This document shows positions 1 through 64,000 of a stretch of DNA of 64,000 bases, one piece after another. Each line of letters opens with the position of its first letter. Position 1 is the stretch's first letter. A program made the position numbers and the translations under genes. The notes under the pieces were generated by a model. The model was not told where the DNA came from. It saw only the letters and a program-made list of their open reading frames with translations, and ran no database searches. Source of the stretch: Blautia hydrogenotrophica DSM 10507 (GTDB taxonomy: Bacteria > Bacillota > Clostridia > Lachnospirales > Lachnospiraceae); the NCBI RefSeq assembly GCF_034356035.1, contig NZ_CP136423.1, positions 744,001-808,000 of the forward strand. Direction: 5' to 3'.

Positions 1-1
1 G

Positions 2-319
2 AGGCTTCAAAAAGGTGATCTAGCGGATTTCATCTGCTTCGATGGGAAAGTTCTAGACGGGCCTTATGCAAGTGAATCACTGACCTGGGAAGAAAAGATC
101 CTACAAAGGGGCAGCAGGATGTCTGTGGCAGCCGTGTACTGCGGCGGAAAACTGATTGTGGAGAGAGGAAAATCGTGTTCCGGAAAAGAAGATCAGGCAG
201 CGAAGAGAGTGGGGCAGTTTGCCCAGGAAAAGGCAAAACAGGGTCAGCCAGCCAATGAGAAGCTGATTCATAAGATTGCTCGGTTTTATACGGAATGGGA
301 AGAGGAACAGGAGCGTTAA
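2..319 (+). CDS. Amidohydrolase family protein, C-terminal part (gene enters from the left edge)
   Basis: The frame is open from base 2, so the true start lies outside the window; the internal ATG at 119 is not a start. The visible 105 residues carry the closing beta-sandwich pattern of metal-dependent amidohydrolases such as guanine, cytosine or adenine deaminases: a GDLADFICFDG strand, then a later VAAVYCGGKLIVERGK strand near the end of the domain. The metal ligands are upstream and not visible, so the substrate is open. It ends 12 bases before the racemase-family gene and is probably part of the same operon, which fits an aminohydrolase acting on a nitrogen heterocycle. Confidence 0.6.
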   Translation, partial: RLQKGDLADFICFDGKVLDGPYASESLTWEEKILQRGSRMSVAAVYCGGKLIVERGKSCSGKEDQAAKRVGQFAQEKAKQGQPANEKLIHKIARFYTEWEEEQER

Positions 320-331
320 GGAGGAGGTAAG

Positions 332-1048
332 ATGATTCGGATTGCTATTATATCACCGATTTTAGCACCGGAGGATGACTATCGGAGCAAGTATCGGCTG
401 AGAGATTGTACCGGTATTCCGGCAGAGTTTGAATTTTCGTATATCAAGAAAGGGCCTAGATTTATTCTGAATGCCTATGACGATGCGCTGGCTGCGCCAG
501 CTTTGCTTCGAAAGGTCCTGGAATATGAAAAAAGAGGGTTTGACGCAGTCGTGATTAATTGCAGCGCAGACACTGCCTTGAGGGCCTGCCGAGAGGCAGT
601 TCGCATTCCGGTGATCGGTCCGACGGAAAGTACAATGCTCTATGCTATGCAGCTTGTAGAACAGTTCTGTGTGCTGACTTTTACCAAAAAGATCAACAAC
701 CGCTTTCATAGGATAGCCAGGGAATTGGGGATAGAAGAACGGCTGTGTGAGGTGAGCTCTGTGGAGATAGATTTCTCGGAGATTAGCAACGGGGAAGAAA
801 GAGTGGTAAATGCCCTTTACCGAGAGATTCAGGAGCTTTATGAGCGGACAGGCTGTGACGGATACATTCTGGGATGTACGGATTTTGAAGACCTGGCACC
901 TCAACTAAATGAGAAATTAAGGGAAAACGGGATGGATGTGGTGATTTTTAAACCATTTGAGATTTCTGCGTATCAGGCGTATATGACAGTTGCCATGGGA
1001 CTGCGCCAGGGGACAGACAGCTATCCAAGATCTCAGATTCAGATCTGA
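332..1048 (+). CDS. Asp/Glu/hydantoin racemase family protein
   Basis: A 238-residue protein of the Asp/Glu/hydantoin racemase superfamily. The two catalytic cysteines of the family are visible at Cys77 (in INCSAD) and Cys182 (in GCTDFEDL), one in each pseudo-symmetric lobe, and VIGPTESTM matches the usual V-G-x-E-A-M stretch. Length equals that of hydantoin and allantoin racemases. The ATG at 332 follows GGAGGAGG at ideal spacing. Placed just before a cyclic amidohydrolase, it may racemise a 5-substituted hydantoin or allantoin so that the hydrolase can use both enantiomers; that role is inferred from context. Maleate isomerase-like activity in the same superfamily is an alternative. Confidence 0.8.
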   Translation: MIRIAIISPILAPEDDYRSKYRLRDCTGIPAEFEFSYIKKGPRFILNAYDDALAAPALLRKVLEYEKRGFDAVVINCSADTALRACREAVRIPVIGPTESTMLYAMQLVEQFCVLTFTKKINNRFHRIARELGIEERLCEVSSVEIDFSEISNGEERVVNALYREIQELYERTGCDGYILGCTDFEDLAPQLNEKLRENGMDVVIFKPFEISAYQAYMTVAMGLRQGTDSYPRSQIQI

Positions 1049-1088
1049 GTTTCGGAAAGTACATCATATAGAGAAGGAGTGGATAAAA

Positions 1089-2459
1089 ATGATATATGAC
1101 TTGATTGTAAAAAATGCTAAGATTGTCAGCCCTGACAGCATCACAGACGGCTGCGTTTTCGTGAAGGATGGGAAGATTGCCGCAGTAGGTGAGAGCGCAG
1201 AAGGGGCAAAAGCCCAAAAGATCGTCGATGCAGGCGGAAAATATGTACTGCCTGGAGGTGTGGATGTGCATGTACATTTTCGGGACCCGGGCCTAACTTA
1301 CAAGGAAGATTTCAGCACGGGTTCCATGGCGGCAGCTGCGGGAGGAATCACGACCGTCTTTGACATGCCCAATGTGCAGCCTCCTACGTTGAGTGTGGAA
1401 AATTTTCAGATTAAGAAAAAAATCGCGGAAGAAAAATCCTATGTAAATTATGGAATTTATGCGTATCTGGTCAATAACTTAGATCAGATTGATGGATTGA
1501 TTGACGCAGGAGTGTGCGGGTTTAAATGGGATTTAAGCACCTTTGACTGGGAACTACCGGAAGGTTACTATCTTCCGGACAACAATGAGGCGGCAGATAT
1601 TTTCCGAGCAATCGCAAAGCACGATTATGTAGTGACTGTCCATGCAGAGGATATGGAATTAGTGAAAAACTATACGGAGCATCTGAAGGAAGAGGGAAGA
1701 GATGAGAAAGACTTCTATTCCCACGTGGAAGCAAGGCCGGATATCGTAGAACTTTCGGCCCTGTACCGTACATTTGTGCTCTCAGAGGTGTCCGGATGTA
1801 GAGTACATATCACCCATCTGACTTCGAAACGGGGCTTGGAACTCATCAAAGAATTCCAGAGAAAGGGAACACCGGTGACTTCTGACGTGGGTCCTGCCTG
1901 GTTTACTTTCAGTGCAGAGGACTATGAGAAATTTGGCGGCGGAATCCGAGTGATTCCAGCCATCCGTTACCGGAAAGATTCGGATGCTTTGTGGAAAGGA
2001 CTGGCCAGTGGAGACATCGAGGTTTTGGCCACGGACCATGCACCCCACTCCAATGATGAGAAGTTTAACCGTACCTGGTGGGATACGCTGCCTGGAACTA
2101 TTGGAGTTCAGACCAGTCTGCCGATTCTTCTGGACCGTGTAAATAAAGGTGAGATCACCATCAACCGGGTCGTTGATTGCATGGCAGCCCAGCCATCGAA
2201 GATCTTTGGTTTGTATCCCAGAAAAGGGTGTATCCAGCCAGGAGCAGATGCCGACTTGACGATTGTGGACATGGAAAAAGAGTGGACAGTGACTCACGAG
2301 GAAATGTACAGCAAGACAAAGTACACTCCTTACGATGGATTCCAGTTAAAAGGGAAACCAGTGATGACCATTGTCATGGGCTCTATTGTCATGGAAGACG
2401 GCAAGATTGTAGGAAAACCAGGACATGGAAGGATGGTAAATCCAAAACAGGAATGGTAA
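1089..2459 (+). CDS. Cyclic amidohydrolase of the dihydroorotase/hydantoinase/allantoinase group
   Basis: A 456-residue metallo-hydrolase that opens cyclic amide rings. Visible binuclear metal ligands are His61 and His63 (HVH), the carboxylatable Lys146 (in GFKWDL), His185 (VHAED), His243 (HITHLT) and Asp316 (ATDHAPH). Start chosen at ATG 1089 because AAGGAG precedes it; an earlier in-frame ATG at 990 lies inside the preceding gene. Most allantoinases and hydantoinases have a C-P-H/Q-Y-L segment after the fourth His; here the corresponding stretch reads SDVGPAWF, so the substrate pocket differs. Context (racemase before, ureidoglycine aminohydrolase-like protein after) suggests a ureide or hydantoin, but exact substrate is unproven. 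Confidence 0.8.
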   Translation: MIYDLIVKNAKIVSPDSITDGCVFVKDGKIAAVGESAEGAKAQKIVDAGGKYVLPGGVDVHVHFRDPGLTYKEDFSTGSMAAAAGGITTVFDMPNVQPPTLSVENFQIKKKIAEEKSYVNYGIYAYLVNNLDQIDGLIDAGVCGFKWDLSTFDWELPEGYYLPDNNEAADIFRAIAKHDYVVTVHAEDMELVKNYTEHLKEEGRDEKDFYSHVEARPDIVELSALYRTFVLSEVSGCRVHITHLTSKRGLELIKEFQRKGTPVTSDVGPAWFTFSAEDYEKFGGGIRVIPAIRYRKDSDALWKGLASGDIEVLATDHAPHSNDEKFNRTWWDTLPGTIGVQTSLPILLDRVNKGEITINRVVDCMAAQPSKIFGLYPRKGCIQPGADADLTIVDMEKEWTVTHEEMYSKTKYTPYDGFQLKGKPVMTIVMGSIVMEDGKIVGKPGHGRMVNPKQEW

Positions 2460-2475
2460 TGCGAGGAGGCAGGTT

Positions 2476-3204
2476 ATGATTATAGATCACCACAACCACA
2501 TCTGGGAAGGCGAGTCTACAGGGGGCTTTCTGGATGAGGGAATGAGTGTAAAGAGGATTCTAAAGGAAATGGACCAAGCCGGAGTGGATGTGGCTGGCGT
2601 ATGTACAGTAGCCCAGTCCATAGACAATGACTATGTGGTGAATGCGTGTCGGGAACATCCAGACCGTTTCTTTGGCTTTTGTATGGTAAATCCCAGGGAT
2701 GGACAGGCTGTATCCACACTGCGCCATTATCTAGATCAGGGACTTCGGGGGCTGAAGCTGCATCCCCGGCTGCACGGCTACCAGTTAGGCGATCATGAAT
2801 TGATGGACCCTCTGATGGAGGTATGTCGGGAGTATCAGGTACCAGTATTTTCCCATGGGGGCTCTGAGGAGAATGACCACCCGTTTTACTTTGAAGAGCT
2901 GGCGAGAGCTTTTCCTGAGGTGACAGTGATTTTGGGGCATATGTGTGCGCTTAATTACTGTGATGATGCGATCACGGTTGCGGCACGGAATTCCAATATT
3001 TATCTGGATACTTCTACGGCGGAATTGTTCAGTGTAAAAGCGGCGATTAAAAAAGTAGGGGCAGACAGAATTGTCATGAGTACAGACTGGCCAGGCAATG
3101 ATTTTCGGATGGAACTTTTGAAGATCGAGATTGCATCGGAGGGAAACCAAGAGGTTTATCAGAAGATTGCCGGTGAAAATATGCGAAAGATTATGAATTT
3201 GTGA
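2476..3204 (+). CDS. Small TIM-barrel amidohydrolase (amidohydrolase family 2, PF04909-like)
   Basis: A 242-residue protein with the mononuclear metal set of the ACMSD/amidohydrolase-2 family: His6 and His8 in the opening DHHNH, His127 (FSHGG), His155 (LGHM) and Asp204 (STDWPG). GLKLHP before the second His is typical of this family. It is shorter than ACMSD decarboxylases (about 330), like many small putative hydrolases of this group. Sixteen bases separate it from the cyclic amidohydrolase, so it is in the same operon. It could hydrolyse the ring-opened carbamoyl product or a lactone/lactam; nothing in the sequence settles which. Confidence 0.75.
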   Translation: MIIDHHNHIWEGESTGGFLDEGMSVKRILKEMDQAGVDVAGVCTVAQSIDNDYVVNACREHPDRFFGFCMVNPRDGQAVSTLRHYLDQGLRGLKLHPRLHGYQLGDHELMDPLMEVCREYQVPVFSHGGSEENDHPFYFEELARAFPEVTVILGHMCALNYCDDAITVAARNSNIYLDTSTAELFSVKAAIKKVGADRIVMSTDWPGNDFRMELLKIEIASEGNQEVYQKIAGENMRKIMNL

Positions 3205-3221
3205 GAGAGAGGAGAACAGGA

Positions 3222-3893
3222 ATGAAACAGAATTTAATTGTAATGCTGACGTTTAATGATGAAACCGTAAAGAATGCCAAGGAGTGTTTTCTGGCATGCA
3301 AAGATCTGCCAGTAAAGGACTGGGGATTTAAAGACATCGGCCTTCCTAGAGATGAGATGGTGGATCTAGTAAAGACTATGAAAGCAGAGGGAAAGGTGAC
3401 GAACCTAGAGATCGTATCTTTATCGGAGGAGGAAGGCCTCGCTGGAGCTAAGATCGCTGTGGAGGCAGGCTTCGATGTGCTGATGGGGACGGTCTACTAT
3501 GATTCCATTCGGGATTATCTGAAAGGAACCGGTGTGAAGTACTATCCTTTCTGCGGAAAAGTCTATGGTCATCCTTCCATTTTGGACGGAACGATCGAGG
3601 AGGTCACGGCTCATGCAAGAGAGCTGGAAGCGAAAGGCGTAGATGGAATTGATCTGCTGTCTTACCGTTATACCGGAGATGCCGTGACGTTATTGGGAGA
3701 GGTCGTGAAGGCTGTGAACATTCCGGTTGTCTCAGCGGGCAGCATTGATACTTATGAGAGAATCATGGAAGTCGTAGGTACCGGAGCAGATGGGATGACC
3801 ATGGGTTCCGCACTGTTTGCCCAGAAGTTTAAAAAGGATGGAAGCTTCCGTGAAAATTTGGAATTGGTTTGCGATTACATGGCAAAACATTAA
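3222..3893 (+). CDS. TIM-barrel protein of unknown function
   Basis: A 223-residue protein not assigned to a named enzyme. It reads as a (beta/alpha)8 barrel: alternating short hydrophobic strands and amphipathic helices, with a late VVSAGSIDTYERI strand and GADGMTMGSALF, which resembles the phosphate-gripping loops of HisA/TrpF/NanE-type barrels. DWGFKDIGLP near residue 40 is a further possible active-site strand. ATG 3222 follows GAGAGAGGAG; a GTG at 3201 overlapping the upstream stop is less likely. Its position between an amidohydrolase and the bicupin suggests an isomerase, aldolase or decarboxylase step in the same pathway. Confidence 0.6.
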   Translation: MKQNLIVMLTFNDETVKNAKECFLACKDLPVKDWGFKDIGLPRDEMVDLVKTMKAEGKVTNLEIVSLSEEEGLAGAKIAVEAGFDVLMGTVYYDSIRDYLKGTGVKYYPFCGKVYGHPSILDGTIEEVTAHARELEAKGVDGIDLLSYRYTGDAVTLLGEVVKAVNIPVVSAGSIDTYERIMEVVGTGADGMTMGSALFAQKFKKDGSFRENLELVCDYMAKH

Positions 3894-3909
3894 TTAGGAG
3901 GATGAGAGT

Positions 3910-4704
3910 ATGGATTTATCAATGAAAAACCCAGGAATGAAATTGATAGAAGGAAATCATTTGAGCATTACCCGTGCGACAGTCGCACCGTTTTCCGCGA
4001 ATCTGCTGCCGAAAGCCTTTGTACTGGACAGCTTTTTCCCGGAATGGGAAAACACGAAGGTATACGTGTATGCGACGCCTGAGATTGGGGCGAAGTTTAT
4101 TGAGTGTAAATTAGCCATTGAGAAAGATGGTGGCAGCAAAGAACGGATTTTGAATGGATATGAGAACTTTTTGTATATTATCCGCGGGCAAGTGGAAGTT
4201 ATCATTTCCGGAAAGACATATTCCATGGAGAAAGAAGGATATTTCTGGCTGCCGCCGATGGTAGACTTTGAGATCAAAAATAAAAAGGAGGAGACAGCGG
4301 AGATTCTCTGGGTACGTAAAAAGTATCAGGAAACGAAATTTTTCTCTGTGCCGGACCCGATTATTTCCAGCGTACTGGATATCACGCCGATTCACAGTCC
4401 GGCGGAAGAAGAACAGCAGTGTGTTCCTTTTGAGAAAAACAGAGGTTTTGATATGGCTATGAATATGCTGACGTTCTACCCAGGTGTTACCTTCCCATTT
4501 ACGGAGACCCATGTGTTTGAACATGGTGGATACTTCCTGGACGGAAGAGGAAATTTCTGGATTAATGGAATCAATTACGAGGTTCACGAGGATGACTTCT
4601 GTTATATGGCGCCTTATGCACCTCACTATGTGGTTGCTTACGGGCCAGAACCTCTGAGATATTTGCTTTACAAACCTGTGAACCGGGATTTCAGTTTAGA
4701 GTAA
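3910..4704 (+). CDS. (S)-ureidoglycine aminohydrolase-like bicupin
   Basis: A 264-residue protein with two cupin barrels (about 60-130 and 180-260), the same length and architecture as AllE/UGHY, which releases ammonia from ureidoglycine in allantoin breakdown. The C-terminal cupin keeps the AllE hallmarks: PG-x-x-FP, E199-x-H201-x3-H205 followed by G, and the terminal YLLYK-x-x-NR signature. The fourth metal ligand, Gln in characterised AllE (CPQWYG), is His239 here (APHYVV), a more ordinary cupin ligand. ATG 3910 follows AGGAGGATGAG. No allantoate amidohydrolase lies in the window, so a full allantoin pathway is not shown; a related amino-ureide substrate is equally possible. Confidence 0.7.
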   Translation: MDLSMKNPGMKLIEGNHLSITRATVAPFSANLLPKAFVLDSFFPEWENTKVYVYATPEIGAKFIECKLAIEKDGGSKERILNGYENFLYIIRGQVEVIISGKTYSMEKEGYFWLPPMVDFEIKNKKEETAEILWVRKKYQETKFFSVPDPIISSVLDITPIHSPAEEEQQCVPFEKNRGFDMAMNMLTFYPGVTFPFTETHVFEHGGYFLDGRGNFWINGINYEVHEDDFCYMAPYAPHYVVAYGPEPLRYLLYKPVNRDFSLE

Positions 4705-4728
4705 GGGGTTATCCCATTGGAGGAGCTT

Positions 4729-6201
4729 ATGAGACAGGATATCTATCTGATTGCGGTGGACCAAGGGTCTTCCGGAACCATGAGTGCGCTGTTTGATGGG
4801 GATTTAAGACAGGTGGACTGTGTGGATATTCCGGTGTCTGTCGCTACACCAAGATACGGCTGGGTAGAGCAGGACCCGTGGGAGCTGCTGAATTCTGTCC
4901 GGGACGGTGCCAAACGGCTGATGGAAAGAAATCCAGAATGTCTAGAAGGTTTGGCAGGAATCGGACTCGCGAATCAGGGAGAGTCCTTTCTGCTCTGGGA
5001 TACGCAGACCGGGGAACCTGTCACTCCTGTAATAAGCTGGCAAGACAGTCGGAGTGAGAACTACTGCGCTCAGCTAAAACAGGAGGGGAGAGGGCGATGG
5101 TTCCATGAGAGGACAGGTCTGCATCTGTCCAGTGAATGGCCAGCGTTGAAAGTGCGAGAGCTGCGCAGATCAGATGAAAAGTTAGATTTGCGGTGCAGAA
5201 GCGGTAGAATCGCTTTTGGCCAGTTGGACGCTTGGTTTTTGTATGTTTTGACTGGGCACAGGAGGTTTGCCTCGGACCATGGAACTGCCTGCCGGACTGG
5301 ATTCTATAATCTAAGACAGGGAAAATGGGATGAAGAGCTGATCGAATTCTTTTGCGGGGATTCTTTGATCTTTCCGGAATTGACAGACAATGTCTGCCGG
5401 ATAGAAGGGCTGGATTTGGGAATTGGCAAAGAAATTCCCTGGATTGCCGGCGGTCTGGATCAGTCGGTGACATTGATTGGCCAGGGATGTACGCAGCCGG
5501 CAGATGCAAAGGTGACTTACGGTACCTGCTGTGCCTGTTGGATGAATCTGGGTTCCAAGCTTGTACTGGATGAAAACCTGACGACGAGTATAGCCTGGAA
5601 AATCGGGGAGGAATACACCTACGGGCTGGCAGCGGAAGGAGGAGCTTCCGGCAGTATTGTCACTTGGCTTCTCAGAAATTTCTCCACAGATTGGAGGCTG
5701 GAAGATCTCTCACAGATCGCCAGAAGCTATGACGATCAGGAGTCTCTGCTTTTTGTCCCTGCATTTGGAGGTTTGTCAGCGCCATATTGGAAGGAAGCAA
5801 AGGGGACGCTGTTTGGAATCACAGCAGGTACCCGGCCGGAACATATATTAAGGGCTGGATTGGATGCGGTGGCCTACACGGTTCGAGATATTTTGGACTG
5901 TATGCCTCTGATCAAGAAATTGGTTTTGGATGGAGGAATGTCAGCCAACGAGTATCTAGTTCAAAAACAGGCAAATGTTTTGCAGCGACCGGTGGAGAAA
6001 TCTCTGGAAAAAGAAGGTACTTTGCTGGGAATTGCCCATCTGTGCACCAGAAGCCTGGGAGTGAGAGCGGGAATAGGAGAAGAGACAAAAGCTGAGATTG
6101 TATTTCCGGAGGCAGATGGTCAGGATGGTTATAGGAAGTGGAAACAGGCGGTAAAGACCGTGATTACATATTATAATGGAAGAGGTGTCATAGATGGATA
6201 A
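4729..6201 (+). CDS. FGGY-family kinase, glycerol kinase-like (substrate probably not glycerol)
   Basis: A 490-residue sugar/polyol kinase with the N-terminal phosphate loop DQGSSGT (11-17), GWVEQDP, and the second ATP-domain motifs YGTCCACW and VPAFGGLSAPYW. Compared with GlpK, the glycerol-contacting NQRET is NQGES (83-86): the Arg is Gly84 while Glu85 stays, and the loop after it reads WQDSRS. That points to a different polyol or hydroxy-acid. ATG 4729 has GGAGGAG just upstream; TTG 4717 is an alternative. It overlaps the aminotransferase start by 8 bases, indicating translational coupling. A second kinase with the same change is at 59250. Confidence 0.75.
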   Translation: MRQDIYLIAVDQGSSGTMSALFDGDLRQVDCVDIPVSVATPRYGWVEQDPWELLNSVRDGAKRLMERNPECLEGLAGIGLANQGESFLLWDTQTGEPVTPVISWQDSRSENYCAQLKQEGRGRWFHERTGLHLSSEWPALKVRELRRSDEKLDLRCRSGRIAFGQLDAWFLYVLTGHRRFASDHGTACRTGFYNLRQGKWDEELIEFFCGDSLIFPELTDNVCRIEGLDLGIGKEIPWIAGGLDQSVTLIGQGCTQPADAKVTYGTCCACWMNLGSKLVLDENLTTSIAWKIGEEYTYGLAAEGGASGSIVTWLLRNFSTDWRLEDLSQIARSYDDQESLLFVPAFGGLSAPYWKEAKGTLFGITAGTRPEHILRAGLDAVAYTVRDILDCMPLIKKLVLDGGMSANEYLVQKQANVLQRPVEKSLEKEGTLLGIAHLCTRSLGVRAGIGEETKAEIVFPEADGQDGYRKWKQAVKTVITYYNGRGVIDG

Positions 6202-7489
6202 AAGAAAAAAAACGTCCCAAATGCAGGAACGGGCAATGAAGACGATGCCGTTGGGTGTGAATTCCAACGGACGTTACTGGGGAAAGAAAGTGACTCCATA
6301 TTTCCAGAGAGGCAAAGGGGCCTATGTCTGGGATGTGGATGGAAATCAGTATATCGACTATCGACTGGCTTTTGGACCGGTAATTTTGGGATATGCCTAC
6401 GATGAGGTGGACGAGAAGGTAATCAGCGCGATTCGGGATGGAGTGACGCCAGGAATTACGTCTCAATTGGAATTAGAGGCGGCCGAGAAGATTGTGGAGC
6501 TTTGTCCAGCTACAGAGAAGGTGCGCCTGGTAAACGGTGGTTCGGATGCCACGCAACATGCTCTGCGGGTGGCACGGGCCTACACAGGAAAAGAGAAGAT
6601 CATTAAATTCGAAGGGGGCTACCATGGTTCTTATGACTATGTACTGTTCTCTACTTACGCACCGCCATCCACCTATGGGAATTCCAGAAGTCCTATCACA
6701 GTCCCGGCCAGCTCTGGAATTCCGTCAGCTTTGGGAGATTTGATCATTACGCTTCCATTTAACAATCTGGAAATTTTGGAGGCGACGTTGAAACGCTGCG
6801 GAAATGAGGTGGCGGCAATTATCACGGAGCCGATGCTGGGCAATTTCGGCTGCGCGGACCCGCTTCCAGGATTTATGGACGGCGTGCGTAGACTCTGTGA
6901 TGAATATGGAATTGTCTGGATACTGGATGAGGTGAAGACAGGATTTCGAATTGCGAAGGGTGGAGCACAGGAGAAATATGGCTATCAGCCAGACATTACC
7001 ACCTACGCAAAAGCATTGGGGAACGGTTATCCTGTGGCAGCTTACGGAGGTAAGGCCAAGATCATGGATATCGTAGGGCAAGGTGTGACCCAAGGGGGTA
7101 CCTACGCCGGAAACGCGGTGGCAGCCGCAGCGGCTAAGGCCACATTGGAAATTATGAGTACGCAGAATGTCCACGGGTACATTGACGCTATGGGAAGCAG
7201 ACTTCAAAATGGGCTGCGGGCGATCTTTAAAAAAGCTGGAATTCCGTGCCTTCTCAGCTCTATGCCTGCAATTTTCTCAGTTAGCTTTGGGATTGAGAGT
7301 AATCTGGATGCCAGAGAGTGGGCAAAAGCAGATGCTTCCATATATAAGAAGATTGCAGCGAGAGCTTTTGAGAAGGGAATTCTCATCGACGAGGACCCGA
7401 GAGAACCATTCTGTATGTCTTATTCCCATACAGAAAAAGACATCGACGATACGCTGGAAATTTTTGATGAGATTGTGAGAACTTTATAA
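6194..7489 (+). CDS. Class III PLP aminotransferase, glutamate-1-semialdehyde mutase-like
   Basis: A 431-residue fold-type I PLP enzyme. LDEVKTGFR (244-252) contains the Asp that binds the pyridine nitrogen, and TYAKALGNGYP carries the Schiff-base Lys273. GGSDATQHALRVARAYTGK and FEGGYHGSYD are close to HemL, but many catabolic aminotransferases of this subgroup share them, and no tetrapyrrole genes are nearby. Start ATG 6194 lies inside the last codons of the kinase gene. Within the operon it would move an amino group to or from the intermediate before or after phosphorylation. The intermediate is not identified. Confidence 0.8.
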   Translation: MDKRKKTSQMQERAMKTMPLGVNSNGRYWGKKVTPYFQRGKGAYVWDVDGNQYIDYRLAFGPVILGYAYDEVDEKVISAIRDGVTPGITSQLELEAAEKIVELCPATEKVRLVNGGSDATQHALRVARAYTGKEKIIKFEGGYHGSYDYVLFSTYAPPSTYGNSRSPITVPASSGIPSALGDLIITLPFNNLEILEATLKRCGNEVAAIITEPMLGNFGCADPLPGFMDGVRRLCDEYGIVWILDEVKTGFRIAKGGAQEKYGYQPDITTYAKALGNGYPVAAYGGKAKIMDIVGQGVTQGGTYAGNAVAAAAAKATLEIMSTQNVHGYIDAMGSRLQNGLRAIFKKAGIPCLLSSMPAIFSVSFGIESNLDAREWAKADASIYKKIAARAFEKGILIDEDPREPFCMSYSHTEKDIDDTLEIFDEIVRTL

Positions 7490-7531
7490 AGTGAAAAAAC
7501 TGTCATGGAAAAGAGCGAGGGAGGAAGGAAA

Positions 7532-8041
7532 ATGGATGCAATGCAGGCAATTTTGACAAGAAAGAGTGTCCGCAGCTATACAGGACAGAAGGTGACAGAT
7601 CAGCAGGTTCAGCAGATTATTGAGGCTGGCATGAGAGCGCCTTCAGGTCTGGCAAATGAACCCTGGAGATTTGCGATTGTACGTGACCCTCAGGTGAAGG
7701 GAAATATCGCGCAACTTACAAAACACACCAAAGTTCTGGAAGGTGCGGATGTCTTGATCTGTCTGTTTATGGACAACGAGGTAGGATACGATCTGGTGAA
7801 GGATTCCAACACCATCGGTGCGTGCGCAGAGAACATGTTATTGGCTGCACATGCCATGGGGCTGGGGGCCGTATGGATTGCAGAGATTCGCAAAAATAAA
7901 GATCGGGTGGCTGAGGAATGTGGAGTAGATCCAGAGAGATACGATATGATGGTCGTGATACCTGTGGGTTACAGCGCCGAATCGGCAGACCCTACACCGA
8001 GAAAACGGACTTTGGATGAAGTAATTATTGGAAGAAAATAG
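7532..8041 (+). CDS. Nitroreductase family flavoprotein
   Basis: A 169-residue FMN protein of the nitroreductase fold. Visible family features are the opening ILTRKSVRSYT with the FMN-phosphate Arg residues, MRAPSGLANEPWRF, and NTIGACAENMLLAAHAMGLGAVWI. ATG 7532 follows GGGAGGAAGG; ATG 7505 upstream has no site and is rejected. The family uses NAD(P)H to reduce nitro groups, quinones, enones or flavins; the true substrate is unknown. Here it sits between the aminotransferase and the DAO flavoprotein and may reduce a double bond or recycle a flavin. Confidence 0.8.
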   Translation: MDAMQAILTRKSVRSYTGQKVTDQQVQQIIEAGMRAPSGLANEPWRFAIVRDPQVKGNIAQLTKHTKVLEGADVLICLFMDNEVGYDLVKDSNTIGACAENMLLAAHAMGLGAVWIAEIRKNKDRVAEECGVDPERYDMMVVIPVGYSAESADPTPRKRTLDEVIIGRK

Positions 8042-8062
8042 GACAAGAGCAGGTATAAGTGT

Positions 8063-9229
8063 ATGAAAATAAGAAAAATTGGAATTATTGGAGGAGGAGT
8101 CGCTGGTACAGCGCTAGGTTATTATCTCAGCCTCTATGAGAATGCGGAAATCACAATTTTTGAGAAAGATAGAATTGGATGTGGTTCTACTGCAAAATCA
8201 GCGGGGACGGTCTGCCTGTTTGACGACTCTTTGAGCAACCGTTACTGGGACGTGCGGCTGTATGGCTTTGAGACTTATCGGAAGATGGAAGAGGAGGAGA
8301 AGGGCTCCGCAGGTTTTGACCAAACTGGAACTTTGGTGGTGGCTACTAACGAGGAAGTGGAGCAGGTGATACGAACCGGTATTGCCCTGGCAAAAGCAGC
8401 CGGCTATCAGGGAGAGTATATCACGGATAAAGCGCGGATTCAGCAGATTCTCCCGGATATCGACACAGAACATATTCTCGGAGCAGGCTACACCAAAGAT
8501 GACGGCTACTTTGACGGGACGATGATTTCGAATACTTATGCCCGGAAATTAAAAGAGAATGGCGGCAAAATTCTGACCATGACGAAGGTGATTGAGCTGT
8601 TGAAAGAGAACGGCAAGGTCATAGGCTTAAAGACAGAGGATGGGACTTCCTATGCGTTTGATTATGTGGTGGATTGTACAGGTCCGTGGAGCCGCATAAC
8701 AGGGAATATGGCAGGAATTGACGTGCCGGTATGGCATACGAAGGCGGAAGCGTTTTTCCTGAGTCCTCCTGGTAAAAAACTGGACTATGTTTTTCCAGTA
8801 CTGAAATACCCGGCTTTTTACGCTCTGCGTGCAGGTGATAACATTTTTATCTGTAAATCCCATCTGTCCATGGATTTAAACAATCCGATGCATGCGGGCA
8901 ACTGGAATCCAGACGAGATTCCGGCGACAGGAGGAACCGACGAGTATTTTATCGAGTTCTTATTTGAACAGTTAGAGACAACAGTTCCTGGAATTTTGGA
9001 CAGCGGTCTGGTGTCCTCCTGGCTGTCTTATCGGGCAGAGACGAAGGATTTCCTGCCAATTCTGGGAGAGACTCCAGTGGAGGGATATCTGGTGGCTTCC
9101 GGTTACGGTGGAAATGGAATCATTGAGGCACCGGCAGCCAGCAGGGACTTGGCGAAATACATCATGACAGGGGAGAAGACGCCTCTGTTGGAGGATTGGG
9201 CGTTCATGCGTCTGGTGGAACGTGCATAA
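8063..9229 (+). CDS. FAD-dependent amine/amino-acid dehydrogenase (DAO family)
   Basis: A 388-residue flavoprotein with the N-terminal dinucleotide loop GIIGGGVAGTALGYYL, the FAD-binding GCGSTAKSAG segment, a middle DCTGPWS strand and the C-terminal GYGGNGIIEAPAASRDLAKYI loop of the DAO (glycine/sarcosine/D-amino acid oxidase) family. In an anaerobe it cannot rely on oxygen; the immediately following etfB-etfA genes suggest ETF as acceptor, as in sarcosine or dimethylglycine dehydrogenases. No tetrahydrofolate domain is present (those enzymes are about 850 residues). Substrate likely a secondary or primary amine generated by the upstream hydrolases. Confidence 0.75.
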   Translation: MKIRKIGIIGGGVAGTALGYYLSLYENAEITIFEKDRIGCGSTAKSAGTVCLFDDSLSNRYWDVRLYGFETYRKMEEEEKGSAGFDQTGTLVVATNEEVEQVIRTGIALAKAAGYQGEYITDKARIQQILPDIDTEHILGAGYTKDDGYFDGTMISNTYARKLKENGGKILTMTKVIELLKENGKVIGLKTEDGTSYAFDYVVDCTGPWSRITGNMAGIDVPVWHTKAEAFFLSPPGKKLDYVFPVLKYPAFYALRAGDNIFICKSHLSMDLNNPMHAGNWNPDEIPATGGTDEYFIEFLFEQLETTVPGILDSGLVSSWLSYRAETKDFLPILGETPVEGYLVASGYGGNGIIEAPAASRDLAKYIMTGEKTPLLEDWAFMRLVERA

Positions 9230-9255
9230 AGGCCGAAGGGCAAAGGGAGGCAAAG

Positions 9256-10050
9256 ATGAAACTTGCTGTATGTATCAAACAAGTGCCGTCTTCCAGTGAG
9301 GTATCGGTGGATCCAGTGACTCATAACCTGATTCGGGAGAAATCAGGGACGATGATGAATCCATCGGATCTCAATGCCTTGGAGATGGCCTTGGGTATAA
9401 AAGAAGAAAATCAGGGCGTCTGTGAGACTGCCGCAATTACCATGGGGCCGCCTGGAGCTCAGGAAGAGCTTCGCACAGCAATGGCCATGGGGATTGACAG
9501 GGGCTGCCTGCTCACGGACCGGTGTCTGGCAGGGGGAGATACGATTGCCACTGCCAGAGCTTTGGCAAAGGGGCTGAGCAGACTGGGAACCTATGACTTG
9601 ATTTTAGCGGGTGCGGAATCTTCGGATGGGGCGACGGGACAGGTCGGACCGATGTTGGCAGAGGCCATGGGGCTTCCTCATGTTTCCTCTGTTCAGCGGA
9701 TAGAGAAGGTGAGTGAGGGAGAGATACAGGTGCTGAAGAAATTTCATCAATCTGCGGTGCGTCTGCGTGTAAAACTGCCGGCAGTGGTCACAGTCGTATA
9801 TGGATGCAACGATCCTCGCCTTCCCACTCTGCGCTCTAAGATGGCTGCTAAGAAGAAGGAAATTGTTGTCTATACCAACGAAGAATTGCAGATTCCAAAA
9901 GAGCTGGCTGGCCTGCAAGGGTCTCCCACAATGGTGACGGAGTCTTTTCTGCCGGAACGCGTTCAGACGGAGAATTTTCTGACAGGAAATGCCAGAGAAA
10001 TCGCACAGAAGATTTTGGAATTGGTTGAGAAAGAGAGGGGTAATACATAA
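9256..10050 (+). CDS. etfB: Electron transfer flavoprotein subunit beta
   Basis: A 264-residue EtfB. MKLAVCIKQVP at the N-terminus, NPSDLNALEMAL, and the nucleotide-binding DGATGQVGPMLAEAMGLPH are diagnostic, as is the C-terminal LPTLRSKMAAKKKEI recognition-loop helix that docks with partner dehydrogenases. ATG 9256 follows GGGAGG; the longer frame from 9196 overlaps the upstream gene and is rejected. Its stop overlaps the etfA ATG by one base (TAATG). With EtfA it forms the soluble heterodimer that accepts electrons, here most likely from the DAO flavoprotein just upstream. Confidence 0.95.
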   Translation: MKLAVCIKQVPSSSEVSVDPVTHNLIREKSGTMMNPSDLNALEMALGIKEENQGVCETAAITMGPPGAQEELRTAMAMGIDRGCLLTDRCLAGGDTIATARALAKGLSRLGTYDLILAGAESSDGATGQVGPMLAEAMGLPHVSSVQRIEKVSEGEIQVLKKFHQSAVRLRVKLPAVVTVVYGCNDPRLPTLRSKMAAKKKEIVVYTNEELQIPKELAGLQGSPTMVTESFLPERVQTENFLTGNAREIAQKILELVEKERGNT

Positions 10051-11054
10051 TGGCGAGTGGAATCTGTGTTTTTGCAGAACATTGGAATCAGGAACTGAGC
10101 CCCGCTTTCTTTGAATTGATCACGGCGGCCTGGGAGCTGAAGGAAAAAACGCAGGAACCGATACAAGTACTTTTGGCCGCGGCACAGCCAGAGACTCTGA
10201 TGACTCAAATGAAAGGACTGCCGATTGACGCGATCTATGCGGTAAAGCTTCCCAGGGAAATCTGTTTTCAGGAGGAGCGTTTGGCCAGGGTTTATAGTGA
10301 GATGCTGAAGGAGATTTCTCCTAGTGTGTTATTAGTGCCTGCCAGTGACCAAGGGAGATCGATTTTCCCCAGGGTAGCGTATCGGCTGGGAGCTGGGATG
10401 ACTGCGGACTGTACGGAGCTGGAAATTAGAAAAAGGGAAGATGGTTCCCATGGACTGCGTCAGATCAAGCCTTCCTTCGAGGCGAATGTCAAAGTGTGCA
10501 TTGAGTGTAAAACAGGGATTTATCCTCAGATCGCGACACTGAGGGAAGGGGTTTGCGAGGCATGGCAGTTGGACGGCAAGGAAAGAGATATCCCAGTGAT
10601 CTGGATGGACGGCAGTCTCGAGGAAGAGGTTTTGGTGGAGCTGCTGGAAGTACTGCCTCCAGCTGCGGAGGCTGGAAGTTTGCAAGCAGCCGACGTGGTG
10701 GTTGTGGGCGGAAGAGGAGCACTGGAGAAGGATAATTTTCAATTGCTGCGAAAGCTGGCAGGCCAGTTGGGAGCAGCAGTGGGCGGAACCCGCCCGGTCA
10801 TGGATATGGGAGAGGTTCCTTTTGAGAATCAGATTGGCCAGACGGGCTGCACGATTCGTCCAAAGATCTGTCTGTCTTTTGGGGTCTCCGGGGCAGTGCA
10901 GCACACAGAAGGAATCAAGAATACAGCTTTGTATATTGCTGTGAATACTGCTGAGGACGCACCGATTTTCCAGGTGGCGGATTACGCAGTGAACGCAGAT
11001 ATGAGACCTATTTTGGAAGAATTGCTGACTCTTTTGAAAGAACGGCAGGATTAA
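10050..11054 (+). CDS. etfA: Electron transfer flavoprotein subunit alpha
   Basis: A 334-residue EtfA, the FAD-carrying partner of EtfB. The C-terminal FAD domain is intact: VVGGRGALEKDNFQLL, LGAAVGGTRPVMDMG, QIGQTG, SFGVSGAVQH and IAVNTAEDAPIFQVADY. The N-terminal domain (1-190) is more divergent and there is no extra ferredoxin domain, unlike some clostridial EtfA proteins. It may deliver electrons to a membrane or soluble acceptor, or bifurcate; sequence alone does not decide. A dihydrolipoamide dehydrogenase-like gene follows after 26 bases. Confidence 0.95.
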   Translation: MASGICVFAEHWNQELSPAFFELITAAWELKEKTQEPIQVLLAAAQPETLMTQMKGLPIDAIYAVKLPREICFQEERLARVYSEMLKEISPSVLLVPASDQGRSIFPRVAYRLGAGMTADCTELEIRKREDGSHGLRQIKPSFEANVKVCIECKTGIYPQIATLREGVCEAWQLDGKERDIPVIWMDGSLEEEVLVELLEVLPPAAEAGSLQAADVVVVGGRGALEKDNFQLLRKLAGQLGAAVGGTRPVMDMGEVPFENQIGQTGCTIRPKICLSFGVSGAVQHTEGIKNTALYIAVNTAEDAPIFQVADYAVNADMRPILEELLTLLKERQD

Positions 11055-11080
11055 GATAAGAGGGAAGGAGTGAGAGGAAG

Positions 11081-12466
11081 ATGGAACGTACGTTTGATTT
11101 GATTGTGCTAGGAGCTGGGCCGGGAGGTTATGTGGCGGCAATCCGAGGAGCGCAGCTAGGGATGAAAGTGGCGGTTCTAGAGAAAAAACATGTGGGCGGA
11201 GTCTGCCTGAATATCGGATGTATCCCGTCCAAAAATCTGATTTCCAGCGCGGCTTTGGTGAGTGGAGCCGGGAAGTTGGCAGGTTTTGGAGTTCGGACGG
11301 ACTTCACAGGCTTTGACTATGGCAGTGTACATGCTCAGTCTAGGATGGCAGCTGAGACTTTGTCAAAGGGAATCCGTTATCTGCTGGACAAAAACGGTGT
11401 GACTTTGGTGGAAGAGGCTGGAAGGATTACCGGGCCGAGAGAAGTTACGACAGCTTCAGGCGAGAAACTGAGTGCTCAGAATATTATCGTTGCCACAGGT
11501 TCCAGGCCGAGACAGATACCAGGATTGGAAGCAGACGGCGAACAGATTTTTTCCTCGGACGATATGCTGTTGTGCAAAGAGTTGCCGAAGAGCATCTGCA
11601 TCATTGGCGGCGGAGCGATAGGCTGTGAGTTCGCCTATATTTTAAACTCTTTTGGGGCATCGGTATCCTTAGTGGAGATGACGGAACATTTGCTGCCGAA
11701 TGAGGATGCGGAGGTGGCGAAAGCTTTGGCCATGGCATTTAAAAAGAAAAAAATCAGCGTGCACCTGAAATCAAAAGCTGAGATTGTCCGGAAAGACGAC
11801 CAGGGTGTGACAGTGAAAATTACAGATGTAAAAGGAAAAGCCAAGGAAACCACAGTGGAAAAAGTCCTGGTGGTGACAGGAAGAGTACCGAATACAGAGG
11901 ATCTGGGATTGGAAGAAGTCGGAGTGGAACTGGAAAAAGGCTTTGTGAAAGTCAACGAATATTATCAGACTAACGTACCTTCCATATATGGAATTGGGGA
12001 TGTTGTGCCGACGCCTATGCTCGCCCATGTTGCCTCGAAAGAAGGGGAACTGGCGGTGGAGTATATCGCCGGAAAGTCAGGTACGGAGGCTCCTTTTGTG
12101 CCTTATATTCCAGGGTGTGTGTACTGCGAACCCCAGGTGGCCGGTTTTGGTGTCACGGAGGAAAGCGCCTTGGCTCAGGATTCTGAGGCGAAGGTTTTCA
12201 AATTTCCGTTTAAGGGAGCAGGAAAGGCAGTTGCCATTGGTAAGAGTGAGGGATTTGTCAAGATTATCACGGATCGGGACGGGCAGATTGTCGGCGCACA
12301 TATCATAGGAGCAGACGCGACAGAGCTGATTCATGAGCTGGTTCTGGCTGCCTGGAAGAAGATTCCTGTTCAAGAAGTGGCGAAGATGGTGCACGCGCAC
12401 CCAACGCTCTCTGAGGCAGTGATGGAATGTTGTAGAGGATATGAAGATTGGATGATTCATATCTGA
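11081..12466 (+). CDS. lpdA: Dihydrolipoamide dehydrogenase-like flavoprotein disulfide reductase
   Basis: A 461-residue protein with the complete E3 architecture: FAD loop GAGPGGYVAA, redox disulfide Cys42/Cys47 (GGVCLNIGCIPSK), NAD loop IIGGGAIGCEFAYI, second FAD motif YGIGDVVPTPMLAH, and the C-terminal HPTLSE dyad (His440/Glu445). No lipoyl domain is fused. No 2-oxoacid dehydrogenase or glycine cleavage genes flank it; it is instead the last redox gene of a DAO-ETF operon. It could serve a lipoyl protein elsewhere (for example glycine cleavage H protein) or link ETF to NAD. Confidence 0.85.
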   Translation: MERTFDLIVLGAGPGGYVAAIRGAQLGMKVAVLEKKHVGGVCLNIGCIPSKNLISSAALVSGAGKLAGFGVRTDFTGFDYGSVHAQSRMAAETLSKGIRYLLDKNGVTLVEEAGRITGPREVTTASGEKLSAQNIIVATGSRPRQIPGLEADGEQIFSSDDMLLCKELPKSICIIGGGAIGCEFAYILNSFGASVSLVEMTEHLLPNEDAEVAKALAMAFKKKKISVHLKSKAEIVRKDDQGVTVKITDVKGKAKETTVEKVLVVTGRVPNTEDLGLEEVGVELEKGFVKVNEYYQTNVPSIYGIGDVVPTPMLAHVASKEGELAVEYIAGKSGTEAPFVPYIPGCVYCEPQVAGFGVTEESALAQDSEAKVFKFPFKGAGKAVAIGKSEGFVKIITDRDGQIVGAHIIGADATELIHELVLAAWKKIPVQEVAKMVHAHPTLSEAVMECCRGYEDWMIHI

Positions 12467-12502
12467 GCGGGAAGAAAATGTTAGGATGAGAGGTAGAACT
12501 GG

Positions 12503-13333
12503 ATGGAAACACTGTATGTGTCCGATTTGGATGGGACTTTACTTAACAAGAAGAAAGAAATCACGCCGAAAACCGCTGAAATTTTGAATCGGTGTATTCG
12601 CGAAGGTATGAAGTTCTCTGTGGCGACGGCCCGTATGCCTTATGGCTGTGATTACAGATTGCAAGATCTTGCCATGACGACACCGGGGATTTTGACGAAT
12701 GGAGTCTTCCTCTATGATTTTAACCAGCAAAGGTATTTGGATGTCCAGGCAATGGAGCCAGAGGTAGTAAAAAATGCGCTAAAAATTTTTAGAAGGTTTG
12801 GAATTTCTTGTTTCCTCTATTTATATAAGAAAGAACAGCTCAGCCTTTACTATGAAGATCAGAAGATGGAATCTCAGGTTCAGTATTACAGCGAACGGGC
12901 GTTGGAAAGCTGCAGCGAAGTAAAAAGAGTGGATGACTTATTTGAAATTTTGCAGGAAGGGAAAGTGGTTTATCTGGCAGTGACAGACTGCCAGGAGACT
13001 TTAAGTCCTGTCTTGGAGGAGCTGGGACAGGTTTCCGGACTTAGATATGCCTATTACCTGAATATCTATAATGGCCTTTACTGTCTAGAGGTGTTCAGCG
13101 ACCAGGCCAGCAAAAAAGAGGCTCTGTTAAAGCTAAAAGAGATGACAGGTTGCGACCAGGTGGTGGTTTTTGGAGATAATCTCAATGATCTTCCGATGAT
13201 TGAAATTGCTGACAGAAGCTATGCTCCGGCCAATGCCTTGGAGGAAATCAAAGGGCGCGTGACCGGAGTGCTGGATGACTGTGACCATGACGGTGTGGCA
13301 AAATTTTTGGAGAGAGAGTGGAAAAATAAGTAA
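12503..13333 (+). CDS. HAD-superfamily phosphatase, Cof type
   Basis: A 276-residue haloacid dehalogenase-type phosphatase of class IIB (Cof). Motif I VSDLDGTLL with the nucleophilic Asp is at residues 6-14, motif III Lys lies in the KKEALLKL helix, and motif IV GDNLNDLPMI is near residue 230. Such enzymes hydrolyse sugar phosphates, PLP or FMN. It starts 36 bases after lpdA and closes the operon; it may dephosphorylate the product of the kinase pathway or be a housekeeping phosphatase read from the same transcript. Confidence 0.8.
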   Translation: METLYVSDLDGTLLNKKKEITPKTAEILNRCIREGMKFSVATARMPYGCDYRLQDLAMTTPGILTNGVFLYDFNQQRYLDVQAMEPEVVKNALKIFRRFGISCFLYLYKKEQLSLYYEDQKMESQVQYYSERALESCSEVKRVDDLFEILQEGKVVYLAVTDCQETLSPVLEELGQVSGLRYAYYLNIYNGLYCLEVFSDQASKKEALLKLKEMTGCDQVVVFGDNLNDLPMIEIADRSYAPANALEEIKGRVTGVLDDCDHDGVAKFLEREWKNK

Positions 13334-13336
13334 GGA

Positions 13337-13467
13337 ATAAAGTGGGCAAGCCAACTTCAACTCCCCCATCCCTTCAATCTTTGAGGGCGCAGCTCACTTT
13401 GAGCGCCGCCGCAACACCGCCTTGCGGTGAAATTCCTCATTGCGGCGTGCGCATCTTTAGAGGAGCG
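13337..13467 (+). repeat. Intergenic repeat element C, copy 1
   Basis: A chain of hairpins shared almost base for base with 51305-51436: AAGTGGGC/GCC-ACTT, CCTCAA/TTGAGG-type, CACCGC/GCGGTG inside CGCCGCAA/TTGCGGCG. A shorter inverted copy lies at 25251-25306. No reading frame is conserved between copies. It directly precedes palindrome B copy 1. Confidence 0.75.
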
Positions 13468-13470
13468 TTT

Positions 13471-13525
13471 GTGTAATAGGAGAGGACTTTCATGCATTAG
13501 CGTGATAAGGTCTTTCCTATTACAC
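13471..13525. repeat. Palindromic element B, copy 1
   Basis: A 55-base hairpin: GTGTAATAGGA pairs with TCCTATTACAC, around an inner stem CATGC-ATTA-GCGTG. Related copies lie at 35757-35820, 40616-40680 and 51438-51493; the core is kept while the arms differ and still pair. Confidence 0.8.
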
Positions 13526-13530
13526 GAAAA

Positions 13531-13585
13531 AGAATCCTGCGGTGCAGGATTCTCCGTCTGAGGCGAGACTGGAACATCCAGTCTC
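13531..13585. terminator. Two back-to-back hairpins (element A plus a second stem)
   Basis: AGAATCCTGC-GGT-GCAGGATTCT (13531-13553) is a perfect stem also found at 40534-40555. GAGACTGGA-ACA-TCCAGTCTC (13565-13585) follows. They lie between the convergent HAD and thioesterase genes; the AAAAA-rich left flank and TTAGTTTT right flank would allow termination from both sides. Confidence 0.55.
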
Positions 13586-13594
13586 GTCTTAGTT

Positions 13595-13981
13595 TTAGCC
13601 TAACTTTTTTTCTGCCTTCTGGGAAAATCTTGCGTTGTCCACGATGAACCTCTCATGAGTTCCCTCGCCTACGACGCCGGCGGCATCCCGGGCGGTCAGA
13701 CGGAAGGTCAGCTTTCGTCCATCCACTTGGATAAGCTCGCTCTCGCAGGTGACGGTCATGCCTACCGGAGTCGGGGCGTTGTGGTGAATATCCAGGTAAC
13801 TGCCGACGGTACCGTTTCCCTCTTCCAGGTAGGGAGCGACGCTCTTCCAGGCAGTCAGCTCCATCAAGGCGATCATGGCCGGGGTGGCGAAGACATCCAA
13901 GGTGCCGCTTCCCATGGTTTTTGCGGTGTTGGCTTCTGTCACCAGTACTTCCTGAGTTCCTTTGATTCCAGCTTTTAACAT
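13595..13981 (-). CDS. FlK-like hotdog-fold thioesterase
   Basis: A 128-residue single hotdog-domain protein of the fluoroacetyl-CoA thioesterase family. The FlK catalytic triad is present at the correct spacing: Thr33 (FATPAM), Glu41 (LMELTAW) and His67 (DIHHNAP), 8 and 26 residues apart as in FlK Thr42/Glu50/His76. The ATG at 13981 follows AGGAGGATTCTCT; a longer frame to 14080 lies upstream of this site and is rejected. Members in Clostridia probably hydrolyse small acyl-CoAs; fluoroacetate resistance should not be assumed. Confidence 0.8.
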   Translation of the reverse strand: MLKAGIKGTQEVLVTEANTAKTMGSGTLDVFATPAMIALMELTAWKSVAPYLEEGNGTVGSYLDIHHNAPTPVGMTVTCESELIQVDGRKLTFRLTARDAAGVVGEGTHERFIVDNARFSQKAEKKLG

Positions 13982-14020
13982 AGAGAATCCTCCTGTAAGT
14001 AATTCATTTTCTGTGCTCTC

Positions 14021-14049
14021 ATCATACACAAAGCATGATGGCAAGTCAA
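14021..14049 (-). promoter_or_regulatory. Sigma-A promoter of the thioesterase gene
   Basis: Read on the minus strand: TTGACT (14049-14044), 17-base spacer, TATGAT (14026-14021). It lies 40 bases upstream of the start codon. Confidence 0.65.
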
Positions 14050-14171
14050 CAGTATTGCCTGTGACATTTTGGTTATACACGGGCTTCTAGTGCAGCGGGA
14101 AAATTTTAGTTGACGAAACAGGGGTGTAGGTATAAGATACATTTTAACATGAAAACTAAAAATAGAGAGGT

Positions 14172-14573
14172 ATGTGGATGAGAGAAAAGTTTTTACATTT
14201 TATGCAGGGGAGATACGGGGCGGACCAGTTGTACAGGGTCATGCTGATTGGAGGAGCGGTTCTCGTCATTCTATCAAACTTTATTTTTGAGGTGTTTTTT
14301 CTGTTGCTGGGTTGGATTTTAGTGGTTCTTGCGTTTGTGAGAGCTTTTTCAAAGGATTATAGCCGCAGATATGCAGAAAACCAGAAATTTTTGGAATTGA
14401 CCGGGAAGATCAGAAAGGTTTTCGGGAAACAAAGGTATGTGATGGAACAGAGAAAGGATTATCATATCTATACCTGCCCTCAGTGTAGACAGAAAATTCG
14501 AATGCCGCGAGGCAAGGGAAAGGTGGAAATTTCCTGTCCGAAATGTCACACGAAGTTTATTAAAAAAAGTTAG
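14172..14573 (+). CDS. Small membrane protein with C-terminal zinc ribbon
   Basis: A 133-residue protein of unknown function. Two hydrophobic segments (about 22-38 and 40-58) are followed by a basic helix and a rubredoxin-like zinc ribbon with CPQC and CPKC knuckles about 22 residues apart near the C-terminus. The zinc ribbon would lie in the cytoplasm together with the short N-terminus if the two segments form a hairpin. ATG 14172 follows AGAGAGG; ATG 14178 is an alternative. It is 53 bases upstream of lgt and probably co-transcribed with it. Confidence 0.65.
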   Translation: MWMREKFLHFMQGRYGADQLYRVMLIGGAVLVILSNFIFEVFFLLLGWILVVLAFVRAFSKDYSRRYAENQKFLELTGKIRKVFGKQRYVMEQRKDYHIYTCPQCRQKIRMPRGKGKVEISCPKCHTKFIKKS

Positions 14574-14626
14574 TATGAAACCTGCCGCTGGTGGAAAATG
14601 GCGGGAAGAGAGAAGGGATGTAATTA

Positions 14627-15409
14627 TTGAAGAATGAGTTGTTGACGATTGGGCCATTTACCGTGTATGGATACGGTCTGATGATAGGGATTGGAGTGAT
14701 AGCAGCATATCTCACAGCAGAGATGCGGGCGAAAAAACAGGGACTGGACAATGGAGAACGGGTATTTTCCCTAGTGATCTGGTGTGTGATTGGCGGGATT
14801 CTGGGAGCCAAGCTTTTGTATTTGATTACACAGTATCGGGAAATTCTGGCGGACCCCGCGGAGATCTTCCGGGATTTTGCGGACGGTTTTGTGGTCTACG
14901 GAGGAATATTCGGCGGGATTTTGGCAGGCTGGCTGTACTGCCGGGTGCTGAAGTTGCCGTTTTTGAAATACTTTGATTTGGTAATGCCGTCCATAGCGCT
15001 GGCGCAGGGCTTTGGGAGAATCGGATGCTTTTTGGCAGGCTGCTGTTACGGGCAGCCCACGAACAGTTGCATCGGAATCACGTTTACAGATTCTGCCTAT
15101 GCGCCTAATGGGGTTGCGCTGATTCCAACACAGCTGATTTCCAGCGCGCTGGATTTTCTGCATTTTGGACTGCTGCTGTTTTTGGCGCGAAAATGTAAGG
15201 CGGACGGACAGGTAGCTGGTTTTTATCTGGTCTTCTACAGCGCGGGCCGCTTTGTACTGGAATTTTTTAGAGGAGATCTGGTGAGGGGAAGCGTGGGAGC
15301 GCTTTCCACCTCGCAGTTTATCTCAATTTTTACATTTTTTGCGGGAATTATCATGGTGGTCTGCCTGGGCAGACGCCGCGCTATTTCAGCAGAGGATGAA
15401 TCCCATTGA
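14627..15409 (+). CDS. lgt: Prolipoprotein diacylglyceryl transferase
   Basis: A 260-residue, seven-helix membrane enzyme that transfers diacylglycerol to the lipobox Cys of prelipoproteins. The Lgt signature GRIGCFLAGCCYG is clear near residues 128-140, with YGLMIGIGV at the N-terminus and RFVLEFFRGD near the end. The start is a TTG at 14627 preceded by AGAAGGG; no ATG fits the N-terminal alignment. Its 3' end overlaps the convergent TetR gene by 29 bases. Confidence 0.92.
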   Translation: MKNELLTIGPFTVYGYGLMIGIGVIAAYLTAEMRAKKQGLDNGERVFSLVIWCVIGGILGAKLLYLITQYREILADPAEIFRDFADGFVVYGGIFGGILAGWLYCRVLKLPFLKYFDLVMPSIALAQGFGRIGCFLAGCCYGQPTNSCIGITFTDSAYAPNGVALIPTQLISSALDFLHFGLLLFLARKCKADGQVAGFYLVFYSAGRFVLEFFRGDLVRGSVGALSTSQFISIFTFFAGIIMVVCLGRRRAISAEDESH

Positions 15410-15956
15410 GCAGCAGAACATCTGCTAGAGAGGCCATCTCTTCGGCAGATTCCTGGAAGCCGCCTCTAAGCCAGGCTTCCATCAGGCCGATACAACCGGC
15501 GGCGGTGTAGGCGAAGAAATATTCGAATTTGTCAGGGGCCATGCCGCGGTCTTCCCAGGAATGGCGGACTCTGGTTTTGACGAGTTCTTTCAGACGATTG
15601 ATAAAAGTTAAATCGCCGTGTGGGCCCATAAAGGCACGCACGGTTTTTTCATTGTTTGCCAGAAAGGTGAAGACGTTCGTCAGTACGGTTAACGTGGTGG
15701 TGGTGGAGTCATCGCCGGAGGCATTTTCGTGAAAAAGTTCGTCGAACTGTTGAAACAGTTCATCCTCCACCTGGTTTACCATGTCAAAGATGTCTCTGTA
15801 GTGAAGATAAAAGGTGCCTCTGTTTAGATCTACCAGGTCTGTTAACTCCCGTACAGAGATGTGATTGACGTCTTTTTCTTCCATAAGCTGAGTCAGTCCT
15901 TTTAAAAGAAGGGCTTTTGTTTTGCGCACGCGGCGGTCTATCTTAGTGTTTTCCAT
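15381..15956 (-). CDS. TetR-family transcriptional regulator
   Basis: A 191-residue regulator. The N-terminal helix-turn-helix is visible (ISVRELTDLVDLNRGTFYLHY, shown here across residues about 34-54), the rest being a helical ligand domain of the TetR_C_7 kind. ATG 15956 has AAGGAAA 8 bases upstream; the longer frame to 16262 runs through non-coding AT-rich sequence and is rejected. No target operon is evident: it faces lgt tail to tail and its upstream neighbour is the divergent protease gene. Confidence 0.85.
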   Translation of the reverse strand: MENTKIDRRVRKTKALLLKGLTQLMEEKDVNHISVRELTDLVDLNRGTFYLHYRDIFDMVNQVEDELFQQFDELFHENASGDDSTTTTLTVLTNVFTFLANNEKTVRAFMGPHGDLTFINRLKELVKTRVRHSWEDRGMAPDKFEYFFAYTAAGCIGLMEAWLRGGFQESAEEMASLADVLLLNGIHPLLK

Positions 15957-16296
15957 AGCAATAATTTCCTTTTCTGAGATTACAGTTGTTTTTTTAATCT
16001 TAACTGATCGGGAATAAAAAATCAACAAGAGTCTATTAATTAACATGATTTCACGTAATAGTTCATCCATACCGTGCGAGGTAGCATAAAACATAAGTGC
16101 ATGTTTTTGAAAGCAGATATCTGTACGAGTTGAACTGTTACAAGCCAATATATCTATCTGTAATTGTTTATATATTAACATTTTGGGGGAATTAGGCATC
16201 CGTGCAGCAAAGGTGAAGGTCCAAGTGACGAATCTGTTACATAGTATAGAAGAAAATAGCATAAATTATTGAAAAAAGAAACTGTGGGAGTGAGTG
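15957..16296. other. Divergent intergenic region between tetR and the Csp-like protease
   Basis: About 340 bases, AT-rich, with scattered short inverted repeats. A piece at 16131-16144 (GAACTGTTACAAG on the plus strand) is the reverse complement of the GTAACAGTTC word seen in element D and at 46127. No confident promoter or RNA could be assigned. Confidence 0.4.
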
Positions 16297-17991
16297 ATGA
16301 CGCTGAGTGCGATGGATTATATATCACCTGCTTTGGATGAAAGCTATGCGGATTTTATCGTACGGCATGACCAAAATGTAGGAGAAATTTTTTCGGATTT
16401 TTCGGAAGACTATATTCAAAGGATTGATGGGACTTATGCGGTCTTGTATACGCCGTTGTCGGAGCTCAATGGTCTTGGAGTGGATAGCTATACCTACAAC
16501 ACCATTCCCAATTGTTTTACCTATATGGACAGCCAGGCTTTGGCAGCCTCTAGGATTACGAACCTTCAAAATCATCCGTATCTTAATCTTCAAGGAAGAA
16601 ATACTGCAATTGCTGTGATTGATTCGGGGATAGATTACACGCATCCGGCTTTTTTGAGCTATGAGCGTACCAGGATCGCCTATCTATGGGACCAAAGAAT
16701 CCCGTCTGATAACTCGACCGTTCCCTATGGAAGTGTGTATACAGAGGAACAGATCAATGCAGCGTTACAGTCAGAGGACCCTTGGGAAATAGTGCCTTCT
16801 AGGGATGAAAATGGTCATGGAACATTTATGGCGGGAATAGCGGCAGGGACTCCGGAGCCGACGGAGGAGTTTTCAGGGGCTGCACCGGAAGCTACTTTAA
16901 TTATTGTGAAACTAAAACCTGCTAAAAACTATCTGAGAGAGTTTTATTTTCTTCCAGAAGGGGTGGATTATTATCAGGAAAATGATATTATGTTTGGAAT
17001 TAGTTTTGCTTTGGAATGTGCCAGGCAGCTTCAGATGCCACTGGTCATTTGCATAGGGCTTGGAAATAATCAGGGGACTCACCAGGGAAAGAATCCGTTG
17101 GCATTGTATATGGACAGCGTGACCAGGAACCCGCAGACAGCTGTCACGGTGGCGGCTGGCAATGAAGGAAACTCCAGGAGGCATTACATGGGAGAAATTC
17201 GGCCACAAGAGAGAAACGTGACCGTAGAGATGCGGGTAGGGGAGGAAGAACGAGGCTTTTTTGTGGAGTTTTGGGGGAGCTCGCTGTATCTTTACCGGGT
17301 CAGGCTTCAATCTCCGTCGGGTGAAATTCTGGATGTGAGTACGATCAGAGGAACTGGCACGCAGACTTTGTCTTTTGTGTTTGTGGAGACAAAAGTAGAG
17401 GTGGGGTATTCGGCTATAGAACTGCAATCTGGGAGTACCCTGATTTTTTTTCGCTTCATAAGTCCTGTGGCGGGAATCTGGCGCTTTTTAGTCTATAGCG
17501 AGAGTTTGGACACTGTAGAATTTCATATGTGGCTGCCGGTACATACAACTTTTCGCACAGAAACTTATTTTTTAGAACCGTCTCCTTATAACACAGTGAC
17601 AAATCCGGGAGATTCGGAGGACTCCATAACGGTGACAGCATATGACAACCGGGACCAAAGTTTGTATCTGGAAGCTAGTAGGGGATATACACCCAATGGA
17701 GTGGTGAAGCCAGATTTGGCTGCTCCGGGAGTGCTGCTGACAGGGCCTGGTTCCCAAGGTAGGTATGTGCAGCGCTCGGGTACTAGCGTGGCAGCTGCTC
17801 AGACGGCGGGAGCAGTGGCGCTTCTCATGGAGTGGGCGGTGGTCAGGAAAAATGCTCCTTATTTAAACGGGACCAGTGCTAAAAATTATTTGACCAGGGC
17901 TGCGGCAAGAGACGAGGGCCTGACTTATCCGAATCCAGATTGGGGATACGGAAGACTGGACTTGTACCGGGTATTTGAGCTTCTAACGTGA
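16297..17991 (+). CDS. Subtilisin-like serine protease, Csp-like with jellyroll insert
   Basis: A 564-residue S8 peptidase without a signal peptide. The triad is Asp109 (VIDSGID), His174 (NGHGT) and Ser497 (SGTSVA), with the oxyanion Asn in VAAGNEGN. Residues 1-95 form a prodomain, and a beta-rich insert of about 130 residues sits between the Asn and Ser blocks, the layout of clostridial Csp proteases that activate the cortex hydrolase SleC during germination. The family has several paralogues in Lachnospiraceae and not all act in spores. ATG 16297 is preferred over GTG 16294 because of GGGAG six bases upstream. It is monocistronic. Confidence 0.8.
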   Translation: MTLSAMDYISPALDESYADFIVRHDQNVGEIFSDFSEDYIQRIDGTYAVLYTPLSELNGLGVDSYTYNTIPNCFTYMDSQALAASRITNLQNHPYLNLQGRNTAIAVIDSGIDYTHPAFLSYERTRIAYLWDQRIPSDNSTVPYGSVYTEEQINAALQSEDPWEIVPSRDENGHGTFMAGIAAGTPEPTEEFSGAAPEATLIIVKLKPAKNYLREFYFLPEGVDYYQENDIMFGISFALECARQLQMPLVICIGLGNNQGTHQGKNPLALYMDSVTRNPQTAVTVAAGNEGNSRRHYMGEIRPQERNVTVEMRVGEEERGFFVEFWGSSLYLYRVRLQSPSGEILDVSTIRGTGTQTLSFVFVETKVEVGYSAIELQSGSTLIFFRFISPVAGIWRFLVYSESLDTVEFHMWLPVHTTFRTETYFLEPSPYNTVTNPGDSEDSITVTAYDNRDQSLYLEASRGYTPNGVVKPDLAAPGVLLTGPGSQGRYVQRSGTSVAAAQTAGAVALLMEWAVVRKNAPYLNGTSAKNYLTRAAARDEGLTYPNPDWGYGRLDLYRVFELLT

Positions 17992-18031
17992 GAATGAACT
18001 GTACTGGGTTTCTTTTCTATAGCATAAAAAG

Positions 18032-18070
18032 AGGGCTTCCCCAAGTTATTTCTTGACTTGAGGAAGCCCT
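18032..18070. terminator. Bidirectional intrinsic terminator
   Basis: AGGGCTTCC-CCAAGT pairs with ACTTG-AGGAAGCCCT around a 9-base loop; an A-run on the left gives a T-run for the minus strand. It separates the convergent protease and phosphofructokinase genes. Confidence 0.85.
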
Positions 18071-18078
18071 TATCCAGA

Positions 18079-19305
18079 CTATTTTCGGTATACGAAAGCA
18101 GGCAGACCATCTTTGTCCATGGGAACCTTTACGGTACCCTGTACCAGTGGTTTGGCATAGGTGAGGAATTCTTTTTCTACATCGGAGCCGTTTTGAGAAA
18201 TCCAGGACAGAGAAACGGTTTTTGTCTGGTTACAGATTCTGTTCACATCTTCCAGTCCGCAGGTCAGTCGGTAAGGGCTGTCGCTCTCACGGACGAAAGA
18301 GATCATTTTCCCAGTATTTCCATCTAAAATGGATTTCACACCGAAACGGCCTGCCATGACAGCTTCCTCTTGGTCTGTCTCGGAGATGGTCATGGAGGAA
18401 CAGCGTTGACACACGTTCAGTTCTACGGAACGAGCTTTTACATTCAGGCGATTTCGCAGCAGATTTTCCAGGTATTTGCCGCAGCCAGACAGCATTTTGT
18501 GCCCAAAGGTATCGCAGCCTACATCGCTGTCATACTCACAGATCAGCTTTCCAGAGGCATCGTGGATTCCCTCGGATACACAGACGATGACGCTGGCAGA
18601 CTTCTGGAAGGAATTTTCTACGTCCTTCAGAAATTTTTCCACATCAAAATCCACTTCTGGCAGGTAAATCAGGAAAGGATTGTCACCTTCGTATCTTCTG
18701 GCAAGAGCGCTAGAGGCAGTTAGCCAGCCGGCATCACGGCCCATGATCTCTACGATAGTCACGGCTTTTTTCTCATAGACACTGGCGTCTACTACGATCT
18801 CACGGACTGTGGTCGCAACGTAACGTGCAGCGCTGCCGAATCCAGGGGTGTGGTCAGTTAAAATAAGGTCGTTGTCTATTGTCTTGGGTTCTCCTAGCAC
18901 CAGAATATCGCTGTCAATCTGCTGAGCATAGCGGGAAAGCTTGCTGACGGTGTCCATGGAATCATTGCCGCCGATATAGAAGAAATAGCCGATATTCATC
19001 TCTTGAAATTTTTGGAACAGCCGGGGATAGACCGGATCTTTTAAATCTTCTGGAAGTTTGTACCGGCAGGACCCTAAGTAAGCTCCAGGAGTTGTCTTTA
19101 AGTATTCTAATTTTTCACCGGGCAGTTCCTTGGCGAAATCTAAAATTGTGTCGTTTAGAAAACCTTCAATTCCATTTACCATTCCATATACGTGCCCAAT
19201 TTGGTCGCTGTGAGCAAAGCTTTCAGAGACTACCCCGTAGAGACTGCTGTTGATGACAGCAGTAGGGCCGCCTGATTGTCCAACGATTAAATTTTTCATA
19301 GCCAT
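18079..19305 (-). CDS. pfp: Pyrophosphate-type 6-phosphofructokinase
   Basis: A 408-residue phosphofructokinase of the PPi-dependent/long clade. It has VGQSGGPTAVINSSL at the N-terminus, GGNDSMD in place of the ATP-enzyme GGDGS, PKTIDNDL with the catalytic Asp residues, and MGRDAGW. The Asp of GGNDS is the residue that excludes ATP in PPi enzymes. It would phosphorylate fructose 6-phosphate reversibly in the cytosol. Start at 19305 (MAMKNL) has GGGAG seven bases upstream. It is monocistronic, ending at a shared terminator. Confidence 0.88.
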   Translation of the reverse strand: MAMKNLIVGQSGGPTAVINSSLYGVVSESFAHSDQIGHVYGMVNGIEGFLNDTILDFAKELPGEKLEYLKTTPGAYLGSCRYKLPEDLKDPVYPRLFQKFQEMNIGYFFYIGGNDSMDTVSKLSRYAQQIDSDILVLGEPKTIDNDLILTDHTPGFGSAARYVATTVREIVVDASVYEKKAVTIVEIMGRDAGWLTASSALARRYEGDNPFLIYLPEVDFDVEKFLKDVENSFQKSASVIVCVSEGIHDASGKLICEYDSDVGCDTFGHKMLSGCGKYLENLLRNRLNVKARSVELNVCQRCSSMTISETDQEEAVMAGRFGVKSILDGNTGKMISFVRESDSPYRLTCGLEDVNRICNQTKTVSLSWISQNGSDVEKEFLTYAKPLVQGTVKVPMDKDGLPAFVYRK

Positions 19306-19665
19306 TCATATTCTCCCATCGTAATTTAGTACTCACACTATACCATATTTTGGGAGATAAGAAAACTGGAAGTTACTGTGAATGGGATGGACAATAGCAG
19401 TTAAAAAATTCGCAGGGATGAAGTGCTATATAATTCTTGCGCATTTATATATTTTAAGCTAATATGAAACTAGATCTTACTTTTGGGGTTTGTCAAGCTA
19501 ATCTGCGAAAGAGATAGGCTTTCAGAAGAAATCATCGCAGTGTCAAATGAGAATTGACCGAGCAAAGCGAGGGGTACTTTTTGAATGAAAGTTCAAGAAG
19601 GTGAGGAGATTGATAACTTGGAATGTTGACGTGAGATCTTAAAGATAAGGAAAGGAGTGGTTAAA
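19306..19665. other. Intergenic region between pfp and the PaaK-type ligase
   Basis: About 360 bases. It must contain the divergent promoters of both genes; a TATAGT box for pfp is visible near 19336 on the minus strand. A stretch around 19545-19580 has no open frame or strong hairpin. No riboswitch class was recognised. Confidence 0.4.
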
Positions 19666-20967
19666 ATGGGAAATTATTTCCAGCCAGAAATCGAATGTGC
19701 GTCCCAGGAACAGATTAGAGAATGGCAGGACGAACGTCTGGTAAAACAGGTAAGACACGTATATGACAACGTGGAATACTATCGAAATAAAATGAAGGAA
19801 AAAGGTGTGGAGCCCGGAGACATCAAATCCAGGGAAGATTTATATAAGCTTCCCTTTTTGACAAAAGAAGATCTTCGTGCAGCGTATCCCTATGGACTTT
19901 TAGCGACGCCTCTGTCTGAGTGTGTGCGTATTCAGTCTACTAGCGGCACGACTGGAAGAAGAGTAGTAGCATTTTATACACAGCATGACCTGGATTTATG
20001 GGAGGAATGCTGTGCTAGGGCAATTGTGGCAGCCGGAGGAAGCAAAGAGGATGTTGTGCATGTCTGCTATGGTTATGGACTGTTTACCGGAGGGCCGGGG
20101 CTGAACGGAGGTTCTCATAAGGTGGGTTCTTTGACGCTGCCGATGTCTTCAGGGAACACAGACCGTCAGATTCAGTTTATGACAGATTTAGGCTCCACCA
20201 TTTTGTGCTGTACACCGTCTTATGCTGCCTACCTGGCTGAGAGCATCATCGAGCGTGGTGTGAAAGACCAGATTAAGTTAAAAGCTGGAATTTTTGGAGC
20301 TGAGGCATGGACAGAGGAGATGCGGCACGATATTGAGGAAAAGCTGGGAATCAAGGCATATGACATTTATGGCCTGACGGAGATTTCAGGGCCGGGAGTC
20401 TCTTTTGAGTGCAGTGAGCAGACAGGCATGCATATCAATGAGGATCACTTCATTGCGGAGATCATTGATCCGGTTACGGAGGAGGTTCTTCCAGACGGAC
20501 AGAAAGGGGAGCTGGTATTTACTAGCATAACGAAGGATGCATTTCCTCTTCTTCGCTATCGCACCCGTGATATCTGTGTTTTGACTAGGGAGAAGTGTTC
20601 GTGTGGAAGAACGCACGTAAAGATGAGCAAACCGATGGGCAGAAGTGATGATATGCTGATTGTCAAAGGTGTGAATGTCTTCCCGTCTCAGATTGAGACT
20701 GTTCTGATGAACAAAGGATATCCGGCGAATTATCAGATTGTCGTTGATCGTGTAAACAACAGTGACACGATTGAAGTGCAGGTGGAGATGACACCAGAGA
20801 TGTTCTCCGACAGCTTGAAGCAGATGTCAGTGAGGGAGAAAGAACTGGTACATGCTCTGAAGGCAATGCTGGGCATCTATGCAAACGTAAAACTGGTAGC
20901 GCCAAAATCCATTGCTAGAAGTGAAGGCAAGGCTGTTCGCGTGGTTGATAAGCGTCATCTGTATTAA
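19666..20967 (+). CDS. paaK: Phenylacetate-CoA ligase family protein
   Basis: A 433-residue AMP-forming adenylate enzyme of the PaaK type. Motifs are STSGTTGRR (P-loop), YGLTEISGPGVSFEC, RYRTRDI and the zinc knuckle with CSCGRTH, followed by the SDDMLIVKGVNVFPSQIE hinge. ATG 19666 follows AAAGGAG. It activates an aryl or branched carboxylic acid as its CoA thioester. In anaerobes this gene often travels with an ACT-domain gene and 2-oxoacid oxidoreductases; here the ACT gene follows directly and the oxidoreductase operon starts 4.7 kb downstream. Confidence 0.85.
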   Translation: MGNYFQPEIECASQEQIREWQDERLVKQVRHVYDNVEYYRNKMKEKGVEPGDIKSREDLYKLPFLTKEDLRAAYPYGLLATPLSECVRIQSTSGTTGRRVVAFYTQHDLDLWEECCARAIVAAGGSKEDVVHVCYGYGLFTGGPGLNGGSHKVGSLTLPMSSGNTDRQIQFMTDLGSTILCCTPSYAAYLAESIIERGVKDQIKLKAGIFGAEAWTEEMRHDIEEKLGIKAYDIYGLTEISGPGVSFECSEQTGMHINEDHFIAEIIDPVTEEVLPDGQKGELVFTSITKDAFPLLRYRTRDICVLTREKCSCGRTHVKMSKPMGRSDDMLIVKGVNVFPSQIETVLMNKGYPANYQIVVDRVNNSDTIEVQVEMTPEMFSDSLKQMSVREKELVHALKAMLGIYANVKLVAPKSIARSEGKAVRVVDKRHLY

Positions 20968-21034
20968 AAAGTTCATTTGATATAGGGTGTCAGCGTGTCG
21001 GTTGTCACCGTTAGGTGGAAAAGGAGGTACAATT

Positions 21035-21466
21035 ATGACAGTAAGACAGATCTCTATTTTTTTGGAAAATAGCCCCGGGAAATTACAGGGACTCAGCGAT
21101 ATCTTGGAAAAATATGGAATTAATATGCAAGCTTTGTCTCTGGCGGAGACTACAGATTTTGGAATTGTAAGGTTGATTGTAGATGACCCTTATAAGGCGT
21201 CAACGGTACTGAAAGATGAAGGCTATATCTGTTCCATCACAAAGGTTTTGGCGGTCGAGATTCCAGATACGCCGGGAGGTCTGGCAGGGGCCATCCGTGC
21301 GCTTGGAGATGAGGGCATCAACATAGAGTATATGTATGCGTTTATCACAAAGAGAAAGAATGTAGCCTATGTGATTTTCAGAGTGGAAGACAACGAGAGA
21401 GCGATTAAAGCGCTTTTGGCAAAGAAATACCGTCCTCTGTGTCAGGAGCAGCTCAGTGAGATGTGA
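21035..21466 (+). CDS. Tandem ACT-domain protein
   Basis: A 143-residue protein made of two ACT domains (about 3-66 and 70-140). ISIFLENSPGKLQGLSDIL and VEIPDTPGGLAGAIRALG are the two ligand-interface loops. There is no catalytic domain, so it is probably an amino-acid sensor that acts on its partner, most likely the PaaK-type ligase encoded 67 bases upstream. ATG 21035 is preceded by AAAAGGAGG; the GTG/ATG frame from 20987 is rejected. Confidence 0.85.
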   Translation: MTVRQISIFLENSPGKLQGLSDILEKYGINMQALSLAETTDFGIVRLIVDDPYKASTVLKDEGYICSITKVLAVEIPDTPGGLAGAIRALGDEGINIEYMYAFITKRKNVAYVIFRVEDNERAIKALLAKKYRPLCQEQLSEM

Positions 21467-21479
21467 GCCAGAAATTTTT

Positions 21480-21508
21480 GTGTGCGCTGTAAACTTTGCA
21501 GCGCACAC
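21480..21508. terminator. Hairpin after the ACT gene
   Basis: GTGTGCGCTG pairs with CAGCGCACAC around an 8-9 base loop. The T-run lies on the left side, so it would terminate minus-strand transcription better than plus-strand; it may still mark the operon end. Confidence 0.5.
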
Positions 21509-21515
21509 AGCGTAT

Positions 21516-21611
21516 GAGTTACAGTTCGGGCTTCTAATATCCCGTGAAGTGTGTTACTGCTCATGAACCGCAAGTAAGTGAACGTAACTATTCACATGGC
21601 TGAATAGTTAC
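21516..21611 (+). repeat. Element D, copy 1, upstream of the initiator tRNA
   Basis: Shares GAGYTACAGTTC and GTGTTACTGCTCA-GAAC blocks with 21901-22068. It ends in a perfect stem, GTAACTATTCA-CATGGC-TGAATAGTTAC (21584-21611). Confidence 0.65.
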
Positions 21612-21639
21612 AAGTGAAGTAATGCCAAAAGGCGAAGTA

Positions 21640-21668
21640 TTGACAAATGTAGATAAAAGAAGTATAAT
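21640..21668 (+). promoter_or_regulatory. Consensus sigma-A promoter of the initiator tRNA
   Basis: TTGACA (21640-21645), a 17-base spacer and TATAAT (21663-21668): an exact match to consensus, about 35 bases before the tRNA. Strong, growth-linked expression is expected. Confidence 0.9.
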
Positions 21669-21703
21669 AACCTTATTAAGTACATATACTAATTATTAGA
21701 TGA

Positions 21704-21777
21704 CGCGGGGTGGAGCAGTCTGGAAGCTCGTCGGGCTCATAACCCGAAGGTCGCAGGTTCAAATCCTGTCCCCGCTA
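21704..21777 (+). tRNA. Initiator tRNA-fMet (CAT anticodon)
   Basis: A 74-base cloverleaf: acceptor CGCGGGG pairs with CCCCGC leaving C1 unpaired opposite T72, the hallmark of initiator tRNAs. The anticodon stem has the three G-C pairs (GGG-CTCATAA-CCC) that commit it to the P site. T-loop GGTTCAAATCC is intact. CCA is not encoded (TTTG follows), so it must be added after transcription. Confidence 0.95.
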
Positions 21778-21788
21778 TTTGTAGCAAG

Positions 21789-21817
21789 GGCTCTGTGGGA
21801 GATACAGAGCCTTTTTT
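21789..21817 (+). terminator. Intrinsic terminator of the tRNA gene
   Basis: GGCTCTGT-GGGAGAT-ACAGAGCC followed by six T residues, 11 bases after the tRNA. Confidence 0.9.
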
Positions 21818-21900
21818 GATTCCTTAGGAAAGTCCTTCGGACTGTCCTGTGGTACTGTTATACATTGCAAGATTTGTCCATTCTTATTATAATGATAAAA

Positions 21901-22068
21901 GAGCTACAGTTCAGCCCTCCAATGTCCTGCGAGGTGTTTTTGTACCTTATGTGCAAAAGTTCCGAGATATACTCGCACTGAACTGCTGTCTACAGCAGCT
22001 TGTGTGCGTTGCGAAACGTGTTACTGCTCACGAACTACAAGCGAGTGGACGTAACATAGAAGAGTTAC
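21901..22068 (+). repeat. Element D, copy 2, interrupted
   Basis: The left part (21901-21936) and right part (22017-22068) match copy 1; about 80 bases between them, including a CTGCTGT/ACAGCAG stem, are absent from copy 1. It creates a spurious open frame upstream of the sortase start. Confidence 0.6.
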
Positions 22069-22091
22069 CAGAAACTAAGATGGGAGAGAAT

Positions 22092-22871
22092 ATGGGTAAA
22101 AAGACAAAAAAGAAGAAAAAAGCGATTGACTATGTACTCACAGTTGTTCTGATTATAGCCATTGGAATTTTCATTTTTGCGGCATATAATCTCATACATA
22201 TCTATTTAGAGTACAAAAAGGGGTCCGATGAGTATGACGCGATTGAGAAGATGGCAGTCACCGAGAGAGATCCTAATGCGAGAGACGAAGAAGATGACGG
22301 TGAATTGCAGCCGCCGATTGATGTGGACTTTGAGTCGCTGCGGAAGGTGAATGAGGATGTGATCGGCTGGATATATGTGGAGGGGCTTGATATTAGCTAT
22401 CCAGTGGTCCGGGGAATCGACAATGAGTATTATCTTCACAGAACCTATGAAAAGACTTATAATTTTGCGGGGACGATTTTCGTCGACTATGAAAATAACG
22501 ATGATTTCAATGACTGTAATACGCTTGTATATGGACATAATATGAAAAATGGCTCTATGTTTGGTACGCTGAAGCAGTTTTCCGAGGGGGACGCGTACAG
22601 CAAAAGTCACTACTTCTGGATACTTACCCCGGAAAAAAATTATAAATATGAAATTTTTTCAGCCTATGTGACGGCGGTAAACAGCGATACCTACACATTG
22701 TTTAAGGGGCCGGGCAAAGAATTTAAAGACTGGATTGCGAACATGAGGAGCAATTCTTCCATTGACACAGGGGATATTTCTTTGGGCATCAAGGACAAAG
22801 TAGTGACATTGTCTACCTGTACAGGAAACTCTTCTACGCGCTATGTGGTTCAGGGAAAGAGGTTAAATTGA
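22092..22871 (+). CDS. srtB: Class B sortase
   Basis: A 259-residue membrane-anchored transpeptidase that joins sorted proteins to peptidoglycan or builds pili. A basic N-terminus precedes one membrane segment (about 14-36). The catalytic residues are His in LVYGHNM, Cys in TLSTCTG and Arg in STRYVVQG; the FAGTIFVDY and NGSMFGTL stretches fit class B. Start at ATG 22092 follows GGGAGAG; the frame open from 21849 runs through repeat D and is rejected. No sortase substrate (LPxTG-like) gene is adjacent. Confidence 0.88.
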   Translation: MGKKTKKKKKAIDYVLTVVLIIAIGIFIFAAYNLIHIYLEYKKGSDEYDAIEKMAVTERDPNARDEEDDGELQPPIDVDFESLRKVNEDVIGWIYVEGLDISYPVVRGIDNEYYLHRTYEKTYNFAGTIFVDYENNDDFNDCNTLVYGHNMKNGSMFGTLKQFSEGDAYSKSHYFWILTPEKNYKYEIFSAYVTAVNSDTYTLFKGPGKEFKDWIANMRSNSSIDTGDISLGIKDKVVTLSTCTGNSSTRYVVQGKRLN

Positions 22872-22891
22872 CAATCTGAAAGGAGTTCTGA

Positions 22892-23626
22892 ATGATGGAG
22901 AAGGAAATTGAGAAACTTCAGGAATTGATTGACACGCACAGTAATATTGTATTCTTCGGTGGAGCAGGGGTGTCCACAGAGAGTGGGATTCCAGATTTCC
23001 GGAGTGTGGATGGGCTGTATAATCAAAAATATGATTATCCGCCAGAGACTATTTTAAGCCATACGTTCTTTATGAGAAAGCCGGAAGAATTTTTTCGATT
23101 TTATCGGGACAAGATGCTGTGTGACACAGCAAAGCCTAACGCTGCACATCAGAAATTAGCCATGCTAGAGAAAGCTGGAAAATTGAAGGCAGTGATCACC
23201 CAGAACATTGATAATCTGCACCAGATGGCAGGCAGCAAGAAAGTGCTAGAGCTGCATGGTTCCGTACATAGAAATTACTGTATGAGATGTGGAAAAGCCT
23301 ATGACTTTGCTTATATGAAGAACGCAAAAGGCACTCCTAAATGTGACTGTGGCGGGATTGTCAAGCCAGATGTGGTTCTTTATGAAGAGGCACTGAACAC
23401 GCAGACTCTATCGGAGGCAGTCATGGCGATCTCACAGGCGGAGGTACTGATTATTGGGGGGACCTCATTGGCCGTCTATCCGGCTGCCAGTTTGATTGAT
23501 TATTATCAAGGCGAACATTTGGTGGTAATTAATAAATCGCCGACGCCGAGGGACCGTTATGCAAATCTGCTGATTCAGCAGCCGATCGGCCGAGTGTTTT
23601 CTCAGATTACTGTGAAGGGAGCGTAA
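22892..23626 (+). CDS. cobB: Sir2-family NAD-dependent protein deacylase
   Basis: A 244-residue sirtuin. NAD motifs [15 protein letters not shown] and [12 protein letters not shown], catalytic His in ELHGS, and a zinc site of two Cys pairs (CMRC and CDCGG) are all present. Bacterial sirtuins remove acetyl or other acyl groups from lysines, typically activating acyl-CoA synthetases; both a PaaK-type ligase and an acyl-CoA synthetase are encoded in this window, though a direct link is only inference. AAGGAG lies seven bases before ATG 22892. Confidence 0.92.
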
Positions 23627-23632
23627 GAATTC

Positions 23633-23824
23633 ATGGGGAAGAACTATGAAATCGGAGATGTGGTAACTCTGAAAAAAGCGCATCCTTGTGGGAGCCACGA
23701 ATGGGAGATTTTGAGGGTAGGAGCCGACTTTCGCTTGAAATGTATGGGGTGCGGACACCAGGTTATGATGGCGCGTAAGTTGGTAGAAAAAAATGAACGG
23801 GGACTGATTAAAAAAAATCAGTAA
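23633..23824 (+). CDS. DUF951 family protein
   Basis: A 63-residue protein of the DUF951 family: YEIGDVVTLKKAHPCGSHEWEI then RLKCMGCGHQVMMAR. It forms a small SH3-like barrel with a C-x-x-C pair and is common in Firmicutes, often upstream of ribosomal or translation genes. It follows the sirtuin by 6 bases and precedes the rpsF promoter. Function unknown. Confidence 0.85.
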   Translation: MGKNYEIGDVVTLKKAHPCGSHEWEILRVGADFRLKCMGCGHQVMMARKLVEKNERGLIKKNQ

Positions 23825-23832
23825 ATTCATAC

Positions 23833-23861
23833 TTTACACAAAGCGCGATTTATGTTAAAAT
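23833..23861 (+). promoter_or_regulatory. Promoter of the rpsF-ssb-rpsR operon
   Basis: TTTACA (23833-23838), 17-base spacer, TAAAAT (23856-23861). Confidence 0.6.
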
Positions 23862-23887
23862 TAGCAATCGTGATATATTTTAAATAT

Positions 23888-23910
23888 CCTTGCTCCCTGC
23901 ACAGGCAAGG
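23888..23910 (+). promoter_or_regulatory. Leader hairpin of rpsF, candidate S6:S18 autoregulatory site
   Basis: CCTTGC-N11-GCAAGG lies between the promoter and the rpsF ribosome site. rpsF leaders of many bacteria bind the S6:S18 complex; the position fits, but the specific protein-binding bulge was not confirmed by eye. Confidence 0.35.
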
Positions 23911-23940
23911 GGCCAAAAGACCATAAGGAGGTAAAAGAGC

Positions 23941-24228
23941 ATGAACAAGTATGAGTTAGCATTAGTTGTGAATGCCAAGGTAGAGGACGATGTACGTGCG
24001 GCAGTTGTAGAAAAAGCAAAAGGATACATCACCCGTTACAATGGCAATATCACAGAAGTAGAAGAATGGGGTAAGAAGAAATTAGCTTACGAAATTCAGA
24101 AAATGCATGAAGGCTTCTACTATTTTATTCAGTTTGAAGCAGACGCAGATTGTCCAGCAGAAGTGGAAAGACACGTTCGTATCATGGACAATGTATTAAG
24201 ATACTTAGTCGTTCGGAAAGACGCATAA
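23941..24228 (+). CDS. rpsF: 30S ribosomal protein S6
   Basis: A 95-residue S6. NKYELALVVNAKVEDD, the WGKKKLAYEIQKMHEGFYYFIQF strand pair (shown in parts across residues 41-63) and the C-terminal RHVRIMDNVLRYLVVR are typical. It binds 16S rRNA with S18. First gene of the conserved rpsF-ssb-rpsR operon, with AAGGAGG upstream. Confidence 0.97.
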   Translation: MNKYELALVVNAKVEDDVRAAVVEKAKGYITRYNGNITEVEEWGKKKLAYEIQKMHEGFYYFIQFEADADCPAEVERHVRIMDNVLRYLVVRKDA

Positions 24229-24296
24229 GACCTTATAGGGAATTTTGGAAAGCACCATTAATAATGCACTCTTGAGAAAGATATGAGGTAGATTTT

Positions 24297-24758
24297 ATGA
24301 ACAAAGTAATTTTAATGGGACGCTTAACAAGAGATCCAGAAGTTCGTTATTCGGCAGGAGAAAATTCTCTGGCAATTGCTAGATACACCTTAGCCGTTGA
24401 CCGCAGATTCCGCCGTGATGGAGAGGCGACTGCAGATTTTATTTCCTGTGTCGTATTCGGCAGAGGTGCAGAGTTTGCAGAGAAGTATTTCCACCAGGGA
24501 ATTCGTATAGTAGTCAGCGGAAGAATTCAGACTGGCAGTTATACAAACAGGGAAGGCCAGAAGGTGTATACGACAGAGGTAGTTGTGGAAGAGCAGGAAT
24601 TTGCAGAAAGTAAATCTGCCAGTGACAGCTATGCGGCGTCACATCCGAGAACTCCTGCGCCGGCAGAAGCGCCAGCGGCACCCAGCAGTGCGGCGGCTTC
24701 CATCGACGGTTTTATGAACATTCCGGATGGAATTGATGAAGAATTGCCATTTAACTAG
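24297..24758 (+). CDS. ssb: Single-stranded DNA-binding protein
   Basis: A 153-residue SSB. The OB fold (1-105) opens with NKVILMGRLTRDPEVRY and contains SGRIQTGSYTNREGQKVYTTEV (in parts). A short Ala/Pro-rich linker leads to the acidic tip DGIDEELPFN, which recruits replication and repair partners. Middle gene of rpsF-ssb-rpsR. Confidence 0.97.
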   Translation: MNKVILMGRLTRDPEVRYSAGENSLAIARYTLAVDRRFRRDGEATADFISCVVFGRGAEFAEKYFHQGIRIVVSGRIQTGSYTNREGQKVYTTEVVVEEQEFAESKSASDSYAASHPRTPAPAEAPAAPSSAAASIDGFMNIPDGIDEELPFN

Positions 24759-24883
24759 AAAGCTAGGTAGGTGGCATGGACAGGCAGGAAAAGCCTGCGT
24801 TCACAAAAAAGTAGCAGAGCGGATGTGTGTCTGGTGACATTTCAGATGTCCGCTTAACTGAATTATAGAAGGAGGTTATACTC

Positions 24884-25147
24884 ATGGCATACAATAGAGG
24901 CGAGAGACCAGATTCTCCGATGAAGAGAAGAGGCGGCCGCAGAAGAAAAAAAGTATGTGTATTCTGTGGAAAAGAGAACAATGAGATCGATTACAAGGAT
25001 GTAGCAAAGTTAAAGAGATACGTATCTGAGAGAGGAAAAATTCTTCCGAGAAGAATCACAGGAAACTGTGCAAAACATCAGAGAGCTCTGACTGTTGCAA
25101 TCAAGAGAGCACGTCATATGGCTATGATGCCTTACGTGCAGGATTAA
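24884..25147 (+). CDS. rpsR: 30S ribosomal protein S18
   Basis: An 87-residue S18 with a basic, disordered N-terminus ([12 protein letters not shown]), [18 protein letters not shown], and the [14 protein letters not shown] rRNA-binding helix. Cys residues CVFCGK near the start mark a zinc-type (C+) variant, though only one C-x-x-C pair is present. A terminator follows directly. Confidence 0.97.
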
Positions 25148-25161
25148 TTTGTGAAAGACAG

Positions 25162-25194
25162 ACACCAACCATTTTATGTGGTTGGTGTTTTTTT
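25162..25194 (+). terminator. Intrinsic terminator of rpsR
   Basis: ACACCAACC-loop-GGTTGGTGT followed by seven T residues. Confidence 0.93.
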
Positions 25195-25250
25195 ATTTAC
25201 TAGGAAATTGCGATGGATATCCTAGTAGATGAAAAACCTCCGGACAGAAT

Positions 25251-25306
25251 GCACACGCCCCTCAAAGATTGAGGGGAAGCTGAAATGGGCCTACTCATTT
25301 TGTTCT
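25251..25306 (-). repeat. Intergenic repeat element C, partial inverted copy
   Basis: Read on the minus strand, GAACAAAATGAG-TAGGCCCA, then CCTCAATCTTTGAGG and GGGGCGTG match the left half of copies 1 and 2. The GC-rich right half is missing. Confidence 0.65.
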
Positions 25307-25699
25307 TTGAAAATATGGCAAGACATCGCTGGGTTTTGATAAAAATTTACAATAGCAAAGTATATGTATTTTGAAAGGATTTTTAAAGGGGCTATATCCT
25401 GTAGAAATGGGCACTTAAAGCCCTAATGCAGATGTTTTTAGTCAAAAATAAGTTGTAAAATTGAAATTGTAAACAAATATTGTCATATAATGAAGAAAGT
25501 AAATGATGATTGAAATTTGTACAAAAACGATATGAAAAATTGATAACTTTTGACGAATTTATGTAAAATGCATAAAAACCATTGATTATATATTATATAT
25601 AATATATAATGCGAACTATAAACGAAAGAAAATTAGGAGAATGGATTCTCTATTCCAGTAAAATTAAAGAGGAATAGTAGATGGGAAAGGAGGAGCATT
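25307..25699. other. Long AT-rich leader region before the oxidoreductase operon
   Basis: About 390 bases with no gene. It contains short A/T tracts and one strong promoter (25582-25610). A pair of GGGC/GCCC words around 25412-25426 could form a weak hairpin. No known riboswitch was recognised. Confidence 0.4.
25582..25610 (+). promoter_or_regulatory. Promoter of the 2-oxoacid oxidoreductase operon
   Basis: TTGATT (25582-25587), 17-base spacer, TATAAT (25605-25610), embedded in a self-complementary TATATA-rich stretch, which could also bind a regulator. A weaker TTGACG/TAAAAA pair lies 30 bases upstream. Confidence 0.6.
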
Positions 25700-25903
25700 A
25701 TGGCCAAACTTACAATTAGTCCCGAGAGGTGTAAGAGCTGTAAGTATTGTATCGTAGCATGTCCAACCAAATCATTATCCCTGTCCGGTGAGCTCAATGC
25801 AGCAGGATATGATCATGTAGCGGTGGACCATGAGAAATGTACGCAGTGTGGAACTTGCTATATTGTATGCCCAGATAATGTATTTGAGATCGTTGAAGAG
25901 TGA
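25700..25903 (+). CDS. 2-oxoacid:ferredoxin oxidoreductase, ferredoxin-like delta subunit
   Basis: A 67-residue protein with two [4Fe-4S] motifs: Cys11/14/17/21 and Cys47/50/53/57. It passes electrons from the TPP site to free ferredoxin. Sequence and place, first in a delta-alpha-beta-gamma gene order, match the VorD/KorD subunits of four-subunit enzymes. AAAGGAGGAGC lies before the ATG. Confidence 0.9.
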   Translation: MAKLTISPERCKSCKYCIVACPTKSLSLSGELNAAGYDHVAVDHEKCTQCGTCYIVCPDNVFEIVEE

Positions 25904-25919
25904 AAGGGAGTGAAAGACT

Positions 25920-26966
25920 ATGAAGAAGATGTGGAAAGGCAACCATGCAATCGGTGAAGCAGCTATGCGTGCAGGTTGTCAGTTTTATGCAGGATATCCG
26001 ATTACTCCTCAGACAGAGGTCGGAGAGTATTTGTCCTGGCGTATGCCAGAACTTGGAAGAACTTTTTTGCAGGCAGAAAATGAGATGTCTGCAATGTATA
26101 TGATTTTTGGGTCCTATGCTTGTGGTATGAGATCTATGACTAGTTCCTCAGGCCCAGGATTCTCACTGAAACAGGAAGGTATCTCCTATATGTGTGCGAA
26201 CAACTATCCAGCAGTACTGGTGAATGTTCAGCGCTGGGGAGCTGGACTTGGAACTTTGGATTCTTCTCAGACAGATTATTTGAGAGATACCCGCTGTGGC
26301 GGCAATGGTGACTGTCGTGTGATCGTTTTGACACCGAACAGCATTCAGGAGACTATCGACTTAATGTACATAGCATTTGATCTGGCAGAGAAATACCGCA
26401 ATCCAGTAGAGATTCTGACAGAGGCTGCTCTGGGACAGATGATGGAAGCAGTGGAATTCCCAGAGTTCAAAGAGAGAACTGAGGACTTAGGATGGACCTG
26501 GGATGGAACAAACCGTGATCACGGCAGATTGGCAAATCCAGATAAACCAGGTGCAACAAAAGCAAAATATGAGTTGATTACTGAGAACGAGCAGAGATAC
26601 GAAGCATATCAGGTAGAGGATGCAGACTACGTATTTGTAGCATTTGGACTTCCTTCCAGAACAGCTAAAAACGCAGTTGATATTCTGCGCGCTCAGGGTG
26701 AGAAAGTCGGCATCATTCGTCCTATCACTGTATGGCCATTCCCATACAAAGCTTTTGAGCAGGTAAACAAAGATGTAAAAGGCTTTATCTCCGTAGAGTC
26801 TACAGATGCTGGTCAGCTGGTAGAGGACGTAGCTTTGGCAGCGAAGAAGACGAGAATAGATGTTCCGATCTATGGACAGTTTACAAATCAGCATATTCCG
26901 AAAGCAAAAGAAGTTGTGAAGTTTTATGAGCAGGTAAAAGCCGGACAGATGAAGGAGGTGTTCTAA
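25920..26966 (+). CDS. 2-oxoacid:ferredoxin oxidoreductase alpha subunit (VorB/KorA-like)
   Basis: A 348-residue subunit combining the TPP pyrimidine-side domain and the transketolase C-like domain. GNHAIGEAAMRAGCQFYAGYPITPQTEV is the domain-I start (residues 6-33), with the conserved Y-P-I-T-P; AENEMSAMYMIFG and SSGPGFSLKQEGISY follow. The paralogue set covers branched-chain, aryl and 2-oxoglutarate substrates. Linkage to an ADP-forming acyl-CoA synthetase and an aminotransferase favours an amino-acid-derived keto acid over 2-oxoglutarate. Confidence 0.88.
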   Translation: MKKMWKGNHAIGEAAMRAGCQFYAGYPITPQTEVGEYLSWRMPELGRTFLQAENEMSAMYMIFGSYACGMRSMTSSSGPGFSLKQEGISYMCANNYPAVLVNVQRWGAGLGTLDSSQTDYLRDTRCGGNGDCRVIVLTPNSIQETIDLMYIAFDLAEKYRNPVEILTEAALGQMMEAVEFPEFKERTEDLGWTWDGTNRDHGRLANPDKPGATKAKYELITENEQRYEAYQVEDADYVFVAFGLPSRTAKNAVDILRAQGEKVGIIRPITVWPFPYKAFEQVNKDVKGFISVESTDAGQLVEDVALAAKKTRIDVPIYGQFTNQHIPKAKEVVKFYEQVKAGQMKEVF

Positions 26967-27707
26967 ATGGCAGTGTTGAGAAAAACACCGAAGATGGTTA
27001 GTATACCGAATAGTTTCTGCCCAGGATGTGGCCATGGTATTTTGAACCGTCTGATTGCAGAAGTAATCGAAGAGAATGGTTACGAAGATAAGACAATTTT
27101 GACTCTTGGAGTTGGATGTTCCTGTAATATGAACATGAGCTGGAATGGTGACAAAATCCAGACTGCTCACGGAAGAGGTGCAGCTACCGCTATGGGTATT
27201 AAAGTTGCGAGACCAGACCTTCTTTCTATCGCTTATCAAGGAGATGGAGATGCATATGTAATCGGTCTTGCGGAGACTATGAACGCTGCATATCGTAACG
27301 AGAATATTACTGTATTTGTGGTAAATAACAATAACTTTGGTATGACAGGTGGACAGATGTCTTGGACTACCATGCCAGATCAGAAAACTACGACCAGTGT
27401 TCACGGAAGAGATACAAACTGGACTGGTATGCCGATTAAGTTGCCGGAAATGATCGCTTCTTTGCCAAACGTGGCATATGTAGCTAGAGGATCTGTTCAG
27501 AGTCCGAAAGAGATCCGTAAACTACGCAAATATGTAAAGAACGCAATCGAGGCACAGTTGAATAACGAGGGATATTCTCTGGTGGAAGTATTGGCGCCAT
27601 GTCCTACCAACTGGGGTATGCCGATCGACAAAGCTCTTGCATGGATGGATAAGGAGGTTTCTGCTTATTACACCTTGGGCGAGTTGAGAGAAAGGAAGGG
27701 TGATTGA
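26967..27707 (+). CDS. 2-oxoacid:ferredoxin oxidoreductase beta subunit (TPP-binding)
   Basis: A 246-residue TPP-binding subunit. FCPGCGHGILNR (Cys pair), GVGCSCNMNM, the TPP motif GDGDAYVIG with the Mg-binding NNNNFGMTGGQMSWTT loop (in parts) are present. It begins right after the alpha stop with AGGAGG inside the alpha C-terminus, so the genes are translationally coupled. Confidence 0.9.
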   Translation: MAVLRKTPKMVSIPNSFCPGCGHGILNRLIAEVIEENGYEDKTILTLGVGCSCNMNMSWNGDKIQTAHGRGAATAMGIKVARPDLLSIAYQGDGDAYVIGLAETMNAAYRNENITVFVVNNNNFGMTGGQMSWTTMPDQKTTTSVHGRDTNWTGMPIKLPEMIASLPNVAYVARGSVQSPKEIRKLRKYVKNAIEAQLNNEGYSLVEVLAPCPTNWGMPIDKALAWMDKEVSAYYTLGELRERKGD

Positions 27708-27709
27708 GT

Positions 27710-28243
27710 ATGGAATTAGTATTCGCTGGTTTTGGTGGACAGGGAGTTTTGACATCAGGCATGATCATGGCTGAGATGGCTCTGGAAGAAGGAAAGACAG
27801 TGACTTGGATGCCCACTTATGGACCTGCCATGAGAGGTGGAAAAGCATACAGCGTAGTGAAATATGTAGATGGCGTGATTGGCGGACCAGATATTGAGGA
27901 ATCCGACGTACTGGTAGCTATGAATGCCCCTTCCCTGGAATATGCGGCTTACCTGAAAGAAGGCGGCACGTTGATTATCAACAGCGATGAGGTTGCTGAC
28001 GATCAGACAGTGGAAGGAAATTTTAACATCATTAGAGTTCCATGTATGGAGCTGGCAATGAAAGCGAACAATCCGAAAGCAGCTAACATTGTTGCAATTG
28101 GTGCATTGATTAAAAAATGCGGACTGTTCGAGCCAGATATGGCCAGAAGAGTTCTGAAGGAAATGTTCGTGAAGAAAGGCAAAGAGAAATTTACTGCAGC
28201 GAATGAGGCGGCGTTTAACGAAGGTTATAACTACGTTCAGTAA
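27710..28243 (+). CDS. 2-oxoacid:ferredoxin oxidoreductase gamma subunit
   Basis: A 177-residue CoA-binding gamma subunit: FAGFGGQGVLTSGMIMAEMAL at the N-terminus (in parts), PTYGPAMRGGKAYS and the NPKAANIVAIGALIKK helix. ATG 27710 is chosen; a TTG at 27704 overlapping the beta stop is possible. Completes the delta-alpha-beta-gamma complex. Confidence 0.9.
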   Translation: MELVFAGFGGQGVLTSGMIMAEMALEEGKTVTWMPTYGPAMRGGKAYSVVKYVDGVIGGPDIEESDVLVAMNAPSLEYAAYLKEGGTLIINSDEVADDQTVEGNFNIIRVPCMELAMKANNPKAANIVAIGALIKKCGLFEPDMARRVLKEMFVKKGKEKFTAANEAAFNEGYNYVQ

Positions 28244-28287
28244 GCGGCAGTATAGAGCAAAGAATGTAGCGGAGGTATGAGGCAAAG

Positions 28288-30387
28288 ATGGATATACAAA
28301 AACTGATTAAACCTAAGAGTATTGCAGTTGTGGGGGTAACGGATAGACCTGGTTTTGGACGTGGTGCAGCTCAGGGTGCATTGAATAGTAGGATAGTAGA
28401 GCACGCATATTTTGTGCATCCCAAAAAGACAGAGCTTTTTGGAAAAAAATGCTATCCTAGTATTTCGGCATTGCCAGAAGTTCCTGAGTGTGTGGTACTT
28501 GCAACAAACTGCCATACAATACCGGCGCTGCTGGAAGAGGCCGGTGCCTTTGGAGTGAAGGCGGCTGTGATCTATGCCAGCGGTTTCTCAGAGGAGAACA
28601 CTGAAGAGGGAATCGCACTGGAAGAGCAGATAAAAGGCATCGCCAGAAAATATGACATGTGTATCTGCGGACCAAACTGTATGGGTATGCTGAACAATGT
28701 GGATAAAGTCAATATGTGGGGCGGCCATACACATTGGGATTTGGAAGATGATGCTCATGGAATTGCGATTATTGCACAGAGTGGATTTATCTGTGCAGAG
28801 ATATTGAACACAGATTTCTTCAATATCTCTTACGCAATCTCTTCAGGAAATGGAAATATTGTCACACTGGAAGAATTCCTCGAGTTTGTTGTGGAAGACG
28901 AACACGTATCTGTTGTTGCCCTTTATCTTGAAGGTGTTCGTGACTCGGAGAGATTTGTACGTGCATTAAAGAAAGCTGCGATGATGCGCAAACCAGTGGT
29001 AATTCTGAAATCAGGAAGATCTGTGAGAGGCGCGATTTCAGCGGCATCCCATACTGGAAGTATGGCGGGATCTAATAAATCTTACATGAGTATCTTTGAA
29101 AAATACGGCGTTGTTGTCGCAGAGACTTTGGAAGAGTTCATGTGTCTGGCACAGACTCTGAGCGTGCTGAACGGTAACTTCCCGAAGAAGAAAGAAGTGG
29201 CAGTGATTAGCTTCTCCGGTGGAGAGAGTACTCTGAGTGCCGACATCGCTGAGGAAGTGGGCGTGGATTTGGCAGAGATTTCTGACGAGACAAAGGCCAA
29301 GTTGAAAAACTTCATCCCGGGCTACGCTTCGGCTAAGAATCCTCTGGATGCTACTACCACTTTGTTCCACGATGACGAGCGTACAGTAGGTGTTCTGAAA
29401 TCATTTAATGATGACCCTGCGGTAGGATTAATTACTGTGGGTGTAAACGTTAAGAAAGACGATGATTTGACCACTTCTGATATGTGTAAGAGCATCGCTC
29501 ATGCAAAAGAATTGGGTGTGGATAAGCCAGTTGTGGCGATTCCGTCGCTGGAAGGTTATCGTTTCCGCGGTTCCAGAAGAATTCTGGAAGATGCGGGGGT
29601 TCCGTTGATGTCTTCTATGGGTACTTCTTTCTCAGCGCTAAAGAAATTGCTAACCTTCGCTACTTATAACTATGAAGAGCATAATCTGGAAGCCTGTGTT
29701 CCGAAGGATCACGAGGGAGCTGAGACTTATGCGCTCTCAGAGTTCGACAGCAAAGAAGAGATGAAGAAATATGGAGTTCCAGTTCCCGCACAGGCGATTG
29801 CGAGAAGTACAGATGAGATCAAAGAGGCTGTCAAAGGGATGAAATATCCATTGGCGCTGAAGATTAATTCTTCTGAGATTCTGCACAAGACAGAAGCCGG
29901 CGGTGTAAAACTTCGTATTCAAAATGAGGAGGAGGCTGTTGCTGCATACGATGAAATTATGGCGAATGTGGCGAGAACCAATCCTGGAAAGAAGACCGAT
30001 GGAATTTTAGTTCAGGAGATGGCAGCTTCTGGTGTAGAGATTATTATTGGTGTGACAAATGACAAACAGTTTGGTCCTATGCTTTTAGTAGGATTGGGTG
30101 GAATTTATGTAGAAGTCTTCAAAGATGCGGCATTGTATCCGGTTCCTCTGAACAAGGGAGAGGCTATGAACATGTTGAAATCTCTGAAGAGCTACAAAAT
30201 GCTGACTGGATACCGTGGCTCTGCTCCATGTGATTTGGATGCACTCACAGATATGATGGTGAAAATCGCAAATTACGCATACGAGCACAAAGATGAGATC
30301 AAAGAGATGGATCTTAATCCGGTATTTGTATATCCAGAAGGCCAGGGGGTTTGCGCGGTAGACGCGTTGATCGTGAAATATAAATAA
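28288..30387 (+). CDS. ADP-forming acyl-CoA synthetase, fused alpha-beta
   Basis: A 699-residue single-chain NDP-forming synthetase. The CoA-binding Rossmann domain (1-130, VVGVTDRPGFGRGA), ligase domain with GPNCMGMLN, the phospho-His loop SAASHTGSMAGS (His255), and the C-terminal ATP-grasp domain (about 465-699, with LALKINSSEILHKTEAGGVKL and EMDLNPVFV) are in order. It converts an acyl-CoA, ADP and phosphate to acid, CoA and ATP, the energy step of peptide fermentation best known in Pyrococcus. Cytosolic. Same operon as the oxidoreductase, 44 bases downstream. Confidence 0.88.
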   Translation: MDIQKLIKPKSIAVVGVTDRPGFGRGAAQGALNSRIVEHAYFVHPKKTELFGKKCYPSISALPEVPECVVLATNCHTIPALLEEAGAFGVKAAVIYASGFSEENTEEGIALEEQIKGIARKYDMCICGPNCMGMLNNVDKVNMWGGHTHWDLEDDAHGIAIIAQSGFICAEILNTDFFNISYAISSGNGNIVTLEEFLEFVVEDEHVSVVALYLEGVRDSERFVRALKKAAMMRKPVVILKSGRSVRGAISAASHTGSMAGSNKSYMSIFEKYGVVVAETLEEFMCLAQTLSVLNGNFPKKKEVAVISFSGGESTLSADIAEEVGVDLAEISDETKAKLKNFIPGYASAKNPLDATTTLFHDDERTVGVLKSFNDDPAVGLITVGVNVKKDDDLTTSDMCKSIAHAKELGVDKPVVAIPSLEGYRFRGSRRILEDAGVPLMSSMGTSFSALKKLLTFATYNYEEHNLEACVPKDHEGAETYALSEFDSKEEMKKYGVPVPAQAIARSTDEIKEAVKGMKYPLALKINSSEILHKTEAGGVKLRIQNEEEAVAAYDEIMANVARTNPGKKTDGILVQEMAASGVEIIIGVTNDKQFGPMLLVGLGGIYVEVFKDAALYPVPLNKGEAMNMLKSLKSYKMLTGYRGSAPCDLDALTDMMVKIANYAYEHKDEIKEMDLNPVFVYPEGQGVCAVDALIVKYK

Positions 30388-30405
30388 TTCAGTGCTTTAT
30401 GAATT

Positions 30406-30464
30406 GGTATGCGAAATGGTAGCTGTGAAATTCACAAGGAGAATAGGTTATCATTTTGCATACC
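30406..30464 (+). promoter_or_regulatory. Large intra-operon hairpin
   Basis: GGTATGCGAAATG pairs with CATTTTGCATACC (13 bp with one G-U pair), enclosing a smaller GTGAA/TTCAC stem. No T-run follows, so it is more likely an RNA processing or stability element between the synthetase and aminotransferase genes. Confidence 0.6.
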
Positions 30465-30521
30465 TGAAAATAAAATAGAGATGTGAGAGCATCTCAAAGG
30501 AAAAAGACAGGGGGAATAAAA

Positions 30522-31775
30522 ATGGCAGAATTTACCATGACAGCATCAAATGCTACTGGCAAGGGAAAACCAGATCCCAGTTTCAGTTCAGCAGGAAATG
30601 CAGGAACCGCGATTGCGAAGTACGGAAAAGAAAATGTGACGGATGCCACCTTAGGTGTGTTAAAGGATGAGAATGGAGATTTCTTATCTTTGCCTACCGT
30701 CAACAAATGTTATCGCGAGCTTCCGGCAAATGAACTGATGGATTACGCTCCAATTCCAGGATTAAAAGACTACTTGGATGCAGCGATTGCCAATGCGTTT
30801 AAAGGCCATCAGCCGAAAGGAACTTATACAGGCGCTGTGGCAACACCAGGAGGAACAGGTGCAATTCATCATATGATCTTTAACTATGTGGAAAAAGGCC
30901 AGAAGTTTGTGATTCCAAACTGGCACTGGGGACCATATCGTGAGATCGCCGAGGAAAATGAAAGAGAATGGGAAATGTATCAGATGTTCGATGAGAACAA
31001 CGAGTTTTCCAGAAAGAACTTAAAAGATGCAGTTTCCAAGTTATTAGAGACACAAGACAGTGTCATGACCATTTTTAATACTCCGGCCCATAATCCATCT
31101 GGTTATACCATGACTGACGAGGATTGGGAAGACATTATGAACTTCTATCGTGAGTGCGCGAAAAAACCAAATAAGAAAATTATCATTCTGTGGGATATGG
31201 CATATATCGACTATGCAGGTGACCCAGATGAAGTGAGAAGTTTCTTAAAATACTTTGAAGATCTGCCGGAGAATATTTTATTGGCAGTGGCATACAGTAT
31301 GTCAAAATCTTTCTTAGTATATGGAATGCGCTCAGGTGCACTGATTGGTGTGTCTTCTTCTAAGACAGTTGCAGAAGAGTTTGCAAACGTAAATACTTTC
31401 TCAAACCGTGCAACTTGGTCAAACGGAAGCCGCGGTGCACAGAAAATGCTGGCAGAGATTACAGCAGATCCGCAGTTGAAAGCAAGCGTGGACAAAGAGC
31501 GCGCACAGTTCAGCGAGATGCTGGCAAATCGTGCCCAAATCTTTATCAAGGAAGCAGCAGAGGAAAATTTAAAAATTCTTCCGTATGAGGCAGGATTTTT
31601 CATCACGATTCCTGCGAAGGATTCAGCCGGTCTGGCAAATAAGCTTGCGCAGAATAACATTTTCGTAATTCCGTTAAAAGAAGGAATTCGCTTAGCTTTG
31701 AGTGCTGTACCGACAGATAAGGTTCCGGGATTAGCAGGAAAAATCAAGGCGGTGTTTGCAGGACATGAAGCGTGA
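30522..31775 (+). CDS. Aromatic/aspartate-type PLP aminotransferase
   Basis: A 417-residue class I aminotransferase resembling the COG1448 (AspC/TyrB) clan. NTPAHNPSGYTM contains the substrate-binding Asn, ILWDMAYIDYAG the PLP-binding Asp and Tyr, and YSMSKSFLVYGMRSG the Schiff-base Lys. The start ATG 30522 follows GGGGG; 30483 is rejected. In this operon it would supply the keto acid for the oxidoreductase by transaminating an amino acid. Aromatic, aspartate or branched-chain substrates are all possible. Confidence 0.8.
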   Translation: MAEFTMTASNATGKGKPDPSFSSAGNAGTAIAKYGKENVTDATLGVLKDENGDFLSLPTVNKCYRELPANELMDYAPIPGLKDYLDAAIANAFKGHQPKGTYTGAVATPGGTGAIHHMIFNYVEKGQKFVIPNWHWGPYREIAEENEREWEMYQMFDENNEFSRKNLKDAVSKLLETQDSVMTIFNTPAHNPSGYTMTDEDWEDIMNFYRECAKKPNKKIIILWDMAYIDYAGDPDEVRSFLKYFEDLPENILLAVAYSMSKSFLVYGMRSGALIGVSSSKTVAEEFANVNTFSNRATWSNGSRGAQKMLAEITADPQLKASVDKERAQFSEMLANRAQIFIKEAAEENLKILPYEAGFFITIPAKDSAGLANKLAQNNIFVIPLKEGIRLALSAVPTDKVPGLAGKIKAVFAGHEA

Positions 31776-31895
31776 AATAGGATATTTTGAACATTGGAGG
31801 CAGAGGGGATTGCCCCCAGAATGAAGGGTAACATGTTGCTGAATTGAGGAGGAAAAGCGACTCGATTCCATATTGTGAGAAAGAGAGAATAAGAT

Positions 31896-33317
31896 ATGGA
31901 TCATAAAATGTTTATTATCGTAGTTGTTGCTATCTATTTTGTGGTTTTGTTAGGGATTGGTTTCTTCACGAGGAACAAGAATAATGAAGTGGATGATTTC
32001 CTGGTAGCAGGTCGTAATGTAGGGCTTGTGGTTGGCGGATTCTCCATCGCATCTGTACAGATTGGAGCAGGTATCATCGTTGGCGGTGCAACCGATGGAT
32101 CTCAGTTTGGTGTATGGCCGGGAATGTATTATGCGATAGGCTGTGGTCTAGGATGTATTATTGCTGGTATTTTTATTGCAGGCCGTATGAGAGAGGTCGA
32201 AGGCGTTGTGCCGATGGACTATTTCGAGGCACGTTTTGGAAAGTATAAAGTAGTTCGTGGATGGGCATGGCTGAGTAATGTACCGTCTATGTTGGGTATC
32301 TTTATTTCCCAGTTGCTTGCTTGTGGAAGTATTTTGTCAGCGTTTGGTCTTCCGTTTTCTGGAAGTGTAATCATCTGTGCAGTAGTTATTTTGGTGTCTG
32401 CTGTTATGGGTGGAATGTGGTCAGTAGCCATCGGAAATACGATTCAGATTATCATCATTATGGTTGGTATTCCGGTTGCAGCGATTGCAGCACTGGTGAC
32501 ATTGAACAACAATGGTGTGCCGGTTGGAGAAGTTTTTGCAATTCCATTCATTCCAGATGGACTGTTTAGTAAATTTATCTACAAAGTAACTCCTATGTTG
32601 GTTTCTATTTCTGTTTCTTATGACGCATTCCTGCGTTATCAGGCAGCAAAAGATGTAAAGACCGCAAAGGGAGCTTGTATCTTAGGTGGAGTAATTACAA
32701 TCGTTGTTGGATTTGCAGCTTCTTTGGTAGGTGCTGCAGGGCAGGCAGTGTTCCCAGGATCAGATCATAGCAGTATCTTTGCATTTACAGTATCTGAACT
32801 GTTGAATCCAGTACTGGCAGCAGTGGTAGTAACGGCTGTGTTGGCAGCGGCAATGTCTTCTGGTAGTGGATTGCTCATTGGACTTGGTGGATCTTTCTCT
32901 GCTGACTTGTACAGAGGTGTTATGCACCCGGATAAAGAAATGAGCGAGCTTCCGAAAGCAAAAGTAATCGCAAAAGTAACGGTGGTTGTTGCTTGTATCG
33001 TTGGTGTACTTCTCAGCTTCAAGATTGACAACTTGCTGGATGCTATTATTCTCTTTAACTATCCTTACATGGGATCTGTGTTGGTACCATTGTTGGGTGC
33101 AGTATTCTATAAAGGGGCTACCGTTAAAGGCTGTTTCGCTGCAATGGGTGTTGGAGCAGTCATTGGAACAGGAGCTTTCATTGGAAGTTTCATTGGCATG
33201 AATGCTGATTTAGGACTGTTTGTAGCATATCTTGGATCTTTAATCGCATTAGTAGCGGTTAGCTCATTTGATTCTAAGAAGTGCCCAATGATTACAAAGA
33301 GATCAAAACAAGTGTGA
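31896..33317 (+). CDS. Sodium:solute symporter (SSS family)
   Basis: A 473-residue integral membrane protein of about 13 helices. The N-terminal NNEVDDFLVAGRNVG and later GGMWSVAIGNTIQIIIIMVG (20 residues) mark the SSS family (PutP/PanF-like). The loop RYQAAKDVKTAKGA between helices is the sugar/amino-acid family position for the Na2 site. The operon setting suggests it imports the amino acid or keto acid used by this pathway. A hairpin terminator follows. Confidence 0.85.
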   Translation: MDHKMFIIVVVAIYFVVLLGIGFFTRNKNNEVDDFLVAGRNVGLVVGGFSIASVQIGAGIIVGGATDGSQFGVWPGMYYAIGCGLGCIIAGIFIAGRMREVEGVVPMDYFEARFGKYKVVRGWAWLSNVPSMLGIFISQLLACGSILSAFGLPFSGSVIICAVVILVSAVMGGMWSVAIGNTIQIIIIMVGIPVAAIAALVTLNNNGVPVGEVFAIPFIPDGLFSKFIYKVTPMLVSISVSYDAFLRYQAAKDVKTAKGACILGGVITIVVGFAASLVGAAGQAVFPGSDHSSIFAFTVSELLNPVLAAVVVTAVLAAAMSSGSGLLIGLGGSFSADLYRGVMHPDKEMSELPKAKVIAKVTVVVACIVGVLLSFKIDNLLDAIILFNYPYMGSVLVPLLGAVFYKGATVKGCFAAMGVGAVIGTGAFIGSFIGMNADLGLFVAYLGSLIALVAVSSFDSKKCPMITKRSKQV

Positions 33318-33365
33318 TCTATGGAACAATAGTGATACATATAAAATTACAGTGAAATAAGAATT

Positions 33366-33407
33366 AGATTGCTGAGTAGTTTGAACCGTTCAAATGCTCA
33401 GCAATCT
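33366..33407 (+). terminator. Two-tier hairpin after the symporter
   Basis: AGATTGCTGAG pairs perfectly with CTCAGCAATCT, enclosing TTGAAC/GTTCAA. It lacks a strong T-run (CTTAAG), so it could terminate weakly or protect the mRNA 3' end. Confidence 0.6.
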
Positions 33408-33418
33408 TAAGCGATAAA

Positions 33419-33541
33419 CCCGGCAGGCAGCTGCTGTGCTTGCACGGGCAGATATTTGCCGGGCAACGGACAGCGAACAGCAGCGCTGTGAGCTGGCCGC
33501 AATATCGCGGCGGATAGGGAAGACTTTTTTCCTTATCCGCC
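33419..33541. repeat. GC-rich intergenic hairpin cluster
   Basis: CCCGGCA...TGCCGGG (33419-33462) and GGCGGATAGGGAA-loop-TTCCTTATCCGCC (33509-33541). The second stem resembles element B arms (ATAGGAA/TTCCTAT) but lacks the B core. Base composition is clearly more GC-rich than the flanks. Confidence 0.5.
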
Positions 33542-33601
33542 CTTCATAGTTTCATACGGGTCTATGGAGACAGAAATAAAATATAAAGGATTAAAAGGTA
33601 A

Positions 33602-34867
33602 ATGAAAAAGACAAGTAAACTACATTATGGCTGGATTTTATGTTTTGCCAGTTGTCTGATGCTGACAGGAGGGGCGGGAATCATCATCAACTCTGCAAAC
33701 CAGTTTCTAAAACCGGTGACAGAGGCTTTTGGGGTTTCTCGCGGACAATTCTCGTTTTACATATCCTGTATTTCCATTACCTCTATGATTGTAAGTCCTT
33801 TTATCGGAAAGATATTTACCAAGTTTCCCCCAAAGAGAGTTACCATTTTCGGTGGTTTACTGATGGTGCTGTGTTGGCTGGGGCTGTCTGTGGCAAATAA
33901 TATTTATCTGTTCTATGTATTGGGACTTTTGATCGGTACCGGTTCTTCTCTTACCGGTATGGTGTGTGTCAGCATTCTGATGAACAATTGGTTCGTGGAG
34001 AGAAAAGGCACAGCGATGGGAATTGCGTTGACCGGTACTGGAATTGGAAGTATGATCTTTAATCCAGTTGCCAGCAAATTGATTGTGGAGTGCGGATATC
34101 AGGCTGCTTACCGTTGGTTGGGACTGATTTGTATTTTGGCTTTGCTTCCGTATATGCTGTTATTCCGTTATCAGCCTTCTGAGATTGGAGCAAGTCCATT
34201 AGGAGCAGAGAATCAGTCGAGAGAGAAAGAGAGCAAAAAAGAGGCACCTCTTGTGATTACTGGGCTGACCAGGGCAGAGGCGATGAAACGTCCAGAATTT
34301 TATGGAATTTGTTTCATAGCTTTTGCGCTGAGCGGAGCGTGTCAGGGACTTTATCAGCATATGACAGCATACTTTACAGACATTGGCTATGAGCAGGTGA
34401 GAGCAGCTTCTTTTATTGGAATCGTAGGCTTCACTCTGGCAGTCGGAAAGATTGGAGCTGGATGGTTGACAGATAAGATTGGGCTTCAGAAATGTTATAT
34501 TCTCTTGGTGGGTCTTTCTACGCTGGGAATTGTGCTGTTGAATTTTTCTACTGTGGGAGCGATCGCGATTTTGTCTTCTTTTTTGTTTGGATTTGCTATG
34601 GCAGCGCCTTTTGTGCTGGCACCTCTGTTGACAACTTTCGCGTTTGGCGCAAAAGACTTTGCAGACATCTATGGGACCGTGACGATTTTTACATTTTTGG
34701 GTCCGATTTTAATGCCCACGTTATCTGGAATGATCTACGATCAGTTTGGAAGTTACTTTTTTGCGTTCGTGGTCTGCGGTGTGATTGAGGCGGCTAGTCT
34801 GGTGATTGGAGTGGCAATTTTAAAGAGCGGCGGATATGAAAAACTTCAGGCAGCGAATCAGGTGTAA
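33602..34867 (+). CDS. MFS transporter, oxalate/formate antiporter-like
   Basis: A 421-residue, 12-helix major facilitator. The N-terminal HYGWILCFASCLMLTGGAG fits the OFA/monocarboxylate subgroup, and the first cytoplasmic loop GKIFTKFPPKRVTIFGG is the MFS A-motif region. A hydrophilic linker (about 200-222, Glu/Lys-rich) joins the halves. In this setting it could export the carboxylic acid product of the synthetase. It is separated from the symporter by a 280-base region with hairpins and may have its own transcript. Confidence 0.82.
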   Translation: MKKTSKLHYGWILCFASCLMLTGGAGIIINSANQFLKPVTEAFGVSRGQFSFYISCISITSMIVSPFIGKIFTKFPPKRVTIFGGLLMVLCWLGLSVANNIYLFYVLGLLIGTGSSLTGMVCVSILMNNWFVERKGTAMGIALTGTGIGSMIFNPVASKLIVECGYQAAYRWLGLICILALLPYMLLFRYQPSEIGASPLGAENQSREKESKKEAPLVITGLTRAEAMKRPEFYGICFIAFALSGACQGLYQHMTAYFTDIGYEQVRAASFIGIVGFTLAVGKIGAGWLTDKIGLQKCYILLVGLSTLGIVLLNFSTVGAIAILSSFLFGFAMAAPFVLAPLLTTFAFGAKDFADIYGTVTIFTFLGPILMPTLSGMIYDQFGSYFFAFVVCGVIEAASLVIGVAILKSGGYEKLQAANQV

Positions 34868-34964
34868 AGCAGGAAAATAGCGATTACGATTTAGACTATT
34901 GCAGACATACAAAAAATATGTGATGAAATAGCACGAAAGGGTACGAAATCTGTCTATATTTCTC

Positions 34965-34993
34965 TTGAAAGGTTGAGGGTTCTGCTGTACAAT
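34965..34993 (+). promoter_or_regulatory. Promoter of the GntR-family gene
   Basis: TTGAAA (34965-34970), 17-base spacer, TACAAT (34988-34993), 30 bases before the start codon. Confidence 0.75.
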
Positions 34994-35022
34994 ATAAGTA
35001 CCAGTAGTAGGAGGAAGCAGTG

Positions 35023-35682
35023 ATGGGGCTTGCGAGAGTAAATTTATCAGACCAGATCTATCAGATGTTGAAAGATGACATTGTGTATCAGAGAATCAAG
35101 TGTGGAGAGAAAATGACTGTGAAAATGCTGGTGGAGCGTTTTCAGGTCAGTGCGACTCCCATACGGGAGGCATTGATTCGTCTGTCTCAGGAACGGCTGG
35201 TTACCTATCACCCCAATGTTGGTGCCAGTGTAATTGAGATGACGGATAATGATCTGCGTGAGATCTATGAGTTTGTCGGAGAAGTGGACAGTCTAGCTAT
35301 TTATTACGCATCTTTGCATCCGAATAATCAGGAATTGATAGAAAAATTAAGAGAAAATTTAACGCGCTCTAGAGAATTGATGGGAGCGGAGAATGCAGAT
35401 ATTTGGAATGCTTGTACGGATGAATTTCATATACTTTTCTTTGAATACTGTAGGAACTCGAGGCTAAGAGAGGCCGCAGAAGGTGTCAGAAGTCAGTTGG
35501 CGATTATGAGTAACCAATGTGGAAAGTATATGGAGCTGCAAAGACAGATATGTTGGTTTCATGAACATATTTTTGAAGCTTATGAAAAAGGAGAGATTAC
35601 TCAGGCGATGGCCCTTATGCGGCAGCATTTAAGGGAATCTCTGATTGAGGAGCAGCGTTTATTAAAAAATGAAGAGGAATAA
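35023..35682 (+). CDS. GntR-family regulator with FCD domain
   Basis: A 219-residue regulator. The winged helix (about 4-70) includes KMLVERFQVSATPIREALIRL; the helical FCD domain (80-210) has the metal/ligand His in DEFHILFF and HEHIF. FadR-subfamily members respond to carboxylic acids. It is downstream of the amino-acid fermentation genes and is the best candidate for their control, although its operator was not identified. ATG 35023 follows AGGAGG; GTG 35020 is the alternative. Confidence 0.85.
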   Translation: MGLARVNLSDQIYQMLKDDIVYQRIKCGEKMTVKMLVERFQVSATPIREALIRLSQERLVTYHPNVGASVIEMTDNDLREIYEFVGEVDSLAIYYASLHPNNQELIEKLRENLTRSRELMGAENADIWNACTDEFHILFFEYCRNSRLREAAEGVRSQLAIMSNQCGKYMELQRQICWFHEHIFEAYEKGEITQAMALMRQHLRESLIEEQRLLKNEEE

Positions 35683-35716
35683 GTTCATGCCGATGATTGG
35701 TCATGAAGTAGAATGT

Positions 35717-35760
35717 AAAAAATACCTTTGTCTTCTAGGAGAAGTACAGAGGTATTTTTT
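35717..35760. terminator. Intrinsic terminator after gntR
   Basis: AAAAAATACCT pairs with AGGTATTTTTT, with an inner TTCT-AGG-AGAA stem; A-run and T-run make it work in both directions. Confidence 0.85.
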
Positions 35761-35820
35761 GTATGATAAGGAAGATCTTGTCACACTGATGCGTGAAAAT
35801 GCTTTTTTATCATACAAAAA
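35757..35820. repeat. Palindromic element B, copy at 35.8 kb (inverted relative to copy 1)
   Basis: TTTTGTATGATAA pairs with TTATCATACAAAA around the core TTGTCACACTGATGCGTGAA, which is the reverse complement of the copy 1 core. Arms differ from the other copies and still pair. It shares its first four T residues with the preceding terminator. Confidence 0.8.
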
Positions 35821-35853
35821 ATTACAAGATCCCACCGTGGAGGGGAAGGAGTT

Positions 35854-35908
35854 GTCGCTGAAGCGACCCACCGCAGGCGAAGAATTCTGCGGGACAGGAT
35901 TCCTTTTT
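35854..35908. repeat. Hairpin pair including an element A relative
   Basis: GTCGCT-GA-AGCGAC (35854-35867), then GAATTCTG-CGGGA-CAGGATTC (35882-35902) followed by CTTTTT. The second stem corresponds to the AGAATCCTGC stem at 13531 and 40534, with a G-U pair. Confidence 0.55.
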
Positions 35909-36040
35909 ATGAGGGGCATGATGGCAGTACACATTTTTATTCCAAAAACGGGAAATATCTGATATAATAAATATATGTGTAGATCTTTGCACACGGTGAA
36001 ACAATACAGTGATGCAGCGGTAAAATACTAAAATGTAGGT

Positions 36041-38092
36041 ATGAAAATGAAAAAAGAATTCAAATTACGAGGACAACTGAAAAAATTTATGCAGTGGCCG
36101 ATCTTTCTATCCATTCTTTTGATCGGCATGAATATTGCGGTCTATTTTGTAAGTGTAAAGGCGGGAGTCTTAGTGACGGTGGTGGTTGTGTGTTATCTAA
36201 TCGCCGCAGGACTGTTGTATTTCTACAACAAACCGATTATCCTCAATGAATTGATTGCTTTCGCGAATCAGTATGACCAGCTGGAACAGCGGATGTTGGA
36301 AAATTTGGCTTTGCCTTATGGCCTGCTGGATTCGGATGGAAAGTTGCTTTGGGGAAACCGGATGCTCGCAGAACTCCTTGGAAAAAATCCAGAGAAGAAG
36401 ATGGTTTCTTATTTGTTTCCTGAGATTACACCGAATAAACTTCCCAAAGGGAAAAAGCAGGTGGAAATCCTGGTAGAGTATGAAGATCGGGTGTACAATG
36501 CGGTTATGCACAGAATTTCCCTGGAAGAATTGTTGGACAAGACAGGTTTGTTGGAGGCAATGGGGGAGAAGCAATATCTGTATGCAATGTACCTGCTAGA
36601 TGTGACAGAACTGAATGTCTATAAGAAAAAGAATGAGGATGACAAACTGGTAGTTGCGATCGCTTATCTGGACAACTACGATGAAGCGCTTGAGAGTGTG
36701 GAAGAAGTGAGAAGAGCTCTGCTGATCGCGTTGATTGACCGGAAAATCACAAAATATTTTTCGAATTATGGCGGTTTGGTCCGCAAAATGGACAAAGACA
36801 AATATTTCCTGATTATGAGAATGTCTTCTCTTCGAACTTTGCAGGAGGAGAAATTCCATATACTCGAGGAAGTTAAGACAGTCAATATAGGAAATGAAAT
36901 GTCTCTGACTCTGAGTATCGGTATCGGGGTGAACGGTTCGAATTATGGACAGAACTATGAGTACTCCCGGATTGCGATGGAGATGGCACTGGGACGAGGC
37001 GGAGATCAGGTAGTTGTCAAAAATGGCAATAATATTACGTATTTTGGCGGGAAGTCACAGCAGATGGAAAAGACTACCCGTGTAAAAGCACGTGTGAAAG
37101 CGCAGGCTCTGACGGAGTTTATCAGCACGAAGGAGCGTGTTGTGGTTATGGGGCATAAGATTACAGATGTGGATGCCTTTGGGGCGGCGGTGGGAATCTA
37201 CCGGGCTGCAAAGACATTGGGGAGGCCGGCACATATTGTGGTCAATGACCCGACTACATCAATTCGTCCACTGATGGCTGGCTTTATGGAGAACTCTGAG
37301 TATGAGGCGAACATGTTTGTGACCAGCGATGAGGCAAAAGAATTGGTGGATCAGAATACAGTGGTTGTGGTGGTGGATACCAATAAGCCCAGTTATACAG
37401 AATGTGAAGATCTACTGTACATGACGAGGACCATCGTGGTGCTCGATCATCACCGCAGAGGCAGCGAAGTGATTCAGAATGCGGTGCTGTCGTATGTGGA
37501 GCCTTATGCGTCTTCTGCTTGTGAGATGGTGGCGGAGATCCTTCAGTATATGCCGGATGGAATTCGAATCCGCAGCATTGAGGCGGATAGTATGTATGCT
37601 GGGATTATGATCGATACGAATAACTTCCTGTCAAAAGCAGGAGTAAGAACCTTTGAGGCGGCGGCTTTTCTGCGTAGATGCGGGGCTGATGTGACCAGAG
37701 TGCGTAAGATGCTTCGGGACGACATGGAGTCTTATAAAGCCAGAGCGATGGCAATCAGCAATGCAGAGATCTACAAAGGCAGTTATGCGATTGGCATGTG
37801 TCCAAGTGAAGGATTAAAAAGTCCGACGGTCGTAGGAGCTCAGGCGGCTAATGAGCTGCTGAATGTGGAAGGTGTGAAGGCATCTTTTGTCCTGACAGAC
37901 TATAACAATGTGATTTATATCAGCGCCCGTGCGATTGACGAAGTGAACGTACAGGTAATTATGGAGAAGCTGGGCGGCGGAGGCCATATGAATGTGGCAG
38001 GCGCGCAGGTCAGCGGATATACGATGCAGGAGACCCTGCATATGGTAAAAGGGATTATCGATGAAATGCAAAGAGAAGGAGAATTAGAATGA
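36041..38092 (+). CDS. gdpP: Cyclic-di-AMP phosphodiesterase GdpP/YybT
   Basis: A 683-residue membrane protein with the full GdpP layout: two membrane helices (about 17-60), a PAS domain (80-160), a degenerate GGDEF domain (180-320, no GGDEF sequence), and the DHH-DHHA1 phosphodiesterase (345-670). Catalytic motifs are [28 protein letters not shown] and [12 protein letters not shown]. It hydrolyses c-di-AMP to pApA and so tunes potassium and wall homeostasis. It overlaps rplI by 4 bases (ATGA), giving the conserved gdpP-rplI-dnaB operon. Confidence 0.95.
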
Positions 38093-38535
38093 AAGTAATT
38101 TTATTGCAGGATGTAAAATCTTTGGGAAAAAAAGGGGATATTGTGAAGGTAAGCGACGGTTATGCCAGAAATATGATTTTGCCGAAGAAATTAGGCGTGG
38201 AGGCTACTCCGAAGAATCTGAATGATCTGAAGCTTCAAAAGGCGAATGAAGAAAAAGTTGCCCAGGAAAATCTAGAAGCGGCTCAGGCATTTGCCAAAGA
38301 TTTGGAAGATAAAGAAGTGATTGTCAAACTGAAAGTGGGAGAGGGCGGAAAAATTTTTGGCTCCGTCTCCACGAAAGAGATCTCAGAGGCCGCGAAAGAG
38401 CAGTTGAATTTGGATATTGACAAGAGAAAACTACAGCTTCCGTCACCGATCAAGGCTTTGGGAGTGACCCAGGTTCCAGTGAAGCTTCACCCGCAGGTAA
38501 CTGGGACTCTGAAAGTGTTTGTAAAAGAAGCATAG
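38089..38535 (+). CDS. rplI: 50S ribosomal protein L9
   Basis: A 148-residue L9: N-terminal rRNA-binding domain [19 protein letters not shown] and [13 protein letters not shown], a long connecting helix, and a C-terminal domain with [13 protein letters not shown]. Start overlaps the gdpP stop; dnaB follows after 12 bases. Confidence 0.97.
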
Positions 38536-38547
38536 GAGGAAGGGTGC

Positions 38548-39876
38548 ATGGAAGAAGCCCTGATAAAACGGATTCTGCCGAATAGTCTGGAGGCCGAACA
38601 GTCTGTGATTGGGTCTATGATTATGGACCGCGAAGCGATTTTGGTGGCTTCAGAGATATTGACAGGAGAAGACTTCTATCAGAATCAGTACGGAATTATT
38701 TTCGATGCGATGGTTGAGCTGTGCAATGAGGGAAAGCCGGTGGACTTGATAACACTTCAAGATCGGCTAAAGGAGAAAGATCTTCCGCCGGATATCAGCA
38801 GTATGGAATACATTCGAGATCTGATGGATGTAGTGCCCACATCAGCGAATGTGAAATACTATGCGAATATTGTCAGTGAGAAGGCAATGCTTCGGCGGCT
38901 GATTAAGACCAGCGAAGAGATTGCCAATACCTGTTATCTGGATAAGCAAAGTACAGAGGAGATTATGGAGGAGACGGAGAAGAAGATTTTCCAGCTTCTT
39001 CAGAGGAGAACTTCCGGTGAATTTGTGCCGATTCAACAGATTGTCTTAAATGCAGTAAGCAATATCGAGAGGGCATCTAAGACCAAGGGAAGTGTCACAG
39101 GACTTCCCACGGGGTTTGTGGATTTAGACTACAAGACTTCAGGTTTTCAAAATTCAGATTTAATTTTGATAGCTGCCAGGCCTTCCATGGGAAAGACCGC
39201 GTTTACCCTAAATATTGCTCAGTACATGGCAGTAAAAAAGAATATCACAGTGGCGATTTTCAGCCTAGAGATGTCAAAGGAACAGCTGGTAAACCGACTG
39301 TTGGCCAGTGAGTCCAGAGTAGATTCTCAGACACTTCGAACGGGAAATCTGAAGGATGAGGACTGGACAAAGCTGGTGGAAGGAGCGGATATCATTGGCC
39401 GTTCTCATTTGATTATTGATGACACTCCGGGAATCTCTGTAGCTGAGATGCGCTCTAAGTGCAGAAAGTATAAGCTAGAACAAAATTTGGGAATTATCTT
39501 TATTGATTATTTACAGCTGATGGGAGGGAGCGGAAGGAGCGATTCCAGACAGCAGGAGATTTCGGAGATATCCAGATCTTTGAAGGCTTTGGCCAGGGAG
39601 CTGAATGTTCCGGTTGTGGCTCTCTCTCAGCTGAGCCGGGCGGTGGAGCAGAGGACGGACCACAGACCAATTCTGTCCGACCTGCGTGAGTCAGGGGCGA
39701 TTGAACAGGATGCGGACGTGGTGATGTTTATATACAGGGATGATTACTATAACAAAGATACGACGAAGCCAGGTGTCGCAGAGATTATTATAGCAAAACA
39801 GAGAAACGGCCCGATTGGAACTGTAGAGCTGGTATGGCTGGCAAAATATACACAATTCGTCAATATGAAGAAATAG
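38548..39876 (+). CDS. dnaB: Replicative DNA helicase DnaB
   Basis: A 442-residue DnaB. The N-terminal primase-interacting domain (10-150) begins LPNSLEAEQSVIGSM; the RecA-like motor has Walker A ARPSMGKTAF, Walker B IIFIDYLQLM, and the SDLRESGAIEQDADVVMFI sensor/Arg-finger region. No intein is present. AGGAGG lies upstream. Hexameric, drives the replication fork. Confidence 0.96.
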   Translation: MEEALIKRILPNSLEAEQSVIGSMIMDREAILVASEILTGEDFYQNQYGIIFDAMVELCNEGKPVDLITLQDRLKEKDLPPDISSMEYIRDLMDVVPTSANVKYYANIVSEKAMLRRLIKTSEEIANTCYLDKQSTEEIMEETEKKIFQLLQRRTSGEFVPIQQIVLNAVSNIERASKTKGSVTGLPTGFVDLDYKTSGFQNSDLILIAARPSMGKTAFTLNIAQYMAVKKNITVAIFSLEMSKEQLVNRLLASESRVDSQTLRTGNLKDEDWTKLVEGADIIGRSHLIIDDTPGISVAEMRSKCRKYKLEQNLGIIFIDYLQLMGGSGRSDSRQQEISEISRSLKALARELNVPVVALSQLSRAVEQRTDHRPILSDLRESGAIEQDADVVMFIYRDDYYNKDTTKPGVAEIIIAKQRNGPIGTVELVWLAKYTQFVNMKK

Positions 39877-39902
39877 AGAGGGAATTTGTCGAAGGGATTT
39901 CG

Positions 39903-39930
39903 TTGCAATCTGTTCTTCCTCTGATATAAT
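39903..39930 (+). promoter_or_regulatory. Promoter of the MerR-family gene
   Basis: TTGCAA (39903-39908), 16-base spacer, TATAAT (39925-39930). Confidence 0.65.
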
Positions 39931-40013
39931 ATAAGCAGCGCAGCCGTTTTCATTAGTGGGTTTGCCCGCTTTGAACGGCAAGAAACGCAAGGATTTTTCT
40001 GAGGAGGGATAGT

Positions 40014-40520
40014 ATGGAAGAGGAACGCTATACTGTCTCACAGGCAGCAGAATTGGCAGGCGTCAAGTCCTATGTGCTCAGGTACTGGGAGGAAGAATTA
40101 AACCTGCGGATCGCACGCAATGAGATGGGGCATCGCTACTACACTCGATATGATATTCAATTATTTTTGAATATAAAAGAGCTGAAGAGAAGGGGATTAC
40201 AACTTCGAGCAATTCGAGATGTGATTCCAAGTATTTATCATCAGGCCCCAGGAAGCCCTTACAGTAAAGTACAGCTTTTGACTACAGAGAAAGAAGTAGA
40301 GACAGCGGATCATACCAAGATGGGAGTACAGTATTCGGATCGAATGCAGGAGTTTCAGATGATTTTGGACAAACTAATTACTCTGGGCCTGCAAGAAAAG
40401 AGCAAGGATGAGCTCCGATGCCGTAAGCTAGATGAGGCAATTCGACATCACCAGAGAGTGAGACGCGAAGCCGCGGCTGCGGAGGAGAAAAAAACAAAAA
40501 CGAAGAGGAAAATGAAATAA
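40014..40520 (+). CDS. MerR-family transcriptional regulator
   Basis: A 168-residue protein with an N-terminal MerR winged helix: YTVSQAAELAGVKSYVLRYW, then RYYTRYDIQLFLNIKELKRRGLQL. After a linker it has a helical segment (100-150) and an extremely basic C-terminus rich in Lys. There is no Cys metal site, and the target is unknown. It has its own promoter and a hairpin-rich 3' region. Confidence 0.8.
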   Translation: MEEERYTVSQAAELAGVKSYVLRYWEEELNLRIARNEMGHRYYTRYDIQLFLNIKELKRRGLQLRAIRDVIPSIYHQAPGSPYSKVQLLTTEKEVETADHTKMGVQYSDRMQEFQMILDKLITLGLQEKSKDELRCRKLDEAIRHHQRVRREAAAAEEKKTKTKRKMK

Positions 40521-40533
40521 GAAAGAATTCTAA

Positions 40534-40555
40534 AGAATCCTGCTCGCAGGATTCT
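40534..40555. repeat. Element A hairpin, copy at 40.5 kb
   Basis: AGAATCCTGC-TC-GCAGGATTCT, a perfect 10-bp stem identical to the one at 13531 except for the loop, followed by CCGCCTGCGGCGG. Confidence 0.75.
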
Positions 40556-40615
40556 CCGCCTGCGGCGGGCTGTGCTAGCAGCATCTTCGTCTCCGCCGCA
40601 GTGCGATTCTATGAT

Positions 40616-40680
40616 TTTTTGTGTTATCGGAAAGAATTTGTCACATTGATGCGCGAAAGTGCTTTCCGATAACACAAAAA
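40616..40680. repeat. Palindromic element B, copy at 40.6 kb
   Basis: GTGTTATCGGAAAG pairs perfectly with CTTTCCGATAACAC over 14 bp, around TTGTCACATTGATGCGCGAA. Compared with copy 1 the arm changes A to T and A to C, and the opposite arm changes to match. Confidence 0.82.
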
Positions 40681-40681
40681 T

Positions 40682-40713
40682 ATGAGGCTGTCATATATTT
40701 TATGACAGCCTCA
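40682..40713. terminator. Bidirectional terminator between merR and ferredoxin
   Basis: ATGAGGCTGTCATA-TATT-TTATGACAGCCTCAT, then TTTTA; flanking A/T tracts suit both the plus-strand MerR gene and the minus-strand ferredoxin gene. Confidence 0.8.
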
Positions 40714-40786
40714 TTTTAAGTGCCATGATGTATCGGAAAGCTGCCGATGGCAGACTTACCATATGGCTTTTGCAAAGTGTATCTTA

Positions 40787-40975
<189 letters not shown>

Positions 40976-41102
40976 TTATGATATATTTTTAACCTTGTGG
41001 TTTATCCTCATTCTAATATATAAAACCTTAGATTACAAGGGAAATTTTTATAAAAAGTGTATGAAAAACAGTGCAAAAAATGGGGGAGTTCATAGATGTA
41101 CC

Positions 41103-41131
41103 TTGATTCTTGACTAAAAAGATTATATAAT
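41103..41131 (+). promoter_or_regulatory. Promoter of the DUF1858 gene
   Basis: TTGATT (41103-41108), 17-base spacer, TATAAT (41126-41131). Confidence 0.7.
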
Positions 41132-41188
41132 AAGATTTGAACGATTTGATAAAATTGTTACTAAGATAACCAAAGGAGGTAAATCGTC

Positions 41189-41392
41189 ATGGCACAGGTT
41201 TCGAAAGACATGTTAATCGGAGAATTAATCCGTTTGGACCCTAATGTTGCGCCAATTCTGATGCGTGCTGGAATGCACTGCCTGGGTTGTCCATCCGCGC
41301 AGATGGAATCCTTAGCAGAAGCTGCTATGGTTCATGGGCTGGATGTGGACGTGCTGGTTGCGCAGATCAATGATTTTCTGGAAAACAAATAA
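41189..41392 (+). CDS. DUF1858 domain protein
   Basis: A 67-residue protein consisting only of a DUF1858 helical domain: [39 protein letters not shown] (in parts, residues 7-45). The C-x-x-C in HCLGCPS is the family hallmark and may bind a metal or redox partner. AAAGGAGG precedes the ATG. Often found beside hybrid-cluster or nitric-oxide stress genes; here it is a single-gene transcript next to a ferredoxin. Confidence 0.85.
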
Positions 41393-41420
41393 AATAAATG
41401 TTAATGAATAGTTTTATATG

Positions 41421-41467
41421 AAAAGGGGACCGCACTGCTGTTTGCAAGCAGAGGCGGTCCCTTTTTT
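41421..41467 (+). terminator. Intrinsic terminator after the DUF1858 gene
   Basis: AAGGGGACCGC-CTGCT...AGCAG-GCGGTCCC followed by six T residues. Confidence 0.92.
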
Positions 41468-41548
41468 CAGAAAGGAAAAGTTTATGAAATTGTCAAAGTA
41501 TGTGAAAAGTTTATCGTGGATAAACTTTTCTGCGTTTTGAGTCATGGA

Positions 41549-42289
41549 CTAAAGTTCTGATAGTTGTTGAAGGGCCTTTTGAGGGAGAATGATCTCGCCG
41601 TGCTCAATGAGGTGAGCTTCACCAGCGTTTGAGAACACTTTTCCTCGGCCGTATTCTGAAAGAATGTTACATACTTTGTTAAATTCTTCTGGAGTATAAG
41701 AAGACTGATGAATTACCAGCTGATAACTGCCGCTTTTTTCGTCTTTATAGAGAGCGTTATCTCCCTTGTAAAATTGATTCAGACTTTTGGAAGCTTCTAT
41801 AATAGTATCCAGGTCCGCAAAATGGTAGATGTAGACCAGATTGACCGATGGTGTCTCTGTCTTAGGTGGGACCGTCTTGCTGTTTGTCTTGGCTTCTGGT
41901 TTTTTACCTGAATTCTTTGTCCTGGCTTCGTATAATTTTTGGAAAATATCGATTATGCTGTCTGCGCCGTCTAATTGGAGCACAGCGTCGTTAGTGCCGG
42001 CGGTGGGGGCAAATTTAGAAAAACGAGTGTCCAGTTCTTCAGGGTCCTCCACCTTTGTGATGATGAGAAGGATACTCTCAGAATTCAGAGGAATCGCTTC
42101 AATCATCAGCGGAATGTTGTCGGCTTCAAAACCGAACTGCGCCTGTGCCTGCTGCATCATATCCCGAAACAGAGACTTTGCTTTTTCAGTACCGTAGGCG
42201 AGCTCACTGAGACGAATTTGGTGGTTTTCCAGATCTTCTCTTGTCAGCGTACAGCGAATTTGATTATCATTGATTTTTTCTATTTTCAT
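41549..42289 (-). CDS. mecA: MecA-like adaptor protein
   Basis: A 246-residue protein matching the MecA/YpbH family: N-terminal MKIEKINDNQIRCTLTREDL with LSELAYGTEKAKSLFRDMM, and a C-terminal ClpC-binding-like domain starting near VNLVYIYHFADLDTI. The middle (about 125-150) is a Lys/Thr-rich linker. MecA targets substrates to ClpCP for proteolysis. Start ATG 42289 follows AGGATGTG. Confidence 0.82.
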   Translation of the reverse strand: MKIEKINDNQIRCTLTREDLENHQIRLSELAYGTEKAKSLFRDMMQQAQAQFGFEADNIPLMIEAIPLNSESILLIITKVEDPEELDTRFSKFAPTAGTNDAVLQLDGADSIIDIFQKLYEARTKNSGKKPEAKTNSKTVPPKTETPSVNLVYIYHFADLDTIIEASKSLNQFYKGDNALYKDEKSGSYQLVIHQSSYTPEEFNKVCNILSEYGRGKVFSNAGEAHLIEHGEIILPQKALQQLSEL

Positions 42290-42456
42290 AACATCACATC
42301 CTGTTCCTAGTCCATGACTCTAAACAATTCTTTCATGTTATGGGATCCTAATCTTATTATATACATAGGTCTTTCGAATGTAAAGCAAATCAGGAAACCA
42401 ATTTATAAAATATATGGAAAGAAAAGAGAAAAATTTGCGCAAATTGTATAAAACAG

Positions 42457-42484
42457 TTGAAATGGAAAAAGTTTTGAGTATAAT
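42457..42484 (+). promoter_or_regulatory. Promoter of the candidate structured RNA
   Basis: TTGAAA (42457-42462), 16-base spacer, TATAAT (42479-42484); the predicted transcript starts near 42490-42492. Confidence 0.7.
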
Positions 42485-42489
42485 AGAGG

Positions 42490-42671
42490 TTAGAAAAAGG
42501 TGTGGTGCGGCGGGTGATGAGAGAAATGATCAAAGTTGCATAATAATACATCTAAGTTAGTCTGACAATCATGTCTTGAATTTCTTGCAGCATTCTGGCT
42601 GCGGTGAAAATCCCAATTTTTATTTTCTCGTCTCATCAGATCTTTTTCGAAACCTGTGTGGTGTTTTCTAA
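42490..42671 (+). ncRNA. Candidate structured RNA, about 182 nt, 6S-like outline
   Basis: The predicted 5' end TTAGAAAA (42490-42497) is the exact complement of TTTTCTAA (42664-42671). Inside, GATGAGA (42516-42522) pairs with TCTCATC (42631-42637), and GCAGC-ATTCTG-GCTGC forms a local hairpin near 42588-42604. A promoter fits the 5' end to within a base or two. Length and end-pairing fit 6S RNA, but no conserved 6S sequence was recognised. It could instead be the leader of the 71-residue ORF just downstream. Confidence 0.4.
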
Positions 42672-42705
42672 AAAATTCAGGAAAGGAGGTCTACGTATTT
42701 AAAGT

Positions 42706-42921
42706 ATGTCACGAAAAACGGGAAAGCCTCTGAAAAAAGAGTTGAGAGACTATCAGGAGGCGGGAGTCACATTGTGGCTCGATGGTCATCCCAGTACGCC
42801 GAAGAAAATCGTAAAAGCTCATAAGCTTGCGGAAAACGGTGTTTACATGAGAGATTATGTTGAGAATGAGAAAGGAGAGATTGCTAAGTTAAAATTTGAT
42901 TTTGTAAAGACAAAGAAATAA
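42706..42921 (+). CDS. Small hypothetical protein
   Basis: A 71-residue basic protein I do not recognise by name. LKKELRDYQEAGVTLWLDGHPSTPKKIVKAHKLAENG suggests a helix, a Trp-containing strand and a second helix (residues 9-45). A stop codon just upstream of ATG 42706 fixes the start; the nearest AAAGGAGG is 16 bases away, which is unusually far, so translation may depend on RNA folding. Confidence 0.65.
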   Translation: MSRKTGKPLKKELRDYQEAGVTLWLDGHPSTPKKIVKAHKLAENGVYMRDYVENEKGEIAKLKFDFVKTKK

Positions 42922-42933
42922 TTTAAAAGTGCG

Positions 42934-42989
42934 AGAGCTTGTGAAGGTTTTTGTAAGGTCCCCTCATACATAACCCCTTCGCAGGCTCT
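42934..42989 (+). terminator. Hairpin after the 71-residue ORF
   Basis: AGAGCTTG...GAAGG pairs with CCTTC...CAGGCTCT, followed by TTTAT. Confidence 0.6.
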
Positions 42990-43112
42990 TTATAAAAGTT
43001 ACAATTTTTTTAAGAAAAAGTGACGAAAATATATAAAAAAAGTATAAAATGTCGAAAATGGTACCGATGTGTGCAAAAAATATGATATAATGATTCTCCA
43101 GGAGGTAAGAAT

Positions 43113-44762
43113 ATGAGAAGACGAGGAGTACCGATTTTGATAGTGCTGCTTTTAATCTTTGTGATTGGAATTGCAGGCGTCATTTCGATGTACGTGAAAA
43201 AACACACCCCCACGAAAAAAGAGATGGATAAGACAGAATATTTTGGAGAGATGTCGGAGAATGAAATCCCATTGGTATTTGAGACCGAAATTTTAGAAGA
43301 CAGAGGGCTTCTGAAAGACGGAGTTCCCTATCTTCCATTGCGGGTGGTCAATTCATACTTGAATCCCAAATATTACTGGGCTGCAGACGAAAAGAAAATT
43401 TTTTATGCTCACCCAAATGAGGTTGAGAAGGTACCTGCAAATGACAAGTCAGGAAAAGTATTATATGAGAACGATCAGGTCTACCTGTCTTTGGACTTTG
43501 TGAAGGAGTACACAGACATGGATACCAAGCTTTGTGAAGCTCCGCAGAGGTTGGTGGTGAATTACAAGTTCGATCATCCGATTGTCGAGGCGAAAAACGA
43601 GGAATATGTTCGTTACCGGGGCGGAATTAAGAGTGAGGTGCTGACTTCCGTTAAGGCCAAAGATGAGATGTGGCTGATGGAAGAGTATGAGAATTGGGTC
43701 CAAGTGGCGACGGCGGACGGGTATATTGGTTATATTCCCAAAAAAGCCATTGGCAGTGCGAAGGACTCAGATAGGGAGGTAAAGTATACTCTAGAGGACT
43801 ATACCAGCATTCAGAAGGACTTTACGATTAACCTGGCATGGCATCAGGTGACGACGAAGGAGGCTAATGCCACTTTGGATGACACGCTGGCCAGTGTTCA
43901 GGGAGTTAATGTAATCTCGCCTACCTGGTATACGATTACAGACAATAAGGGGAATATTAAATCCATTGCCAGCAAGGAATATGTGACGAAGGCCCATCAA
44001 AGAGGCATGGAAGTTTGGGGACTAATTGATAATTTTAGTGCAGATATCAGTACAGAAAAGGTCTTGGCAAGCTCTAGCGCACGGGCCAAGATTGTGAAAC
44101 AGCTGATGACTTCCGCAAAGAGAACTGGTTTGGATGGAATTAATGTGGATTTTGAATCCATGACAGAAGAAGCGGTTCCTCATTTTCTGGAATTTTTAAG
44201 AGAGCTGTCTATCGAGTGCAGGGAGCGGGGACTGACGCTCTCAGTGGACAATCCGCCGCCGCAGAATTATACGAAGTATTATAACCGCAAAGAACAGGCT
44301 TCGGTGGTTGATTATGTCGTGATTATGGGATACGATGAGCATTACAATGGTTCTGAGGAGGCAGGTTCTGTGGCTTCCCTTCCGTGGGTGATCGAGGGAG
44401 TGGAGGACACATTGAAGGAAGTGCCGGCAGAGAAAATTATTCATGGTATTCCTTTGTATACCCGGCTGTGGAAAACCTCGGCGGGGATTGTGACCAGTGA
44501 GGCGATTTCCATGCCCCAGGCACAGGAAGTGATTGAGGTGCATAAAGTGGAGACTTACTGGAACAAGGAAGTTCATCAGAACTACGGGAAATATGAAGAA
44601 GGAAATGATGTCTATGAGATTTGGCTGGAGGATGCAGATTCCATAGCAGAAAAGGTAAAACTGGTGCCTAAATACGGGCTGGCCGGAGTTGCCGAGTGGA
44701 AGTTAGGATTTGAAGATCCCGGCATATGGAGTGTCATTAATGAAAATTTGAGCACGAAGTAG
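43113..44762 (+). CDS. Membrane-anchored GH18-family protein with SH3-like domain
   Basis: A 549-residue secreted or anchored protein. One N-terminal membrane segment (about 6-26), a copper-amine-oxidase-N-like beta domain (40-150), an SH3-like segment (about 165-215, WVQVATADGYIGYIPK), then a GH18 barrel (230-549). The catalytic D-x-x-D-x-D-x-E signature is represented by LDGINVDFES, with the acid Glu present. Related proteins (YaaH/SleL type) cleave cortex or wall glycan. AGGAGG lies before the ATG. It leads a wall-related run of genes ending with cwlD. Confidence 0.82.
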   Translation: MRRRGVPILIVLLLIFVIGIAGVISMYVKKHTPTKKEMDKTEYFGEMSENEIPLVFETEILEDRGLLKDGVPYLPLRVVNSYLNPKYYWAADEKKIFYAHPNEVEKVPANDKSGKVLYENDQVYLSLDFVKEYTDMDTKLCEAPQRLVVNYKFDHPIVEAKNEEYVRYRGGIKSEVLTSVKAKDEMWLMEEYENWVQVATADGYIGYIPKKAIGSAKDSDREVKYTLEDYTSIQKDFTINLAWHQVTTKEANATLDDTLASVQGVNVISPTWYTITDNKGNIKSIASKEYVTKAHQRGMEVWGLIDNFSADISTEKVLASSSARAKIVKQLMTSAKRTGLDGINVDFESMTEEAVPHFLEFLRELSIECRERGLTLSVDNPPPQNYTKYYNRKEQASVVDYVVIMGYDEHYNGSEEAGSVASLPWVIEGVEDTLKEVPAEKIIHGIPLYTRLWKTSAGIVTSEAISMPQAQEVIEVHKVETYWNKEVHQNYGKYEEGNDVYEIWLEDADSIAEKVKLVPKYGLAGVAEWKLGFEDPGIWSVINENLSTK

Positions 44763-44787
44763 GATAGGCAGAAAGGAAGGGGTAGCG

Positions 44788-45390
44788 ATGGACCAGGAGG
44801 TTTTCAAGACGACGCTGATGGGAGGTTTTGACAAAGATGATGTGTTGGAGCAGGTGCAGAAAATGAAAGATGCGGCGATGGACGAACGGGCGCGGTTTAA
44901 GAAGACGATTTCTGAGAAGGATGCGAAAATCGCGGAACTTCAGAGACGCTTAGATCTCAAAGATATGCAGCAGCTACGTTTGGAACAGGACATACGGGAA
45001 AAATATCAGAAGTACATTGATAAATATGACAGTATTCTAAAGCTCGTGTTTGATGCGCAGGTTCGGGCGGATGAGATACTGGCGCAGACGATGGAGGAGT
45101 GTGAGAGAAAGAAAAAAGACACGCAGGAAGAGTGCCAGCGCATGAGAGAAGAGGCGGAGTCTGAAGTGCAAGAGGCCCGTGAGACGGCACGAAAAGAGAT
45201 CGATGAAAATCTTTTGGAAGGGAAGCAGTGTTATCTGGCGATTCAAAAAGAAATGGATGAGATTGTCGATGTGATTAACCACGCACAGAAAAGGTTTATG
45301 GCTTCCTACAAAAAAATACATAGTATTGTGAACGCGGCACCGGAGCCTCTCGGTGGAGTGGATTTGGATGAGGAATTTGAGGAGGCGTAA
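44788..45390 (+). CDS. DivIVA-like coiled-coil protein
   Basis: A 200-residue, highly charged coiled-coil protein. The N-terminus (FKTTLMGGFDKDDVLEQV) resembles the DivIVA/GpsB lipid-binding start, and most of residues 25-165 reads as heptads rich in Glu, Lys and Arg. No enzyme motif. By analogy it may mark poles or septa and position wall enzymes; the flanking GH18 and CwlD genes fit. It is 25 bases after the GH18 gene. Confidence 0.65.
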   Translation: MDQEVFKTTLMGGFDKDDVLEQVQKMKDAAMDERARFKKTISEKDAKIAELQRRLDLKDMQQLRLEQDIREKYQKYIDKYDSILKLVFDAQVRADEILAQTMEECERKKKDTQEECQRMREEAESEVQEARETARKEIDENLLEGKQCYLAIQKEMDEIVDVINHAQKRFMASYKKIHSIVNAAPEPLGGVDLDEEFEEA

Positions 45391-45452
45391 CATGCTAAAG
45401 ACACCTTTTGGGTCATATACTTAACAGAGTAGACCCGAGAGGTGTTTTTGAT

Positions 45453-46130
45453 TTGAAAAAGAAGATACTGGAATTGGGGATGGGAGTGCTTCTTTTAGTG
45501 TGTTTTCTTGCGCTTTCTAAAGAAGCGGCATCGGTGACCAGCCAGGCGGCGGGAAAAGTGATTGTTGTGGATGCAGGACATGGCGGGGCAGACCCGGGAA
45601 TGGTAGGAATCGGTGATCTGGAAGAAAAAGGGATTAATCTGGCAATTGCACAGGAATTAAAGGAACTTTTGGAGAAAGACGGATACCAGGTAGTCATGAC
45701 TAGGGAAGAGGACAAAGGTTTGTATCAGGAGGGGAGCAGTAATAAGAAGGCGCAGGATATGCAGAATCGTTGTGCTTTGATTGCCGAGGAAAAGCCGGCG
45801 GTGAGTGTCAGCATCCACCAGAACAGCTACAGCGACCCTGAGGTGAAGGGCCCGCAGGTGTTTTACTATGAACACTCTGCACAGGGGGAAGAGTTGGCAG
45901 TCTGTATTCAAGAACAGCTAAACCAGCAATTGGAGGTGGAACGGCCCAGACAGGTAAAAGGAAATTCTACTTATTATCTGCTGAAACGCAGTGAGGGCGT
46001 TTTGAATATTGTGGAGTGCGGCTTTTTGACGAATCCGCAGGAGGCGGAGCTTTTACAGACGAAAGAGTATCAAAAGAGAATAGCTGGGGCGATTAAGGAT
46101 GGAATCGTGGAGTATCTGCAAAAGTTGTAA
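45453..46130 (+). CDS. cwlD: N-acetylmuramoyl-L-alanine amidase CwlD
   Basis: A 225-residue zinc amidase. One N-terminal signal/anchor helix, then an Amidase_3 domain: DAGHGGADPGMVG (first zinc His), LEEKGINL with zinc Glu, VSIHQNS (second zinc His) and NIVECGFLTNPQEAELL with the catalytic Glu. The line-up with Bacillus CwlD is close along its length, including VMTREED and QVFYY. CwlD makes the muramic-lactam precursor in spore cortex, so this supports sporulation. TTG 45453 has GAGAGGTG eight bases upstream; an ATG at 45408 has no site. Confidence 0.88.
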   Translation: MKKKILELGMGVLLLVCFLALSKEAASVTSQAAGKVIVVDAGHGGADPGMVGIGDLEEKGINLAIAQELKELLEKDGYQVVMTREEDKGLYQEGSSNKKAQDMQNRCALIAEEKPAVSVSIHQNSYSDPEVKGPQVFYYEHSAQGEELAVCIQEQLNQQLEVERPRQVKGNSTYYLLKRSEGVLNIVECGFLTNPQEAELLQTKEYQKRIAGAIKDGIVEYLQKL

Positions 46131-46168
46131 CAGTTCAGCCAGCGCCATTTGTAAAACTGCACTGTTAC
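46127..46168. terminator. Hairpin at the end of cwlD
   Basis: GTAACAGT pairs with ACTGTTAC across 26 bases. The arm sequence recurs in element D near the tRNA. No T-run. Confidence 0.45.
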
Positions 46169-46241
46169 ACAAGGCTAAAAAAATAGTATTTTGTCTGTTC
46201 AAAAATGTTTTTTTTTGATATACTGACAAAGTGAAAGAAAG

Positions 46242-46265
46242 GGGGCTGAGGTTGCATTCAGTCCC
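46242..46265 (+). other. Leader hairpin before the membrane glycosylation operon
   Basis: GGGGCTGA-GGTTGCAT-TCAGTCCC, one G-U pair, ending 22 bases before the ATG at 46288. It could set the start of transcription or shape translation; role unknown. Confidence 0.4.
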
Positions 46266-46287
46266 TTTGCGTTTATAAGGAGCTTTT

Positions 46288-48300
46288 ATGCTGGGAATCA
46301 TTTATTTTGTTATTTGTCTTGTGATGGGAAGGGCAATTGAGACACTCACAAGGTCTGTCTGGGAGGAGGCAGCCCAAAGACTGCCCAATCCTTTTTGGCT
46401 GCGTGGCGTCTTACAACTCTTTTGCGGGACCTTGTGCGTTACCTGGCTGGTATATGGCGTCTCGTACTGCTTTCAGGCAGAGCGGCATCCGCTGGCCTAT
46501 GGAAATGGAATTGTCCTGCCTGCGACCGCGGTCTGCGCGGCGGCTGTATTGTGGATGGACAGGAGAAGGGGAAAGGCAGGAAAACTTTCGGGAGTTACAG
46601 ACCGAAAGCTTTTTTGGAGAGAGGGGGCCTTCTACCTGGCGGTTTTTCTTTTTATCAGTTGGTGGATGTGGTATGTCTTTCATGCATCGGAAGGAGTTCT
46701 GTATGCCGGTTTCACGGTGTTTGGGGATTTTTCGCCTCACACAGCGATGATACGTTCGTTCTCCTGGGGGAATAATTTTCCCACACAATATCCGTACTTT
46801 GGCGGAGAAGACGTAAAATATCACTTTATGTTTCAATTTCTCACAGGAAATCTGGAATATTTGGGGATTCCCATGGAGATAGGATTTTTGCTGACGGGAG
46901 CAGTGTTTTTCACCGGAATGGTGATTTTGGTGTGCACGTTGGCCCAGTGGATTTTTCAACGATTTTCGATTGGAGTGTTAGCAGGAATCCTTCTGTGCTT
47001 TCGCAGTTCTTTTTCTTTTTGGAGGTTTGTCTGGGAACACTTGGAAGCAGGAGACTTGTGGGAAACCTTGAAGACAAATACGGAGTTTATCGGGTACACG
47101 GCCAATGAAAGCTGGGGACTTTGGAATTTGAATGTGTATCTGAATCAGAGACACCTGGCCTTTGGCTTGTGCGCGCTGGGACTGGCGCTGCTTTTGTATC
47201 TGCCGGATTTGGACCGCGGCTGTTCCAGGCAGGAGAAGGGCTGGCGGTGGTTTTGGAACCGTGTATTTGGCGTGGAGTCTTGGAAGAGCAGAAATATCGG
47301 ACGGGCCATATTTCTGGGAGTTCTCCTGGGAGCGAGCGTGTTTTGGAATGGGGCGGTTGTCATCGCAGCCTTGCTGGTTTTAGCAGGCTTTGCAATGTTT
47401 TCAGACGGAAAGCTGGACTACGTGGTGACTGCGGGAATTACGCTGGCGGCGTCCGCATTCCAATCTGCTTTTTTCATGGACGGAGCAGGGATGGAACTGC
47501 AGTTTCAGTTCGGTTTTCTGGCACAGGAGCCTACACTGAAAGGATGCGTAGTCTATCTGCTGGCTTTGACAGGACTTTTTTTTCCTCTTTTGGGGCTCAC
47601 AATTCCGTTTTTGGGGAAGCTGGAGAAGTGTCTGGCCTTTGCCTTTAGTTTGCCATTGGTGTTTGCGTTTACCGTATCGCTGACACCGGATATCGCGGTA
47701 AATCATAAATATGTGATGATTTCCATACTGCTCTGTGCAATCTTGGTGGCAAAAGGACTGACGCAGCTTTTGGGAAAGAAGGCTGGCCAAAAAGTTTTGG
47801 CGGGATTTCTTGTACTGATGCTGACGGTGACAGGACTTTATGATATGGTAGTCATCTATAAGGATAATGATGCTTCGCACAGTTTTCAGATTGCGAAGGA
47901 TGACGATGTGACAGAATGGTTGCGGGAAAATATAGACAGCGAGGATTTGGTGCTGACACCCCAGTACAGCCTTACTCGTGTGACGGTGTCAGGGATTATG
48001 ATGTATTGTGGGTGGCCGTACTATGGGTGGTCCGCAGGATATGATACGGATTACAGAACGGCGGTGGCACTGGAAATCTACCAGACAGAGGACTCCGGGA
48101 GACTGAGAGAATTGGTGAGGGATGAGGGAATCACCTATGTTATATATGAAGATAATATGCAGTTAGATGGCCAGAGCTGTGAGGAAGGGACAATTTCTGA
48201 GACTTATCCCCAGGCTTATTGTTCGGAGGATGGGACTTTGAGAATATATCGGACAAGCGAATCGAGAGAAAGGGCAGAAGAGGTAAGAAAAGATGGATAA
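46288..48300 (+). CDS. Large polytopic membrane protein, GT-C/DUF2298-like
   Basis: A 670-residue protein with about 12-14 membrane segments. After the first helices a long extracellular-type loop has GDFSPHTAMIRSF and YPYFGGEDVKYHFMFQFLTGNL (in parts), the D-x-x-x-H/YY layout of lipid-linked-sugar-dependent GT-C glycosyltransferases and of the DUF2298 protein encoded downstream. The C-terminal soluble part (about 540-670) begins DDDVTEWLREN and resembles the end of that protein. It starts the operon and overlaps the glycosyltransferase gene by 8 bases. Confidence 0.65.
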   Translation: MLGIIYFVICLVMGRAIETLTRSVWEEAAQRLPNPFWLRGVLQLFCGTLCVTWLVYGVSYCFQAERHPLAYGNGIVLPATAVCAAAVLWMDRRRGKAGKLSGVTDRKLFWREGAFYLAVFLFISWWMWYVFHASEGVLYAGFTVFGDFSPHTAMIRSFSWGNNFPTQYPYFGGEDVKYHFMFQFLTGNLEYLGIPMEIGFLLTGAVFFTGMVILVCTLAQWIFQRFSIGVLAGILLCFRSSFSFWRFVWEHLEAGDLWETLKTNTEFIGYTANESWGLWNLNVYLNQRHLAFGLCALGLALLLYLPDLDRGCSRQEKGWRWFWNRVFGVESWKSRNIGRAIFLGVLLGASVFWNGAVVIAALLVLAGFAMFSDGKLDYVVTAGITLAASAFQSAFFMDGAGMELQFQFGFLAQEPTLKGCVVYLLALTGLFFPLLGLTIPFLGKLEKCLAFAFSLPLVFAFTVSLTPDIAVNHKYVMISILLCAILVAKGLTQLLGKKAGQKVLAGFLVLMLTVTGLYDMVVIYKDNDASHSFQIAKDDDVTEWLRENIDSEDLVLTPQYSLTRVTVSGIMMYCGWPYYGWSAGYDTDYRTAVALEIYQTEDSGRLRELVRDEGITYVIYEDNMQLDGQSCEEGTISETYPQAYCSEDGTLRIYRTSESRERAEEVRKDG

Positions 48301-48994
48301 GTTATACATTGTGATGCCTGCGTACAATGAAGAGGCAAACATAGAGGCTGTGGTCTCACAGTGGCATCCTTTGGTGGAGAAAATCGGAAGTGACAGCAGA
48401 CTGGTAGTGATGGATGATGGCAGCAAGGACCATACCTATGAGAAATTAAAAGATTTGCAGAAGAAGTTTCCACAGCTGGTGGGGGTGACGAAGGAAAATG
48501 AGGGGCATGGGGCGACAGTGCTCAGGGCCTACCACTATGCCGTCGATCATGGAGCGGATTATGTCTTTCAGACGGATTCAGACGGGCAGACTTTGCCAGA
48601 AGAATTTTGGCCTCTCTGGGAGAATAGGCAGAGAGGGGGGCTGCTGATCGGACAGAGAAAAGGCCGCGAAGATGGGATATCCAGGGTTTTTGTCACGCGG
48701 GTGCTCCGGCTGGTCTTGTTCGCTGTATTTCGTGTGTGGGTAAAGGATGCAAACACACCATTTCGATTGATGAAGGCGAGTGAGCTAGAACAGGTGCTGA
48801 AGAAGATTCCAGAGGGATTTAACTTGTCCAATGTGATTATGACGGTGATCTATGAGAAGGAAAATAAGGTGACCTATTATCCGATTACATTTCGGCCCAG
48901 GCAAGGCGGTGTGAATTCCATTAATTTAAGGAAGATCTCACGGATTGGCTGGCAGGCTGTGAAGGACTTTAGAAGAATACGCAAGGAACTGTGA
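48293..48994 (+). CDS. GT2 glycosyltransferase, dolichyl-phosphate mannose synthase-like
   Basis: A 233-residue GT-A fold enzyme of the Dpm1/polyprenol-phosphate sugar synthase kind. YIVMPAYNEEANIEAVV at the N-terminus, VVMDDGSKDHT, and the FQTDSDGQT D-x-D motif bind the nucleotide sugar. There is no C-terminal membrane pair, as in cytosolic Dpm1. It would load a sugar onto a polyprenyl phosphate, the donor used by the two GT-C-like proteins that flank it. Confidence 0.85.
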   Translation: MDKLYIVMPAYNEEANIEAVVSQWHPLVEKIGSDSRLVVMDDGSKDHTYEKLKDLQKKFPQLVGVTKENEGHGATVLRAYHYAVDHGADYVFQTDSDGQTLPEEFWPLWENRQRGGLLIGQRKGREDGISRVFVTRVLRLVLFAVFRVWVKDANTPFRLMKASELEQVLKKIPEGFNLSNVIMTVIYEKENKVTYYPITFRPRQGGVNSINLRKISRIGWQAVKDFRRIRKEL

Positions 48995-49010
48995 GTCGGG
49001 AGGTGAAAAT

Positions 49011-51242
49011 TTGAAGAAAGCTTGGATAGGAAAGGGAACTTTAGCAGTCGCTGTGATGGCTCTGGCTGGCTTTTTGCTGGGCAAAGACAGTATTTCTTTT
49101 TATAGCTGGTGGATGCTGGCAGGGATACTGGGACTTTTGTTTCAGCCGCTGACTGCGCGGCTGTTCAGCGGCTTTGCCGATCGAGGCTGGATGTTCTCGA
49201 AGGTGATCGGAGTGCTGATTCCTGGATACTTGACTTGGGTGTTGGTGGTTGGAGGAATTCTTCCGTTTACCACTGCCTCCTGTATAGGAGTCACGGCGGT
49301 GTGCGCGGTCTTGCTGATTGTATGGTGCTTTCAGGACGCGAAAAAGAGGATTCTGACCCTGCCGGAGGGCCAGTGGAACCTGGTGTATTGGGAGGAGCTT
49401 ATTTTCCTCGTGATGTTCCTGCTGTGGACTTATCTGGCGGGATTTCGCCCACAGGCCTATGGGACGGAAAAATTTATGGACTATGGTTTTATGGAGGCGA
49501 TGATGCGCAGCGTGACGCTTCCGGCAAAAGATCTTTGGTATTCTTTGGAGAATATCAACTATTATTACGGCGGACAGTATTTTGCCGTCTTTTTGACGAA
49601 GCTGACGGGAACACAGGTGGCGGTGACTTACAATCTGATGAGGACGTTTGAGGCTGGTCTGATGTTTGCGCTTCCCTGTTCTCTGGTCTGGCAGCTGCTG
49701 CGGGACAGAATGGGAAAGAGCCTGGTAGGAAAGAAGAAATCTATCCCGGTTCTGGGAGGACTTTTGACCGGTGTGGCCGTGAGTATGGCCGGAAACATGC
49801 ATTATGTGATCTATGCCTGGATTTGGCCCAGGCTGGCCGATCTGGGGATCGTTTCCGAGAGGGATGACTATTGGTTCCCAGATGCGACCAGGTATATTGG
49901 ACATGACCCAGAGACTGCGGACAAGACGATTCATGAATTTCCCAGCTACTCTTTTGTGCTGGGCGATCTGCATGCGCACATGGTGAATCTAATCTTCGTG
50001 ATCTTGATTCTGGGAATACTCTACGCCTGGATGAGACAGAAGAGAAAGCAGGATAGGGAGACATTTCGGCAGTTCGGTAAGAGTCAGGTGGTAGCGGAGC
50101 TGCTTCAGCCTGGAATTTTGGCTGCGGCGGTGTTGCTGGGTGTCTATCAGTGGACGAATTATTGGGATTTCGTTATCTATTATGTAGTCACCGGCGCAGT
50201 TGTGCTGTTTACGAATATCATCGTCTATGAAGGTCGGGTGCGCCGGATCGCGGCAGTGACTTTTTTGCAGGCGGTGGAAGTGATGGCCGTCGCCATGGTT
50301 GTGGCTTTGCCGTTTACCCTCACCTTTGATTCCATGACTCAGGGAGTTGCGCTGGCTCAAAACCACTCAGCGTTTTATCAGTTATGTATTTTATGGGGAT
50401 TGCCTGTGGTGTTGGTGTTGATCTATGGAGTCACTCTGTTGTGGGAGAAAGTCAGGAGCAGACGATGGGCGTTCTTAGAAGGAATCCGTACGCCAGATCT
50501 CTATATTTTGATTTTGGGACTCTGTGCTGTTGGTTTGATTTTGATACCAGAGTTAGTCTATGTCAGGGATATTTATGAGAACGGAAATGCCAGGTCCAAC
50601 ACGATGTTTAAACTGACTTATCAGGCGTATCTAATGTTCGGAATCAGCATGGGATATATCCTCTTTTGGCTGCTGGCAGTTTGCAGGAAAAGGTGGAAGA
50701 AGGTCGCCGGGGCCGTGGGTCTTAGTCTACTGTTGATGACTTCCGGGTATTTTGGAAATGCGGTGCGTCATTGGTACGGCGAGGTGTGGAGACCATCTCT
50801 TTATCAGGGATTAGATGCCACGAGCTTTCTGGAAGTGGATTTTCCAGCGGATGCGGCTGCGATTCGGTGGCTGAGAGAGAATATCCAGGGGAGTCCTGTG
50901 GTCTTGGAGGCCAATGGACTGAGCTATACGGAGTACGAGAGAGTCTCAGCGATGACTGGGCTGCCGACGATTCTGGGATGGTATACTCATGAGCAACTCT
51001 GGAGAGGAAACGATGTGGAAGATCTCAATGAAAAGAGCGCAGAGGTACAGGAAATCTATACATCCACAGAGGAACAAAGGGTGAGAAGCCTGTTGGAAAA
51101 ATATGATGTGTCTTATATTTTTGTGGGAAGCACGGAGTGGGACAAGTATGGCAGCAGTCTGAATGAAGATTTGCTCCAGAGCCTGGGGACAGTTGTGTTT
51201 CAGGATGAGATCTACGGAACTTATATCTTGCAGGTAGAGTAG
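49011..51242 (+). CDS. DUF2298 (Chlor_Arch_YYY-type) membrane protein
   Basis: A 743-residue protein with about 14 membrane helices. The DUF2298 hallmarks are present: a YGFMEAMMRSV loop, ENINYYYGGQYFAVFL with the tyrosine run, and HEFPSYSFVLGDLHAHMVNL. The soluble C-terminal part (about 590-743) contains ATSFLEVDFPADAAAI and LRENIQGSPVVLEANG. The family is thought to be GT-C glycosyltransferases in archaea and Chloroflexi. TTG 49011 follows GGGAGGTG. Together with the previous two genes it makes a membrane glycan unit whose acceptor is unknown. Confidence 0.78.
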   Translation: MKKAWIGKGTLAVAVMALAGFLLGKDSISFYSWWMLAGILGLLFQPLTARLFSGFADRGWMFSKVIGVLIPGYLTWVLVVGGILPFTTASCIGVTAVCAVLLIVWCFQDAKKRILTLPEGQWNLVYWEELIFLVMFLLWTYLAGFRPQAYGTEKFMDYGFMEAMMRSVTLPAKDLWYSLENINYYYGGQYFAVFLTKLTGTQVAVTYNLMRTFEAGLMFALPCSLVWQLLRDRMGKSLVGKKKSIPVLGGLLTGVAVSMAGNMHYVIYAWIWPRLADLGIVSERDDYWFPDATRYIGHDPETADKTIHEFPSYSFVLGDLHAHMVNLIFVILILGILYAWMRQKRKQDRETFRQFGKSQVVAELLQPGILAAAVLLGVYQWTNYWDFVIYYVVTGAVVLFTNIIVYEGRVRRIAAVTFLQAVEVMAVAMVVALPFTLTFDSMTQGVALAQNHSAFYQLCILWGLPVVLVLIYGVTLLWEKVRSRRWAFLEGIRTPDLYILILGLCAVGLILIPELVYVRDIYENGNARSNTMFKLTYQAYLMFGISMGYILFWLLAVCRKRWKKVAGAVGLSLLLMTSGYFGNAVRHWYGEVWRPSLYQGLDATSFLEVDFPADAAAIRWLRENIQGSPVVLEANGLSYTEYERVSAMTGLPTILGWYTHEQLWRGNDVEDLNEKSAEVQEIYTSTEEQRVRSLLEKYDVSYIFVGSTEWDKYGSSLNEDLLQSLGTVVFQDEIYGTYILQVE

Positions 51243-51304
51243 AGAAGATAAACCTGCCTGTACCGAGCACATCCGCCTGTGGCGGTTGCTCTTTCCTGCT
51301 ATAG

Positions 51305-51436
51305 AACAAAGTGGGCAAGCCCACTTCAGATCCCCCATCTCCTCAATCTTTGAGGGGCACGTCCTACTTTGCGCGCCGCCGCAACACCGCCTCGCGGTGA
51401 AATTCCTTATTGCGGCGTGCGCATCCTTAACGGAGC
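51305..51436 (+). repeat. Intergenic repeat element C, copy 2
   Basis: Near-identical to 13337-13467 across about 130 bases, with AAGTGGGC-AA-GCCCACTT now a perfect stem, CCTCAA/TTGAGG, and CACCGC-CTC-GCGGTG. It again precedes element B. Confidence 0.78.
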
Positions 51437-51437
51437 G

Positions 51438-51493
51438 TTTTGTAATAGGAAGGAGCTTTCACGCATTAGCGTGACAAGGTCTTTCCTATTTTA
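51438..51493. repeat. Palindromic element B, copy at 51.4 kb
   Basis: AATAGGAA/TTCCTATT arms around TTTCACGCATTAGCGTGACA, with a perfect inner CACGC-ATTA-GCGTG stem. Same orientation as copy 1. Confidence 0.78.
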
Positions 51494-51515
51494 TATAAGA
51501 TTTTATATAAGAAAT

Positions 51516-51548
51516 GAGGGGTACCGCTATGGGTGTGCGGTACCCCTC
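51516..51548. terminator. Bidirectional terminator
   Basis: GAGGGGTACCG pairs with CGGTACCCCTC over 11 bp. It lies between the DUF2298 gene and the convergent racemase gene. Confidence 0.75.
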
Positions 51549-51575
51549 TTCTAAAAGAGAGAATAAGTGGTTTTG

Positions 51576-52283
51576 CTATAGATATTCTTTTTTGACCTTG
51601 GCCCCTACGAATTGCACGGCTCTTGATGCTAGAATTAAGGTGGGGTCTGTTTTGGGGTAATCAAACCCATATAGGTCGAAGGCGACGGGAAGCTCCGTGC
51701 AGCCTAGGACCAAGGTCTGTGCGCCTTTTCGGAAAAGGTCTTCGATAGTTTTTTTAGTTGGTTTTGTGTCAATCTCTTTGTTTCCGGCTTTGACGCCGTT
51801 GTAGATTAAATCCATGATATGTACCTGGTTTTCAGGAGGGGGCACCACGATAGAGATGCCCCGCTTTTTAAATGCCTTTTCGTAGACAGCGGTTTGAAGC
51901 GTTCCGTCTGTGGCCAAAAGCCCTATTTTCCTTAGCCCTCTGTCGGAAATGGCTTTGGCCGTCTCATCAATCATGCTTAAAAAAGGGATGTCCACGAAAG
52001 GCAGAATCCTGTCGTAAAAATAGTGAGCCGTGTTGCATGGCATAATCAGGACGTCGGCTCCGAAACTTTGTAGCCGAACAGCGCTTTTTACCATCTCGGG
52101 AACCGGGTCTTTGCCATGGCGGATGATCGCGTTGGTTCTGTCGGAAATCTCAGTGTTGTTGTCGATACAGATTCGAACATGCTCTTGATCGCAACTGGCG
52201 TCGGTGATTTGTATAATTTTGCTGAATAAGTCACAGGTGGCCAGCGGCCCCATTCCTCCTAGAATTCCAATTGTCTTTCGCAT
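51576..52283 (-). CDS. Aspartate racemase family protein
   Basis: A 235-residue amino-acid racemase. ILGGMGPLAT at the N-terminus is the aspartate-racemase signature; the two catalytic Cys lie in MPCNTAHYF and VLGCTELPVAF. It interconverts L- and D-aspartate (or glutamate) without PLP. It is the last gene of a three-gene minus-strand operon with an acidic amino-acid carrier and an aminotransferase, suggesting D-aspartate use or formation. Confidence 0.85.
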   Translation of the reverse strand: MRKTIGILGGMGPLATCDLFSKIIQITDASCDQEHVRICIDNNTEISDRTNAIIRHGKDPVPEMVKSAVRLQSFGADVLIMPCNTAHYFYDRILPFVDIPFLSMIDETAKAISDRGLRKIGLLATDGTLQTAVYEKAFKKRGISIVVPPPENQVHIMDLIYNGVKAGNKEIDTKPTKKTIEDLFRKGAQTLVLGCTELPVAFDLYGFDYPKTDPTLILASRAVQFVGAKVKKEYL

Positions 52284-52315
52284 TTATCATCTTCCTCGGC
52301 TATAAATTAGGGGGG

Positions 52316-53560
52316 CTATTGAGCAGCTTGCTTGGAGCTAGGCGGAAGTTTGCCTTCTTTTCGGTCCTCCATAAAGGAGATGCAGGCTGCACAAGCCATA
52401 TTTCCAGTGGTATTTACTGCGGTTCTTCCCATGTCTAAGATACGGTCGATACCAGCGACCAATGCGATGCCCTCCAAAGGCAGGCCTACAGACTGGAGAA
52501 CCATGGAAAGCATAATCATACCGGAACCTGGGACTCCAGCTGTTCCGATAGATGACAGAACGGCAGTTGCGACAACGGTGATCTGCTGGGCCAGATTTAA
52601 GTCTTGCCCGAAAATCTGTGCGATAAAGATGGCACATACACCTTGATAAATTGCGGTTCCATCCATGTTGATGGTGGTTCCCAGTGGTATGACGAAACTA
52701 GAAATGTCTCGCCGGCTTCCCATTTTCTCAGAACAATCTAGAGCCATTGGCAGAGCTCCCATACTGCTGGAAGTGGAGAAAGCCATAACTGTTGCAGGCA
52801 TTGCAATTTTAAAGAAACGCAAAATTGGTATTTTTGCGAAAAATTTCGTGAGTGTGGAATAGGTGAGTACCATGTGCAGGACATACACAAAGTAGCAGAC
52901 TAAAATGAGTCTTAGCAAAGGAAGCAAAACATCCGGTCCGTTCTCTGCGATAACCGGTACCAGCAGAGCGAATACACCGATCGGAGACAGTCTGATGATG
53001 ACTTCCATTACTTTCATACATACTTCTGTGGCACTGTCCACGAAGTCTCCGAACGTTTTCCCTTTCTCACCAGCCATCAAGATACCGGCTCCGAAAAACA
53101 ACGCGATGACGATGACCTGTAGCATATCAGCACTGGCGAGCGGCTCAAATGCGTTTGATGGAAAGACGTTCATAAAGGTTTCACCCATAGAAGGTGCCTC
53201 TACTGCCTCGTAAGTAAGCGACTCACCAGACAGTTGATAACCACTTCCTACATTCAAAAGATTTGCGAAAATCAGACCTAAGGTGACAGCAAAGACGGTG
53301 GTCGCCATGAAAAATACGATCGTTTTGACACCGGCTTTTCCTACTTTCTTGATATCTTGCATAGAGATGACGCCGGATATGATGGAACTTAGAACCACAG
53401 GCACGACGATCATCTTGATGAGATTCAGGAAAATAGTGCCGAAAGGTTTGATATAAGTGTTGGCGATGTCCGCGTGTTTCTGCATCAGAATGCCGACGAT
53501 GATTCCCAAGATCATACTTATGAGAATAAAATGCGGCAGCGACAGTCTTTTTTTCTTCAT
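52316..53560 (-). CDS. Dicarboxylate/amino acid:cation symporter (DAACS family)
   Basis: A 414-residue secondary carrier of the glutamate/aspartate family. The hairpin HP1 serine-rich motif FSTSSSMGALP and the TM7 NMDGTAIYQG motif are clear, as is GVPGSGMIMLS in HP2. Eight membrane helices plus two re-entrant hairpins. The operon with racemase and aspartate aminotransferase-like protein suggests uptake of aspartate or glutamate. Confidence 0.92.
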   Translation of the reverse strand: MKKKRLSLPHFILISMILGIIVGILMQKHADIANTYIKPFGTIFLNLIKMIVVPVVLSSIISGVISMQDIKKVGKAGVKTIVFFMATTVFAVTLGLIFANLLNVGSGYQLSGESLTYEAVEAPSMGETFMNVFPSNAFEPLASADMLQVIVIALFFGAGILMAGEKGKTFGDFVDSATEVCMKVMEVIIRLSPIGVFALLVPVIAENGPDVLLPLLRLILVCYFVYVLHMVLTYSTLTKFFAKIPILRFFKIAMPATVMAFSTSSSMGALPMALDCSEKMGSRRDISSFVIPLGTTINMDGTAIYQGVCAIFIAQIFGQDLNLAQQITVVATAVLSSIGTAGVPGSGMIMLSMVLQSVGLPLEGIALVAGIDRILDMGRTAVNTTGNMACAACISFMEDRKEGKLPPSSKQAAQ

Positions 53561-53576
53561 TGATACCCCTCCTCGA

Positions 53577-54869
53577 TCAGTGATTGTACTTTGTCTCTAA
53601 AATGTTCTCCATGCCAGCTATTTTTACACAGAGGGTAAAAATTTTCATTGCAGTTTCTAGCTCGTCCAGATTTGGGTAAGAAGGCGCGATTCGGATGTTG
53701 GAATCGGCTTCGTCTTTTCCATAAGGATAAGTAGCACCGGCTTTGGTGAGAACTACGCCGGCTTCCTTGGCCAGCTGTACGGTACGTCTTGCACAGTGGG
53801 GGAGTGTATTGACGGACACGAAATATCCTCCTTTCGGAGAAGTCCAATCGGCTAAGCCGGTACCGCGAAGCTCCCGATCGAGCCAGGTTTCTACTAGATC
53901 GAATTTAGGACGGAGCTGCTTGGCCAGTTCTCCCATGTGCAGACGTATGTTTTCTGGTGTCTTAAAATATTTTACATGACGCAGTTGGTTGACCTTATCG
54001 TGACCAATGGTTTGCGCAGACATGTGTTTTTTCAATTCAGCAATATTGGACGGTCCGGATGCCACAAGGGCTACGCCTGCTCCTGGAAATGTTATTTTGG
54101 ATGTGGAGAAGAAGTAATATACCCGTTCTGGGTAACCTGCGACCTGACATTCTTCAAAAATGTTCTTCAGAGAGACCTCTTCATATACGTGGTGTACTCC
54201 ATAGGCGTTGTCCCAGAAAATTCGGAAATCAGGGGCTGCGGTCTCCATGGAAGCAAGCATGGACACTACTTCGTTACTATAGCAGACACCGCTGGGGTTT
54301 GAGTGAAGAGGCACGCACCAGATGCCTTTGATCAGTGGGTCGGCTTTGACCAGCTTCTTGACTTGCTCCATGTCCGGGCCGTCATCCAGCAGTGGGACAG
54401 GAATCATCTCGATTCCTAACTCTTCACAACAGGTAAAATGTCGGTCATATCCTGGAACCGGACAGAGAAACTTGACAGGAGTACCGTTTAAAGAATAGTA
54501 TATCCAAGGTTTTTCGCCTCCTGTGCCAAATAGACAGAGACTGGATAAGGTATCAAACATCAGATTCAGGCTGGAATTGCCGCCGATAATCAGAGCTTCT
54601 TCTTTTAGCCCCAAGAGCAGGGCGAACAGTCTTTTGCATTCAGGAATTCCGTCCAGGATGCCGTAGTTTCTGGCATCTGTCCCATCTTCCAGAAGGTAGC
54701 CGTCCATCTCCTTTAACAGATCGTTGCTCAAATCCAACTGTGAAGGGCTAGGTTTTCCGCGGGTCAGGTTCAGATTCAAATTTTGTCTTTGGTAAGAAGC
54801 ATATTCCTCTTTTGCTTTTTGGAGTTCTTTGGTAAGTTCTTCTTGTGTGTAATTGTTAATGGGGGTCAT
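53577..54869 (-). CDS. Aspartate aminotransferase-like PLP enzyme (class I, subgroup with PF12897)
   Basis: A 430-residue aminotransferase of the atypical Ic aspartate aminotransferase group. LNLTRGKPSPSQLDLS at the N-terminus, the HSNPSGVCYS substrate loop, FWDNAYGVHH and the Schiff-base Lys in FFSTSKITFPGAG are present. ATG 54869 follows AGGAGG; the frame to 54959 is rejected. It would convert aspartate to oxaloacetate. First gene of the operon, divergent from the LysR gene, which probably controls it. Confidence 0.85.
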   Translation of the reverse strand: MTPINNYTQEELTKELQKAKEEYASYQRQNLNLNLTRGKPSPSQLDLSNDLLKEMDGYLLEDGTDARNYGILDGIPECKRLFALLLGLKEEALIIGGNSSLNLMFDTLSSLCLFGTGGEKPWIYYSLNGTPVKFLCPVPGYDRHFTCCEELGIEMIPVPLLDDGPDMEQVKKLVKADPLIKGIWCVPLHSNPSGVCYSNEVVSMLASMETAAPDFRIFWDNAYGVHHVYEEVSLKNIFEECQVAGYPERVYYFFSTSKITFPGAGVALVASGPSNIAELKKHMSAQTIGHDKVNQLRHVKYFKTPENIRLHMGELAKQLRPKFDLVETWLDRELRGTGLADWTSPKGGYFVSVNTLPHCARRTVQLAKEAGVVLTKAGATYPYGKDEADSNIRIAPSYPNLDELETAMKIFTLCVKIAGMENILETKYNH

Positions 54870-55193
54870 TGTATCCTCCTTTCTTTTTTGGTATTGAAGA
54901 CACCGCCCACGCAGGGCAGAGTCTTCTATCTTAAAAACCACCTGGTACAGTGAAGTCAACGGGGCGTATGTTGGGGGGAGTCGAGGTGATTTTCAGATCA
55001 TTTTTTATTCGACATGCGTTCTGTTTTGTGTTATTGTTAATTCTGTAAAAAGAACTGCTTTTTTGAAAATTGTTGAAATGTTATATTTTTCCTCCGCATT
55101 TGATGAGTTTATTATAGAAATATACCAGGACAATAGCAAATATTTATAAAACTATAAAAGTTATAAGTATTTGCTTATAAAAGGAGGGTGCCT
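54870..55193. promoter_or_regulatory. Divergent promoter region with LysR dyad site 1
   Basis: A 324-base AT-rich region between the aspartate operon and lysR. A perfect dyad TTATAAG-TATTTG-CTTATAA at 55161-55180 fits a LysR T-N11-A box and abuts the lysR ribosome site, so it could give autorepression. TATAGAAATATACC near 55114 may be part of a promoter. Confidence 0.6.
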
Positions 55194-56153
55194 ATGTTTA
55201 ACGGTATGAAGTATGTCTACGAGGTATATAAAGAAAGAAGTTTCTCCAATGCGGCGCGAAATCTCTACATTTCCCAGCCTGCTCTGAGTGGAATGATTAA
55301 GAAGATTGAGAAAAATATTGGAATGCCTCTGTTTGACCGAAGCACGACGCCGATTCAGTTGACGGAATGTGGAAAGAAATATATTAAAACCGCCGAGAAA
55401 ATTATGAGCTTGGAGGACGAGTTTGCCTACTATGTGGGCAAATTAGATGAATTAAAGACGGGGCGTCTTACGGTGGGAAGTACATACCTGTTTTCTTCTT
55501 TTGTACTACCGAAATATATCAAGAAATTTAAAGCGTCTTACCCGGATGTAAAGGTGAGTTTGTTTGAAGGAAACAGTAATCTTTTGGAGAAAAAGTTGGC
55601 CAATGGGGAGTTGGACTTTGTTGTGGACAACTATCTGTTGGACGAAAAGGTATATGACAGAATATCTATGATGAAGGAGCGGCTGCTTTTGGCTGTCCCG
55701 GCGTCTTTTTCCAGTAACCGCCGTGCCTCGACTTACCAGCTGACGGTGAATGATATTATTAATGATGTGCATCTGAATCCTTCTTTTCCAGCGGTTCCGC
55801 TGAAAAAATTTCAAGATGAGCCCTTTATGGTCATGAGACAGAATAACGATACCAGGGACCGAGTGGAGGCGATCTGTAAGCGTGCAAACATTTCTCTGAA
55901 TGTGACACTGAAACTGAATCAGTTGATGACGGTGTATCATCTCTTAAAGTTCGAACTGGGAGCTTCTTTTGTCAGTGACACGATTGTCAAATGCTTTCCC
56001 TCAAATGATACGGTGCTCTATTACAAATTGGATGACCTGGCGGCGGTGCGGGATGTCTATCTGTTTTACCGCAGAAATAGATATCTGACCAGGAGCATGG
56101 AAGAGTTTATGAAGATTGTGTTAGAGGAGCAGCCTGAGGAAGTAATTATATAA
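55194..56153 (+). CDS. LysR-family transcriptional regulator
   Basis: A 319-residue LysR regulator. The N-terminal winged helix has FSNAARNLYISQPALSGMIKKIE (in parts, residues 14-36), followed by the linker helix and two periplasmic-binding-like lobes beginning GRLTVGSTYLFSSFVLP. Divergent from the aspartate aminotransferase-DAACS-racemase operon, the usual arrangement of a LysR activator and target. ATG 55194 follows AAGGAGG; GTG 55188 overlaps the site. Confidence 0.88.
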   Translation: MFNGMKYVYEVYKERSFSNAARNLYISQPALSGMIKKIEKNIGMPLFDRSTTPIQLTECGKKYIKTAEKIMSLEDEFAYYVGKLDELKTGRLTVGSTYLFSSFVLPKYIKKFKASYPDVKVSLFEGNSNLLEKKLANGELDFVVDNYLLDEKVYDRISMMKERLLLAVPASFSSNRRASTYQLTVNDIINDVHLNPSFPAVPLKKFQDEPFMVMRQNNDTRDRVEAICKRANISLNVTLKLNQLMTVYHLLKFELGASFVSDTIVKCFPSNDTVLYYKLDDLAAVRDVYLFYRRNRYLTRSMEEFMKIVLEEQPEEVII

Positions 56154-56165
56154 GTATTTACTTAT
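56150..56165. promoter_or_regulatory. LysR-type dyad site 2 overlapping the lysR stop codon
   Basis: ATAAG-TATTTA-CTTAT, nearly the same as site 1 upstream of the gene. Its TAA is the lysR stop codon. Confidence 0.5.
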
Positions 56166-56291
56166 GTGAATTATTTTTGTATATATGAACAAGCGATAAC
56201 TGGAAAAAATAGTAAAAATGACGAAAAGCTGTCCGGTCTATGGTACTATGGTTCGAGGGTAGCTTTTGAGACGGCAGATAAACAAAAGTCT

Positions 56292-56319
56292 TTGCAGTTT
56301 ACAGATTTTAGGGTATAAT
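56292..56319 (+). promoter_or_regulatory. Promoter of fba
   Basis: TTGCAG (56292-56297), 16-base spacer, TATAAT (56314-56319). Confidence 0.75.
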
Positions 56320-56359
56320 AAGAGAAGCGAGATATTGAAAGAATACGGAGGTAAACAAT

Positions 56360-57223
56360 ATGTTAGTATCTGCTACAGAAATGCTGAAAAAGGCGAAAGC
56401 TGGTCACTATGCGGTAGGACAGTTCAACATCAATAACCTGGAATGGACAAAGGCGATTCTCTTAACCGCGCAGGAGAATCATTCACCGGTGATCTTGGGA
56501 GTGTCTGAGGGTGCAGGTAAATACATGGGTGGCTATAAGGCTATTGTGGGTATGGTGAATGGTATGCTGGAAGAACTTAAAATTACTGTTCCAGTTGCTC
56601 TTCATTTGGATCACGGTTCTTATGAACACTGCTACAAATGTATGGACGCAGGATTTTCTTCTGTTATGTTTGACGGTTCTCACTATCCGATTGAAGAGAA
56701 TGTGGCAAAGACAAAGGAATTGGTGGGAGAGGCTCACAAGAGAGGTGTCTCCATAGAAGCTGAGGTGGGTTCCATCGGCGGAGAAGAAGACGGAGTTATC
56801 GGAATGGGTGAGTGTGCTGACCCGAAAGAGTGTAAGGCGATTGCAGATTTAGGCGTTGACTTCCTGGCAGCAGGTATTGGAAATATCCATGGAAAATATC
56901 CGGAGAACTGGCAGGGACTTTCTTTCGAGACTTTGGACGGCATTCAGCAGCTGACAGGTGAGCTTCCTCTGGTACTTCACGGAGGTACAGGAATTCCGGC
57001 AGATATGATTAAGAAAGCCATCACTCTGGGTGTTGCTAAGATTAACGTGAATACAGAGTGCCAGCTGGCATTCGCTGAGGCGACCCGCAAATATGTGGAA
57101 GAGGGAAAAGATCAGCAGGGCAAAGGCTATGACCCGCGTAAGCTGTTGGCTCCTGGATTCGAGGCTATCAAAGCCACGGTGAAAGAAAAAATGGAACTGT
57201 TTGGCTCCGTTGACAAAGCTTGA
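56360..57223 (+). CDS. fba: Class II fructose-bisphosphate aldolase
   Basis: A 287-residue zinc-dependent aldolase of glycolysis. HLDHGSYEHCYKCMDAGFSSVMFDGSH (in parts, residues 83-109) holds two metal/catalytic residues; EAEVGSIGGEEDG, LVLHGGTGIP and KINVNTECQ are the family blocks for zinc and phosphate binding. Single-gene transcript with its own promoter and a strong terminator. Paired functionally with the PPi-phosphofructokinase at 18079. Confidence 0.95.
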   Translation: MLVSATEMLKKAKAGHYAVGQFNINNLEWTKAILLTAQENHSPVILGVSEGAGKYMGGYKAIVGMVNGMLEELKITVPVALHLDHGSYEHCYKCMDAGFSSVMFDGSHYPIEENVAKTKELVGEAHKRGVSIEAEVGSIGGEEDGVIGMGECADPKECKAIADLGVDFLAAGIGNIHGKYPENWQGLSFETLDGIQQLTGELPLVLHGGTGIPADMIKKAITLGVAKINVNTECQLAFAEATRKYVEEGKDQQGKGYDPRKLLAPGFEAIKATVKEKMELFGSVDKA

Positions 57224-57250
57224 TAGTAGAAGAGAATATATAAATATATT

Positions 57251-57278
57251 GGCAGCAGAAACCTAGGTTTCTGCTGCC
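57251..57278 (+). terminator. Terminator of fba (perfect 28-bp palindrome)
   Basis: GGCAGCAGAAACC pairs with GGTTTCTGCTGCC, centred on CCTAGG, followed by GATTTTT. Confidence 0.88.
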
Positions 57279-57396
57279 GATTTTTGCGCTCAAAGGGCCG
57301 GCGCGGCCTGACAAAAAATCTTTGTGAACTTTTTTCAGATTTTCTGTATTTTTAATATAATTATGTTATAAAACTGTACAAAAAGGAGGTGGCGAT

Positions 57397-57660
57397 ATGC
57401 CGCAGATCAGACCGATTACTGACCTTCGTAATACCAACGAGATCTCAGACATCTGCCATGCCAAACGGGAGCCGGTATTTATCACGAAAAACGGCTATGG
57501 CGATCTGGTGGTGATGAGTATCGAAACCTACGAAGCAATGGTGGAAAACGCAGCGATGGACACCGCAATTTCAGAAGCAGAGGCCGAATATGAACGGGAT
57601 GGGCAGCTCTATGACGCAAGGGAGGCGTTGGTTTCTTTAAAGAGGAGGCATTTTGGATAA
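57397..57660 (+). CDS. Phd/YefM-family antitoxin
   Basis: An 87-residue antitoxin. PQIRPITDLRNTNEISDIC and EPVFITKNGYGDLVVMSIETYE make the DNA-binding Phd/YefM fold, and the C-terminus (about 55-87) is the flexible toxin-binding tail. AAGGAGGTGG lies before the ATG. Its usual partner, a RelE/ParE toxin, follows only as a deleted remnant, so this antitoxin may survive as an orphan autorepressor. Confidence 0.88.
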   Translation: MPQIRPITDLRNTNEISDICHAKREPVFITKNGYGDLVVMSIETYEAMVENAAMDTAISEAEAEYERDGQLYDAREALVSLKRRHFG

Positions 57661-57824
57661 ATACGACGATGCCCTACCGCTGCCCGGAACGGAAACGAGG
57701 GGGTTATGCTAACCGGGGATACCGGCATCTCTTTGTGGAGAACTACACCGCCGTTTTTCGGATTGATGAAGCAAAGAAAATGGTGATTGTGGTGACAGTT
57801 CGCTATTCTCCAAGTGAATTTTGA
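57653..57824 (+). pseudogene. RelE/ParE-family toxin remnant with internal deletion
   Basis: A TTG start (57653) with AGAGGAGG just upstream, overlapping the antitoxin end, opens MDKYD, typical of a coupled toxin start. After four to five codons the sequence jumps in another frame to PYRCPERKRGGYANRGYRH, then FVENYTAVFRIDEAKK and VRYSPSEF, the C-terminal half of ParE-like toxins. About 45-50 codons of the middle appear lost, with a frame change. An ATG at 57669 could still give a 51-residue C-terminal piece but without a good ribosome site. Confidence 0.75.
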
Positions 57825-57841
57825 ACTGAATAATGGATACT

Positions 57842-57878
57842 GCGAAAAGCAGTCTGTGAAAGCAGGCTGCTTTTTCGC
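57842..57878 (+). terminator. Terminator after the toxin-antitoxin remnant
   Basis: GCGAAAAGCAG pairs with CTGCTTTTTCGC with one bulge; the T-rich right arm acts as the T-run. Confidence 0.6.
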
Positions 57879-57975
57879 GTTTGAGACCGTTACATTCCGT
57901 CCCCCCCACAGGGGATGATTTTAAGGAACTACGTTCCTAGTGAGTTGACTACGGTATCGAGAGGGGGAGGAGTTC

Positions 57976-59064
57976 TCAGGAGAGGAGATTTCTTTTGAGA
58001 CAATCTAGAAATTCATAACAATCTTCTTCAGAGATTGCCCCCATGTTTGCAACCTGGAACATTCCCATCTCTAGATATTTGCCTTTTCCTGGATATAACG
58101 TGTAGCCATCCATTTCCATTTGCGAGAGGAATTTGTGTAAGTCTAAATGTTTAGGGAGAAAAACGGAAGTCACAGTGTTGGATAAATGCTCCTGAATTAA
58201 GAGTTCTAATCCCAATTCTTTGAGTCCGTTTCTTAAGATTTCAGCATTTTTCGCGTAACGCTGAACGCGGTTTTCTACTCCTTCATTCAAAATATTGTCA
58301 AGAGCAGCATCCAAGGCCCAAAACAGAGTTACGTTTGGTGTGTTTGGGGTTTGACTGTTTTCTTTGGCGGCGCTGTAGTGTTTGTAGAGGTTTAGGTATA
58401 CATTCTTACATTGGTCCGGACTCAAAGACTGCAATATGCTTTCTTTGGCACAGATGTAGGCGGAGCCAGGGAAGGCGCCGAGACATTTTCCGCCCACAGA
58501 AGTGGTAATGTCAATGTGGTTTTCTGCTACGTCAATGTTCTGTCCGGCTGCTGCGGAGACAGAATCTACGAAGAAAATTTTTCCATATTTTTGTGAAAGC
58601 TCCCCCACTTCATGGACAGGATTAATCATTCCGGTGGAAGTCTCGTGGAATACCATTGCGATTACTTTAATATCAGGATTTTCTCGCAAAACTTGTTCCA
58701 CATCTTTCAGATCTGGTGGCGTTGCCCATGGAGTATCAATTTTCAGCATAGGAATTTGATATTTCTGGATAATTTCCTCTAAGCGTTCCCCAAAGACGCC
58801 GTTACTGATTAAAAGGACCTTGTCGTGGGAAGAAGCGAAAAGAGAAGATAATACGGTTTCATTGGCAGCAGTGCCTGAACCAGAGATCACGAGAGAATAA
58901 TAGCTGTCGTCTGCACCGAAGAGTGTGCAGATCTTTTTTTGAAGCTTTTGGAATAGTTCTTCAAATTCAGAGCTTCTGTGGCATATATCGGGATGCAGCA
59001 GAGCTTTTCGTACATTGTCTTCCACCATGACAGGTCCCGGGCTGAATAATTTTTGCTTTTTCAT
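57976..59064 (-). CDS. Class V PLP aminotransferase (PhnW/serine-glyoxylate-type)
   Basis: A 362-residue fold-type I enzyme. FSPGPVMVEDNVRKAL opens as in 2-aminoethylphosphonate and alanine-glyoxylate aminotransferases; SGSGTAANE binds the PLP phosphate, HETSTGMINPV and DSVSAAAGQ follow, and Lys193 in SVGGKCLGAFPG is the Schiff-base Lys. ATG 59064 follows AGGAGGG. No phosphonate genes are nearby; the divergent kinase, alcohol dehydrogenase and proline racemase genes suggest a hydroxy-amino-acid pathway. Confidence 0.8.
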   Translation of the reverse strand: MKKQKLFSPGPVMVEDNVRKALLHPDICHRSSEFEELFQKLQKKICTLFGADDSYYSLVISGSGTAANETVLSSLFASSHDKVLLISNGVFGERLEEIIQKYQIPMLKIDTPWATPPDLKDVEQVLRENPDIKVIAMVFHETSTGMINPVHEVGELSQKYGKIFFVDSVSAAAGQNIDVAENHIDITTSVGGKCLGAFPGSAYICAKESILQSLSPDQCKNVYLNLYKHYSAAKENSQTPNTPNVTLFWALDAALDNILNEGVENRVQRYAKNAEILRNGLKELGLELLIQEHLSNTVTSVFLPKHLDLHKFLSQMEMDGYTLYPGKGKYLEMGMFQVANMGAISEEDCYEFLDCLKRNLLS

Positions 59065-59098
59065 CACATTCCCTCCTAAAATGAATTTAATTATCATA

Positions 59099-59107
59099 TA
59101 TCTGATA
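59099..59107. promoter_or_regulatory. TATC-W-GATA dyad, site 1
   Basis: TATCTGATA, followed by a second GATA-TTATC half, 35 bases upstream of the class V aminotransferase start (minus strand). Confidence 0.5.
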
Positions 59108-59201
59108 ACCTGATATTATCGAAAAATAGAAGGAGATTATAGAACAAATCGGAACTCACCTCTAGGAATTCGTCATATAATTGAGTATAATTTGAATAAG
59201 T

Positions 59202-59210
59202 TATCTGATA
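59202..59210. promoter_or_regulatory. TATC-W-GATA dyad, site 2
   Basis: TATCTGATA, 40 bases before the kinase start codon, in the divergent region. Confidence 0.5.
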
Positions 59211-59249
59211 TCTGCTATGCGGTAAGGCGAAAATTTTAGGAGGAAAGCG

Positions 59250-60746
59250 ATGGCGGAATATTATCTTGGAATCGATCAGGGGACGACGGGGACTATGGCT
59301 CTTTTGCTGGATAAGTCCTGGAAGGTTGTTGCAAAGGGGTACCGGAGACATCGTCAGTATTATCCCAAGCCAGGCTGGGTAGAACAAGATGCAGTTGAGC
59401 TGTGGAAGGATGCAAAACAAAGCGTGCAGGAGGCAGTGAGAAAGGCAGGAATAAGACCCGGCGAGATCAGAGGAATTGGATTAGATCATCAGGGAGAGTC
59501 GGTGGTTGTCTGGGACCGTATCACAGGTGAACCGGTTTATCCGGCAATACTTTGGCAGGATAGGAGGACTTCAAGACAGGCAGATGAGCTAAGAAAAAAC
59601 TATGGAGACTACATAGAGAATACGACAGGGTTGAAGGCAGATGCCTATTTTAGCGGGACGAAGATACAATGGATATTAGAGCAGGTGCCGGGAATGGCTG
59701 AAAGATTGAGAAGCGGCAGAGTCCTGGCGGGGACGATGGACAGCTGGCTAATCTGGAATATGACAGGGAGAAGACACCATGTTACCGACCTTTCTACAGC
59801 ATCTAGAACTATGCTGCTGAATTTAGAGACAGAACAATGGGATGAAGGAATGCTGAATTTGCTGGGTATTCCAAGAGGAATCCTGCCGGAGCTTATACCG
59901 AGTGCCGGGGTATATGCATATACAGATCCAGACTGTTTTTTGGGAGAACGAATTCCAGTAGGAGCAATTTTGGTAGACCAGCAGGCAGCTTTGTTTGGTC
60001 AATGCTGTTTTCAACCAGGAGATGTGAAAGCCACTTATGGAACGGGATGCTTTTTGTTGATGAATACGGGAGACAAGAGAGTATTTTCGAAAGGAGGTTT
60101 ATTGCCTACCGTTGCGTGGAAACTTCCGGATTATAGGACGACCTATGCTCTGGATGGTGGTGTATACACTGCGGGAACAGCTATTTCTTGGTTGCAGGAT
60201 GAACTGCGTTTATTTGAACAGCCGGAAGAGACAGAGCAGATGGCTAAAAGCGTGGCTGATACGGGGGGAGTATTTTTTGTGCCGGCTTTTTCAGGTTTGG
60301 GAGCGCCTCACTGGGATCAGTATGCCAGAGGAACCTTAGTCGGACTTACCGGAGGAACTCAAAAGGAGCATATTGTGAGAGCAGCGTTGGAAAGTATTGC
60401 CTATCAAGTCTCCGAGAATATTCAGGTGATGAGGCAGGACTTACAGAGAGAAATTCAGGTGATAAGAGCTGATGGCGGGATGAGTGGCAATAGCTTTTTC
60501 ATGCAGTTTCAGGCGGATATCTTAGACATCGCCGTAGATGTTCCAGTAATTAGGGAGACAACTGCACTTGGAGCGGCTTATATGGCGGCAGTGGGACTTG
60601 GGACTTTCACCAGAAGAGAAGAAATTGAAAAGAGATGGAAGCGGTATAGGAGATACGAACCTCAGATGAGTCGGCAAAACAGAGAGGCTCTCTTGGGAAG
60701 GTGGAAACAGGCAGTGGACAGAGCAAAAGGATGGGAGCGTAGTTAG
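59250..60746 (+). CDS. Glycerol kinase-like FGGY kinase (substrate uncertain)
   Basis: A 498-residue kinase much closer to GlpK than the one at 4729: DQGTTGT, GWVEQDA, YFSGTKIQWIL, GTMDSWLIWNMTG, VDQQAALFGQ, YGTGCFLLMNTG and VPAFSGLGAPHWD are all there. Yet the glycerol-contacting NQRET is HQGES (80-84), so Gly82 replaces the Arg while Glu83 remains. It has AGGAGGAAAG before the ATG and stands alone between two TATC-W-GATA sites. Glycerol kinase proper is possible, but the shared change in both kinases hints at another triose- or tetrose-like substrate. Confidence 0.82.
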   Translation: MAEYYLGIDQGTTGTMALLLDKSWKVVAKGYRRHRQYYPKPGWVEQDAVELWKDAKQSVQEAVRKAGIRPGEIRGIGLDHQGESVVVWDRITGEPVYPAILWQDRRTSRQADELRKNYGDYIENTTGLKADAYFSGTKIQWILEQVPGMAERLRSGRVLAGTMDSWLIWNMTGRRHHVTDLSTASRTMLLNLETEQWDEGMLNLLGIPRGILPELIPSAGVYAYTDPDCFLGERIPVGAILVDQQAALFGQCCFQPGDVKATYGTGCFLLMNTGDKRVFSKGGLLPTVAWKLPDYRTTYALDGGVYTAGTAISWLQDELRLFEQPEETEQMAKSVADTGGVFFVPAFSGLGAPHWDQYARGTLVGLTGGTQKEHIVRAALESIAYQVSENIQVMRQDLQREIQVIRADGGMSGNSFFMQFQADILDIAVDVPVIRETTALGAAYMAAVGLGTFTRREEIEKRWKRYRRYEPQMSRQNREALLGRWKQAVDRAKGWERS

Positions 60747-60969
60747 TGAGAAAAAGTGAGAGGTATCTGGAAAAAATAGATAAAATAGTAGAATATTTTT
60801 TGGCACATATTACAGAAAATATTAATATTTATAGTAAACATATGAAAATAAAACTTAATTGTCTTGACAAATATAAGAAGTATATAGTATTTTGATTACA
60901 ACACAACATATCAGATATGTGATAACATATAATATGAAAACTGGATAAAAATGGAAAGGAGATTGGAAA
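60747..60969 (+). promoter_or_regulatory. Promoter/operator region of the alcohol dehydrogenase operon
   Basis: A TTGACA at 60864-60869 with TATTTT 18 bases on is a plausible promoter. A CATATC-A-GATATG palindrome at 60907-60919 contains the third TATC-W-GATA site (60909-60917), placed downstream of the promoter where a repressor would block transcription. Confidence 0.5.
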
Positions 60970-62136
60970 ATGAGCGATTTTCAGTACTATGTTCCGACAA
61001 AAGTATATTTTGGAAATGGGAGTCTTGAAAAACTTGCGACTATGGATTTACCAGGGAAAAAAGCGATGATCTGTATGACAGAGGGGGTGAGGCAGTATGC
61101 GGGAAAAATTGTAGAATTGTTGGAACAAAATGGGGTGTCCACTGTGATTTTTGATCAAGTGCAGCCGAATCCGAACAGTACGGGAGTAATGAAGGCGGTA
61201 GCTTTGGCCCAGGAAAATGGAGTAGACTTTCTGATCGGCTTAGGAGGGGGCTCTAGTGTAGATACCGCGAAGGCAGCCGCAGTGGTGATGGCGAATGGTG
61301 GAGATGTATGGGAATATATGGGGGGAATGACTGGGAAATTAAAGCCGGTTAAGAGAGCATTGCCGGTGGTAGCTATTTCCACCACATCTGGGACAGGTAC
61401 GGAGGTGAATCCATTCGCTGTGATTACGAAAGAAGAGACCTGTGAAAAAATAGATTTGAGTAGCGAGGCTGTCTACCCTGCAATCTCAATCATCGACCCT
61501 ACTCTTCAGATGACAGTACCGGCAGCTTTGACAGCATGTCAGGGAATGGATGTGCTGTTTCATTCTGCCGAAGGCTATATTGCCAACTGTGCAACACCTA
61601 TCAGTAATTTGTATGCGTTAGAGAGTATTAAGCTGGTAGCCCGATATCTTCCTAGGGCGGTAAAGGATGGCTCTGATTTAGAGGCACGGGAAGGGATGTG
61701 TCTGGCAAACCTTTATGCAGGAATTGTAGAGTCTACGTCCGCATCCACGTCAGAACATGCGATAGGCCATTCTCTGGGCGCTATGCATACTTCTACGCCT
61801 CATGGGATGGCGCTGTGCCTAGTCTGTGTAGAATGTTTCAAATACTACGCGAGGTATGTGCCACAGCTGCTTGCAGATATGGCTGAGGCGGTGGGATACC
61901 CTAAGACGCCGGAAAGCTTTGTGGAATTTTTGGAAGATCTCCTGGAACAGGTAGGGCTGGCACGTATTGACTATACACAGTGGGGAATTACACCGGAGCG
62001 TGCAGAGGAATATGCGAGGAACTCTTACGAGGTGACACAGGTTCTACATGACAGCGATATCCATCCGATGCCGCTGGAAGACTGCGTCGGAATTATTGAG
62101 AGATCTTTGGCGAGAGCGGTAAACAAGGAAGAGTAA
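60970..62136 (+). CDS. Iron-containing alcohol dehydrogenase
   Basis: A 388-residue group III alcohol dehydrogenase. The NAD site GGGSSVDTAKAAA is near residues 94-106; the iron ligands lie in the Asp of the central part and the His residues of EHAIGHSLGAMHTSTPHG (in parts). It reduces an aldehyde or oxidises an alcohol, possibly the product of the kinase or aminotransferase nearby. AAAGGAGATTGG precedes the ATG. First gene of a plus-strand operon with the proline racemase and FeS/FAD genes. Confidence 0.88.
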   Translation: MSDFQYYVPTKVYFGNGSLEKLATMDLPGKKAMICMTEGVRQYAGKIVELLEQNGVSTVIFDQVQPNPNSTGVMKAVALAQENGVDFLIGLGGGSSVDTAKAAAVVMANGGDVWEYMGGMTGKLKPVKRALPVVAISTTSGTGTEVNPFAVITKEETCEKIDLSSEAVYPAISIIDPTLQMTVPAALTACQGMDVLFHSAEGYIANCATPISNLYALESIKLVARYLPRAVKDGSDLEAREGMCLANLYAGIVESTSASTSEHAIGHSLGAMHTSTPHGMALCLVCVECFKYYARYVPQLLADMAEAVGYPKTPESFVEFLEDLLEQVGLARIDYTQWGITPERAEEYARNSYEVTQVLHDSDIHPMPLEDCVGIIERSLARAVNKEE

Positions 62137-62152
62137 AAAAAGAGGGAGACAT

Positions 62153-63160
62153 ATGAGAGCAAAACATGTATTTCGAACTGTGGATACCCATACGGCAGGA
62201 CAGCCCACCAGGACCGTAGTGTCGGGGCTGCCGCCGATTCCGGGGAAAACGATGGAAGAAAAATTGCTGTATGCAAAGGAAAAATACGATTGGGTGAGGA
62301 CGCTTTTGATGTGTGAGCCTAGAGGCAGCAATGTGATGTCGGGGGCCATTTTGACAGAACCTTGTACCCCGGGGACGGATGTGGGGGTTTTGTACATGGA
62401 AGTAGGCGGATGGATGCCTATGTGCGGGCACGACACCATTGGAGTGGGAACTGCTCTGGTGGAATGCGGAATGGTGAAAGTTGCCGAGCCTTATACAGAG
62501 CTGAAGCTGGACACAGCGGCAGGCGTTGTGACTCTGAAGATAAAAGTGAGCGGACAAAAGGCGGAAACGGTGAGTTTTGTGAATGCGCCGGCTTTCATGC
62601 TCAGGAGTCAGGAAACTGTGGACACAAAAGAATACGGGAAGGTTACTGTGGACATCGGATACGGCGGAAATTTTTATGCGATTGTCGACGTACAGGCGGT
62701 GGGACTGGATTTAAAGAGAGAGAATTACCGAAGCTTGATCGACGCTGGTAATCTGCTGAAAACATACATCAATGAACAGCTTCCAGTGGTACATCCGGAG
62801 AAACCATTTATCAATGAGACAACTCATATTGAATTTATAGGTCCATCGGATACCCCAGGTGTCTACAACAAAGATGCGGTAGTTTTTCCGCCGGGGGATA
62901 TTGATCGTTCACCGTGTGGGACCGGTACTTCGGCCAGATGTGCTCAGCTTGTGGCGGAGGGAAAACTAAGAGTTGGCGAAAGTTTTGTACATGAGAGTTT
63001 TATCGGAAGTCTGTTTCGATGTAAAGCAGTGAAGGAGACAGAGGTGGCCGGTATACCGGCGGTGATACCGGAAGTGACTGGAAGCGCTTATATGATGGGA
63101 ATGAGCACCTTCTTTTTAGATCCTGATGACCCATTTCCGATAGGATTCCAGTTGTCTTAA
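62153..63160 (+). CDS. Proline racemase family protein (proline racemase or 4-hydroxyproline epimerase)
   Basis: A 335-residue member of the proline racemase family. Both catalytic Cys are present: Cys91 in MPMCGHDTIG and Cys255 in DRSPCGTGTSAR. Dehydratases of the family replace one Cys, so racemisation or epimerisation is expected. HTAGQPTR near the N-terminus is typical. It would make a D-amino acid, and the following FeS/FAD subunits look like a D-proline/hydroxyproline dehydrogenase, so the genes probably act in sequence. Confidence 0.9.
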   Translation: MRAKHVFRTVDTHTAGQPTRTVVSGLPPIPGKTMEEKLLYAKEKYDWVRTLLMCEPRGSNVMSGAILTEPCTPGTDVGVLYMEVGGWMPMCGHDTIGVGTALVECGMVKVAEPYTELKLDTAAGVVTLKIKVSGQKAETVSFVNAPAFMLRSQETVDTKEYGKVTVDIGYGGNFYAIVDVQAVGLDLKRENYRSLIDAGNLLKTYINEQLPVVHPEKPFINETTHIEFIGPSDTPGVYNKDAVVFPPGDIDRSPCGTGTSARCAQLVAEGKLRVGESFVHESFIGSLFRCKAVKETEVAGIPAVIPEVTGSAYMMGMSTFFLDPDDPFPIGFQLS

Positions 63161-63180
63161 AAGAGAACGGAGAATGAGAG

Positions 63181-63516
63181 ATGAGAGTGAAAAAACATCC
63201 TATTTTGGGGACGATAGATTGGAAGGATAAAGTGAAAATCACAGTAGATGGGATGGAATTGTCTGCGGTGCGTGGAGAGATGATTGCGGCGGCTTTGATG
63301 GCGCATGGAATTAAGGTTCACAGATATACCACAAAGGCCCATGAACCCAGGGGAATTTACTGTGGAATTGGTCAGTGTACAGATTGTGTGATGATTGTGA
63401 ATGGCAAGCCAAACGTAAGGACTTGTATTACCCCTGTGGAAGATGGAATGGTCATAGAGACGCAGGAGGGCTGCGGCAGAAAAAGAGGTGAATGCGGATG
63501 CGAAGAGAAGTCGTAA
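63181..63516 (+). CDS. (2Fe-2S)-binding subunit of an FAD amine dehydrogenase
   Basis: A 111-residue ferredoxin-fold protein with Cys61, Cys66, Cys69 and Cys82 (YCGIGQCTDC and RTC). It matches the HcnA / hydroxyproline dehydrogenase / sarcosine oxidase alpha N-terminal domain. It overlaps the FAD subunit gene by 19 bases and probably carries electrons from that flavin. Confidence 0.88.
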   Translation: MRVKKHPILGTIDWKDKVKITVDGMELSAVRGEMIAAALMAHGIKVHRYTTKAHEPRGIYCGIGQCTDCVMIVNGKPNVRTCITPVEDGMVIETQEGCGRKRGECGCEEKS

Positions 63517-64000
63517 TCATCGGTGGAGGGCCGGCTGGTTTATCTGCCGCTATTGAACTTGCCGAGACAGGAGCACAAGTGCTTTTGATTGATGAGAATA
63601 GGCAGCCTGGAGGACAGCTTTTTAAACAGATACATAAATTTTTTGGTTCCAGAGTGCATAACGCAGGTATCAGGGGTGTGGATATCGGCAAGAAGCTCCT
63701 AGAAGAGACAGAGACCTTAGGCGTGGAAGTGTGGCTGAACAGTGCTGCCATCGGAATTTTCGAGGAAAGACGGGTGGCAGTTCTCAGGAACGGGGAGACT
63801 GTGACGGTGGAGGCTGAGGCAATTTTAATTTGTACTGGCGGAGCTGAGAATGCCTTGAATTTTCCAGGTTGGACGCTGCCCGGTGTTATGGGAGCTGGGG
63901 CGGCTCAGACGATGGTAAATGTAAATCATGTTCTTCCCGGAAAAAATGTGCTGATGGTGGGCTCAGGAAATGTGGGGGTCATCGTTACTTACCAGTTGCT
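63498..64000 (+). CDS. FAD-dependent oxidoreductase subunit, N-terminal part (runs off the right edge)
   Basis: The first 167 residues of a pyridine-nucleotide-disulfide-type flavoprotein, as in HcnB, OoxA or D-hydroxyproline dehydrogenase alpha. VVIIGGGPAGLSAAIELAE is the FAD loop, DENRQPGGQLFKQIHKFF the second segment, and LICTGGAENALNFPGW follows; VLMVGSGNVGVIV starts the second nucleotide fold. GAGGTG seven bases before ATG 63498 decides the start. Confidence 0.85.
   Translation, partial: MRREVVIIGGGPAGLSAAIELAETGAQVLLIDENRQPGGQLFKQIHKFFGSRVHNAGIRGVDIGKKLLEETETLGVEVWLNSAAIGIFEERRVAVLRNGETVTVEAEAILICTGGAENALNFPGWTLPGVMGAGAAQTMVNVNHVLPGKNVLMVGSGNVGVIVTYQL

Follow-up and report, generated by a model that had tools for sequence, protein, structure and literature searches.

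The described systems closest to the locus reported here act on hydantoins, allantoin, ergothioneine and urate. Hydantoin utilisation acts on 5-substituted hydantoins through a trio of racemase, L-hydantoinase (1gkr type) and carbamoylase (3n5f type), and is not known to include an importer, an E1/E2/Lpd complex, an FGGY kinase, a TIM barrel, DAO-ETF or a cupin, which belong to the 23 genes that our operon has beyond such a trio. Allantoin catabolism employs AllB, AllC, AllE, an allantoin racemase and the regulator PucR. In ergothioneine utilisation, going by the names of the models, ErtD acts on a carboxylated hydantoin and ErtE then serves as an N-carbamoyl amino acid hydrolase. The set of the reductive anaerobic urate pathway comprises XdhD, YgfK/UacX, SsnA, HyuA, YgeW/UacY, YgeY and YgeX; here SsnA works together with YgfK or UacX to give a ureidomethyl-hydantoin that HyuA opens (PMC12507026).

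Within the window, the whole stretch of 64,000 nucleotides that was analysed, 13 genes at positions 2–12466 all lie on the plus strand (Table 1). They form the end of a longer same-strand run of 26 genes spanning 28.5 kb (C1:727979-756466), which the window edge truncates, the rest lying upstream. The tight spacing in the original prediction holds for the run at large, with 21 of 25 junctions at most 50 bp long or overlapping, and its family assignments stand as well: racemase (PF01177), Amidohydro_1, Amidohydro_2, AllE-like bicupin, FGGY kinase, class III aminotransferase, nitroreductase, DAO, EtfB, EtfA and Lpd. The upstream part opens with E1-alpha, E1-beta and E2 and also encodes a PucR regulator, an ABC importer of the BMP type (with two BMP proteins), a pair of SDRs, an iron alcohol dehydrogenase and an M20 N-carbamoyl-amino-acid hydrolase. 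Genes of ureide, sugar and redox type are intermingled along the operon.

Table 1. Operon genes in the window, and the M20 hydrolase upstream of it (window positions unless prefixed C1)
Feature	Position	Strand	Remarks
SsnA/TrzN-like amidohydrolase, C-terminal end	1..319	+	start ~1.2 kb before window
Asp/Glu/hydantoin racemase family protein	332..1048	+	PF01177 108.9 bits; both catalytic-type Cys retained
HydA, predicted cyclic-ureide hydrolase	1089..2459	+	nearest solved relative an L-selective hydantoinase; dihydroorotase-type Arg/Asn/His set; sequence queries started at 1092
Amidohydro_2 protein	2476..3204	+	PF04909 104.6 bits; model pLDDT 93.5; fold matches
Phosphate-binding TIM barrel, unnamed family	3222..3893 (ORF from 3201)	+	hexulose-phosphate synthase / KDPG-aldolase fold class
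AllE-like bicupin	3910..4704	+	TIGR03214 199.4 bits; His replaces Gln of AllE relatives
FGGY kinase, GlpK-like	4717..6201	+	TIGR01311 354.0 of 590.35, below GlpK cut-off
Class III aminotransferase, HemL-like	6194..7489	+	NF041362 571.2 bits, cut-off 525
Nitroreductase-family flavoprotein	7505..8041	+	PF00881 92.9 bits
DAO-family flavoprotein	8063..9229	+	PF01266 188.9 bits; nearest solved chain 1y56_B
EtfB	9256..10050	+	profile match
EtfA	10050..11054	+	profile match
Lpd (dihydrolipoyl dehydrogenase)	11081..12466	+	TIGR01350 501.6 bits, cut-off 408.8
M20 hydrolase	C1:740385-741659		upstream; end ~2.3 kb before window

The operon order recurs in a Lachnospiraceae MAG (G1025; L048, L049, L009) and in an Oscillospiraceae MAG (G1027; L031, L032). 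Because two further genomes share it, one of them from another family, the grouping is more than chance, which supports the proposal of one ureide/hydantoin-type catabolic unit. Conservation across the Lachnospiraceae as a whole, on which that proposal was to be checked, is poor: the operon is rare, and it has probably spread horizontally. Seventeen of 25 matched proteins are more similar than UvrB, with M20, the SsnA-like protein, E2 and ETF conserved less than this reference. A Blautia MAG (2.5 Mb, completeness unstated) has a variant of the operon, with no M20 match in the genome at E ≤ 1e-30 and no match to DAO, EtfBA, E1, E2 or Lpd on its 32.6 kb contig at E ≤ 1e-5, so that the route there must differ; the variant carries genes for a CitE-like protein, CitF, malic enzyme and a 2-hydroxyacid dehydrogenase, which could provide a malyl-CoA route for glyoxylate. 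Full-text searches of one open library with a restricted set of terms listed no title describing this gene set.

The enzymes predicted to act on the ring resemble those of hydantoin utilisation. The SsnA-like amidohydrolase has 507 residues, only the C-terminal 105 of which fall inside the window, and shares 45–51% identity with its counterparts in L012, G1027 and G1025. The racemase scores far above the PF01177 cut-off of 31 bits; its best solved match is 3qvj (48 bits, tied with 2eq5), and both of its catalytic-type Cys residues align with Cys in 3qvj, against Ser in 3qvk, the Ser variant of that protein. HydA is closest to the L-hydantoinase 1gkr (310.7 bits), followed by the allantoinase 3hm7 (260.7 bits). 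All four cluster copies of HydA carry the motifs HVHFRDPG, MPN and TDHA[P/Q]H. Of five solved chains aligned, the two dihydroorotases share this combination and the others do not; at the positions of the HydA Arg and His, 3hm7 carries Asn and Ser. Since the His is also found in 1gkr and 3hm7 has an Asn one residue beyond that of HydA, the Arg alone sets HydA apart when the residues are taken singly. With these residues presumably playing the roles that they have in dihydroorotases, the set points to a carboxylated ureide as the predicted substrate. The M20 hydrolase best matches the N-carbamoyl-L-amino-acid hydrolase 3n5f (312.7 bits, vs 219.2 for AllC 1z2l); it exceeds the cut-off of NF006771, a broad subfamily named allantoate amidohydrolase (438.6 over 399), and falls below that of AllC (TIGR03176, 283.8 bits vs 597.75). 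The apparent absence of an allantoate amidohydrolase-type gene, part of the original prediction, was an artefact of the window edge, since the M20 gene lies just upstream of it.

The amino nitrogen could leave by either of two enzymes. Behind its nearest solved chain, the DAO protein is closest to dimethylglycine dehydrogenase and glycine oxidase, and amine oxidation through DAO-ETF is plausible. The aminotransferase scores above the cut-off of the GntE transaminase model, a name also given to a Chloroflexota protein, so GntE function is not implied; its relatives in Chloroflexota reach 56–58%. Lpd had been coupled to DAO-ETF in the original prediction. This is not supported: E1-alpha, E1-beta and E2 are the first genes of the operon, and in the Oscillospiraceae MAG Lpd lies within the forward run, with DAO-EtfB-EtfA apart on the opposite strand. 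Lpd probably serves as E3 to the E1/E2 complex whose genes lie upstream.

On the carbon side, the FGGY kinase is distinct from the GlpK encoded elsewhere in the window (59250–60746), which scores above the TIGR01311 cut-off. The TIM-barrel gene, left unnamed in the earlier reading, has 2495 relatives in its family at E ≤ 0.001, with those in Chloroflexota at 64–65%, and the top fold matches of its model are nearly tied. Members of this family accompany an FGGY kinase without the operon's ureide genes in three settings (L040, L041 and L042). Of 23 plasmids with a match, five were examined, and in four of these the TIM-family gene follows those for PdxA and an acid-sugar kinase. By fold, the Amidohydro_2 protein groups with ACMSD-type decarboxylases and related hydrolases.

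From the gene content, gene order, families and residue features observed here, we infer the reactions, their order and the substrate. Our preferred reading, to which we give about even credence, is a single catabolic operon by which an anaerobe uses one cyclic ureide that probably carries a carboxylate and a hydroxylated side chain. Under the control of PucR, the BMP-type ABC importer would take up the compound, the SsnA-like amidohydrolase would begin by cutting or deaminating the ring, the racemase would equilibrate the ring carbon, and HydA would open the ureide ring. Cleavage of the carbamoyl group by the M20 hydrolase would then yield an amino acid, whose nitrogen could be removed by DAO, with electrons flowing to EtfBA, or by the class III aminotransferase. 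The dedicated E1/E2/Lpd complex would oxidise the resulting 2-oxo acid, giving an acyl-CoA. Judging by gene company, the side chain may be processed as a phosphorylated sugar-like fragment by the SDRs, iron alcohol dehydrogenase, FGGY kinase and TIM barrel.

A diverged allantoin pathway is an unlikely competitor, in which the racemase, an allantoinase, an allantoate amidohydrolase and AllE would lead to ureidoglycolate and the remaining genes would feed glyoxylate or glycine into metabolism. The racemase, allantoinase-like, M20 and AllE-like proteins and PucR do share one operon, the models for AllB (TIGR03178, 344.1 bits vs 357.85) and AllE (199.4 vs 200) are missed by little, and the malyl-CoA route that the Blautia variant might encode would suit glyoxylate. 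Yet these remain misses of equivalog cut-offs, M20 is nearer the carbamoylase than AllC, HydA departs from the allantoinase at Arg and His, and an NCBIfam scan of 21 of the 26 operon proteins gave no AllD or AllA model among the matches listed. The cupin also differs: the fourth metal-ligand position, presumably a Gln ligand in AllE relatives, is Gln in all five solved relatives and L008 but His in all six cluster cupins. The AllE-like label therefore stands by homology, whereas AllE activity is not to be assumed. E1/E2, the FGGY kinase and the TIM barrel would, moreover, be left unexplained.

We consider it improbable that the run joins two or three separate modules (for scavenging nitrogen from hydantoins, using sugar acids and oxidising amines) that are co-transcribed by convenience. 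The TIM/FGGY pair does occur apart from ureide genes, and in G1027 DAO-EtfBA is detached and ETF poorly conserved (41–48%); against this, near-full order is retained in two families, most matched proteins are more similar than UvrB, and the three kinds of gene are interleaved.

A further reading, which we regard as a long shot, takes the substrate to be a ureide or cyclic guanidine that bears a sugar-derived chain, such as an arginine-deoxyosone hydroimidazolone. The SsnA-like enzyme would release a hydantoin with a polyol side chain, which the racemase, HydA and carbamoylase would convert to a 2-amino-3-deoxy sugar acid; from this, DAO or the aminotransferase would give a 2-keto-3-deoxy acid, to be cleaved with the FGGY kinase and TIM barrel. 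If true, glycation products would have an anaerobic route dedicated to them.

Least probable is a relative of the reductive urate pathway in which the SsnA-like enzyme produces a hydantoin: SsnA and then HyuA act there (PMC12507026), and similar genes are present here, but the SsnA-like protein reaches only 100.5 bits vs a TIGR03314 cut-off of 455.5, is the sole match in the genome at E ≤ 1e-20, with none above cut-off, and the scan of 21 of the 26 proteins gave no YgfK, YgeX or YgeW model among the matches listed.

The single-operon reading describes a conserved, probably mobile pathway running from importer to CoA-forming dehydrogenase complex; its hosts belong to two bacterial families that are common in animal guts. 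Its substrate, if found, would name a new nitrogen and carbon source for such communities. The enzymes themselves stand out: HydA has dihydroorotase-type residues, the AllE-like cupins are changed at one ligand position, and the TIM barrel represents a family without a name.

Set against the hydantoin trio, the operon holds all three enzyme types, and its racemase, HydA and M20 hydrolase are each nearest their solved counterpart; HydA, however, has the dihydroorotase-type Arg and Asn missing from 1gkr. With allantoin catabolism it shares the families and a PucR-type regulator, but reaches no equivalog cut-off, two misses being narrow, and has the Gln-to-His change in its cupin. SsnA-like, hydantoinase-like and M20-family members are common to it and the reductive urate pathway, but the SsnA and HyuA (TIGR02033, 286 bits vs 393.25) cut-offs are missed, and that pathway's reductases and lyase were not seen among the matches listed for the 21 operon proteins scanned. 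The ergothioneine models are likewise missed (ErtD NF058538 292.6/600 and NF058539 289.2/650; ErtE 392.5/520). By these cut-offs the operon matches, as predicted, neither the classical allantoin nor the known anaerobic urate route; it is a real, conserved variant of known ureide catabolism.

The ureide-type genes at the start of the window belong to a 26-gene, 28.5-kb operon on one strand, read upstream beyond the window edge in its own genome (3.6 Mb, 98.7% complete; the window covers contig C1 from 744001 to 808000). Among its 25 junctions, 21 overlap or span at most 50 bp, the remaining four measuring 172, 105, 72, and 151 bp. The ABC ATPase and permeases, like the HAD gene that follows, were identified by eye, and start codons were chosen by us for HydA (1089), the TIM barrel (3222), and EtfB (9256). 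An NCBIfam scan covered 21 of the 26 proteins.

Features of the operon and of other loci
Feature	Position	Content
Operon	C1:727979-756466	26 genes
Genes 1-4, 5′ to 3′	upstream of window	PucR-type regulator, E1-alpha, E1-beta, E2
Genes 5-9	upstream of window	ABC ATPase, two permeases, two BMP-family binding proteins
Genes 10-14	from upstream	SDR1, SDR2, M20 hydrolase, iron alcohol dehydrogenase, SsnA-like amidohydrolase
Genes 15-20	in window	racemase, HydA, Amidohydro_2, TIM barrel, AllE-like cupin, FGGY kinase
Genes 21-26	in window	class III aminotransferase, nitroreductase, DAO, EtfB, EtfA, Lpd
HAD-like gene	window 12503	next after operon
Subtilase-like gene	window 16294-17991	565 aa (by eye); adjoins TetR-like regulator, opposite strand
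Second catabolic cluster, across window end	window 62153-63160 and L003 153-12293 (C1:806153-818293)	proline racemase/hydroxyproline epimerase family gene; cis-3-hydroxy-L-proline dehydratase LhpI match (378.8 bits, cut-off 700); by eye, two-part FAD dehydrogenase, DAO, LIV-type ABC transporter, iron alcohol dehydrogenase; probably serves hydroxyproline use
TIM paralogue locus	L040 1801-12307 (C1:3479801-3490307)	
Tandem Amidohydro_2 relatives	L021 11544-12993	
G1025 M20 gene	L048 11386-12624	

Conservation was followed with 27 queries, the operon proteins plus HAD. In an Oscillospiraceae MAG (G1027, contig CALXDZ010000081), operon order is kept from E1-alpha through Lpd, except that DAO (73% identical), EtfB (48%), and EtfA (41%) come after the run on the opposite strand. 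Identities are 81% for E1-alpha, 86% for E1-beta, and 56% for E2; 73% for the ABC ATPase, 67-70% and 69% for the permeases, and 60% and 55% for two BMPs, both to BMP1; 74% for SDR1, 64-65% for SDR2, 49% for M20, 77% for the alcohol dehydrogenase, and 46-49% for the SsnA-like protein; 67% for the racemase, 85% for HydA, 79% for Amidohydro_2, 74% for the TIM barrel, and 75% for the cupin; and 59% for the FGGY kinase, 70% for the aminotransferase, 75% for the nitroreductase, and 62-63% for Lpd. Its PucR-type gene is only distantly related (24-29% over parts). In a Lachnospiraceae MAG (G1025), contig C81 keeps the order from PucR (60%) to the racemase (69%), which is truncated where the contig stops, and has a single BMP; CAMQZX010000197 (C197, L009) holds HydA through DAO up to its end, EtfBA and Lpd falling outside that search. 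The G1025 M20 gene has one in-frame TAG, which may reflect a pseudogene or assembly error. A 3.6-kb contig of a Clostridiales Family XIII MAG (JAISML010000215, L010) holds the TIM end, cupin, FGGY kinase, and aminotransferase. That the ureide half of the operon is one module is well supported; conserved order, the one basis for it, supports a putative link to the sugar-like or 2-oxo-acid half.

A genome_contigs scan, which reaches close relatives only, found four cupin loci. At E ≤ 1e-30 the cupin occurs in 3/299 family genomes (own, G136, and G031). Once the canonical-like G031 protein (31%) is set aside, two genomes remain: the own one and G136, a same-family genome apparently identical with G1025. 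Amidohydro_2, at E ≤ 1e-40, is confined to the own genome among 392 order genomes, with none in six other listed genomes of the genus; the second of 2/398 phylum genomes has a paralogue in a sugar-type setting. Elsewhere in the phylum, a genome from a different family has two tandem relatives (40%) surrounded by genes that look sugar-type by eye. In the protein collection the Amidohydro_2 query matched 120 proteins, 52 with at least 51% identity. From their families, we infer anaerobic life and a gut habitat for the carriers. Because 17 of 25 matched operon proteins exceed the 62% identity of UvrB, our single yardstick gene, between G1027 and the own genome (Lpd barely), and the operon is absent from close relatives, these comparisons suggest that it may have been horizontally transferred. 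E2, both BMPs, M20, SsnA-like, FGGY, EtfB, and EtfA fall below that level, and PucR had no G1027 match at the coverage used.

A Blautia MAG (CAOJIB010000015; L012, L034, L035) carries a variant with the importer (ABC ATPase 68%, permeases 48% and 53%, BMP 36%), SsnA-like protein (45%), racemase (45%), HydA (66%), Amidohydro_2 (56%), SDR2 (53%), two cupins (41% and 53%), and TIM barrel (33%). Its aminotransferase (34%), alcohol dehydrogenase (27%), and kinase (23%) are all distant; FAH hydrolase, CitE-like, malic enzyme, CitF, and 2-hydroxyacid dehydrogenase genes lie 3′ of these. This composition, in a genome where a search at E ≤ 1e-30 gave no M20 match, suggests a core of importer, SsnA-like protein, racemase, HydA, Amidohydro_2, SDR2, cupin, and perhaps TIM barrel.

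Since Lpd passes its NCBIfam equivalog cut-off and the operon opens with E1-alpha, E1-beta, and E2, the simplest reading is that these would form a dedicated 2-oxo-acid or ketol dehydrogenase. E1-beta reaches a subfamily cut-off, E2 none, and E1-alpha scores 359.9 against TIGR03182 (cut-off 393.85, not reached). The nearest solved relatives of DAO are 1y56_B (named sarcosine oxidase), dimethylglycine dehydrogenase, and glycine oxidase, families that include ETF-linked members. The FGGY kinase scores below GlpK level; a separate GlpK over cut-off lies elsewhere in the window. The TIM barrel (2495 relatives; 3/299 phylum genomes at E ≤ 1e-20) has sub-cut-off Pfam matches covering its C-terminal phosphate-type motif; structure comparison of its model (pLDDT 87.3) gave matches to the folds of hexulose-phosphate synthase and KDPG aldolase. 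By BLAST, a 54% paralogue in the own genome and two further TIM loci each accompany an FGGY kinase, with aldolase- and dehydrogenase-like genes (by eye). The paralogue locus has an HpcH-type aldolase and two dehydrogenases (by eye), and a HAD protein 60% identical to that following the operon. TIM matches occur on 23 plasmids; in four of five opened (L014-L017, proteobacterial) the gene follows an acid-sugar kinase and PdxA, an arrangement not found in the fifth (Staphylococcus). In L014 and L017 the matching stretch is part of a larger gene whose annotation is cupin protein. Annotations leave this third protein of the plasmid module unexplained.

Among the ureide enzymes, the racemase best matches solved 3qvj and 2eq5 and keeps both Cys, judged by comparing 3qvj with the Ser variant 3qvk within one alignment; the M20 hydrolase scores 312.7 bits against 3n5f versus 219.2 for AllC. 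HydA scores 310.7 bits against L-selective hydantoinase 1gkr, 260.7 against allantoinase 3hm7, and 213.2 against dihydroorotase 3gri. Its NCBIfam allantoinase and dihydroorotase scores are similar, no equivalog reaching cut-off, and it passes subfamily model TIGR00857, named dihydroorotase (354.4 versus 279.05). Relatives (39%) on Azospirillum and Skermanella plasmids (L043, L044) lie with acetamidase, DUF3830, and ABC transporters, plus a ring-opening amidohydrolase in Skermanella, apparently another heterocycle pathway.

The HydA motifs HVHFRDPG, MPNVQP, and TDHAPH hold an Arg, Asn, and His at positions where dihydroorotase binds the carboxylate of its substrate. Both dihydroorotase chains aligned have all three, whereas 1gkr (HVHIID, MPITFP, SDHGGH) shares only the His, and 3hm7 (HVHFNEPG, MPLN, SDHSPS) has Asn one residue on and lacks Arg and His. 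The set is kept in 4/4 cluster copies (TDHAQH in Blautia) and two plasmid relatives; Arg and Asn are also visible in biosynthetic-type relatives within these genomes. The cupins retain Glu-x-His-x3-His in all six cluster copies (own, L009, L010, L011, and two in L012), with ligand roles that we assume carry over from plant ureidoglycine aminohydrolase. At the fourth ligand position, all six have His, in contrast to the Gln of the AllE family in five solved chains and the L008 locus.
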